From a virus: a stretch of 35,456 nt of DNA. Below are positions 1-35,456 of this stretch, piece by piece. Numbering within the stretch: position 1 is the stretch's first letter; every line of letters begins with the position of its first letter. Both the position numbers and the translations under genes were made by a program. The stretch spans positions 1-35,456 of the IMG/VR virus record IMGVR_UViG_3300030116_001635, one strand, 5' to 3'. The notes under the pieces were generated by a model that was not told where the DNA came from, searched no databases, and saw nothing but the letters and a program-made list of their open reading frames with translations.

Positions 1-14
1 AACAAGGAGAAAAG

Positions 15-716
15 GTGGAGAAAAAAATAATATTTATATCTAAAGTTAATGGTTTAGATACTGTTAAAGAATTATTACCATACAAATCTAAAGAGTATAT
101 GCCTAAATGGTATAAAAAAATACCTAGTTTATTTGAAGGACAAAAAGCATTTATGCCTGGTGGTCCTGTGAAAAGGTGTCCTAGCTACAGAGATTGGTTT
201 GGTTCTGGGTTTATTGTTCCTAATTGGTGCGAAACAATATTAACTAATGATGGTGAAAACTGGGAGTGGACTACCAGTTTAAACAGCTTTCAATGGGAGA
301 TACACGACAACAGACAGTATGTAGATTTTTTACCTAAAGATGCAGGAGTAAATGCAGTATATAAAGCTATATGTCCATGGAAAATTGTTACACCTAAAGG
401 TTGGAGCGTAATGCAACTACCATTGTATTATGATTACAACAATGACTGGGAAGTATTGCCTGGTATCATACACACAGATACACACCATGAAGTTAATCCA
501 CAAGTAGCTTTAATGGGAGATAGAGAAAAAATAAATATAAAAGCAGGAGCACCATTTTTTAGATTAGTTCCTTTCAAAAGAGAAACATTAGGTTTAAAAA
601 TATATGGTGAAGGTCAAGCACCAAAAAAGCTGCAGAAAAAATTAGACGAAAGACATATAAGGTTAATGACTAGCTTTAGAGGTAGCTATCAAAAGAACAT
701 AAAGCTAGAAGAATAA
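15..716 (+). CDS. Conserved hypothetical phage protein, 233 aa
   Basis: The start is a GTG at 15 with AAGGAG a few bases upstream; no ATG-initiated alternative preserves the N-terminus. The protein is soluble, rich in aromatic residues (many Trp and Tyr), and has no signal peptide or membrane segment. A central stretch around residues 118-130 reads CPWKIVTPKGWS, followed by an HTDTHHEVNP segment. That look is familiar from hypothetical proteins of marine myo- and podoviruses, but I cannot name a function. A GTTTAAAC copy (277-284) lies in the reading frame as SLNS. It is the first gene of the plus-strand block and the upstream context is outside the window. Confidence 0.75.
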   Translation: MEKKIIFISKVNGLDTVKELLPYKSKEYMPKWYKKIPSLFEGQKAFMPGGPVKRCPSYRDWFGSGFIVPNWCETILTNDGENWEWTTSLNSFQWEIHDNRQYVDFLPKDAGVNAVYKAICPWKIVTPKGWSVMQLPLYYDYNNDWEVLPGIIHTDTHHEVNPQVALMGDREKINIKAGAPFFRLVPFKRETLGLKIYGEGQAPKKLQKKLDERHIRLMTSFRGSYQKNIKLEE

Positions 717-731
717 ACAATAGATGATATA

Positions 732-890
732 ATGTCCTCTATGGACTTCATAATTATATTTACATTAGGATATTGCTTTAGAGACATTACTAATTATCTA
801 AAGAATATAGTTAATAATCAAAAGTTTGATAGTGAGTTTAGAACTATTGTGGATTTAGATAATGAATGGACTTCAGATGACCTCCCATAG
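732..890 (+). CDS. Small putative membrane protein, 52 aa
   Basis: An ATG-initiated frame of 52 residues runs from 732 to a TAG at 890. The N-terminal part holds a hydrophobic stretch (residues about 5-15, FIIIFTLGYCF) that could span a membrane; the remainder is polar and ends in an acidic tail (DLDNEWTSDDLP). The Shine-Dalgarno is weak. It overlaps the start of the next gene by 29 nt, so either coupled translation or a spurious small frame is possible. It fills the gap between two credible genes in the same direction, which supports it modestly. Confidence 0.45.
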   Translation: MSSMDFIIIFTLGYCFRDITNYLKNIVNNQKFDSEFRTIVDLDNEWTSDDLP

Positions 891-1068
891 TGGTAATGGC
901 TTTACACAAAAAGAAATGTTGAATCTTATATTGGAAGGACAACAAGATATTAATAAACGCATAGATGAATTACATGAAAAGGTTAATCAAAAAATATCAA
1001 GACAAGAGTTATCTGGTTGGTTAGTTGCAATCTCAGCACTGGTGGTGTTAATCAATAACTTAATGTGA
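862..1068 (+). CDS. Small coiled-coil/TM protein, XhlA-like layout, 68 aa
   Basis: The N-terminal two thirds form a likely amphipathic helix or coiled coil (residues about 18-48, many Glu, Lys and Gln). The C-terminus is one hydrophobic segment (about 51-67, GWLVAISALVVLINN). That architecture matches XhlA-type haemolysin/holin-associated proteins found beside phage lysis genes, and a DUF5675-like gene and holin follow downstream. The assignment is by layout only, not by a diagnostic motif. The stop codon overlaps the GTG start of the next gene (ATGTGA). An alternative start is the ATG at 877. Confidence 0.6.
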   Translation: MNGLQMTSHSGNGFTQKEMLNLILEGQQDINKRIDELHEKVNQKISRQELSGWLVAISALVVLINNLM

Positions 1069-2960
1069 AAAAGTTATTAGCTGTTGTAGCTGCAGTATTA
1101 CTAATAGCTACTCCTGTATATGCGTACCATACTGAAACACAAACACCTTATGATAGTAGTATTTCTATTAACTCTAATGATGGAAGTATTACAGTTAGTT
1201 GGCAAGAAAGTGATGGCTACGAAGATAATCCACCTGAATACTATATAGTTTATATAGGACTTACTGAATCTGCTGATGATGTATCAATACAAACTACATT
1301 TGGTTTTACAGAAGCATTAGCTTGGCGTAGTCATACATTTACTGCAGAGTATTTATATACTAATTTGTCTGTAGATAATCAAAACATATATTCTAAAGTA
1401 AAAGCATTTCACGATACTAATGGTACAACTAGCGACTTTACACCAGTTAAAAGTGTATTATATGATTATGATTATGTACCTACTACAACGACATCTAGTT
1501 CGACAACAACTTCTTCCACCACGACTACGACTACTACCACGACTACAACTACGACTACGACTACTACTACGCTACCTCAAGCGAAAGATGTGGTGGAAGA
1601 CAATGTCACAACTTACCTTGCATGGGATGAAAATGGTTGCGAACATCCAGAAAATCCCCTCTCGTTTAAACAATACCTTGAGGCAGTAGAAAGTGGAGAT
1701 TGGTTTGGCTATCAAGATGGTGACTGCTCTGATATACCTGATAGTATTATTATTATTGTCGAGGAAGAAGAGGATATAGATGAGTTGGACGAAGAGATAT
1801 TACCAGATGACGACCTCGGAGAAGAAACAATTCAAGAAGAAGATGAAGAGGTTGAACTCACAGATGAAAATATTGGACCAGGAAATGAAGAGGTTGAACT
1901 CACCGAAGAAGAGATAGCTGCTATTGAAGCAGAGATTAAAGCTGAAGAAGAAAAACTAATTCAAGAACAGCTAGATGCTGAAGAAGAATTACTTATATTA
2001 GAAGAGCTTGAGGATAGCACCATTGACCTTGATGAATTATCTGAAGAAGAACTAGAAGAATTTGTAGATATTATACAGGAACTTGAAGATACTATAGAGA
2101 TTATAGAAATAGAAGAAGAAATAATAGAGTTAGATATACCAGAAGATATTATAATTGTTATTGAAGAAGAGGTTTTAGAAGATGATGTTGTTATTGTGGT
2201 GGAAGATGAAGAAATTATCGAGGAAGTTTTGGATGAGCCAGTACAGGAAGATGTTGAGGAGAAACCTAAAGAAGAACTTTCTGAAGAAGAGGTCACTGAA
2301 GAACTTGTTGAAGTTGAAGAGGTCATTGAAGAACTCATCACAGTAGAGTTAGTGGAAATATCTGAGGAAGAGTTAGAAGAACTAAGTGAAGAGGAGTTAG
2401 TTGAATATGAAGAAGCTAAAGAAGAAGCAATACAAGAGTTTGTACAAGAGCTTACCAACGAAGAAGTCGTAGAGGTACTTGAAGAAGTTAATGATGTTGG
2501 TGTACAGAATTTAGAAGAAGTGTCAGAAGAAGTCCAGGAAGTTATCCAGGCAGTAGTAGAGGAAGCTATAGAAGATGTTGAAGAACTTACACAGGAGCAA
2601 GTTGAGGTTGTTGCTGATGTACTACAAGTTGAAACTGAAGATGTTGCTATCGTTGCAGAGGCGATTAAATCAGACGAAGTAGTAGCTGAAGCTGTAGAAG
2701 AATATGTAGAGAGAGCTGTAGAGAATGCAGATGTAGAAGACTACACCCTTGCTGATGTTGTCACAGAGGTACAGTACGAAGCATTCTTAGAAAATCCAAT
2801 AGAAGTTTTTATAGATGTAGATGTACAAGATATAAACCTTACAACCATTGGTGATGACATGACTCAGGACCAGAGAGAAAAAGCACAAGAAGTTGTAGTG
2901 CCAGTTATTTTGACTAGAATAGTTAGTATCGCAGCTTTTGTGATGAGGAAATCATTATGA
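1065..2960 (+). CDS. Secreted protein: Fn3-like domain, poly-Thr linker, giant acidic tail, 631 aa
   Basis: The start is the GTG at 1065, overlapping the preceding stop. Residues 1-20 are a clear signal peptide (MKKLL, a hydrophobic core, then PVYA). Residues about 25-130 look like a fibronectin-III-type beta domain (SITVSWQES, YYIVYIG). A Ser/Thr tract of about 35 residues ends in LP (about 139-171). Then comes a short Cys-containing segment with an in-frame GTTTAAAC (1664-1671), and about 400 residues dominated by Glu, Asp, Val and Ile, extremely acidic and probably helical. The C-terminus is hydrophobic and basic (VILTRIVSIAAFVMRKSL), a possible membrane anchor. Thr-rich linkers ending in LP are common in secreted proteins of actinobacteria. 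Its role is unknown; a surface or lysis-associated role is suggested by location only. Confidence 0.75.
   Translation: MKKLLAVVAAVLLIATPVYAYHTETQTPYDSSISINSNDGSITVSWQESDGYEDNPPEYYIVYIGLTESADDVSIQTTFGFTEALAWRSHTFTAEYLYTNLSVDNQNIYSKVKAFHDTNGTTSDFTPVKSVLYDYDYVPTTTTSSSTTTSSTTTTTTTTTTTTTTTTTTLPQAKDVVEDNVTTYLAWDENGCEHPENPLSFKQYLEAVESGDWFGYQDGDCSDIPDSIIIIVEEEEDIDELDEEILPDDDLGEETIQEEDEEVELTDENIGPGNEEVELTEEEIAAIEAEIKAEEEKLIQEQLDAEEELLILEELEDSTIDLDELSEEELEEFVDIIQELEDTIEIIEIEEEIIELDIPEDIIIVIEEEVLEDDVVIVVEDEEIIEEVLDEPVQEDVEEKPKEELSEEEVTEELVEVEEVIEELITVELVEISEEELEELSEEELVEYEEAKEEAIQEFVQELTNEEVVEVLEEVNDVGVQNLEEVSEEVQEVIQAVVEEAIEDVEELTQEQVEVVADVLQVETEDVAIVAEAIKSDEVVAEAVEEYVERAVENADVEDYTLADVVTEVQYEAFLENPIEVFIDVDVQDINLTTIGDDMTQDQREKAQEVVVPVILTRIVSIAAFVMRKSL
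1479..1572 (+). repeat. Threonine-codon (ACN) low-complexity tract
   Basis: About 30 consecutive codons are nearly all ACN with a few serine codons, encoding the Thr/Ser linker of the secreted protein. The third base varies (ACT, ACC, ACA, ACG), so the tract is kept at protein level rather than being a pure microsatellite, although the ACGACT repeats could slip. Confidence 0.85.
1843..1903 (+). repeat. Direct repeat of 19 bp inside the acidic region
   Basis: The 19-bp sequence ATGAAGAGGTTGAACTCAC occurs at 1843-1861 and again at 1885-1903, exactly 42 bp (14 codons) apart. It encodes the repeated peptide NEEVELT or DEEVELT. It looks like a recent in-frame duplication and suggests that the acidic tail grew by slippage. 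Confidence 0.85.
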
Positions 2961-3172
2961 TAAAAAAAATATGGAACTGGTTTGTAGAAATAATTAAGGA
3001 AACATTGAACCTTAGTTGGACATTAGTTGGATTAGTTATTGCTACGCTTACATTAACTGGTAGTGCTCAACAAATCACAGGATTAGCGACTATAATTACA
3101 TTAGCAATATGGTTATTAACCATAGGATTTAGAAAAGATAAAGACAACAGTAAAGGTAAGGTCAGTAGATGA
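2957..3172 (+). CDS. Small two-TM protein, possible second holin, 71 aa
   Basis: Two hydrophobic segments (residues about 17-35 and 42-58) are joined by a short polar turn, followed by a basic tail (RKDKDNSKGKVSR). The size, topology and position between lysis-type genes fit a small holin or antiholin, but there is no family-specific motif. It overlaps the preceding gene by 4 nt (ATGA), indicating translational coupling, and its own stop overlaps the ATG of the next micro-gene in the same way. Confidence 0.6.
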   Translation: MIKKIWNWFVEIIKETLNLSWTLVGLVIATLTLTGSAQQITGLATIITLAIWLLTIGFRKDKDNSKGKVSR

Positions 3173-3243
3173 TTTGTGGATTATGTTCTGGAAGTTGTAC
3201 TACTTGTCCAATAGGTGGATTACATGAAATTACAAGTAGTTAG
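3169..3243 (+). CDS. Cys-rich micropeptide, 24 aa
   Basis: A 24-residue frame starts at an ATG overlapping the upstream TGA (ATGA coupling), with AAGG about 13 nt upstream. It contains two CxxC pairs (CGLC and CTTC) separated by three residues, typical of a tiny zinc- or iron-sulfur-binding knuckle. It overlaps the start of the following DUF5675-like gene by 20 nt. The Cys spacing and the coupling make translation plausible, but a frame this short could be chance. Confidence 0.4.
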   Translation: MICGLCSGSCTTCPIGGLHEITSS

Positions 3244-3835
3244 ACATCAGTTTGGTACTGATGCAACATGTGGAATATTATATATTGATGGTCAGTTTGA
3301 GTGTTATACATTAGAAGACCAGTATCAAGAAGTAAAAGTTATGCACGAAACTTGTATTGATGATGGTGTGTACGAAATTAAGTTTAAAAAATGGGGTGGC
3401 TTTCACGAAAAATACAAGGTGCGTTATGGTAGTGACCACTATGGTATGTTGCACATACAAAATGTGCCGAATTTTTCGGACATACTTATCCACACTGGGA
3501 ATACTGACGAACATACATCAGGTTGCTTACTGTTGGGCGAGACTCAACAAGACTTAGACATGGGTAAAGATGGATTCATTGGTTCAAGTAAGAACGCATA
3601 TCTAAAAGCATACAAGAAGATAGCTAAAGAGTTATTAATAGGTGTAAAAGTGACTATTGAATACACAACTATTGCAAAGTTGTTAGGTAAAGAACTATCA
3701 AATAAATCTACAGATGATGTTGTATTAACTAGAACAGTTATGGATAAATTGCAAGAACTACAAGAAGATATTTCTGGTGTAAATGGAAATGTAATTCAAA
3801 ATCAAGCTATGCTAAAAGGGAGATTGATAAGATAA
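3224..3835 (+). CDS. DUF5675-like protein, probable cell-wall-active lysis protein, 203 aa
   Basis: I chose the ATG at 3224 because AGGTGG lies 5 nt upstream; a TTG at 3215 would add three residues. The first 115 residues show the DUF5675 pattern: GILYIDGQFECYTLED, a YEI strand, and the block ILIHTGNTDEHTSGCLLLG, with His90 and Cys101 resembling the catalytic pair of L,D-transpeptidase-like folds. Beyond about residue 150 is a helical extension absent from the core domain. Proteins of this family often lie beside phage holins, as here, so a peptidoglycan-directed role is inferred. It overlaps the next gene by 1 nt (TAATG). Confidence 0.7.
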   Translation: MKLQVVRHQFGTDATCGILYIDGQFECYTLEDQYQEVKVMHETCIDDGVYEIKFKKWGGFHEKYKVRYGSDHYGMLHIQNVPNFSDILIHTGNTDEHTSGCLLLGETQQDLDMGKDGFIGSSKNAYLKAYKKIAKELLIGVKVTIEYTTIAKLLGKELSNKSTDDVVLTRTVMDKLQELQEDISGVNGNVIQNQAMLKGRLIR

Positions 3836-4116
3836 TGTTAGAAAAATTTAAACGAAAAAGAAATTCTGATGGTACATTCAAGAAGGATGTGGCGTGGACA
3901 CCATGGAACGAAGCATGGAGTTATAAAATGAGTGATGACTTAAAAGACATGCTTGAGAGAACTGCATGGACCTTCATTGAAGCGTTCATTGGTGCATTAA
4001 CAGTTGCTCCATTAGTTGGTGTAGAAGCTGAAACACTTCAGTTAGCTGCATTAGCAGGTGGTGGTGCTGCACTAGCAGTCATCAAGACATACGCTAAAAA
4101 ACAAATTACTAAGTAA
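3835..4116 (+). CDS. Holin, r1t-like, 93 aa
   Basis: After a polar N-terminus of about 40 residues come two hydrophobic helices (about 46-60 and 68-84) and a basic end (KTYAKKQITK). The motif ERTAWTFIEAFIGALTV followed by LAALAGGGAALAVIKTYA fits the phage r1t holin family, common in actinophages and Lactococcus phages. Family role: it oligomerises in the inner membrane and triggers release or activation of the lysin. It is directly coupled to the DUF5675-like gene upstream, completing a lysis cassette. Confidence 0.75.
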   Translation: MLEKFKRKRNSDGTFKKDVAWTPWNEAWSYKMSDDLKDMLERTAWTFIEAFIGALTVAPLVGVEAETLQLAALAGGGAALAVIKTYAKKQITK

Positions 4117-4146
4117 GGTATAAACAACAGGGTAAAGGAGGTTTAT

Positions 4147-5316
4147 ATGCCTAACATTCCTGAAGAGTGGGGTAATAACTTCTACAAATCTGGGTGGAAA
4201 CCAGGGGTAGATGTTAATGACCAAACAGGACAGGGTGAAATCACACATGTTGGAACTGACCCAAATTACACAAATAAGTTTGACCAGATTCTGCGTGAAT
4301 GGGGTTATGACCCAAAGTTATATGAGATAGAAGGTACAGTAAGGTCTAGTTCATGGTCTGTACAATTAAAAGGAGGTCGCACTGAGACCTTCTTTGCATT
4401 TAAAGGACTTGTAAAAAAGAAAAGTCCTACCCATGACAAATACTTTAACGAGTTGTTTAAACGAGCAGCAAAGAAACCACCAGTTGTATCTAAATATAAA
4501 CAAGGTGACACTGCGTTTATGTTTTTTATGAGTGACTGGCAACTTGGAAAAAAAGATTATGGAGTAGAGAATACTATCAACAGATACGATAGGGCTTTAC
4601 AAGATTCAGTAAATAGAATTAAAGACCTGCGTAAGTTAGGTCACGATATAGATGAGATATATATGGTAGGACTTGGTGACCTTACAGAAAACTGTACGCC
4701 ACACTTCTACGAATCACAACCACATAATGTAGAACTTACATTGATTGAGCAGTACGCATTAGCAAGAGCTATGATTATGAAAACCATAGATACATTCTTA
4801 CCTCATGCACCAAAGTTAATCTTGGCAGGTGTTCCAGGTAATCATGGTGAGATGTCAAGGACCAGTAAAGGTCAGGTATCTACAAACAGATTAGATAACT
4901 CAGACACTATGCACTTGCAGATATGTGAAGAGATTATGAAAGCTAATCCAGAGAGATACAGTAAGGTTGAAGTAAATGTGCCTACTGGCTTTCATCAAAC
5001 GCTAGTCATTAAGGGTAAGACAGTTGCCTTTACACATGGACACATGACTGGTGGTAGTGGTAATCCAGAAGCTAAGATAGAAAAATGGTGGAAGGGTCAA
5101 ATGTATGGGTGGTTGCCAGTAGGTGACGCAGAGATATTAGTGACAGCTCACTATCATCACCTAAGAATGAAACAACAAGGAGATAGAACTTGGTTTCAAG
5201 CACCATCAATAGATAAGAGTATAGATTTTACAGAGAGAACTGGGTTGTGGTCACACCCTGGTGTCCTTACCTTCACCATAAGTAATAAAGGTTGGGATAA
5301 TTATTGCCCACTATAA
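4147..5316 (+). CDS. Calcineurin-like metallophosphoesterase, Mre11/SbcD-like nuclease, 389 aa
   Basis: Strong Shine-Dalgarno AAGGAGG before the ATG at 4147. All metallophosphoesterase signature blocks are present in order: SDWQLGK (near 129), GLGDLTEN (near 176), VPGNHGE (near 231), THGH (near 297) and TAHYHH (near 334). The two-metal site therefore looks intact. Related actinophage proteins are usually called Mre11/SbcD-like double-strand-break exonucleases. It could work with the Rad52-like protein and the PD-(D/E)XK nuclease of the opposite operon in recombination. The first 125 residues are a family-specific N-terminal extension. It is the last gene of the left plus-strand block and faces the minus-strand operon across only 17 bp. 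A GTTTAAAC copy is in frame at 4455-4462 (LFKR). Confidence 0.85.
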   Translation: MPNIPEEWGNNFYKSGWKPGVDVNDQTGQGEITHVGTDPNYTNKFDQILREWGYDPKLYEIEGTVRSSSWSVQLKGGRTETFFAFKGLVKKKSPTHDKYFNELFKRAAKKPPVVSKYKQGDTAFMFFMSDWQLGKKDYGVENTINRYDRALQDSVNRIKDLRKLGHDIDEIYMVGLGDLTENCTPHFYESQPHNVELTLIEQYALARAMIMKTIDTFLPHAPKLILAGVPGNHGEMSRTSKGQVSTNRLDNSDTMHLQICEEIMKANPERYSKVEVNVPTGFHQTLVIKGKTVAFTHGHMTGGSGNPEAKIEKWWKGQMYGWLPVGDAEILVTAHYHHLRMKQQGDRTWFQAPSIDKSIDFTERTGLWSHPGVLTFTISNKGWDNYCPL

Positions 5317-5326
5317 AAAAATATAG
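5311..5326. other. Small inverted repeat at convergent gene ends
   Basis: CTATA, six A residues, TATAG forms a perfect 5-bp dyad that includes the stop codon of the phosphoesterase gene and lies before the convergent nuclease gene end. It is too weak to be a convincing intrinsic terminator, but it is the only dyad in the 17-bp gap between converging operons. Confidence 0.35.
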
Positions 5327-5333
5327 TCCTTGT

Positions 5334-5810
5334 TTAAACAGGTAGTTCTTTGTACGCTTTGGCGTTGCCCATAAAATCTTTTTCTGGATAATACTGTAAT
5401 GGTATTCTTGGGTCAGTCCAGTAATCATATAATTTATGGTGGTCTATCCACACTGGGTCTGCATTTATGTTTTTAAAATACATGATACCTACCTTGACTT
5501 CTTTAAATCTTGAACCTTTAAATGCCATCTCCTGTATCTTGTAATAGTCTTCTGCTTTAAGTTTGTTAGTTCCTTTAACTTCTATAAAGTATATATATCC
5601 TTTACGAACCAGTATATAATCTGGTAGCAGTAGTATCTTTGTTGCATACCAGAACAAATCCAGTTTGTTTTCTTTGGGGTCAGTTCCTATGCGTAAGTAA
5701 TCTTGATACTCTACACATTCATTAGCTTCTAAATGTTTTTGCATTGCTAAATCTGCCATGTCTTCACCACTGTTTCTTGATTCGTATGTGTCTTTGTATG
5801 TATTGCTCAT
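5334..5810 (-). CDS. PD-(D/E)XK-type nuclease, 158 aa
   Basis: The segment around residues 62-88 reads PDYILVRKGYIYFIEVKGTNK. It carries the catalytic Asp of the PD element and, a strand later, the E-V-K of the (D/E)XK motif, followed by an amphipathic helix with a Gln-containing DYYKIQEM. This is the core of Holliday-resolvase or VRR-NUC-like nucleases, and the size is right for a single domain. Probable role: cleavage of recombination or replication intermediates with the Rad52-like protein of the same operon. The start codon is preceded by GTTTAAACA, and the stop TAA is itself within another GTTTAAAC (5332-5339), so the gene is bracketed by the palindrome. Confidence 0.75.
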   Translation of the reverse strand: MSNTYKDTYESRNSGEDMADLAMQKHLEANECVEYQDYLRIGTDPKENKLDLFWYATKILLLPDYILVRKGYIYFIEVKGTNKLKAEDYYKIQEMAFKGSRFKEVKVGIMYFKNINADPVWIDHHKLYDYWTDPRIPLQYYPEKDFMGNAKAYKELPV

Positions 5811-5811
5811 T

Positions 5812-5819
5812 GTTTAAAC
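5812..5819 (-). promoter_or_regulatory. GTTTAAAC stop/start cassette before the nuclease gene
   Basis: On the minus strand GTTTAAACAATG contains the TAA stop of the 32-aa gene and ends in the ATG of the nuclease gene, with GAGGA about 12 nt upstream acting as Shine-Dalgarno. The palindrome fills the spacer between ribosome-binding site and start. Confidence 0.7.
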
Positions 5820-5912
5820 ACAGTCCTCTATCATGTGTGCTATACAACCAACACATCTGCCATCATGCGTAAGTGTAGTCTCAGGTGCTAATCCACATTC
5901 TTTACACTTCAT
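5814..5912 (-). CDS. Zinc-ribbon micro-protein, 32 aa
   Basis: A 32-residue frame starting MKCKEC contains two CxxC pairs (Cys3/Cys6 and Cys20/Cys23), the layout of a minimal zinc ribbon. The start overlaps the end of the upstream 64-aa gene by 11 nt, and the stop lies in a GTTTAAAC site. It sits in a tightly packed operon, which favours a real gene despite the weak Shine-Dalgarno. Function unknown; such knuckles often bind nucleic acid or partner proteins. Confidence 0.6.
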   Translation of the reverse strand: MKCKECGLAPETTLTHDGRCVGCIAHMIEDCV

Positions 5913-6096
5913 TATCATCACCTAGCTTTACCCAACATATATTACATACACTATGGTCTTCGTCTTGGTCTGTTAATTCACTGGCACACAGCATACAGTT
6001 AGCTCCTCGTGGTACAGCTTTAACATTACCTACTTCTTTTTGTCTAACCCAAAACTCTTGTAATGGTTTGCTCATCTCTTCAAAAGGGGATGACAT
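5902..6096 (-). CDS. Small CxxC protein, 64 aa
   Basis: A good Shine-Dalgarno (GGAGGTAATC) precedes the ATG at 6096. The N-terminal half is helical (EEMSKPLQEFWVRQKEV) and the C-terminal half holds two CxxC pairs (CMLC near 34-37 and CNIC near 51-54) around an acidic segment, a classic treble-clef or zinc-ribbon spacing. It overlaps the preceding gene by 17 nt and the following micro-gene by 11 nt. Probably a zinc-binding accessory protein of the early operon; no specific function recognised. Confidence 0.65.
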   Translation of the reverse strand: MSSPFEEMSKPLQEFWVRQKEVGNVKAVPRGANCMLCASELTDQDEDHSVCNICWVKLGDDNEV

Positions 6097-6376
6097 CTTG
6101 ATTACCTCCTTGGTCTGCTTTTTTTACCATGGCATGACACACTTGGTATGTCCACTTATGGTAGTTATCTTCTTCTGTTTGTTTGTATCTTGCTCCACAA
6201 TATGTGTTGCCCTCCATGTCTGTATAAAATATCTTGTTGTTTAAACAGACATGTGGTGCTTTATGTTTAGTATCTGGTTGAGCTACAACATCAAAGTTAT
6301 GGTTAGGGTATCTCTCTTTTAATTTAGATTTAAGTTTATCTACATTAAAGATTTGCCCTGTACTCTCAAGTGACAC
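6080..6376 (-). CDS. Hypothetical protein, 98 aa, GTG start
   Basis: The GTG at 6376 directly abuts the TAG stop of the Rad52-like gene (TAGGTG), with AAAGGA about 11 nt upstream; no ATG lies near the N-terminus, so GTG is the likely start. The sequence is basic in its first third (KLKSKLKERYP), with CLNNKIFYTDMEGNTYCGARYK in the middle and a Cys/His-containing tail. The mid-region could be a small beta hairpin. An in-frame GTTTAAAC lies at 6239-6246. Coupled to the recombination gene upstream, so a helper role is possible; no family recognised. Confidence 0.65.
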   Translation of the reverse strand: MSLESTGQIFNVDKLKSKLKERYPNHNFDVVAQPDTKHKAPHVCLNNKIFYTDMEGNTYCGARYKQTEEDNYHKWTYQVCHAMVKKADQGGNQDVIPF

Positions 6377-7348
6377 CTATGAACCATCCTTTAATGACCA
6401 GTCTCCATCATTATCTATCCAGTCAAATACATTACCTTTTGTGAGTTGACCATCAGCTAAAAACTTCTTTGCTTTTTTAACTAAGTCCATGTCGCCTTTG
6501 TCTGTTGATTTACTGATAGCTTGGTTAAACTTCTCCATCTGTTTTTCAGTTGGGCTATCCCCTGGGTTTTTCATAACAGGTTTTTGTTCTACTTCTCCAA
6601 AGACATCTGCAATAATTCCTTCTTGCTCTGCCTTATCACCAATCTCATTTGCTATCTGTTCAAACAAGTCAAGGTATTGACCAATCATATTGTTATCCCA
6701 CTTCTCTACATCTTTGTCATTACCTTGTCCAGTAAATTGTGTATAAGATGTTTGCTTAGCTTGGTTCTCTATATCTTTAGGTAAATCAAATCCTTCAATA
6801 ACACTTGCTATTTGTTTAGCCACCTTCTTATAACCAATGTCCTCTTCAAACTTCTTGATAGATTCTTCAGTTATATCCTTGACATCTTGTGTCGGCTTGT
6901 TTTCTTTTTTACGCTTGTCTACCTTTGCTACTTCTACTGTGTCCTGCTTAGGTGTAGTGTAGTAATGTTCTTCTTCTGTTATATCACCAGTCCAAAGATG
7001 TAGTCCAATACCATGTCTCATAGCTCCACGCTTTAATGCGTCACTCATACAAAGTTTTAATAACTCACCTTCAGTATTGTTATTGTTTACAGCAGTGTTA
7101 TCCACATCCCCAACTTCATCATGGCTTACTCCCCACAATGTGAAGGTAGTGACCACTGCTCTAACTTCTCCCTTATGATTTCTAATAACTTCTTTTAATG
7201 TGTGAGACCACTCACCAAAAGCATACTTGTTTAAACGAGCAGTCACTAAATGGTGAGGTACATAATCACCAAACTTACCTTTAGGTGCTTTTTTAATTTC
7301 ATCTTTACTAAATGGTTTAGTAATTGCTTTTATATTTTTATCGTCCAT
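6377..7348 (-). CDS. Rad52-like single-strand annealing protein, 323 aa
   Basis: Residues about 10-125 carry the Rad52/Rad22-type recombinase fold: PFSKDEIKKAP, then YVPHHLVTARLNKYAFGEW, a VVTTFTLWG strand, and the diagnostic SDALKRGAMRHGIGLHLW near 102-119. The family anneals complementary single strands on ring oligomers. The rest (about 130-323) is polar, low in structure and Lys/Asp-rich, with a Pro/Thr segment. Such tails usually bind single-strand-binding protein or polymerase. It has GGAGGA before the ATG and lies in an operon with an HTH gene upstream and a nuclease downstream. In-frame GTTTAAAC at 7229-7236 (RLNK). Confidence 0.8.
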   Translation of the reverse strand: MDDKNIKAITKPFSKDEIKKAPKGKFGDYVPHHLVTARLNKYAFGEWSHTLKEVIRNHKGEVRAVVTTFTLWGVSHDEVGDVDNTAVNNNNTEGELLKLCMSDALKRGAMRHGIGLHLWTGDITEEEHYYTTPKQDTVEVAKVDKRKKENKPTQDVKDITEESIKKFEEDIGYKKVAKQIASVIEGFDLPKDIENQAKQTSYTQFTGQGNDKDVEKWDNNMIGQYLDLFEQIANEIGDKAEQEGIIADVFGEVEQKPVMKNPGDSPTEKQMEKFNQAISKSTDKGDMDLVKKAKKFLADGQLTKGNVFDWIDNDGDWSLKDGS

Positions 7349-7349
7349 A

Positions 7350-7655
7350 CTATTCTTCCTCCTGTTTGCTATCTATAATCTTGTAGACTCTCTGCCTACT
7401 TACTTTTATAATCTCTGCTACTTTTATAACAGACATTAACTTGTTCTTAACTATGTATGTAATAAGTCTAGCTCTTTGTTGAGACAATTTTTTTTCTTGC
7501 AGTCTATTGTCTTTAATTAACTCTGTAAGATATATAAGTCTATCTTCATGCTGACCTTCTGGTATATCTTTAAAGTGCATCTCAACACCATTGATATATG
7601 TAATAGCTCCATCACTACCAGTAATAGCAGAATCATTCATTATTTGCATTCTCAT
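7350..7655 (-). CDS. Small helix-turn-helix protein, candidate regulator, 101 aa
   Basis: The C-terminal half (about 55-95) is Lys/Arg-rich with an HTH: LSQQRARLITYIVKNKL, then SVIKVAEIIKVSRQRVYKIIDS, where VAEIIKVSRQRVYKII has the spacing of a helix-turn-helix with a recognition helix. The N-terminal half looks like a small beta domain (AITYINGVEMHFKDIPEG). It starts at an ATG overlapping the upstream stop (ATGA), with GGAGGAGGA ahead. As the only recognisable free-standing DNA-binding protein in the minus-strand block, it is a candidate for binding the GTTTAAAC sites; this is inference. Confidence 0.65.
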   Translation of the reverse strand: MRMQIMNDSAITGSDGAITYINGVEMHFKDIPEGQHEDRLIYLTELIKDNRLQEKKLSQQRARLITYIVKNKLMSVIKVAEIIKVSRQRVYKIIDSKQEEE

Positions 7656-7900
7656 TCTTCCTCCTCCTTAATTTCATATCCATTTATATCTGTAATTGAT
7701 TCTTCTTCTTGTATTTGCAGTGCAATCTTTTGTGTGTTCTCATTATGGTCGGCAACGAATTCGTCTAACAACTCAGCTATTCTCTGCGTGTTTAAACTGG
7801 TTAGTAATACTCCAGTCTCTACCTTTTGTCCTCCACATGCGTTAGCTAATTTAACTGCCCATCTCTTAATACTTTTGGGGTTGTCAAATATATTAGGCAT
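7652..7900 (-). CDS. Hypothetical small acidic-tailed protein, 82 aa
   Basis: A strong Shine-Dalgarno (AGGAGGTGGG) precedes the ATG. The first half (about 8-30) is basic and amphipathic (KSIKRWAVKLANACGG). The middle is helical (RIAELLDEFVADHNENTQKIALQIQEEE) and the end is a run of Glu. GTTTAAAC is in frame at 7790-7797 (SLNT). It is coupled to the HTH gene by a 4-nt overlap, so the two proteins may act together. Family not recognised. Confidence 0.65.
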   Translation of the reverse strand: MPNIFDNPKSIKRWAVKLANACGGQKVETGVLLTSLNTQRIAELLDEFVADHNENTQKIALQIQEEESITDINGYEIKEEEE

Positions 7901-7934
7901 AAGCCCACCTCCTTCTCTTCTTCTTTTGTTTTGC

Positions 7935-8093
7935 TTAGACTGTTTCGGCTACTGGTATCTCAACTAGCCTTACCAGAAACATACCACCTAAGTCTTTAAG
8001 TTCTCGTACTTTGCATTGTGCGTCATGCTTGTCTTTATAATCCCAAGTCATCACTCCACCATACACACTTGTACTTCGTACTTGATATATCAT
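7935..8093 (-). CDS. Small hypothetical protein, 52 aa
   Basis: A 52-residue frame with AGGAG seven nt before the ATG at 8093. It reads as a compact alpha/beta unit: a beta strand (MIYQVRST), GGVMTWDYKDKHDAQCKVRELKDLGG, then a strand (MFLVRLVEIP). The pattern beta-helix-beta with Lys/Arg in the helix resembles many tiny phage early proteins, but no family is recognised. It fills what would otherwise be an empty 430-bp gap in the operon. Confidence 0.6.
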   Translation of the reverse strand: MIYQVRSTSVYGGVMTWDYKDKHDAQCKVRELKDLGGMFLVRLVEIPVAETV

Positions 8094-8161
8094 AGTTCTC
8101 CTATGTAATCCTCTATTTAATTCTAGTCCTTACTTTCATATATGTAAACTACTGTTGAGGT

Positions 8162-8205
8162 ACAAGGTGTAAGCACAATGAACAAAACTTACACCTTGTT
8201 TAAAC
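8162..8205. other. Perfect 12-bp stem-loop abutting a GTTTAAAC site
   Basis: ACAAGGTGTAAG (8162-8173) and its exact reverse complement CTTACACCTTGT (8188-8199) flank a 14-nt loop. The 3-prime arm runs straight into GTTTAAAC (8198-8205). It lies in the gap between the 39-aa gene and the 52-aa gene. No U-run follows on the minus strand, so it is not a canonical intrinsic terminator. It could be an mRNA processing or stabilising hairpin, or an operator. Confidence 0.7.
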
Positions 8206-8214
8206 ATGTACCTA

Positions 8215-8334
8215 CTACTCTTTTACTTCTACTATCTCATCTACTAAATCACTGCCACTAAGACTTTGTATATGGTCTTCAGCGTCCTCCAAAGATGGTT
8301 CGTCTACTTCTATTACTACTCTAAATATTGGCAT
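8215..8334 (-). CDS. Small acidic protein, 39 aa
   Basis: This 39-residue frame is preceded by GGAGG and the palindrome in the order GGAGG-GT-GTTTAAACA-ATG. The product begins with a beta strand (MPIFRVVIEVDEP) and is otherwise acidic and helical (LEDAEDHIQSLSGSDLVDEIVEV). The start cassette is identical in form to that of four other genes in the operon, which is good evidence that it is translated. Function unknown. Confidence 0.65.
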   Translation of the reverse strand: MPIFRVVIEVDEPSLEDAEDHIQSLSGSDLVDEIVEVKE

Positions 8335-8335
8335 T

Positions 8336-8343
8336 GTTTAAAC
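8336..8343 (-). promoter_or_regulatory. GTTTAAAC stop/start cassette before the 39-aa gene
   Basis: In minus-strand orientation GAGGAGGGTGTTTAAACAATG contains, in order, a Shine-Dalgarno, the final GTT-TAA of the 73-aa gene, one codon (ACA) and the next ATG in the same frame. Confidence 0.7.
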
Positions 8344-8559
8344 ACCCTCCTCTATAACATTGGTATCTACATACCACTTGTGTAATATAATCTGCTGTTC
8401 TTCATTTAACATATCAACTACAAAGTTGTATCTGTTAGTCATTATGTTATGTAGTCTGTACTGCTCCTTGTATGCCTTCCTTAGTGCGTACCTGTCTGCT
8501 AACAGTCCACTCCATATCCATGCTACAATCACAGCTCCTATTATTATGTATGTCTCCAT
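8338..8559 (-). CDS. Small single-TM protein, 73 aa
   Basis: Good Shine-Dalgarno (AGGAGGAATGTA) before the ATG. Residues 4-20 (YIIIGAVIVAWIWSGLL) are a membrane segment, followed by a basic stretch (RYALRKAYKEQYRLHNIM) that predicts a cytoplasmic C-terminal domain. The last 30 residues are helical. The protein ends in GV with its stop inside GTTTAAAC. It might be a membrane-associated host-takeover or superinfection factor, but there is no specific evidence. Confidence 0.65.
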   Translation of the reverse strand: METYIIIGAVIVAWIWSGLLADRYALRKAYKEQYRLHNIMTNRYNFVVDMLNEEQQIILHKWYVDTNVIEEGV

Positions 8560-8570
8560 TACATTCCTCC

Positions 8571-8789
8571 TTATGAATATTTACCATGCCCTAATAACTC
8601 TTTTAATATAGTTATTCTTGCGTAGTGCCATATCAAGTTATCCATAGCAGAAAAATCTCTTCTGCTAACTTTTTCAATAACTTGCCATACTTCCATACCT
8701 GCTACATCTTCACTATCATAAGCTCCTTTGTTTATGTAGTCTTGCAGGTTTGCTTCTTCTAGTTTTAATTTTGCTAATACATCTGGCAT
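8571..8789 (-). CDS. Hypothetical helical protein, 72 aa
   Basis: Starts at TAATG overlapping the upstream stop, with GGAGGAAG ahead. Almost entirely alpha-helical by composition (VLAKLKLEEANLQDYINKG, DVAGMEVWQVIEKVSRRDF, LIWHYARITILKELLGHG). No Cys pairs and no membrane segment. It belongs to the run of small early proteins with no recognised family; a protein-protein adaptor is one possibility. Confidence 0.65.
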   Translation of the reverse strand: MPDVLAKLKLEEANLQDYINKGAYDSEDVAGMEVWQVIEKVSRRDFSAMDNLIWHYARITILKELLGHGKYS

Positions 8790-9145
8790 TACTCTTCCTC
8801 CTCTACTGTCGTAGTCTCTCCCATTGTCTTACCAAATCCCATCTCTTTGAGTTTGTTTAAACAGTGTTCTGTGTACTCTCCATCTTCAGTTATCCAACCA
8901 TAGTCCATCATGTCCTGCACTTGCGTTGCCACTGCCTTATTTACATCAAGGTATTCTCTGTATTCCTGTTTGTCTTGACCTAACTTTCTAATCAAAGTTC
9001 TAAAGAACATTGTGCATTGTTCAAAGTTAAGATGACCTTCTGTAAATAACTTGTGCATTATCTTTATGTAATCTCTGTCGTTGTGCTTACCTGAATCCAT
9101 CAAGGTTTGGTTTACATACCCTTGATATTTTTTTATATCACTCAT
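8789..9145 (-). CDS. Hypothetical protein, 118 aa
   Basis: Start is the ATG of a GTTTAAACAATG cassette with GGAGG 11 nt upstream. The product is helical (SDIKKYQGYVNQTLMDSG, LNFEQCTMFFRTLIRKL) with a central WITEDGEYTEHCLNKLKEMGFG that looks like a small winged or beta-turn motif, and an acidic C-terminus. A second palindrome is in frame at 8855-8862 (CLNK). The WITEDGEYT segment resembles the LISKDGKITQHG segment of the 81-aa protein at 10503-10748, hinting at paralogy. Function unknown. Confidence 0.65.
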   Translation of the reverse strand: MSDIKKYQGYVNQTLMDSGKHNDRDYIKIMHKLFTEGHLNFEQCTMFFRTLIRKLGQDKQEYREYLDVNKAVATQVQDMMDYGWITEDGEYTEHCLNKLKEMGFGKTMGETTTVEEEE

Positions 9146-9146
9146 T

Positions 9147-9154
9147 GTTTAAAC
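9147..9154 (-). promoter_or_regulatory. GTTTAAAC stop/start cassette before the 118-aa gene
   Basis: Minus-strand GGAGGATGTTTAAACAATG holds a Shine-Dalgarno, the last codon and TAA of the 111-aa gene, and the next ATG. The palindrome occupies the whole spacer. Confidence 0.7.
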
Positions 9155-9484
9155 ATCCTCCTTGTCTATTACTACTAATTGCTTAGCAGTAGTCTTGCCT
9201 TCACGATACGCTCTCATGTGTATCTTGGATTCGTTGTATGTGTATTTGTTTTGTATACACTGCCACAACTGTTGTACTACTTCCACTGTGTTGTGTAAGT
9301 CCTTGGCTAACTTCTCCTTTTCTTCTCTTAACATTTCTGTGACTTGTGTTGGCTTGTACTCTGAGATTTGGTCATGCTCTTTGTCATAACTAAAATTCTC
9401 ATTCATGTAGTCGCTGTGATAATTAAATAGATTGCCTTTGCTATCTGAGATAATTACTTCGTGTATAAAATATTCTTCTGCCAT
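9149..9484 (-). CDS. Hypothetical protein, 111 aa
   Basis: AAGGAGAAACA precedes the ATG. The N-terminal 40 residues look like beta strands (YFIHEVIISDSKGNLFNYHS); residues 50-80 are a likely coiled coil (TEMLREEKEKLAKDLHNTVEVVQQLWQCI); the C-terminus is basic then acidic. Its stop is inside GTTTAAAC at 9147-9154. A further palindrome lies 15 nt upstream of its start, on the far side of the ribosome-binding site. No family recognised. Confidence 0.65.
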   Translation of the reverse strand: MAEEYFIHEVIISDSKGNLFNYHSDYMNENFSYDKEHDQISEYKPTQVTEMLREEKEKLAKDLHNTVEVVQQLWQCIQNKYTYNESKIHMRAYREGKTTAKQLVVIDKEDV

Positions 9485-9498
9485 TGTTTCTCCTTCTT

Positions 9499-9540
9499 GT
9501 TTAAACAGCTAGAGAGGTAGGGCTACTTACCTCTCTGCTG
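9499..9540 (-). other. Intergenic hairpin with a bulge, abutting GTTTAAAC
   Basis: CAGC plus AGAGAGGTA (9506-9519) pair with TACCTCTCT plus GCTG (9528-9540), a 13-bp stem with one bulged T and an 8-nt loop. Read on the minus strand the stem ends directly in GTTTAAAC (9499-9506), giving a short U-run only. It separates the 311-aa gene from the 111-aa gene and may be a leaky terminator or an RNA processing site. Confidence 0.65.
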
Positions 9541-9550
9541 TCATCCACTT

Positions 9551-10486
9551 TTAGTTTTCTTCCTTCCATGTGTTTCTTTGTAGAGTTCCACCTCTAGTTA
9601 TATTCCAATAACCTACAAGTGTTTCACTTGTGCCATCAGTATATTTAAAAGTAGTAGTCCATTGTTTTCTTCTCTTGTCCTCTGGATTCCTACCTTTGTG
9701 TTGTGATATACCATCAGAGTTGTACCTACTAGCTCCCATGCCTGTTTGCAAGTCTGCTAGTCGTATGCCCTGCCATCTCTCTGTCTCCCAGTTGTTATCC
9801 ATACCTGCAAGTAGACCTTCTAGTATGTCCTCTGCTCTTTCGTTTGCATAGTCTGGCTCAAACTTACCATCCTCATCAACATCATAAGAATCATGTGCGT
9901 CTAGGATTTCTTGTGGTGTATCTTTGGTTATCTCTACCACCTTGTTTGTACTACCATCCCAGTAGTATCTACCAGTCTCACATCTAGTTTTATCTAACAA
10001 AGATGGAAAGTGTGCTAATACATCTGGATGTTTACCATCTAACCAGTTGTCTTTGTATCTTCTTGCTATCTCTCCTGATTCCTCAGCTACTAACAGCATG
10101 TTTAAACACTGTTGTGCTAACTGAATAATCTGTTCTTTGTTATCAAAGTAAATAGAAAAGTTTGCTTGTTCTCTGTCTCTTCTATTTTCTTTATCTCTAC
10201 TAGCATATCCAGTAAGACTGATACCACCTAGGTGTCTATCTGTTGTAAGATATAGTCTCTGTTTAAACACAGAGCTACCATATCCATAGATACCATTGAC
10301 ATCAAAGTTTAAAAAGTCTAGCCCATCTTGTAATGTGTATTCCTTTACAGGTTTGTAGCCATCATTTTTATTCCATGGTTTGCCACCATCTACATTTACA
10401 GATTCTACATCAGCATTAAATTTCTGTGCGTCTGCAATATCCATAGCTTGTCCTTTTGTTATTGTTTCTTTTATTTCTTGTGTCAT
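9551..10486 (-). CDS. Hypothetical early protein, 311 aa
   Basis: It starts in a GTTTAAACAATG cassette with GGAG upstream. The sequence is soluble and rich in Asp, Gly and Trp, with no transmembrane segment. Noticeable stretches are LYLTTDRHLGGISLTGYASRD, IYFDNKEQIIQLAQQCLNMLL, and a C-terminal basic domain with repeated Trp and Thr (KQWTTTFKYTDGTSETLVGYW). The middle (about 195-230) is acidic with DYDVDEDGKFEPD-like calcium-loop character. Two palindromes are in frame (10100 as CLNM, 10261 as VFKQ). It is the largest unidentified gene of the minus block. Confidence 0.7.
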   Translation of the reverse strand: MTQEIKETITKGQAMDIADAQKFNADVESVNVDGGKPWNKNDGYKPVKEYTLQDGLDFLNFDVNGIYGYGSSVFKQRLYLTTDRHLGGISLTGYASRDKENRRDREQANFSIYFDNKEQIIQLAQQCLNMLLVAEESGEIARRYKDNWLDGKHPDVLAHFPSLLDKTRCETGRYYWDGSTNKVVEITKDTPQEILDAHDSYDVDEDGKFEPDYANERAEDILEGLLAGMDNNWETERWQGIRLADLQTGMGASRYNSDGISQHKGRNPEDKRRKQWTTTFKYTDGTSETLVGYWNITRGGTLQRNTWKEEN

Positions 10487-10487
10487 T

Positions 10488-10495
10488 GTTTAAAC
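10488..10495 (-). promoter_or_regulatory. GTTTAAAC in SD-start spacer of the 311-aa gene
   Basis: AAGGAGAGTGTTTAAACAATG on the minus strand. Here the upstream stop (TAA at 10503-10505) lies before the Shine-Dalgarno, so the palindrome is kept although it is not needed as a stop codon. Confidence 0.65.
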
Positions 10496-10502
10496 ACTCT
10501 CC

Positions 10503-10748
10503 TTATTTCTCTTCTAACAACATCTGGTCTTGTTTCACATTCTCTATTGAATCAAGTCCATGTTGTGTTATCTTTCCATCTTTAGATATTAGATTTAGTT
10601 CTATTATCTGTTTAGCTGTTCGTCCATAGTGTCCTTGTAATGACCATGCTTGTTTACTCTTTATTAGTTTGCTAAAGAGATTCAAAGTACCTTCATAATC
10701 AAGCTCACCTGTTTCGTATGCTATTATTTGTTCTACTGTATCTGGCAT
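10503..10748 (-). CDS. Conserved marine-phage-type small protein, 81 aa
   Basis: The product reads MPDTVEQIIAYETGELDYEG, then a segment LFSKLIKSKQAWSLQGHYGRTAKQIIELNLIS. The AWSLQGHYGRTA pattern is familiar from small hypothetical proteins of marine cyanophages and pelagiphages. It is predicted to be helical with a short DGKIT turn near 64-68. Its start uses the GTTTAAACAATG cassette and follows the 59-aa gene immediately. Function unknown; resemblance is from memory of the family and was not checked. Confidence 0.7.
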   Translation of the reverse strand: MPDTVEQIIAYETGELDYEGTLNLFSKLIKSKQAWSLQGHYGRTAKQIIELNLISKDGKITQHGLDSIENVKQDQMLLEEK

Positions 10749-10749
10749 T

Positions 10750-10757
10750 GTTTAAAC
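10750..10757 (-). promoter_or_regulatory. GTTTAAAC stop/start cassette before the 81-aa gene
   Basis: Minus-strand AGAGGTGTTTAAACAATG. The GTT-TAA ends the 59-aa gene and the ATG starts the 81-aa gene one codon later in the same frame. Confidence 0.7.
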
Positions 10758-10931
10758 ACCTCTGCCTTCTACTTGTTCTTTGATTGATTCCCAGTTGCTT
10801 AATGTATCTGTGTGCATTTTCTTCCACACTGATTGCAACAAGTCATCTTGTAGTGCTTGTACTTTTTCTTCTGGTAAATAGACACTAGCTCTTCGTAGTA
10901 TTCCATTTATCTCTTTGATTGTTTCTTCCAA
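10752..10931 (-). CDS. Small helical protein with TTG start, 59 aa
   Basis: AAGGAGGT lies 7 nt before a TTG at 10931, which opens a 59-residue frame; no ATG is available, so TTG is the likely start. The product is amphipathic and charged (EETIKEINGILRRA, YLPEEKVQALQDDLLQSVWKKM). It ends in GV with its stop inside a GTTTAAAC cassette, like four other genes of the block. It is the first gene after the promoter candidate at 11145-11174. Function unknown. Confidence 0.6.
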   Translation of the reverse strand: MEETIKEINGILRRASVYLPEEKVQALQDDLLQSVWKKMHTDTLSNWESIKEQVEGRGV

Positions 10932-11144
10932 TTTGCTACCTCCTTGTTTGTTTCTAGGATTCTGGAGAGATGAGTTAGGTGTGCGTTTACTTGTTTAACT
11001 CTTAGCTCCTAAGTATCTCACTCAGTAAGCAACCTTAATCTCTCCTTCCTCCTAGCATATTGAAAGGAGTAAATAATCTACATTAATTATCTACTTACCT
11101 ACAAACTTACTAGCCCTGTGATATATACCAACAGCTATTTACAA

Positions 11145-11174
11145 ATAATATTTAGGATAAACTTGACATGTCAC
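11145..11174 (-). promoter_or_regulatory. Promoter candidate for the minus-strand early operon
   Basis: On the minus strand GTGACA (11174-11169) and TATTAT (11150-11145) are separated by 18 bp, each one mismatch from the sigma-70 consensus. A perfect 10-bp palindrome TGACATGTCA (11164-11173) covers the -35. GTTTAAAC (11180-11187) lies 5 bp upstream. ACATGT occurs at 11166-11171 and 11186-11191, 20 bp apart. The layout suggests regulated initiation of the operon that begins with the 59-aa gene. Confidence 0.5.
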
Positions 11175-11179
11175 CCCTT

Positions 11180-11187
11180 GTTTAAAC
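11180..11187. promoter_or_regulatory. GTTTAAAC operator candidate upstream of the -35
   Basis: An intergenic palindrome immediately upstream of the GTGACA -35 candidate in the minus direction. Its extended context (CCTTGTTTAAACATGTA) is shared with the copy at 8198-8205. Confidence 0.55.
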
Positions 11188-11249
11188 ATGTATATAAATA
11201 CCACTACATATTGTATGTCCTAAATGGCTCTGTATGAAGAATAAATGAC

Positions 11250-11266
11250 AACTGTGGATGACAGTT
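11250..11266. other. Inverted repeat with DnaA-box-like sequence
   Basis: AACTGT-GGATG-ACAGTT is a perfect 6-bp dyad. On the minus strand it contains TCATCCACA, one mismatch from the TTATCCACA DnaA box. A single degenerate box is weak evidence of an origin. Confidence 0.35.
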
Positions 11267-11276
11267 CCAGAACAGG

Positions 11277-11309
11277 TATCGTGCTCTTAAATCGTCTCTA
11301 TCGTGCTCT
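11277..11309. repeat. Iteron-like repeats ATCGTGCTCT
   Basis: TATCGTGCTCT occurs at 11277-11287 and 11299-11309, with a degenerate ATCGTCTCT copy between them (11291-11299), giving three ATCGT units in 33 bp. They lie between the terminator and the early promoter and could be binding sites for an initiator or regulator. Confidence 0.55.
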
Positions 11310-11315
11310 CAGGTA

Positions 11316-11345
11316 TAAAACAGAAAACCCCTGATTTCTCAGGGG
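11316..11345 (-). terminator. Intrinsic terminator with GAAA tetraloop
   Basis: On the minus strand CCCCTGA-GAAA-TCAGGGG forms a 7-bp GC-rich stem with a GNRA loop, followed at once by TTTTCTGTTTTA. It lies 23 bp beyond the stop of the 157-aa gene and separates the two minus-strand operons. Confidence 0.85.
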
Positions 11346-11368
11346 CTCTGCACACAAGGGGGATTGTG

Positions 11369-11842
11369 TTATTTGTTCTCTAGTTCCTCTCTCTGCTTGT
11401 TTAAACGAGGTTGGAATGTTGGGATAAAATACTTGCTCATATATTTACCCCATCTGGAATCTGTCCAGTCTTCAAACAATAATTCCCATGCTCCATAAGT
11501 TCTGTACTTATCTACATTTTCTAGTGCTTGTTTAAACGAGTATTCATAATACATGAACCTACCATCTACTTGTATGTTCCATTTTTTAAACAGCTCATCT
11601 TTAGTTCCTTCTAATCTTTTGCCATTAGAAAAATCTAAGATTTGATTGCTTACTTTATTTAATAAGAAGGCATGACCTCCCCACCATTCAGAAGCCATCT
11701 CTCTTACTGCATGTACCAATACCCAGTCATCTTTTTCATTTGCAGTTGTTCTGTTATTCATTTCTACAAACTCCCAAAGATTTGCATAATAACAATTAGA
11801 ATAATCTATTCCTCTAATTTGTTTTTTAGTTTCTTTACTCAT
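11369..11842 (-). CDS. Possible papain/transglutaminase-fold protein, 157 aa
   Basis: Residues about 13-30 read DYSNCYYANLWEFVEMN, then DWVLVHAVREM, then GGHAFL and, a strand later, ILDFSNG. A Cys near the N-terminus followed by a buried His and an Asp/Asn is the order of catalytic residues in papain-like or transglutaminase-like folds used by phages. The pattern is suggestive but not diagnostic. The C-terminal half is rich in aromatics and basic. GAGAGGAAAACA precedes the ATG, with a palindrome (11856-11863) just upstream. Two further palindromes are in frame, at 11399 (RLNK) and 11530 (SFKQ), and an intrinsic terminator follows. Confidence 0.6.
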   Translation of the reverse strand: MSKETKKQIRGIDYSNCYYANLWEFVEMNNRTTANEKDDWVLVHAVREMASEWWGGHAFLLNKVSNQILDFSNGKRLEGTKDELFKKWNIQVDGRFMYYEYSFKQALENVDKYRTYGAWELLFEDWTDSRWGKYMSKYFIPTFQPRLNKQREELENK

Positions 11843-11855
11843 TGTTTTCCTCTCT

Positions 11856-11885
11856 GTTTAAACAAGGGGGAGGTTATCCCCCTTG
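11856..11885 (-). other. Hairpin CAAGGGGG/CCCCCTTG abutting GTTTAAAC
   Basis: CAAGGGGG (11863-11870) and CCCCCTTG (11878-11885) form a perfect 8-bp GC-rich stem with a 7-nt loop just after the stop of the SprT-like gene. On the minus strand the stem runs into TTTAAAC, so the palindrome GTTTAAAC (11856-11863) supplies the only U-run. A weak intrinsic terminator, or a terminator assisted by a bound protein, is plausible. Confidence 0.65.
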
Positions 11886-11893
11886 AATAAATC

Positions 11894-12631
11894 TTATACA
11901 TAGCTACCTATGTTGATTTCTGATTCTATACTAGCCACACCTTGACACACTGGGCATGTTATATCTCTAACTTTACTGAGAACACCTGAGCTCATATAGA
12001 ACACAGTGCCATGACCTTTGCGTCTTGCTTTATCGCTAGTACCTTCGCACCAGACATCTAAGCAGACACATTTGATTTGTCTTGTTGATTGCTTTTTGCC
12101 TCTGTGGACATAAGCCACATAAGGATATAGACCATTCTTTTTTAACCATCCAGATATTACCTGAATGAATTCTGCTGATACAGTTGTGGCAGTTGGAATA
12201 CCTGCTTGTTTAAACACACCGAAGACTCCATCTAAGAATTCTCCTTTGTGACCTGTACCTTCTGTAAGAACAGCATGGGTTATCTCATGGGCAGTCACCA
12301 TTAAGACCTGAATTGTTTCGTCAAGCTCTCTGGATATTTCTACCTTCCTAGTTTCTCCATTAGCTGAAGCTCCTAGATAATGACATTGACCTAACACAGC
12401 GTTATAGTTTTTGTTAGACCTTCCTCTTGTATCTCCGATATGAATCTTGATACCATCTTTGCCCATTGCTGAAGAATCTCCAATATTCTTTTTAGCTAAT
12501 TCTTTTACGCAGAATTTAGCGAAAGAATTTAAGTAGTCTTCTGCTGTTTGCTTTTTACTCACTGGTAATTTATTTATCCACTTTGGATAATCTTTTTTAG
12601 TTATAGTCTTGAACTCACTTCGTGATTTCAT
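11894..12631 (-). CDS. SprT-like zinc metalloprotease, 245 aa
   Basis: The motif AHEITH (HExxH at 115-119) is followed by GTGHKGEF with a third His at 128, the usual zinc site of SprT/Spartan-like peptidases found in phages. C-terminally, from about 187, Cys pairs (IKCVCLDVWCEG and CPVC) form the zinc ribbon typical of the family. The family cleaves proteins on DNA or acts in virion or host-takeover steps; the exact substrate is unknown. It starts at an ATG overlapping the upstream stop (TAATG). A palindrome is in frame at 12208-12215 (VFKQ). Confidence 0.8.
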   Translation of the reverse strand: MKSRSEFKTITKKDYPKWINKLPVSKKQTAEDYLNSFAKFCVKELAKKNIGDSSAMGKDGIKIHIGDTRGRSNKNYNAVLGQCHYLGASANGETRKVEISRELDETIQVLMVTAHEITHAVLTEGTGHKGEFLDGVFGVFKQAGIPTATTVSAEFIQVISGWLKKNGLYPYVAYVHRGKKQSTRQIKCVCLDVWCEGTSDKARRKGHGTVFYMSSGVLSKVRDITCPVCQGVASIESEINIGSYV

Positions 12632-12771
12632 TATTTATCTCCTTTTTTGTTTGCTTTAAATTCTGGACAAGTTTTACAATAAAATGAATTCTCATCTGAT
12701 TGTAATTCTTCTCCCATTTCTAATTCTCTTTTGCACCAATAACAAAAGAACTTTGGAATTATACCTGCCAT
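12631..12771 (-). CDS. Zinc-ribbon micro-protein, 46 aa
   Basis: GAGGAG lies 7 nt before the ATG at 12771. The 46 residues contain CYWC (10-13) and CKTC (32-35), a full four-Cys zinc ribbon with a 18-residue loop, and a Lys-rich end. The stop overlaps the ATG of the SprT-like gene, so the two are translated together. It is the first gene of the minus-strand operon. It could be a DNA- or protein-binding adaptor; no family name is given. Confidence 0.7.
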   Translation of the reverse strand: MAGIIPKFFCYWCKRELEMGEELQSDENSFYCKTCPEFKANKKGDK

Positions 12772-12815
12772 TGTTTTCTCCTCGTTTGTGTATACTCCAG
12801 TTTACAATACTCCCA

Positions 12816-12859
12816 GTTTAAACAAGGTATTTCTTTAGAATTTTTCTATATGTTTAAAC
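12816..12859. promoter_or_regulatory. Pair of GTTTAAAC sites upstream of the minus operon
   Basis: Two intergenic palindromes at 12816-12823 and 12852-12859 are 36 bp apart centre to centre, 45 and 81 bp upstream of the first minus-strand ATG. Both are followed on the plus strand by AAG. I see no convincing -35/-10 pair between them. Confidence 0.55.
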
Positions 12860-12910
12860 AAGCATACCCCCCTTTGTAATAGTTTAAATTTAGTACAGGG
12901 TATATACTAT

Positions 12911-12925
12911 CTAGGTCATACCTAG
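12911..12925. other. Operator-like dyad CTAGGT-CAT-ACCTAG
   Basis: A perfect 6-bp inverted repeat with a 3-bp centre in the divergent intergenic region. The size is typical of a repressor half-site pair, and it differs from the GTTTAAAC family. Confidence 0.45.
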
Positions 12926-13067
12926 GATATATGTATTCATATAGAATCAGAATATCTAATTATGTAATATGGGTAAGCCTATATCCATAAGGACATAAGC
13001 ATGGGGGGGTTTAATGTGCACCCCATAACTACAATGTATGTAGCCTCTAAATATATGCTGTTAAAGG

Positions 13068-13106
13068 GGTACTATATGTTGTGGTACTATATATAGTAGG
13101 GTACTA
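13068..13106. repeat. Three GGTACTA direct repeats
   Basis: GGTACTA begins at 13068, 13083 and 13100, spaced 15 and 17 bp, each followed by an A/T-rich stretch. They are followed by a TAACAC/GTGTTA dyad (13109-13128). Such arrays bind initiators or regulators; no partner is known. Confidence 0.5.
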
Positions 13107-13378
13107 AATAACACTATATATTGTGTTACCAGTAAACAATATATAAAAAAAAGAAGAGAAGAATATAGCTAACCCTGTGTCACTCCCTCCCAAAAACCAG
13201 AATGAACTTATTAGTGAACATTTAAATATGTGAAGTAATAGCCTATTACGCTAGTTACCATGGTCCTGCTAGTCCACTTATTTAAAAGATTATGGTCCAG
13301 ATTCCTTGTCTCAAAGCAGGAAGAAATCTTTGCTTGTTTCTTTACTATAACAGGTTTTACTTTTAGTGGTAGTATTTA

Positions 13379-13444
13379 TTATGGGGTTTTTGTTTAGTAA
13401 GAGTTTCCTCCTTTCGCTTACGCACATTCACAGAAACCCCATAA
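13379..13444. other. Nested 11-bp inverted repeat, structured element
   Basis: TTATGGGGTTT (13379-13389) is exactly complementary to AAACCCCATAA (13434-13444). Inside the 44-nt loop GTAAG (13397-13401) pairs with CTTAC (13417-13421). The whole element lies just upstream of the plus-strand promoter at 13451-13477. It could be a structured RNA read from either strand or a large protein-binding dyad. Confidence 0.6.
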
Positions 13445-13450
13445 ATTTAC

Positions 13451-13477
13451 TTGCATAACTTTGTTATCTGTTATACT
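13451..13477 (+). promoter_or_regulatory. Plus-strand promoter, TTGCAT-N15-TATACT with extended -10
   Basis: TTGCAT (13451-13456) and TATACT (13472-13477) are 15 bp apart, and TG lies one base before the -10 (TGTTATACT). The same TTGCAT-N15-TATAAT layout recurs at 33147-33173 before the capsid operon, which supports both. It would transcribe the mini-gene at 13586, the leader region and possibly the structural genes. Confidence 0.55.
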
Positions 13478-13545
13478 TAATTACATCAAGAATAAGGCAT
13501 AATGGATTTTTATTCATAGTCTTCCTTTCTTTGTTTGTGTAGTAC

Positions 13546-13575
13546 ACCCTCCTGCGAAGGAGGGTTTGCTATAAT
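13546..13575 (+). promoter_or_regulatory. GC hairpin followed by extended -10 TGCTATAAT
   Basis: ACCCTCC-TGCGAA-GGAGGGT (13546-13565) is a perfect 7-bp stem. TGCTATAAT follows (13567-13575), an ideal extended -10 without a matching -35. If used, transcription would begin about 4 nt before the ATG at 13586, giving an almost leaderless mRNA. Confidence 0.4.
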
Positions 13576-13585
13576 AAAAAGTATT

Positions 13586-13723
13586 ATGACATTTCCAGAG
13601 ATAGCCCAAGGCAAAGCACAATCTATATTTACTGAAGACTGTGACGAATGTTTACATCCTTACTGGTCTGATGAATTAAAAGATGGTGTATGTGAGAGAT
13701 GTATTGAACATAGGCAACCCTAA
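13586..13723 (+). CDS. Zinc-ribbon micro-protein, 45 aa
   Basis: I chose the ATG at 13586; a TTG near 13535 would extend the frame through the upstream hairpin and is unlikely. The product has CDEC (residues 19-22) and CERC (36-39) with aromatic residues between, a four-Cys zinc ribbon like the other micro-proteins of this phage, and an acidic middle. There is no good Shine-Dalgarno, consistent with a short or leaderless message. It is the only gene in the divergent region. Confidence 0.55.
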   Translation: MTFPEIAQGKAQSIFTEDCDECLHPYWSDELKDGVCERCIEHRQP

Positions 13724-13761
13724 AAAAAAAATTTTTTTTACGCACTTTGTGCGTGGGGGGG
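13722..13761. other. A10-T8 tract, 6-bp hairpin and G7 run
   Basis: Directly after the stop of the 45-aa gene come ten A and eight T (13722-13739), then ACGCAC-TTT-GTGCGT (13740-13754), then seven G (13755-13761). The A/T tract is strongly bendable and the hairpin could end transcription entering from the right. Order and symmetry are unusual for a simple intrinsic terminator on the plus strand. Confidence 0.55.
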
Positions 13762-13762
13762 A

Positions 13763-13768
13763 TATAAT
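13763..13768 (+). promoter_or_regulatory. Isolated TATAAT, possible activator-dependent promoter
   Basis: A perfect -10 hexamer follows the G7 run, but no -35 is seen at 15-19 bp. If real, it would need an activator and would start the leader RNA around 13775. Confidence 0.35.
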
Positions 13769-13774
13769 ATATTT

Positions 13775-13980
13775 ATCTAAGATAGTCTTAGATTCGTTGT
13801 ATGGGGATATGACGAGTATGTAAAATAAATATCTACATACGAAAAAAGATAGAAAGATATGTAGCTTAATCATTAAGACAGTTCTGTTGAAGTGGCGTTG
13901 ATTCAAGTTTATTTCTTTTTTCTTTCATAACAGTATTGGACATGCTGTACGACAAGACTCCACTTCGGTGGAGTTTTGTG
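13775..13980 (+). ncRNA. Putative leader RNA or small RNA with UUCG terminator
   Basis: About 200 nt contain no open frame of note but several dyads: ATCTAAGA-TAG-TCTTAGAT (13775-13793), CTTAA-TCA-TTAAG (about 13864-13876), and a GAAAAAAGA/TCTTTTTTC pair that could enclose the middle part. The segment ends in a strong UUCG hairpin with a T-rich tail. GAAGTGG (13889-13895) is complementary to CCACTTC (13960-13966) in the terminator stem, so an alternative fold could disrupt it. It may be an independent small RNA or an attenuator leader for the structural operon that starts 35 nt later. Confidence 0.4.
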
Positions 13981-13982
13981 TT
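13954..13982 (+). terminator. Intrinsic terminator or attenuator with UUCG tetraloop
   Basis: ACTCCAC-TTCG-GTGGAGT (13957-13974), extendable by A-T and G-T pairs to 10 bp, is followed by TTTGTGTT. The stable tetraloop and T-run make it the best plus-strand terminator in the window. It precedes the structural genes with no obvious promoter after it, hence the attenuator idea. Confidence 0.75.
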
Positions 13983-14014
13983 AAGATAAGATTTAGCAAC
14001 AACAGGAGTTAGAA

Positions 14015-14077
14015 ATGCCAATGAGCAAGAAGGGTAAAAAAACAAGATACCCAAAAAAAAGAATAAGTAAGAGGTAA
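14015..14077 (+). CDS. Basic micro-protein, 20 aa
   Basis: AGGAG lies 7 nt before the ATG at 14015. The 20-residue product is almost entirely Lys, Arg, Ser and Gly with a single Tyr, and would bind nucleic acid or acidic partners. It is the first frame after the UUCG hairpin and is 2 nt from the next gene. It could be a leader peptide that regulates translation rather than a protein with its own role. Confidence 0.45.
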   Translation: MPMSKKGKKTRYPKKRISKR

Positions 14078-14079
14078 CT

Positions 14080-14337
14080 ATGGCTACATACCAAGGCAAG
14101 TCTGTAACCTTAAATTCACCTAGACCAATTAAAAAAGGTGAACCAGGTTATGGTCGTAAAAAATCTGTGGTTTATGTTAAGGATGGCGACAAAGTAAAAA
14201 AGGTTATGTTCGGTGACCCTAACATGAAAATCAGAAAAGGTAATGCTGCTGCTAGAAAATCGTTTCGTGCTAGACACAAGTGCGATTCTGCAACAGATAA
14301 AACTACGCCTAGGTATTGGAGTTGTAAAGCATGGTAG
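14080..14337 (+). CDS. Conserved basic phage protein, 85 aa
   Basis: AGAGGTAAC precedes the ATG. The protein is Lys/Arg-rich with the ordered blocks KKGEPGYGRKK, VYVKDGDKVKKVMFGDP, NMKIRKGNAAARKSFRARHKCD and a terminal PRYWSCKAW. The last blocks (SFRARHKC and YWSCKAW) are recognisable from small conserved proteins of marine cyano- and pelagiphages. The two Cys could form a metal site with the adjacent His. A virion-DNA or prohead role is possible from its place before the terminase gene, but it is not established. Confidence 0.7.
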   Translation: MATYQGKSVTLNSPRPIKKGEPGYGRKKSVVYVKDGDKVKKVMFGDPNMKIRKGNAAARKSFRARHKCDSATDKTTPRYWSCKAW

Positions 14338-14349
14338 TAAGGAGACAGC

Positions 14350-14508
14350 ATGGCAACTAAAAAAGGTTTATATCACAATATAAACAAAAGGAAAAAAGCA
14401 GGAACAAGTAGGTCAAAAAAGAACTCTACTATAAGTGCTAAAGCATATAGAGAAATGCAAAAAGGTTTTCCTAACAGCAAAAAGAATAAAGCCAAACGCA
14501 AAAAATAA
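14350..14508 (+). CDS. Basic small protein, 52 aa
   Basis: GGAGACAGC precedes the ATG at 14350. The product is about one third Lys or Arg (KKGLYHNINKRKKAGTSRSKKN), with a helical ISAKAYREMQKGF and a Lys-rich end. Similar MATKKGLY-type small basic proteins occur in marine phages beside the previous gene. Possibly DNA-binding or scaffold-associated; function not known. Confidence 0.65.
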   Translation: MATKKGLYHNINKRKKAGTSRSKKNSTISAKAYREMQKGFPNSKKNKAKRKK

Positions 14509-14604
14509 TTGAAAGTAGCCTGTCCTGCTTGTCAGGAATATTTGCAGGTGGTTAGGTCAAAATTAAAGTGCAAAAACAAAAAGTGTAAACATTATGGTAA
14601 ATAA
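14509..14604 (+). CDS. Cys-rich micro-protein with TTG start, 31 aa
   Basis: A TTG directly after the previous stop (TAATTG) opens a 31-residue frame with CPAC (5-8) and CKNKKC, a possible four-Cys zinc knuckle, in a Lys-rich background. It overlaps the terminase start by 11 nt. There is no clear Shine-Dalgarno, so translation would depend on re-initiation. Confidence 0.4.
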   Translation: MKVACPACQEYLQVVRSKLKCKNKKCKHYGK

Positions 14605-16513
14605 AAAATTATGTTATGCAGCAGGTTGTTTAAGACCTTTGCCACCTAAAGCAAGTAAGTATTGCAGCACTAGATGTCGTAATAGAATATCGCAACAAAA
14701 GAAAAGAGCAAAAGCAAAAGGTATTGAGTGGACACAAGAAGATGATGTTGTTAATATACCTAGTCAAAAAACTGTACAACAACGAAGAGGTAAAGTCTAT
14801 ACAGATTTAATTGAGTCAGAACTAGGTATGCAAATACTACAAAAAAAATTAACCATGTCTGAAGTTGCAAAGATACTAGACACATCAGTTGCATCAGTAT
14901 CTATGGCATACAATGCTTTTGTAGAAGATACAGAAACAAAAGAATTACAAAAAACTTGGGAAGTACCACAAGTTGCAAAAAAAACATTAGAAGATTTTAA
15001 AGATTTTAGAGATAGATATTTTGAAACAGAACAAGGTATACCATTTGAAACACCAGAGTTTCACATTAAGTGGATAGAGTCTATATTGACTGCTATAGAA
15101 AATGGTGAACAGCACATGATATTGTCACCACCTAGACATGGTAAAACAGAACTGTTAATACATTTTACTGTATGGCTTATCTGTAATAATCCAAACATAA
15201 GAATACTGTGGGTTGGTGGTAACGAAGATATTGCTAAAAACTCTGTGTCTTCTGTAATGGACCAGTTAGAAAATAATGAATTGTTAATAGAAGAGATATG
15301 TGGACCAGGAGCAAAATTTAAACCACAAAACAGAAGTGGTAAAGCGTGGTCATCTACTGAGTTTACTGTAGGTACTAGAACAGTTACAGGTATTAAGTCA
15401 CCTACTATGGTAGGTATTGGTCGTGGTGGTAAAATATTGTCAAGAGACTGTGACATAATTATTGCTGATGACATTGAAGACCACAGCTCTACTATGCAAC
15501 CTGCGTCAAGAGAAAACACAAGAAACTGGTGGACTACAACATTGTCAAGTCGTAAAGAGGAACATACTGCAATGGTAGTTATAGGTTCAAGACAACACTA
15601 TGACGATTTATATTCTCATCTTTTAGAAAACGAATCTTGGGTAACTACAGTAGAAGAAGCACATGATACAAGTTGTAACTTACCTGATTGGAACGAAGAA
15701 GAACATGAAGATTGTATGTTGTGGAAAGGTAAGAGAACTTACAAGTGGTTAATGGATAGAAAAAGAGCAGCAGAAACTACAGGTGGTAGAGCAATATACG
15801 AAATGGTTTATCTTAATGTAGCTATGCCAGATGGTCTTGCTTTATTTGACAGAGCAGAAATAGAAGCATGTAGAGACCAAAAAAGAGACATAGGACAAAT
15901 ACCACCAGGTACAAGACTTATTGCAGGATTAGACCCTGCGTCTACAGGTTATCAAGCTGCATTTTTGTGGGCATACAATATGGATGCAAACAAATTGTAT
16001 ATGGTAGATATGAACAATAGTTTAGGTGGAGGTATACCACAAGCATTAGCTGTAATTAAAGAATGGTGGAGTAAATATAATTTATCACATTGGGTTATTG
16101 AAGAGAATGGTTTTCAAAAAGCTATACGACAAGACAAAAGCATAAGAGAGTTTGCATCAACACATGGTATATTTTTAGAAGGTCACGAAACATATAAAAA
16201 TAAATTTGACCCAGTTTATGGTGTAACAGCTATGAGACCTATGTACCAAGAAGAAATAATTTCTTTGCCATATCTTAGCTTTGAAGCCCAAGAGAAGGTA
16301 AACTTATATACAAGTCAGTTAGTATATTTTAGTTCTGCTAAAAATAAGAGCAAAAGTATTGGAACAAAAACTGACATAGTTATGGCAAGTTGGTTTCCAA
16401 TGAGAGCTATAAGAAGAATGCAAAAAGAAAAATTTGCAGAATTAGGATATGAATATAGTCCTAGCTTTACTGGCTATGAATCTAGTAACATGGACTTAGA
16501 TAACTGGAGATAA
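14594..16513 (+). CDS. terL: Terminase large subunit with N-terminal zinc/HTH extension, 639 aa
   Basis: The ATPase domain has Walker A SPPRHGKT (178-185), Walker B IIIADDIED (288-296) and a coupling region near VVIGSRQHYDDL. The nuclease domain begins at AGLDPASTGYQAAFLW (about 443-458) with its catalytic Asp. Unusually, residues 1-30 hold a Cys cluster (Cys7, Cys12, Cys24, Cys28) and residues 86-107 a helix-turn-helix (LTMSEVAKILDTSVASVSMA). That is the kind of DNA-binding function normally supplied by a small terminase, and no separate small subunit is evident upstream. The motor packages DNA at the portal, encoded next. The stop is immediately followed by the portal start. Confidence 0.92.
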   Translation: MVNKKLCYAAGCLRPLPPKASKYCSTRCRNRISQQKKRAKAKGIEWTQEDDVVNIPSQKTVQQRRGKVYTDLIESELGMQILQKKLTMSEVAKILDTSVASVSMAYNAFVEDTETKELQKTWEVPQVAKKTLEDFKDFRDRYFETEQGIPFETPEFHIKWIESILTAIENGEQHMILSPPRHGKTELLIHFTVWLICNNPNIRILWVGGNEDIAKNSVSSVMDQLENNELLIEEICGPGAKFKPQNRSGKAWSSTEFTVGTRTVTGIKSPTMVGIGRGGKILSRDCDIIIADDIEDHSSTMQPASRENTRNWWTTTLSSRKEEHTAMVVIGSRQHYDDLYSHLLENESWVTTVEEAHDTSCNLPDWNEEEHEDCMLWKGKRTYKWLMDRKRAAETTGGRAIYEMVYLNVAMPDGLALFDRAEIEACRDQKRDIGQIPPGTRLIAGLDPASTGYQAAFLWAYNMDANKLYMVDMNNSLGGGIPQALAVIKEWWSKYNLSHWVIEENGFQKAIRQDKSIREFASTHGIFLEGHETYKNKFDPVYGVTAMRPMYQEEIISLPYLSFEAQEKVNLYTSQLVYFSSAKNKSKSIGTKTDIVMASWFPMRAIRRMQKEKFAELGYEYSPSFTGYESSNMDLDNWR

Positions 16514-18295
16514 ATGGTTTTAGATAACGACAAAATTTTTGATAGGATTGATTACTTAAGGTCAATCAACAATGACCAACTTGTAGATAGGTCAAGAATT
16601 AGAGACATTATGAATGGTGGCGAAGCTGCTGTTCGTGCATTGTTAGGTGATGCTATGAATGTAGAATATCACGAACTACCTGCACCTAATATGTTTTTAA
16701 CTGCACTAGAAAGATTTGCACAAAAATTAGGCAGAAGTCCTGATTTAAAAATAGATATTATAAACGACAAAGATTCAGAGAGAGCAAAAAAGAAATCTGA
16801 AAAATTAGAACGCATAGTTATGGCGTATGACAAGTACCAAAAACTACACATGCAATTACCACAAGTTGGTAGATGGTTACCAGGTTATGGTTTTGTTGTA
16901 TGGGTTATAAAACACAGAAGAGATAAAGATGGTAACCCATATCCTTATGCAGAACTAAGAGACCCATTTACATGTTATCCAGGATATTTTGGTAATGACC
17001 AACAACCAACAGAAATGGCAATTATTACTAGAGTTCCACACAAAGTATTAGCAGACCAATATCCAGAAGCAAAAAATATAATAATGACACAAGGTGAAGA
17101 AGAAGTATCACCATATTCTGTTTTATATAATTCATCAGACAGAATGGGTAGTTGGGCTAACTCAACAGGACATGGAAAAGTTGTAGTAGAGTATATGACC
17201 TCAGAAGGTACTTATGTATATTTACCAGAAAACAAAAAAACTATTGATTACATGGAAAATCCATTAAAGTCAGGACCATGTTTTGTTGTTGCTAAAAGAT
17301 ATTCATTTGACCAAATGCAATCACAGTTTCAACACATCACAGGTCTAATGGCTAACATGGCAAAAATTAATATTCTTGGAACTATTGCTATGGAAGATGC
17401 AGTATTTACAGAAACAAACATTGTAGGTGAAATAGAATCAGGAAAATATCGTAAAGGTAGATTTGCTGTAAACTATTTAGCACCTGGCTCACAAGTGTCT
17501 AAGCCAGTCAATAATTTACCTTATCAATTATTTCAACAAGTAGATAGACTTGAAAGACACTTAAGGCTTGGTGCTGCTTATCCAGTATCTGATGATGGAC
17601 AATCGCCAAATAGTTTCGTTACAGGTAGAGGATTAGAAGAACTAGGACAATCTGCGTCATTGCATGTTAGAGAATATCAACAAGTATTAGCTGAAGCTAT
17701 AGAAGAATTAGATGCTAAAAGATTAGAGTATGATGAATCAATGTTTAGCAATACAAGAAAACCTATTGCAGGTTATCACAAAGGCACTGCTTACAAAGAA
17801 TCATATACACCAAGTTCAGATATAAAAGAATTTTATACAACTAGAAGAGTCTATGGTGTTATGGCAGGGTTTGATGAACCACAAAAAATTATTACAGGTT
17901 TGCAATTAAAACAACAAGGTATTATCGATACACAGACATTACAAGAAAATATGGATGGTTTAGATAATATAACAAAGATACAACAACGAATAAGTTCTGA
18001 AAAAGCAGAGACAGTATTGTTTGAATCTTTAATGGCACAAGCTGCACAAGGAGACCCTAAAGCAACTATGGCAGCTATAGAGATAAGAAAAAATCCACAA
18101 AATATGTCAAAAATACTAGATAAATATTACACACCAGAAGAACCAGAAATGTCAGAAGAAGAATTAGCATTAACAGGTCCAGGAGGATTACCACAACAAG
18201 TACCTGCACAAGAACCAGATATTGCTACAGTATTAGCAGGACTTGCAGGAGGACCAGGACCAGGAGTACCAGGACCAGGAGGACCAGTTGGCTAA
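16514..18295 (+). CDS. Portal protein, 593 aa
   Basis: It directly abuts the terminase gene and has the expected size. The sequence shows portal-like N-terminal alpha/beta blocks (LPAPNMFLTALERFAQKLGRSP, WLPGYGFVVWVIKHRRDKDGNPYPYAELRDPFTCYPG), a central helical region (TGLMANMAKINILGT) and a C-terminal helical stem (ILAEAIEELDAKRLEYDE). The last 40 residues are Pro/Gly-rich (GPGPGVPGPGG). The call rests on order, size and general pattern rather than on a diagnostic motif. It forms the ring through which DNA passes and on which the terminase docks. The next small gene overlaps its end. Confidence 0.8.
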   Translation: MVLDNDKIFDRIDYLRSINNDQLVDRSRIRDIMNGGEAAVRALLGDAMNVEYHELPAPNMFLTALERFAQKLGRSPDLKIDIINDKDSERAKKKSEKLERIVMAYDKYQKLHMQLPQVGRWLPGYGFVVWVIKHRRDKDGNPYPYAELRDPFTCYPGYFGNDQQPTEMAIITRVPHKVLADQYPEAKNIIMTQGEEEVSPYSVLYNSSDRMGSWANSTGHGKVVVEYMTSEGTYVYLPENKKTIDYMENPLKSGPCFVVAKRYSFDQMQSQFQHITGLMANMAKINILGTIAMEDAVFTETNIVGEIESGKYRKGRFAVNYLAPGSQVSKPVNNLPYQLFQQVDRLERHLRLGAAYPVSDDGQSPNSFVTGRGLEELGQSASLHVREYQQVLAEAIEELDAKRLEYDESMFSNTRKPIAGYHKGTAYKESYTPSSDIKEFYTTRRVYGVMAGFDEPQKIITGLQLKQQGIIDTQTLQENMDGLDNITKIQQRISSEKAETVLFESLMAQAAQGDPKATMAAIEIRKNPQNMSKILDKYYTPEEPEMSEEELALTGPGGLPQQVPAQEPDIATVLAGLAGGPGPGVPGPGGPVG

Positions 18296-18494
18296 TATAA
18301 ATAAAGAATTTTTTGATATTATAAATCAAGAAGATTGGGATATAGATGTTATAGAAGAAGAGGTACAACCATTTAATGGTGCTCTTCCAATAGGAGATAT
18401 TGTTTTTCCAACACCAATTCCTGGTATATGGATTAATTTAAATTTAGGATTTGAGATAGAAAGACCAGAGGATTTAGATGGTAAGGAAATCTAG
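18288..18494 (+). CDS. Hypothetical small acidic protein, TTG start, 68 aa
   Basis: I prefer a TTG at 18288, because GGAGG sits 5 nt before it and the frame upstream only mirrors the Gly/Pro tail of the portal gene in another frame; a TTG at 18243 is the alternative. The product is acidic with a hydrophobic, Pro-containing middle (GALPIGDIVFPTPIPGIWINLNLGF), and overlaps the next gene by 17 nt. It may be a head-completion or portal-associated protein; no family is recognised. Confidence 0.55.
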   Translation: MANINKEFFDIINQEDWDIDVIEEEVQPFNGALPIGDIVFPTPIPGIWINLNLGFEIERPEDLDGKEI

Positions 18495-18828
18495 TAGTTT
18501 AAAAAAGAATACTGATTTAAAAGTAGATGGTGCGTATGCTGATATAGTTGCTCCTCCAAGAAAAAAAGGAGACCCAACAGGGCAAAGCACAGCATTAACA
18601 AATCAAGCAGATGCAATAAGTCCACTTGCACAACAAGCTGTTGATACAGGTGGTATGTTGAATTATCAACCACAAGATATATTAGGTATGCCAACAGACA
18701 GACCTGATGAATCAGGATTAGCAGATACTTCTGGACAAGAATTTGTAAATTTACCACAAGGTACAGATGTAGAAATACTTGTAGAATTAATTAAGGAAAA
18801 AGCACCAGTAACTAGACAGAGGTTTTAA
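18478..18828 (+). CDS. Hypothetical protein, 116 aa
   Basis: GAGG precedes the ATG. The product is polar, rich in Ala, Gln, Pro and Thr, with a basic N-terminus (MVRKSSSLKKN) and little regular structure except a C-terminal helix (VEILVELIKEKAPVTRQRF). It lies between the portal gene and the giant gene and is probably a virion or assembly accessory protein. It shows no recognisable domain. Confidence 0.65.
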   Translation: MVRKSSSLKKNTDLKVDGAYADIVAPPRKKGDPTGQSTALTNQADAISPLAQQAVDTGGMLNYQPQDILGMPTDRPDESGLADTSGQEFVNLPQGTDVEILVELIKEKAPVTRQRF

Positions 18829-21800
18829 ATGTACATTTTTAATAAATGGAACAAAGACTTCTACCAAAAGCATGACGAATGGAATGCTTATAAAAAAAGA
18901 AAAGATGCTACAAAAGCAAATACAGATGTAGAAGCTGTTACACAAAATTTTGTAGATTTAAAAAATCTAACACCATTAGAAATGGATGAGTTAGTTGCGT
19001 CAGCAGCAGATTTGAATGTAACACCACAACAATATTATGAATTGTATAAAACTACTAAACCAATAGAAGTAAATATACAAAATGGTAAACCTAGCGAATT
19101 AACAAATTTTTTAAAAAAAATACAATTAACACACAGAAACAATCAAAAGATATTTCGTGATACAAAAAAGAAATTAGGTTACGACAAAGGAGAAAAGTTT
19201 TTTGTACAAACTGCTTTTATGACATTAAATTCAGTGTTTGATTTAATACAAAGAGGTGTTGTAAATAATATAGCTACACCTTATTTTAGAATAGAAGAAG
19301 AGGTACTTGCTGAAGAAGGATTAACAAGACAAGATTTAATTGAGTTTGAACAAAAAGGTCGTAATGACAATCAGCAAGAATGGAAAGCTGCAAAAATTCG
19401 TGCAAAATCTTACTTGCGTACAGTAGGTGCTATTTATGGGTCAATACCAGAATCAATATTAAACGCTGTTGGTTTAGATACTTCTCTCGATTCTATTCCT
19501 GATATGAGAGAAAAGTCAAAATCATGGCTTACATCACAAGGCATGGTAGATGCTGATGGAGAACCATATTTCCAAAAAACAGATATAGGTACTGCTATAG
19601 ATGCAACAAAAGATAAGTTAATAGAAGAAATACAAATACAACAAAAAGATTTAAAAAGAGAACTTACAGACACAGAAAAAATAAATTTAGCTGTAAGTAA
19701 ATGGTATGAAGTTATTACTGAGGAAGTAGACCAAGATAATCAATTTTTAAATTTAGTAGGTGAATCTACACCTGTAGCAGAAAATAGAAAACTAAGAGAA
19801 GGATATGAAAGAGGACAAATATCTAGTAATGCAGGAGATTTTGCTAGTTATTTAGTAACAGGTAATATGCCTGGCAGATACTCACCACAAAATGTAATTT
19901 ATGAAGATACACAATTAGAATATGATTTAAAAATATTACAAGCAGAACAAGCATTTGATTTAGGTCAAATAACTATAGACCAAAAAAACACATTAGTAGA
20001 TGAATTAGAAGATGAAAGAGATGAAAAACTTACAGAAATAGCATTTGAACCTAACAAAGGTTTAGCAGGAATTATGGGTGGAGCTATGAACTTAGCTGCT
20101 ATGTATTACTCTGACCTATTTGTTATGTTTGCTAAAGGCGTAGGTCTAGCAGGTAAAGTACCTGATAAATTTGACGAAGTGCTTTCTGCAGCACAAGTAG
20201 AAATGAAAAGAGTTGTTGATGATGGTGGTACTGTAGCTGAGTTCTGGCAAAACAATGATGAAATATTAGATGGATTGTCTAGGGTAATAGTAGAAGGCAA
20301 TAAAGCAGGACAACCAACATTTCTTAATTTAATTAATTCTGGTTTTAATCATAAGTTTGCTACAACATTAGCTAGTGCAGATAATCCTAATGTTGTTAAA
20401 GAAGCTCTGGTAGATGGTTTCAATAGACAATATGTATCAGACATGGTGTATGGTGGAGAATCATTAGGTAGAACAGGTCAATTTAGAATACAAGCAAAAG
20501 TATTATCAGATAATTTATTAAGAGCATTTAGTGATAGAGATTTAGACGATAGCATTCAAGCAGTAAGTAGAAGAGGTGGAACACTTAAAGAGTTAATTAA
20601 TGGTACTGATGTTAGATTAGCAAACGCAGGAGAAATAGATATGAGAAATGCACAACAAGCAGTTGTTATGTTTGCAAGATTAGGTAATCTATTTAAAGTT
20701 CCAGAAAGTCGATTAAACAAATTACTAACAGATTTTTATGAATCTATTGATGAGGGATTGTATACACAGGCACAAGAAATTTATTATGATGGGTTAATTA
20801 GAACAGAAGGTGGACTGCAACTTAGATACTTGTATGGATTATCAGATAATGAAATAGATTTATTTTTAGGAGAAGCATTAAAAAAAGAAAAAAGAATGTT
20901 TTCAGATGATGTTGCTGATTTCTTTACGCCATCAAGAACTGACGAATTTTATCCTGTAGATGAAATAGATATATTAACTCAAAAACAATTTAGTGGACAA
21001 GTAGAAGGTATAGATATACCACATGAATTTGTAAGAAACTCTATAGAATTACTTAACCAATTTAAAGGTTTTACTATTGAAGTTCCAGATGTAGTAAAGA
21101 TAATTAAGATGACATCACAAAGAAGAAGACTTAGAGCACAAACATTAATAGAAAAAAAAGGTATTGATGAAGTATTTGCTAAAGCAAGAAAAGCATTTGA
21201 TGAGGGTAAGCCAGGAACATTTTGGGATGAAGATACACCTATGGGTCAAATAGTAGGACCAATAGCCAAAGGTTTAGATGACCCAAGTAATTTATTTAAA
21301 GGTCAAGAAGTGGTTTTATCAGCTATAGAAAAAGGAGCATTCGGTTTAGTAAGAGGATTATTTTACCCATTGCAATTATTAGGAAGATTTGCATATCCTG
21401 CAAAACTAACAATAGATGGACACCTGAGAGCATCAATATTAGGTGCAAGGTCTGCTTTTAGAAGTCCTTTAAAATTTGTAAGATTTATGTTTAATGATGC
21501 ACAAGGTGTCATAGCTAGAGCACTTGGTTATACACCAGATACATCATTAGTAGGACCATATAAAATTACAAGAAAATTAGAATTTAAAAATCCAAGACTA
21601 CAAAGTATTAATGACAAAATACCTGCATCAATAAGAAAAGCACTAGGTGTATTTCAAGACAATGCAAATTATGGAATACCAGAATTAACTTCGTTGTCAT
21701 CTGCCTCACCAACATTTGCATTCGGTAGAAGAACTCCTGATACAGGTGTTGATTTAATAAATAAACTAGGACAAAAAAATGTACCAACACCAGAAGGAGA

Positions 21801-24800
21801 AATAATAGATTTTCAACTTGCAGATGATTATATAGAGGCAATGCAAGAATACTTATTTGAATATGTAGATGATGAGTTGTCAGTTATAACAGCAGCTTTA
21901 ATGAAACAAGGTTTAGATTATACAGATATAGCTAAGTTTTATCAGGAGACACCTGCAGTTCAAGCTATTATAGAACAAGCAAACAAAATGATGCAATCAA
22001 GAAATGTATTTTCTAAAGGAACAATTCCTATAGTTACTAAAGAAGAAGATTATTTAAAATTAGCTAAACATTACTATCAATCAATTAACAATATAACTGG
22101 TGGAGACCAAGCTCTTAAAGATATTATAATTACTGGTAGAGTTGGCAATGTAGACTTGCGTAGTCCAGATTCTATGACACCAGATAATTTAGCTATATAC
22201 AATGCAAAAGTAAAAAAATTAGTTATTAAAAATAGACAAAATTTACCTGACCAAGTACCTAAATTAAAACCAGAAGTAGATGAAAGAAAAGGTTACCAAA
22301 GAGCATTAGACTCATTGTTTTTTGCTACTGCACAATTTGAATCTGATTTAATTAGAGTTCCATTGTTTAAACAAGCATACGAACATTTTATATCTGCAGG
22401 ATTACCATTTACATCTAAATCAGGTTTAAACAGAATAATAAAAGCTCACTTAGACCCAGAGTCAAGTGTTAAATTAAATGATGACTTGTTTAAACAAGTA
22501 CAAGATGAATACAATGCTATAAAAGATTTAGCACCAGACACAAAAGTAACAGAGAGAACAGTGCCTGTAAAAGTATTTGATAATGGAGACTCTCTGTCTA
22601 TTATTGCATACTCGCCAGAAGGACAAAAAAGTATTGCTTATTTAAAAAGAATAGATAAATTAAATGACCAATTAACTTTTGACTTAAATATATACAATAC
22701 AGAATTAAAAGTATTTGGTAAACAATCAGCAGTTGCAGACTATCGACTAGGTGATGATGGAAATAAGATAGGTGTTTATAATTTTAATGTTAAAAAATCA
22801 GAAGCAATTATAGATGGTGTTATACCTAGTAGAGACGCTTTAATAAATTCATTAAGTAAAACTTTAGATGAAAGTGTAAATGTAGAAGCATTGGTAGATG
22901 ATGCTATAGAGTACCTTGCTAGTAACAAAGGTAAGTTTGATTTACCAATATCACGAAAAGAATTATATGAAATATTAGGTATTACAGGTACAGACTATAA
23001 CTTAGTAGGATTACAAAAAGTATTACAAAGAGGAAAGTTATCAAAAAATGGAGATGTAGGTCCAAGTACATTAAACAGAGTTATAGGACCTAAAAAATCC
23101 AGACCTATACTAAGAGGTCAAAAAGAATTAGAAGATGCTATTGATAATGCTTTTGAATATGCAAACGCAAATCAACAAACAGGTTTTAGTATAGATTTAG
23201 GTACAAAAACAAACTATCATCAACCAGGTTATTATGTATCACCATATCCAAGTAAGTCACTTGTAAAAACTGGAACTTTAACTAGAGAAGAAATTTCTGA
23301 TTTTATAATTAAACATAAAGCTGTATTAAAAAAAGAAGACCACTTTTTAGGTGGTTGGGTAGATGGAGATGTAATACATTTAGATGTGACTGTAAAAATT
23401 AAAAAAGGTGTAGCAGCACAAGTAGTAGATGGAACTGATGAAGCCTTAGCAAAAGCTCAATACTTAGCAATAATTGGTAAACAAAAATCTATTGGCAATG
23501 TTACCACTGCAGGTTATCAAGGTTCAATAGACAGTCAAGGAGCATCAGGTGCTTATGATATTATAAGAAGAGCAGGTCAGGATTTATTAATAGGTACACA
23601 GAAAAAATTCTTTTCTGCTAGAAAAGCAATTACTAAATCTGGTTCTGATGCAAAAGTAATTGGCAATGATGTATTAGAAGCTGCAGGTATAAAAGCAGTA
23701 GTAGACCAAAAAGCAGGAGTTGTACAAATATTAAAACCACAAACTAACCCAATACTAGGTCAAAGAACATTTAGTGGTGATTATCAATCAATGTTAGATT
23801 TGTCTGATATTAAATCTTCTACAACACCAAGAGTAATGTCATTTGAAGACTTACATGAAAGAGGAGTAGAGTATGCTTTTGAATTGCACTCTAGGTTGTT
23901 ATATAACTTAACAGAAAGAGGGTTCTTTTCACAAGCATATAGAGTTGGTTTTGCTTTCTTTGAGGCATGGAGAGAGGTATTAGGTAGATATTATAATTTA
24001 AGTTTAGCTAATCCAAAAGCTGTAGCACAAATAGGATTTGGTTATAGAAAAGGTATGGAACATAATTTTATATATGAAGACCCTGCAGGAGAAAAATATC
24101 TTATTATTCCTGTAGGTGGAACACCATTTGAAGATTATGTTAAGACAGAAGGTAGAGGTGCATTTACAGATGATATGGCAGTTGCTGATTCTAAAATAAT
24201 TGCTAAAAGAGGTATACCACTTAGTGCATTAAATGTTGGTGGTGGTGGACTGTTTCCACCTGTAGGACCTGCTATTGCTTTGCCTGTAGGTATTTTGCTT
24301 AGAGATAAACCAAAAGCAAAAAAGAATTTAGAAAAATATATATTTGGTGGATTTGAATTAGTAGGTGCTAGATATAATTCTGTTGAAGATTTACCAGGTA
24401 TATTTCTTGAAACAACTATACCTTCTGTAGGAAAACAAATGATAAATGCTATAGCTACTAAGTTAGGAGTAGCAGGTTTAGACGAAGACCAATGGCTTTC
24501 TTCTGTAGACGCAGCTTATCAACACGCTGCAATATTAAGACCAGATTTAGCAGATGATGTTGTAGCACTAGAAGAAGTAGCTATGATATTAGCAGAAAAT
24601 TATTTTCAATTAAAAGCATGGGATAGATTTGTTAATCCACTTATACCTAGACTGTCAGTCATGTATGCAATAGAGGGTAATGAAGTAGCATTTAAAGAGT
24701 GGTATGGAGAAAAAGGTGAAGACACTGGTTTAGTTTATAACAACTTTGTTGAGTTATCTGTTATACATGGATTTTATCAAGACATTAAAGATGAGTATGT

Positions 24801-25662
24801 TATGGCATTAGGGCAACAAGGTGAGTTCTATGCACTGCTTGAAGTAGCTAAATTATTAGGTTTAGACCAAAGAAATCTATCAGAAGGTTTTACTTCTGTA
24901 GCTTTACAAGTCAAAGGTAAGAATGTATCAGAGGGTGGAAGATTACCTAGAACAACACCAGAATACAATTTTGTATTAGATAATCCAGAACTTGCTGCTG
25001 AATATGGTCCTGTGTTAGTTTACTTTGCACCTGGTTTAGATGAAGGTGCAACAGAATATGGTGGAGTAAGTTATATATCTAACTTAGGATTATTTAGACC
25101 AAAAACACCTAATGAATTTTATTTATCAACACAAACATTTCTTGCCAGTGCAATAGAAAGTGCAACTAAAGATTACTGGTCCACTGTAATTGATAACAGT
25201 ACAGTAGACCCAGGATTAAGAGTTGCTAGAAAAAAAGCTAAGTTTGCATTAATAGAAGCAGATTTAGCCAAGATGTTTCCTATGGCTTATGGTAATTCAT
25301 CAGAATTAAATAAGGTATTAGGCTCTGATTATGAAACAGGAGTGCCAAATGATGTGCTTATAGATTATTTAGAAAGAGCTGTAAACGACCCAAGGTTTGT
25401 TAATTTAGATAACAGAGAAGAAATAGCATTATATTTAAACTATAGAGCACAAGCTATAGACGCAGTGGCAGATAAAAGAGGTTATCCTATAGAAGAAGAT
25501 GCTATGAGATGGATTAGCACAAACGATTCTGTAGCTGCACAAGAAGTTAGAAATCAGTTGTTTACAAAAGCACAAGAAATAGGAAGAAATAATCCTAAAT
25601 TTTTGGTAATATTTGAAGAGATATTCAGTTACGAATTAACTAAGTTTGGATTAGAGGAATAA
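18829..25662 (+). CDS. Giant 2277-aa probable virion protein
   Basis: One uninterrupted frame of 2277 codons, about a fifth of the window, starts right after the previous stop with AGAGG upstream. The sequence is mostly helical and charged. There are hydrophobic stretches near 413-438 (IMGGAMNLAAMYYSDLFVMFAKG) and 1800-1825 (GGGGLFPPVGPAIALPVGILL), the latter rich in Gly and Pro. I see no Walker motif, HExxH or other catalytic signature. Three GTTTAAAC copies lie within 120 bp (22375-22495). Its position between portal and scaffold fits an internal ejection protein, a MuF-type minor head protein fused to a large polypeptide, or a polyvalent protein injected with DNA. A tape measure is less likely because no tail genes surround it. 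Confidence 0.75.
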   Translation: MYIFNKWNKDFYQKHDEWNAYKKRKDATKANTDVEAVTQNFVDLKNLTPLEMDELVASAADLNVTPQQYYELYKTTKPIEVNIQNGKPSELTNFLKKIQLTHRNNQKIFRDTKKKLGYDKGEKFFVQTAFMTLNSVFDLIQRGVVNNIATPYFRIEEEVLAEEGLTRQDLIEFEQKGRNDNQQEWKAAKIRAKSYLRTVGAIYGSIPESILNAVGLDTSLDSIPDMREKSKSWLTSQGMVDADGEPYFQKTDIGTAIDATKDKLIEEIQIQQKDLKRELTDTEKINLAVSKWYEVITEEVDQDNQFLNLVGESTPVAENRKLREGYERGQISSNAGDFASYLVTGNMPGRYSPQNVIYEDTQLEYDLKILQAEQAFDLGQITIDQKNTLVDELEDERDEKLTEIAFEPNKGLAGIMGGAMNLAAMYYSDLFVMFAKGVGLAGKVPDKFDEVLSAAQVEMKRVVDDGGTVAEFWQNNDEILDGLSRVIVEGNKAGQPTFLNLINSGFNHKFATTLASADNPNVVKEALVDGFNRQYVSDMVYGGESLGRTGQFRIQAKVLSDNLLRAFSDRDLDDSIQAVSRRGGTLKELINGTDVRLANAGEIDMRNAQQAVVMFARLGNLFKVPESRLNKLLTDFYESIDEGLYTQAQEIYYDGLIRTEGGLQLRYLYGLSDNEIDLFLGEALKKEKRMFSDDVADFFTPSRTDEFYPVDEIDILTQKQFSGQVEGIDIPHEFVRNSIELLNQFKGFTIEVPDVVKIIKMTSQRRRLRAQTLIEKKGIDEVFAKARKAFDEGKPGTFWDEDTPMGQIVGPIAKGLDDPSNLFKGQEVVLSAIEKGAFGLVRGLFYPLQLLGRFAYPAKLTIDGHLRASILGARSAFRSPLKFVRFMFNDAQGVIARALGYTPDTSLVGPYKITRKLEFKNPRLQSINDKIPASIRKALGVFQDNANYGIPELTSLSSASPTFAFGRRTPDTGVDLINKLGQKNVPTPEGEIIDFQLADDYIEAMQEYLFEYVDDELSVITAALMKQGLDYTDIAKFYQETPAVQAIIEQANKMMQSRNVFSKGTIPIVTKEEDYLKLAKHYYQSINNITGGDQALKDIIITGRVGNVDLRSPDSMTPDNLAIYNAKVKKLVIKNRQNLPDQVPKLKPEVDERKGYQRALDSLFFATAQFESDLIRVPLFKQAYEHFISAGLPFTSKSGLNRIIKAHLDPESSVKLNDDLFKQVQDEYNAIKDLAPDTKVTERTVPVKVFDNGDSLSIIAYSPEGQKSIAYLKRIDKLNDQLTFDLNIYNTELKVFGKQSAVADYRLGDDGNKIGVYNFNVKKSEAIIDGVIPSRDALINSLSKTLDESVNVEALVDDAIEYLASNKGKFDLPISRKELYEILGITGTDYNLVGLQKVLQRGKLSKNGDVGPSTLNRVIGPKKSRPILRGQKELEDAIDNAFEYANANQQTGFSIDLGTKTNYHQPGYYVSPYPSKSLVKTGTLTREEISDFIIKHKAVLKKEDHFLGGWVDGDVIHLDVTVKIKKGVAAQVVDGTDEALAKAQYLAIIGKQKSIGNVTTAGYQGSIDSQGASGAYDIIRRAGQDLLIGTQKKFFSARKAITKSGSDAKVIGNDVLEAAGIKAVVDQKAGVVQILKPQTNPILGQRTFSGDYQSMLDLSDIKSSTTPRVMSFEDLHERGVEYAFELHSRLLYNLTERGFFSQAYRVGFAFFEAWREVLGRYYNLSLANPKAVAQIGFGYRKGMEHNFIYEDPAGEKYLIIPVGGTPFEDYVKTEGRGAFTDDMAVADSKIIAKRGIPLSALNVGGGGLFPPVGPAIALPVGILLRDKPKAKKNLEKYIFGGFELVGARYNSVEDLPGIFLETTIPSVGKQMINAIATKLGVAGLDEDQWLSSVDAAYQHAAILRPDLADDVVALEEVAMILAENYFQLKAWDRFVNPLIPRLSVMYAIEGNEVAFKEWYGEKGEDTGLVYNNFVELSVIHGFYQDIKDEYVMALGQQGEFYALLEVAKLLGLDQRNLSEGFTSVALQVKGKNVSEGGRLPRTTPEYNFVLDNPELAAEYGPVLVYFAPGLDEGATEYGGVSYISNLGLFRPKTPNEFYLSTQTFLASAIESATKDYWSTVIDNSTVDPGLRVARKKAKFALIEADLAKMFPMAYGNSSELNKVLGSDYETGVPNDVLIDYLERAVNDPRFVNLDNREEIALYLNYRAQAIDAVADKRGYPIEEDAMRWISTNDSVAAQEVRNQLFTKAQEIGRNNPKFLVIFEEIFSYELTKFGLEE

Positions 25663-25663
25663 T

Positions 25664-26653
25664 ATGTCAAATGGTACAACTACAACTACTACTCAACCTT
25701 TTGGTGGTGTAGGTAGTGGTGATGCAGCAAGTGGTGGTGGAGCTGATGAAGATTTTTACGCAAGAATTGAATCTATATTAGATGGAACAACTGCAAGTAA
25801 TAAAACACCATTAGGTAATGGTTATCTAAAAGAGTATGAAATTCAATTAGAAAATCAAGACCCAACAAAAGAACCTACTGTAAAGTTAGTGCCTGTTGAA
25901 GAGTTCTTAACATCTGACGAATATCAAAAACAAAGAAGAGAATTACTTGGTCAAGGTGCTGCATACAACTATGTATATTTTCCACCAGACATTGGAGCAC
26001 AAGCAAGAATGCAAACACCATACATTAGAGTACAAACTAAAAATTTATTAGCTGCTGCAGGACTTATAGATTTAAATAAAACTGTAGGTGCAGAAATAGA
26101 TAATGAATATCTTAAAGGAATAAAAGCTGCTATGGAGTTTTCTATGAACAATGGTGGACAAATGTCATGGGTAGCAGGACTAAAAATATTAGCAAGTGCA
26201 ACACAAGGTTCACAGCTATCAGCACTAGGTGGTGGATATAGTTTTGGTGATGAAGCGTTAAATGAGTTTGTTGACGAAATGGTAAGTAAAGCAGAAACAA
26301 GAAAAGGTGCACCATTGTCAAACTATGAAAAACAATATATTACAGCTAAATTAACTGATGGACCTGCAGAAGAGTTTAAACAATCACTTACAGGATTAGC
26401 AGCAGGAACAGCACCTACTTTAGGTTACGACATACAAACTGGTCAAGCAATCCAAACACCAGGTACAGAATCTGAAGAACCAAATATAGATATTCTTACA
26501 GAAGGTGGACAAGATGTATTAGATGAAATATTTGAACCTAGAGAAGAGATGCAAAGACAAGCAAATGTAGAAGACCAAACATTCTATAGGATGCAAAGAA
26601 ACTTAGCAGGATTAAAAGCTGCTGAATCGCAACCAGTACAAAGGATTACATAA
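25664..26653 (+). CDS. Hypothetical structural-region protein, 329 aa
   Basis: GAGGAATAAT precedes the ATG. Residues 1-30 are a Thr/Gly-rich flexible arm. The middle contains YVYFPPDIGAQARMQTPYIRVQTKNLLAAAGL, and from about 150 there is a helical domain with LAAAGLIDLN and MSWVAGLKILASATQG. The C-terminus is polar. Its place between the giant protein and the lysozyme suggests a virion component. No family recognised. It overlaps the lysozyme gene by 1 nt (TAATG) and has an in-frame GTTTAAAC at 26374-26381 (EFKQ). Confidence 0.65.
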   Translation: MSNGTTTTTTQPFGGVGSGDAASGGGADEDFYARIESILDGTTASNKTPLGNGYLKEYEIQLENQDPTKEPTVKLVPVEEFLTSDEYQKQRRELLGQGAAYNYVYFPPDIGAQARMQTPYIRVQTKNLLAAAGLIDLNKTVGAEIDNEYLKGIKAAMEFSMNNGGQMSWVAGLKILASATQGSQLSALGGGYSFGDEALNEFVDEMVSKAETRKGAPLSNYEKQYITAKLTDGPAEEFKQSLTGLAAGTAPTLGYDIQTGQAIQTPGTESEEPNIDILTEGGQDVLDEIFEPREEMQRQANVEDQTFYRMQRNLAGLKAAESQPVQRIT

Positions 26654-27447
26654 TGGAAATGGAAATATCACCTCCTGCAATAGAGGTTATAAAAGAATAT
26701 GAGACTTTACAATTAACAGCATATCAAGATGGAGAATCTGTATCTATTGGTTATGGACATAGTAATTTAAGTGGTGGTGAACAATTTGAATTAGGTGACA
26801 CAATTACAGAAGAAAAAGCTAATGAATTGTTGTTAGCTGATTTAGAAGAAATTGAAAGAATTGTAAATCAAAGAATGAAAAATTATAATGTAACATTTAC
26901 CCAGGGTCAATATGATGGCATGGTAGTAGGAACATTTAATAGACCAGAGGAATTAAAATCAAAAAGTTTATATGAGACAGTATCTAGTGGAGACGCAGAT
27001 GCTATTACTGAAGTTTGGAATAACACTGTATCAGATAAAGATAAAGAAAATTATCCTGGTTTAGTTGATAGACAAACAGCAGAACTAGGTTTGATAATAC
27101 CTAAACAAGAAGTAACAACAGATACTACAGCTACTATAGAAGGAGAACCAAATCCAGATTACGAATCACCACAAGGTAATGTGCCAGGCTTTGACCCAAG
27201 CCAACCAACCAAAGCACAGAGAGTTTCTACACCACCTTTAAATGAATCACAAATGTATGAGTACACATCACAAGTACCACTAGCTGCACAAAATACAGCT
27301 TATGGTAGAGTTAGACAGATGTTAGAAGCACAAGTAAACAAACAAAAAAACCAAGCAGGTCACCCAGTTACTCCTGGCGTAGGACCAAAAGTACAAATTG
27401 CACTGGACGAAGCATTAAAAATTGCATTTAAATTGTTAGGTAGATAA
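26653..27447 (+). CDS. GH24-type lysozyme with C-terminal extension, 264 aa
   Basis: Residues about 8-145 fit the T4-lysozyme/endolysin family: IEVIKEYETLQLTAYQDGESVSIGYGHS, with Glu17 and Asp26 spaced nine residues apart as in the catalytic pair, and Ser31 in the place of the usual Thr. The following FTQGQYDGMVVGTFN matches the family's second block. The remaining 120 residues are Pro/Thr/Gln-rich and unlike lysozymes. Because it lies among virion genes and not in the lysis cassette at 3-4 kb, it may be carried in the particle and open the peptidoglycan during entry. The stop overlaps the next start (TAATG). Confidence 0.8.
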   Translation: MEMEISPPAIEVIKEYETLQLTAYQDGESVSIGYGHSNLSGGEQFELGDTITEEKANELLLADLEEIERIVNQRMKNYNVTFTQGQYDGMVVGTFNRPEELKSKSLYETVSSGDADAITEVWNNTVSDKDKENYPGLVDRQTAELGLIIPKQEVTTDTTATIEGEPNPDYESPQGNVPGFDPSQPTKAQRVSTPPLNESQMYEYTSQVPLAAQNTAYGRVRQMLEAQVNKQKNQAGHPVTPGVGPKVQIALDEALKIAFKLLGR

Positions 27448-27566
27448 TGAAATCTATTGACGAAATATTAGATGAAAAAGATGCTAAAGCAAAAGCATCA
27501 CCAAGAATAAACAAAGAAGAAAGTCGTAAATTAGCAGCTAAATATAAAAATATTTATGGCATCTGA
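27447..27566 (+). CDS. Small basic helical protein, 39 aa
   Basis: A 39-residue frame starts at TAATG on the lysozyme stop and ends 11 nt into the next gene. It is highly charged and helical (SIDEILDEKDAKAKA, then ESRKLAAKYKNIYG). Its coupling on both sides supports translation. It may be a linker or assembly peptide; no function is visible. Confidence 0.5.
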   Translation: MKSIDEILDEKDAKAKASPRINKEESRKLAAKYKNIYGI

Positions 27567-30399
27567 ACAAGTAATAGCAGCAAGAGAAACAATACTAAAT
27601 GAATTGTTAGATGGTCTAATAAGAGCACCAGAAGGCATGACTTCAGCACAAGCCTTTAGACAAATGGCATTAAAAATATTTATGGAAAACGATATACACC
27701 ATAGAGATTTAGTTAATGTAATGTCAGATTTTATGAAAGAGTCAGTAAAAACTGCAAAGTTTTCTGTAAAAGAAATACAAAGAAGATTTGTTAAATACTA
27801 TGAAGATGTACACCAATTAACAAAAATAGAAAGAAATAGTTTTAATTTTTACAGAGAAGCAGTTACATCAAAACAAGCAACTGAGGCTTTAAAAAATAAT
27901 TTTGAAGGTACAGAATTTAACAATTTAGAAGAATTGTTTGAAACTAGAATAAAATTAACAGCAAACAGTTTTCCAGGTACTTCAAAAAAGAAAATTGCAG
28001 AGTATTTATTTAATGCAGTTTTACAAGATTTGTGTTTTTCAGAATTTGGTCGTGATATAAGACATGTATTTCCAGAAAGTCTTGAACAAAGAGTAATGAT
28101 GAATCATGGTGATGAGTTAATAGAATTACTAGAAACAGGCAATACTCAGAATGTAAAACTTGATGTAGAAATGCCATGGGATTTTGTTCCTAGTGATGAA
28201 GCTATAACAGGTGTAAAAAAATATTATGAACCACCAAAAAGTGTTCAACAATGGCGTGATATGCAAAGAGCATTTATGCAAGAATTTCCTAACAAAGCTA
28301 GAGAATATATCTTAGGAAGAAATGTATTCCATAGAGAATCAACTAATAGACGAGGTGTAATGGACCATGATTTTTATTATCAATACATGGGTCTAAATCA
28401 AGTAGATGAAGCTGTTCCTATGGTTTATCTTGTAGAAAAATTACTTGGAGATTTATATGAAGCAACTGAATCAAGACTTGCAAATCAATATTTTGCTGCT
28501 GCTATGGCAAGAGAAGGTTTAGATGCAGATTTAGATATGACCACAAGAGCTAGAGAGATAGGTCTTGAATCAAGGGCTAGAGCAAGAGAAGTAGTAAAAG
28601 CACAATGGGATGGTGCTGTAGGAAATAAAGAGATAATACAAGTTGAATCAGCTCTACCATCATTCTTTGATGTTTCATCAGATGGAAAGCGTGGTAGATG
28701 GTTAGGTACAGATGGGTTATTTGGTTATGGTGTATCAGACGAAGGTTTAACAAGAGGAAGAATATATGATGAAGTAATAGAAATAAGAGATGGAATAGTA
28801 ACACCAACAGAAATAGACACACCTACAGGTGTAGTAGATGTAGACACACCTACAAATGTATTAGAGACATTTAACACAGAAGATTATAAACCTTTTAATA
28901 TTGAAGTAGTAGACCCTGCAGGTTTACACATGATTCCTTCTAAGAATTTAGTAAGTACATTAAAAGACAATGGTTTAAAACTATTAGTATTGGAAGATGG
29001 TAAATTAGTTGAAAAAGGTTTAATCTATCTTGTAACTGAAGCAATCCCTCAAGGTCAACAATTAACAATATATGTTCCTAAAGATTTATCTGGGGTAGAA
29101 GGTTTTCAAGAACCTAGTAAAGGATTTAAAGCAGTTCTTGGTAGAGGAACATTAAGAACTATGGATGACACTAGCATATCTATATTTAGTGATAGAGTCA
29201 GAAATGTAGCACAAGAATTTCACAGTGTAATGGGATTAGATGCACCAGAGTTTAAACCTATAATGGTATTTAATGATGAGATAGGTGCTGCAGCAGCAGA
29301 TATATTTCAAAACTTACCAATGTTTGACGAAGCTGCAATACCTTTGTATAAAAAATTTATACAAGAAACTAACATGCAATATCAAATGTTGTTAGATGCA
29401 GGTATTGAATTTGAATTAGTTGATGTAGACCCATACACACCTAACAAAGCAGGTCATCAACTAATGATAGCTGATATGGAAAATGGTAAATTAAAAGTAT
29501 TAGCTACATCACAATCATTTGGTGATGGAGCAACAAGTAATTTAAATCCTATGTTATCTGAATCAAGATACCAAGATGTAAATGGAAGAATAATGTTAGA
29601 GAATGATGTCTTTAGAGCTGTACATGACACATTTGGACATGGTATGAGAGGTAATACTTTTGGTCCAATAGGTGAGTACAATGCATGGTTAGCTCATAAA
29701 GAGATGTATTCTCAAGACGCTAGAAGAGTTATGACTACAGAAACATTAGGACAAAATACATTTACAAACTATGGTCCACACATGAGAGATGCTAATGGAA
29801 ACCTACTAGGTAGGGCAGACGCAGGATATATACCACCTGCTGATAGACCATTTGCATCACAAAAGGTTGCAATAATGCCTGACGAAATAATAGAAGTTGC
29901 AGGTACTACAGTAGATGATGCTGCTGATATTGTTACACAAGATGGTGTAAATAAAACTGCACAACTAGCAAATACAAATCCAGAAATATCAAATAGTTTA
30001 TGGAACACTTCTAAAAAAGTTGTTGGTAAATTATTTAATACAGCAGCAGGAATTGCAGACCCAGGAGATGTAGTTATTACACAAGGTTTAGCAAGAACAT
30101 TGCCTAGAATAGGTCTAGCAGCAATAGCAGCACCTGCACTGTATGCTTATATATTTTATGAATTGTCAGTATTAACTGTAGATGCAGCTCAGGCATTTGA
30201 CAAAGGATTGAAAGCACAGAATATAGAATTGTTGGATTACGATAATACTAATCCTGATATAGATTGGAAACAATTAGGTAAAGATACATGGTCAGAGTTT
30301 GGTGATATATCTGACACATGGTCGTTGTCATGGAAGATAAGTGAACCTATAATTGATTATGCTTTCAATGAAGCTGCTACACTAATGGAAAACAGGTAA
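27556..30399 (+). CDS. 947-aa virion-region protein with VHDTFGHG motif domain
   Basis: It overlaps the previous micro-gene and has no Shine-Dalgarno of its own. The first 300 residues are helical. Near 689-746 is a conserved-looking block: FRAVHDTFGHGM, then GEYNAWLAHKEMYS, then TTETLGQNTFTNYGP. The ordered His/Asp, Glu, His and Glu residues look like a metal or catalytic site. I recall this pattern from large multi-domain phage proteins (polyvalent type), but I cannot give a firm domain name. From about 860 there is a hydrophobic segment (LAAIAAPALYAYIFYELSVLTV). Probably an injected or capsid-internal enzyme-bearing protein. Confidence 0.65.
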   Translation: MASEQVIAARETILNELLDGLIRAPEGMTSAQAFRQMALKIFMENDIHHRDLVNVMSDFMKESVKTAKFSVKEIQRRFVKYYEDVHQLTKIERNSFNFYREAVTSKQATEALKNNFEGTEFNNLEELFETRIKLTANSFPGTSKKKIAEYLFNAVLQDLCFSEFGRDIRHVFPESLEQRVMMNHGDELIELLETGNTQNVKLDVEMPWDFVPSDEAITGVKKYYEPPKSVQQWRDMQRAFMQEFPNKAREYILGRNVFHRESTNRRGVMDHDFYYQYMGLNQVDEAVPMVYLVEKLLGDLYEATESRLANQYFAAAMAREGLDADLDMTTRAREIGLESRARAREVVKAQWDGAVGNKEIIQVESALPSFFDVSSDGKRGRWLGTDGLFGYGVSDEGLTRGRIYDEVIEIRDGIVTPTEIDTPTGVVDVDTPTNVLETFNTEDYKPFNIEVVDPAGLHMIPSKNLVSTLKDNGLKLLVLEDGKLVEKGLIYLVTEAIPQGQQLTIYVPKDLSGVEGFQEPSKGFKAVLGRGTLRTMDDTSISIFSDRVRNVAQEFHSVMGLDAPEFKPIMVFNDEIGAAAADIFQNLPMFDEAAIPLYKKFIQETNMQYQMLLDAGIEFELVDVDPYTPNKAGHQLMIADMENGKLKVLATSQSFGDGATSNLNPMLSESRYQDVNGRIMLENDVFRAVHDTFGHGMRGNTFGPIGEYNAWLAHKEMYSQDARRVMTTETLGQNTFTNYGPHMRDANGNLLGRADAGYIPPADRPFASQKVAIMPDEIIEVAGTTVDDAADIVTQDGVNKTAQLANTNPEISNSLWNTSKKVVGKLFNTAAGIADPGDVVITQGLARTLPRIGLAAIAAPALYAYIFYELSVLTVDAAQAFDKGLKAQNIELLDYDNTNPDIDWKQLGKDTWSEFGDISDTWSLSWKISEPIIDYAFNEAATLMENR

Positions 30400-30401
30400 A
30401 C

Positions 30402-32228
30402 ATGGCATTAACAGCACAAGAACGAAGACAGTTACTAATAGATTTAGTTAGTGGTCGTATATCTCAAGAAGAATATAACTCAATAATGCAATATCAACTA
30501 AGAAGAGACGCACAAACAAGTCAAGGTATGACACCTCTTCCATTAACAGAAGCAGAAAAAAGATTAATTCAAAGAGCTAACTCTGGTAGAAATACAACAG
30601 TAACTCCTACTACATCAGCAGACCAAGTTATACCACCACAAAGTGAATTTGGACCTTCTACACCTATAAACCCAGAAACAGGATTTCCATACGAAGGTGG
30701 TGAAATGGGAGTAGATGAAGCAAAAGCATTTGAACCATACATTGACACACTTGATGATATGGGTGAACAAGAAAGAAAAATGTTTGAAGAAGCACTTGAA
30801 AACCAAAACAACCAAGGTAGTGGTAGTGGTGGACCTAAAGCTAATAAATATAATTTATTAGGACAACTAGGACCAGAAGGTGAAACAAATCCAGATGCAC
30901 CAGAAGCAGGACCTTATGTTTATGATAATCCACCAGGTGAAGGAGATAACCTAGGGTTAGATGCACAAGGAAATCCAATAACAGAAGCACCAAGCACTGG
31001 TGGTGGTGGTGGAGATGGAACTGATACAGGTAGTGGAACAGCAGATGACCCACAAAGTTTTGTTAACAGTCAGATATGGGAATACAATGGCGAAAAACAT
31101 GTAGTTTGGCAAGTGCCAAATACAATGATGTTCATGCGTTACCTTGCATCTGATAGCGAATTAGATATGTTATACAGTGGTAGGCAAAGACCTGATGTTG
31201 TACAAGCAACAGATGAAATGTGGACTAGCTCAGTTTATTTTGGAAATGTTAGAGAACTAGATGAAAAAGTAATTACACAAGGCATGAGTCCATTTTTTGG
31301 ATTTGTAGATAATTTTGAAAAAGCAACATTAGGTAGACCATGGTTAAAAACAGATAACGAAATGTTTGCGTTATGGGTAGAGGGATATGTAGAAGATAGA
31401 GATATTACTACAGAGGAATGGTCTAATACTGATTGGTGGAACAATAGCACTAAAGAGGAAAGAGATTGGTTAGTTACATCTAAAGGTAGAGGTATTGGAG
31501 ATGCAGATTTTCCTGCTGATGCAAAAAGAACTCTTGAACAAAATAGAATTTTATATTTAGAAACAATGAAAAAAGCAGGTATTGCTAATGCAGATAAGAT
31601 TAGAGATAACAATGGTAATTCACTTGCTGAATGGTTTGCTGACAAAGTTACCTTTGGAACTTTTGATGCAGTAAAAGCAGCAGAACAAATAGATGCTTTG
31701 TCAGATAGAACATCTGGTATACAAGTAGACGAAAGAATAAGTACATGGCTTGAAGGCAAAGGTGAAGTAGACCAAACTAGAGCAGGTTATGCTACAGCAA
31801 GAAGTTTAGTATTAGAATGGTTAGGTCCAGTGTATGGTGCTATAGATGAAACTAAATTAGAAGAGTATGCAAGTATTGTTAGAAATGCTGAAAACCCAGA
31901 CATAGGAGCTGATTTATTAAGAGAAGAATTAAAAGCACAAAGAAAAGTATTATTTAATTCAGATATTTATGATGAGAATTTAACTTATAAACAAATTGCA
32001 GCACCATGGCAAAACTATTCCTTTCAGTTCTTAGGCGAAAGAATAGATGAAACATCACAAAACTGGTTAAATGTTTTGTTATCTAATGACCAGAACATGG
32101 CAGACAAAGAACTTACAGCTTATGGTTTAAATAACAATATAGAAAAAGTAGTAGAATCTTTAGCAGATAATGTAGCACAATCAGTAGGTGTATCTGAGTC
32201 TGGAGTGCAGAGAGGGTTTAGTACATAA
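30402..32228 (+). CDS. Hypothetical structural-region protein, 608 aa
   Basis: It starts 2 nt after the previous stop. The first 35 residues resemble a SHOCT-like helical unit (AQERRQLLIDLVSGRISQEEYNSIMQ), followed by 170 residues of disordered Pro/Gly/Asn-rich linker with poly-Gly (GGGGGDG). The rest is helical and rich in Trp and charged residues, including EEWSNTDWWNNSTKEERDWLV. Tryptophan-rich blocks of this kind occur in phage virion proteins, but I cannot name the family. It overlaps the next gene by 1 nt (TAATG). Confidence 0.65.
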   Translation: MALTAQERRQLLIDLVSGRISQEEYNSIMQYQLRRDAQTSQGMTPLPLTEAEKRLIQRANSGRNTTVTPTTSADQVIPPQSEFGPSTPINPETGFPYEGGEMGVDEAKAFEPYIDTLDDMGEQERKMFEEALENQNNQGSGSGGPKANKYNLLGQLGPEGETNPDAPEAGPYVYDNPPGEGDNLGLDAQGNPITEAPSTGGGGGDGTDTGSGTADDPQSFVNSQIWEYNGEKHVVWQVPNTMMFMRYLASDSELDMLYSGRQRPDVVQATDEMWTSSVYFGNVRELDEKVITQGMSPFFGFVDNFEKATLGRPWLKTDNEMFALWVEGYVEDRDITTEEWSNTDWWNNSTKEERDWLVTSKGRGIGDADFPADAKRTLEQNRILYLETMKKAGIANADKIRDNNGNSLAEWFADKVTFGTFDAVKAAEQIDALSDRTSGIQVDERISTWLEGKGEVDQTRAGYATARSLVLEWLGPVYGAIDETKLEEYASIVRNAENPDIGADLLREELKAQRKVLFNSDIYDENLTYKQIAAPWQNYSFQFLGERIDETSQNWLNVLLSNDQNMADKELTAYGLNNNIEKVVESLADNVAQSVGVSESGVQRGFST

Positions 32229-33133
32229 TGGCAGAACTACGAAATGAAACTTTTAATACTTCTCGTGGAGGTGGAGTAACAAGAGCAGGATTACAAAATT
32301 TAAAAAACAGAACGAAACAAAAGTTTGGTAATTTATTGCCAGACGAATTGTTAAACATATATGTAGCTGCTTTTGTTGATTCAGGTAATGACCCTGAACA
32401 AGCTATAACTGCAGTAAGAACTTCTAATGCTTATCAAAATATTTATCCAGGTAATTTAAACCCAGATGGTGTTACTACAAAATATACAGAAGCAGAATAC
32501 TCACAATTAATAGATGGTTACAAAAGAAAGTTTGAAGCGTTAGGTATCAATGCAGATGTAGTATTAACTAACGAAAGAAAAAAACAATTAGTAGATAATG
32601 TTGTATCACCTAATGAATTAGGAACTAGGATTGATGCTGTATATTCAAGCATAATAACTGGAATACCAGAAGTAAAAGAATTTTACTCAAGAAATTTTGG
32701 TAGAACATTAACTGATGCAGAAATAATTGCTAGTGCTATTGACCCTAAAGTAGGTGAAGGTATTATATCAGGCACTATTTCAGCAAAAGATATAGTTTCA
32801 CAAAATGTTGTTAGAGCACAAATAGGTGGTCAAGCATTATTAGCAGGTACAGAAATATCTATAGAAGCAGTTGAAGCATTAAGACAACAAGGAATAGACC
32901 CTGGAGCTGCTAGGGAAGCATTTAATCAAGTTCAGAATATACAACAAGCAGCGTTAGCACAAGGCAGAGATATACCAGAGGTACAAGATATTGTTGAAGG
33001 ATTACAACTAGGAGATATGGAAGACCTTACGAATATATCTAATATACTTAGACAACAAGCATCACAAAGTTCTGCAGTAGCAGGAGCAAGACAAACACAA
33101 CAAGGACAAGTTACTGGTCTTACAGAACAATAG
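32228..33133 (+). CDS. Hypothetical structural-region protein, 301 aa
   Basis: The product is helical with two Gln-rich regions (about 220-250 and 275-301, the latter low complexity). The N-terminal half has charged helices and a central ARNLGTRIDAVYSSIITGIPEVKEFYSRNFGRTL-like segment. It is the last gene before the capsid promoter, and the palindrome GTTGTTTAAACAAC begins at its stop. Function unknown; a minor virion component is likely by position. Confidence 0.6.
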   Translation: MAELRNETFNTSRGGGVTRAGLQNLKNRTKQKFGNLLPDELLNIYVAAFVDSGNDPEQAITAVRTSNAYQNIYPGNLNPDGVTTKYTEAEYSQLIDGYKRKFEALGINADVVLTNERKKQLVDNVVSPNELGTRIDAVYSSIITGIPEVKEFYSRNFGRTLTDAEIIASAIDPKVGEGIISGTISAKDIVSQNVVRAQIGGQALLAGTEISIEAVEALRQQGIDPGAAREAFNQVQNIQQAALAQGRDIPEVQDIVEGLQLGDMEDLTNISNILRQQASQSSAVAGARQTQQGQVTGLTEQ

Positions 33134-33146
33134 TTGTTTAAACAAC
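33133..33146. promoter_or_regulatory. 14-bp palindrome GTTGTTTAAACAAC at the capsid promoter
   Basis: The 8-bp core is extended here to a perfect 14-bp palindrome ending directly at the -35 element TTGCAT. It is the longest version of the motif in the window and is placed where a bound protein could block or recruit polymerase. Confidence 0.75.
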
Positions 33147-33173
33147 TTGCATCCTTTTCAAATATGATATAAT
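33147..33173 (+). promoter_or_regulatory. Capsid-operon promoter, TTGCAT-N15-TATAAT
   Basis: TTGCAT (33147-33152) and the perfect -10 TATAAT (33168-33173) are separated by 15 bp, identical in layout to the promoter at 13451-13477. It lies 174 bp upstream of the scaffold start and is preceded by the extended palindrome. It probably gives extra transcription of scaffold and capsid genes. Confidence 0.7.
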
Positions 33174-33346
33174 AAACTCAAGCCCTGTAGATAGGTCTGG
33201 GGGTTAAACTTGACCTTCGTTTTGTATTCGGTCTTGATGCCTACTTACAAGACCTGTCAAATAAAAATAAGTAGTGTAAAAAAAATAGGCAGAGATAACT
33301 CGTACATCTCTTGTAAAAAAAAGTATGAAGTAAGGACAATAGAATA
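33174..33346 (+). other. Structured 5-prime leader of the scaffold/capsid operon
   Basis: About 165 nt without an open frame contain several dyads: AGGTC (33193-33197) with GACCT (33212-33216), GGTCTTG (33230-33236) with CAAGACC (33248-33254), and AGAGAT (33291-33296) with ATCTCT (33306-33311). A-rich runs lie between them. It could stabilise the mRNA or control capsid translation. I do not recognise a known RNA family. Confidence 0.5.
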
Positions 33347-33793
33347 ATGGCAGAAGAGCAAATAAACTCAGACACTAGCGATAAGAACTGGAAAGAGATG
33401 AGAGAAAAACTCGAAACTTATGAAGGTATAATCGCAGAATTTGAAGCAAAAGAAAGACAAAGCGTGTTTAAACAAGCAGGTCTTGACCCTTCAAAAGGTG
33501 TAGGAAAAGCAGTTGATATGATGTTTGAAGGTGACTTAACAGTCGATAACCTTAAGCAATATGCAACAGAAGAATTTGGAGTAGAATTTGGGCAACAAGA
33601 CAGAATACAAGATAATGTTAAACAGAGTCAGGTAGAACAAAGTCAAAATCGCCTAGAGAATATACAACAAAGTTCTGTAGCAGACCTTTATGATGAAGAT
33701 GTAGTATCACAGATTCGTGAGGTTGAGCAAAAAGGAACAATCAGACAATCTATAACTGCAAAACTCAATGCTATGGAAGTAGATAGCAACTAA
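33347..33793 (+). CDS. Probable scaffold protein, 148 aa
   Basis: A small, highly charged, helical protein (EMREKLETYEGIIAEFEAKERQ, then TVDNLKQYATEEFGVEF and a Gln-rich segment, with a short C-terminal basic helix). Its position immediately before the major capsid gene is that of a scaffold in most tailed phages. There is no strict signature, so the call is by context and composition. AAGGA precedes the ATG. GTTTAAAC is in frame at 33466-33473 (VFKQ). Confidence 0.7.
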   Translation: MAEEQINSDTSDKNWKEMREKLETYEGIIAEFEAKERQSVFKQAGLDPSKGVGKAVDMMFEGDLTVDNLKQYATEEFGVEFGQQDRIQDNVKQSQVEQSQNRLENIQQSSVADLYDEDVVSQIREVEQKGTIRQSITAKLNAMEVDSN

Positions 33794-33848
33794 AAGTTTA
33801 AATCTTCTTCCAAATAAAGTAACAGTAAATAATTTATAGGAGAAGAAA

Positions 33849-34973
33849 ATGGCAGAAATTACAGGGTTAAACGCAAGTACCCCAATTTACGCACAAGACA
33901 TTAATAACTTCACTGGTGAATTGTTTAAAGTTGGTGGTCAAAGAACTCCATTGCTTTCAGCAGTTGGTGGTTTGAATGGTGGTAAAGTATTAAACTCTAC
34001 ATACTGGCAAGTCCAAGTAGAAGATAATGCAACAGTTTCTTCTGAACCTACTAAAGGTCAAGAAGGTGCTGCACCTACAGAATATCTCGGAAGAGACAGA
34101 GCTGCATACACCTATGTAACTCAGATTTTCCATAAAGGTGTTCAAATGACATACACAGCTTTAGCTTCAACAGGCAACCAAAATCCATTTACTTTATCTG
34201 CAGCTATTACAAATCAATCTGATGGTGATGGAACAACAACAGCAGGTACAGCACAAGGATTATTTGGTGGAAACCCAATTAATGATGAGTTTGCATTGCA
34301 ACTCGAAAAAGCAATGGAAAAAGTAGCAAGAGAAGTTGAGTGGTTTGCATTCAATGGTTCTTTCTCTGATGGTGCTAATGTTACCCCAGGGTCAGGAACT
34401 AGAGAAATGTATGGTCTTGATGTATGGATTACATTAAACAAAAACGCCTCAAACTCTGCAGCAGTAAACCCACTAGGTGGTAACTGCTACTACAACGACA
34501 CAGATGGTGATGGAACAGGTACAGCACAAGTAATCAGTTTCAAAACTATTTCAGGTGCGTTGAAGAGGATGTATGACAACCATGCACCAATGAAACAACC
34601 TGTTCTCTGTGTTAGCCCACAACAATTACTAGACCTTAACAACGAACTTGTTAAAGGAACAGTTGATATAGCAGGAGCAATCATTCCTAGAGATAGAAAT
34701 GTTGCAGGTATCGATATTGATACAGTCATTACACCATTTGGTTCAATCGGACTAATGGTTATTGACCCAGATATTATGCCAACAGGAACTGCTTTCATCT
34801 TAGACCTAGCTTACATACAACCAGTATTCACCAATATCCCAGGATTTGGTACTGTGTTTGTTCGTGACTTAGACCAAGATGCCAACGCTAGAATTGGTAA
34901 AGCAATCTATATGGAGATGGGATTTGAATTTGGTCCTCCTTCATACCATTGCAAGATTCAAGCAGTAGCTTAA
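33849..34973 (+). CDS. Major capsid protein, SU10/HK97-fold type, 374 aa
   Basis: The N-terminus (ITGLNASTPIYAQDINNFTGELFKVGGQRTPLLSAVGGLNGGK) matches the SU10-type major capsid family found in many actinophages and marine phages. A Gly-rich E-loop-like region follows, then EWFAFNGSF, a beta-rich P-domain, and a C-terminal TVFVRDLDQDANARIGKAIYMEMGFEFGPPSYHCKIQ typical of the A-domain end. AGGAGAAGAAA precedes the ATG. It assembles the icosahedral shell around the scaffold, encoded just upstream. A hairpin follows the gene. Confidence 0.88.
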   Translation: MAEITGLNASTPIYAQDINNFTGELFKVGGQRTPLLSAVGGLNGGKVLNSTYWQVQVEDNATVSSEPTKGQEGAAPTEYLGRDRAAYTYVTQIFHKGVQMTYTALASTGNQNPFTLSAAITNQSDGDGTTTAGTAQGLFGGNPINDEFALQLEKAMEKVAREVEWFAFNGSFSDGANVTPGSGTREMYGLDVWITLNKNASNSAAVNPLGGNCYYNDTDGDGTGTAQVISFKTISGALKRMYDNHAPMKQPVLCVSPQQLLDLNNELVKGTVDIAGAIIPRDRNVAGIDIDTVITPFGSIGLMVIDPDIMPTGTAFILDLAYIQPVFTNIPGFGTVFVRDLDQDANARIGKAIYMEMGFEFGPPSYHCKIQAVA

Positions 34974-34984
34974 AAAATAATTGT

Positions 34985-35022
34985 AGAACTTTGGGAGTAG
35001 CTCCACCTGCTCCCATTGTTCT
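34985..35022 (+). other. Hairpin after the capsid gene
   Basis: AGAAC (34985-34989) pairs with GTTCT (35018-35022), and TGGGAG (34992-34997) with CTCCCA (35010-35015), with a symmetric TT internal loop. No T-run follows, so it may reduce rather than stop transcription after the capsid gene, or protect its mRNA end. TGCTATAGT follows (35022-35030), an extended -10 resembling that at 13567-13575. Confidence 0.5.
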
Positions 35023-35040
35023 GCTATAGTTAGGAATAAT

Positions 35041-35373
35041 ATGATACAATCAAAATTAGCTTTAATAGATGTTTCAGCAGATAACAATGATTCTTTAGGC
35101 GTTGAAGCCGAAGGTATGTTACTTTGTGGTATACAATTTCCTGCAGCTATGACAGGTACAGCAATTACATTTGATTTTTCTTTAGACAACAGCACATGGG
35201 TTGATGTTAAAGAAACAGATGGAACTGAAGTACAATACACAGTTTCAGCAGGAGATGTTGTAAGAGTTGACCCTAGTGGTTGGGCTTTTGCAAGTAATGG
35301 TTACATTCGTTTAACATCAAATGGTAGTGAAGCAGCAGATAGAAAAATAATATTACATTTTAGACATAGTTAG
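35041..35373 (+). CDS. Hypothetical protein, possible head decoration, 110 aa
   Basis: AGGA lies 5 nt before the ATG. The product is beta-rich (CGIQFPAAMTGTAITFDFSLDNSTWVDV, VRVDPSGWAFASNGYIRLTSNG) and looks like a compact sandwich domain, as in head-decoration or head-completion proteins. It follows the capsid gene, which fits that reading, but there is no diagnostic motif. Confidence 0.6.
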   Translation: MIQSKLALIDVSADNNDSLGVEAEGMLLCGIQFPAAMTGTAITFDFSLDNSTWVDVKETDGTEVQYTVSAGDVVRVDPSGWAFASNGYIRLTSNGSEAADRKIILHFRHS

Positions 35374-35382
35374 GAGATACAA

Positions 35383-35456
35383 ATGGGTATGCTCTTAATA
35401 CTAAAAGAAGGTAGAAATCTTAATATAGAGAATATACCTGACCAACCTTTAGAGCC
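35383..35456 (+). CDS. Gene cut by the right edge of the window
   Basis: AGGAG lies 6 nt before an ATG at 35383, which opens a frame running off the end after 24 full codons (MGMLLILKEGRNLN, then acidic). It continues the structural operon. Too little is present for any function call. Confidence 0.6.
   Translation, partial: MGMLLILKEGRNLNIENIPDQPLE

Follow-up and report, generated by a model that had tools for sequence, protein, structure and literature searches.

A Palindromic Octamer Coupled to a SprT-Like Gene Points to a Previously Undescribed Gene-Control System in Phages

Genes and octamer copies at the locus

The window, by which we mean the whole 35,456-nucleotide stretch analyzed here, is an IMG/VR phage contig that encodes TerL (14594-16513), a major capsid protein (33849-34973), and an early minus-strand operon whose products include an SSAP (6377-7348) and an HTH protein (7350-7655). 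The first large gene of this operon (11894-12631, minus strand) encodes a 245-aa SprT-like, HExxH metalloprotease-like protein with a C-terminal CxnC...CxxC zinc ribbon, the family of which tracks the octamer described below; directly upstream, the sequence holds a small ORF (12631-12771, minus strand) of 46 aa with two CxxC pairs. No integrase was recognized in the window, and no known RNA family or tRNA was found there. Two further features deserve mention. A 631-aa protein (1065-2960), which has no PHROGs family match, starts with a signal-like N terminus and also contains a run of Thr and very long repeats rich in Glu, Asp, Val, and Ile. Just before TerL are the genes for two small proteins of 85 and 52 aa (14080-14508), which are highly basic and conserved in many relatives.

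The commonest 8-mer of the window is GTTTAAAC, with 31 exact copies, 20 of which belong to the longer form TGTTTAAACA. The early cluster (5332-12859) holds 21 of the 31, starting at 5332, 5812, 6239, 7229, 7790, 8198, 8336, 8855, 9147, 9499, 10100, 10261, 10488, 10750, 11180, 11399, 11530, 11856, 12208, 12816, and 12852. Their placements, like those in the window generally, are varied: between ribosome binding site (RBS) and ATG, over stop codons, in leaders, between genes, and inside genes. Upstream of the SprT-like operon, one copy lies in the leader/promoter region at 12816-12823, where related loci have copies about 50 to 150 nt upstream of SprT, and a second, also an exact match, lies at 12852-12859; another (11856-11863) sits just past the SprT-like stop codon and just upstream of the RBS of the next gene. 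Copies fall between the RBS and ATG of 10503-10748(-) (10750-10757, which also contains the stop codon of the upstream gene), of 9551-10486(-) (10488-10495), and of 8789-9145(-) (9147-9154). The copy at 8336-8343 lies between a GGAGG and an ATG of the minus strand and contains the stop codon of 8338-8559(-), and the gene 5334-5810(-) has one copy directly before its ATG, in the RBS-to-ATG interval (5812-5819), and another over its stop codon, at the end of the early operon (5332-5339). The copies at 10100 and 10261 each sit in the loop of a short inverted repeat with G-U pairs. Elsewhere, copies start at 277, 1664, and 4455 in the plus-strand genes on the left flank of the early operon (277-4462) and at 22365, 22424, 22488, 26374, 29250, 33136, and 33466 in or between structural genes (22365-33473).

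The octamer is a selected, regulator-like site

Could so many copies be a by-product of composition or codon usage? Dinucleotide shuffles of the window yield a mean of 1.39 copies (maximum, 8; 0 of 100 reach 31), in line with the one or two that the original prediction had expected. That prediction had counted 30 copies, 17 of them in genes; the counts are 31 and 18 fully within CDS, while its figure of 21 for 5332-12859 stands, as does its gap from 12.9 to 22.3 kb (zero copies between 12860 and 22364). Also as predicted, 13 copies are not fully within CDS, and noncoding DNA is a small share of the window (3,509 of 35,456 bases). When synonymous codons were shuffled within genes, early minus-strand CDS gave 1.30 copies and plus-strand CDS 1.57, against 9 observed in each, a number that 0 of 1,000 shuffles reached in either set. 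The in-gene copies occupy both open codon phases, and selection on the proteins does not explain them, as had been argued from the start. Had relatives kept the genes and lost the sites, the motif would have looked like an artefact of composition; in relatives at 70 to 91% identity, every aligned copy is retained (11/11, 17/17, 7/7, 12/12, and 18/18), whereas 18 to 66% of other 8-mers of equal A/T content are kept. An origin in composition or codon usage, refuted by the shuffles and confronted in addition with conservation in relatives and with a several hundred-fold or greater excess in high-GC phages, has a negligible chance of being correct. The enrichment, the codon shuffles, and the conservation all agree with the proposal of a regulatory site system, and GTTTAAAC is a selected, regulator-like site system. 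Start-adjacent positions account for 41 of 331 nonredundant sites.

The octamer is coupled to the SprT-like gene

Relatives were gathered with the SSAP, TerL, and the 9551-10486 protein, and twenty long records were compared. The nine richest in the octamer (16 to 34 copies) are exactly the nine that carry the family of the 11894-12631 product. The same coupling is seen in loci sampled through TerL, a sampling that is independent of the SprT-like gene: all 14 with the gene upstream are motif rich (1.15 to 2.97 copies/kb), and all 19 without it are poor (0 to 0.92 copies/kb). Scanning with a profile of the SprT-like family extended this to 80 loci, down to 27% identity, and GTTTAAAC is the top palindrome in nearly all of them. 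The HTH product of 7350-7655 had been put forward as the reader of the site. That role is unsupported because relatives in which the motif is absent also carry the HTH family (c15; G007, G019, and G024, with 0 to 2 copies); the family is found in G030 as well. The G030 records (L123 and L124), in which TerL is 98% identical, have an early module without SprT, a single early copy, and nine copies in the structural half, and their early region is likely a module swap. Four motif-rich contigs (L248, L250, L253, and L266) lack SprT in the available piece, which may be truncated. One of them, L248 (12.5 kb; GC 0.50), comes from a different phage and has 13 copies of GTTTAAAC versus 0.06 expected, start adjacent at the contig end.

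Where the motif is abundant in unrelated phages, the SprT-like gene is nearly always there, usually with a site at its front. Methylophilales phage Venkman has 34 copies of GTTTAAAC versus 1.7 expected, and the Nanhaivirus phages R26L, Pan1, and R5C, at 61 to 63% GC, have 11, 8, and 8 versus 0.007 to 0.021; in the stretches from these three, every TTTAAA falls inside the motif. The term "phage-wide" proved too narrow, as the motif occurs also in phages of Actinobacteria and of Alpha-, Beta-, and Gammaproteobacteria, hosts that span several phyla and classes. The description "fully palindromic" holds for GTTTAAAC itself, while several lineages have imperfect forms (GTTTACAC, GTTTATAC, and GTTTGTAC). 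The one-base variant GTTTACAC replaces GTTTAAAC in phages of Arthrobacter (Tweety19, 20 versus 0.08 expected; Maureen, 17 versus 0.19; YesChef, 14 versus 0.07), Microbacterium (Zeta1847, 22 versus 0.08; Floof, 7 versus 0.018), and Streptomyces (Crosby, 12 versus 0.02). Several apparent exceptions to the coupling also have variants: TGTTTATACA in L200, L202, L205, and L206 (8 to 10 copies versus 0.3 to 1.1 expected) and GTTTGTAC in L184 and L185. Mapped on the SprT tree, the motif states require 6 changes versus 12.7 when shuffled (0 of 200 as low), and site variants as read from the sequences follow that tree. No recognized site was found in the SprT-family carriers Dismas, CN1/PSA20, and L232. 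Upstream of SprT, Bordetella phage CN1 and Pseudomonas phage PSA20 (L240 and L272) have repeated, GTTTACTT...CTATACTTCTT-like promoter sequences, which are possibly a further site variant. In Zeta1847 (L235), the unit TTGCGC...GTTTACACGCGTGTAT...ATGACGAACACC is repeated before many small genes, and ACACGCGTGT, considered there as a separate motif, was rejected since it overlaps GTTTACAC. For scoring motif excess against SprT presence across phage genomes, we suggest the pattern GTTTNNAC.

The SprT-like protein and its possible partners

The hallmarks of SprT-like metalloproteases (HExxH, a third zinc ligand, and zinc-ribbon cysteines) are present in the family. The Pfam SprT-like profile matches the window protein weakly (E value of 0.066, below the cutoff) and 33 of 43 homologues (best, 1.5e-6). 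Across the 43 proteins, H115, E116, H119, H128, C190, C226, and C229 are invariant, and C195 is conserved in at least 90%. An AF2 model of the 11894-12631 product (pLDDT of 89) contains no HTH, and its Foldseek matches, all weak, are to metalloproteases, including SPRTN (6mdx) and the repressor-cleaving CapP (7t5t).

These features bear on the main rival to a SprT-like regulator, namely, that a different DNA-binding protein, of phage or host, reads the site and has the SprT-like protein as a protease partner, much as repressors are acted on by proteases of the ImmA/IrrE type; the coupling would then reflect an antirepressor or modulator. An HExxH motif and third His that are intact in 43 of 43 proteins, the likeness to CapP and SPRTN, and the lack of an HTH in the model are all consistent with such a partner. 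However, when the proteins of motif loci were compared by tblastn, the SprT-like family was the only one common to the window-lineage loci and the Venkman and Nanhaivirus stretches, with no second family detectable across the three motif lineages tested, although a very divergent one may have escaped detection. The breadth of the hosts and the agreement of site variants with the SprT tree also argue against a separate reader, an explanation that we regard as rather unlikely.

Sites beside the gene and in apparent promoters

A site lies at most 150 nt upstream of SprT in 30 of 43 genes (16% in random windows) and at most 100 nt past the SprT stop codon in 31 of 43 loci. Copies are otherwise rare in Arya, Persinger, Mano, ep3, and KA2-1, and each of these phages has one no farther than about 35 nt ahead of the SprT start, preceded in ep3 and KA2-1 by a TATAAT. 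In Jilinvirus-like phages, the copy upstream of SprT is often the sole one in the stretch analyzed. In Zeta1847 and Crosby, copies lie in either orientation between TTGCGC/TTGCAC-like and TATGAT/TAGCTT-like hexamers. These copies may sit in promoters; a sigma-70 consensus scan gives only a weak excess around the isolate sites and none in the leader of the window.

Might the octamer instead serve a role at the level of DNA other than transcription control, whether in replication, packaging, or recombination or as a promoter element specific to the phage? Late genes do hold copies, and Tweety19 and Zeta1847 have sigma-factor genes close to SprT. Yet the copies cluster in early genes, in leaders, and beside the SprT gene, and no sigma-factor gene is common across the lineages; we consider a role of this kind very improbable.

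Recognition as DNA or as RNA

Copies between genes in marine loci often sit atop RNA hairpins with varying stems. Stems of at least 10 pairs occur at 14% of intergenic copies versus 1.5% of flank-shuffled controls, and G-U mismatches outnumber A-C mismatches by 12 to 3 (controls, 4.1 versus 6.2). The intergenic hairpins of the related marine loci resemble conserved RNA elements. L005, L164, L200, and other related loci likewise have copies in the loops of short inverted repeats that include G-U pairs. These hairpins, together with the copies between RBS and ATG, speak for an RNA element, GUUUAAAC in hairpin tops, RBSs, and early mRNAs, that would be bound or cut in the manner of T4 RegB or CsrA-type sites. 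In-gene copies, in contrast, show little or no hairpin excess, and copies lie in the apparent promoters of Zeta1847, Crosby, and Jilinvirus-like phages. The orientation of the asymmetric variant is biased: on the coding strand of three phages, nonpalindromic GTTTACAC occurs 43 times and its reverse orientation, GTGTAAAC, 16 times. Because asymmetric variants nevertheless occur in both orientations, and because L205 and L206 share a hairpin in which the orthologous site is flipped between the two, recognition of double-stranded DNA is more likely than recognition of RNA. A pure RNA-hairpin model, which we had earlier favored, was lowered on account of the two orientations in variant lineages, and we now think it improbable that the octamer acts as an RNA element.

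A proposed phage regulon

Starting from the observed enrichment, conservation, and coupling, the variant sites that follow the SprT tree, and the sites beside the SprT gene, we propose a model in which the octamer core GTTTANAC would be a double-stranded DNA recognition site, represented in the window lineage by GTTTAAAC, often within TGTTTAAACA. Copies in leaders and promoters would act as operators of a phage-encoded regulon, and the many copies in and between early genes would reduce early transcription or translation, either in the manner of stoperators or as roadblocks at translation starts. The site specificity would come from the SprT-like protein, which is encoded at the head of the early operon (11894-12631, minus strand) and would control its own expression via the neighboring sites. 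For temperate phages that carry this pair (cluster AZ and Zeta1847), the SprT-like protein would be the immunity repressor or its obligate partner.

On balance, we lean toward the reading that the octamer copies are the operators and stoperator-like copies of a regulon with the SprT-like protein as specificity factor. We infer that this protein binds the site directly and represses by binding. Going further, a protein of the SprT-like metalloprotease fold may itself be a sequence-specific DNA-binding regulator of GTTTANAC. It would then form a new class of phage repressor, present in phages that infect Actinobacteria and Proteobacteria, and would be the immunity repressor that is missing in temperate phages of clusters AZ and EH and in Jilinvirus-like ones, a proposal that we regard as tentative, at just short of an even chance. 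Counting against the regulon are the model without an HTH, the SprT carriers without a site, the G030 copies without SprT, the motif-rich contigs with no SprT in the available piece, and the weak sigma-70 excess around isolate sites; the hairpin-top intergenic copies with excess G-U and the orientation bias count against a purely DNA-based mechanism.

Comparison with known systems

How does the pairing compare with systems already described? HIP1 (GCGATCGC) of cyanobacteria is likewise an over-represented palindromic octamer that also occurs within genes, but it is a cellular, genome-wide feature, whereas the present octamer is phage encoded, clustered in early genes, and linked to one gene. 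In ImmA/IrrE/CapP systems, a phage or defense HExxH protease is linked to repressor operators; here, no common cognate HTH repressor was detected, and the linked protein belongs to the SprT-like family and has a zinc ribbon at its C terminus. SPRTN/Wss1/SprT proteins share the SprT domain plus a zinc-binding module, but they act on DNA-protein crosslinks with no known sequence specificity (PMC5128726), whereas the gene described here is tied to a specific octamer.

Among phages, the start-associated SAS/ESAS of cluster K mycobacteriophages and cluster EF Microbacterium phages resemble the octamer in that some copies lie at an RBS before an ATG, in early genes, and some near inverted repeats (PMC3203893, PMC7302621). 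The SAS is GGGATAGGAGCCC, a 13-mer (PMC3203893) that contains the Shine-Dalgarno sequence and lies 3 to 7 nt before start codons, whereas the octamer comes after the Shine-Dalgarno sequence, has most of its copies elsewhere, and differs in sequence. The repeats listed in the available part of a Microbacterium phage survey differ from the octamer as well (PMC7302621). L5 stoperators, named as a parallel in the original prediction, are a good functional one: the L5/cluster A repressor system also places numerous short sites across a phage genome, in promoters and in the narrow gaps between genes, with site variants that match protein variants, and a role in immunity that is likely shared by the temperate members here (PMC9283540, PMC6550527). 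L5 sites, however, are asymmetric 13-mers read in an orientation-dependent manner by a monomeric HTH repressor (PMC9283540), whereas the core described here is a palindromic or near-palindromic 8-mer in both orientations, with many in-gene copies and a linked SprT-like metalloprotease, and no cluster A-type HTH repressor is common to the three lineages tested.

Among the papers that the searches listed, none was relevant to GTTTAAAC/TGTTTAAACA in phages, to GTTTACAC, or to SprT-like phage repressors, and none described the octamer-SprT pairing. Most known regulons built on many short operator sites come from L5-like phages, in which the repressor is an HTH protein. In the present case, a single octamer core is accompanied by a single protein family, with site variants to match, in unrelated phages that differ widely in GC content and host. 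A SprT-like protein that reads the site would be a new class of sequence-specific regulator. Powerpuff, a temperate phage of cluster AZ, forms immune lysogens "despite lacking identifiable repressors" (PMC8758107), a SprT-like gene is common to cluster AZ and EH phages (PMC8758107), and these phages have an integrase and no known repressor. The model, if true, would answer the stated question of how Powerpuff is immune, and, as AZ/EH-type phages are cultured, that question is directly testable. The pairing of octamer and SprT-like gene thus suggests a form of viral gene control not described before, to which the repressor still missing for some dormant phages may belong.
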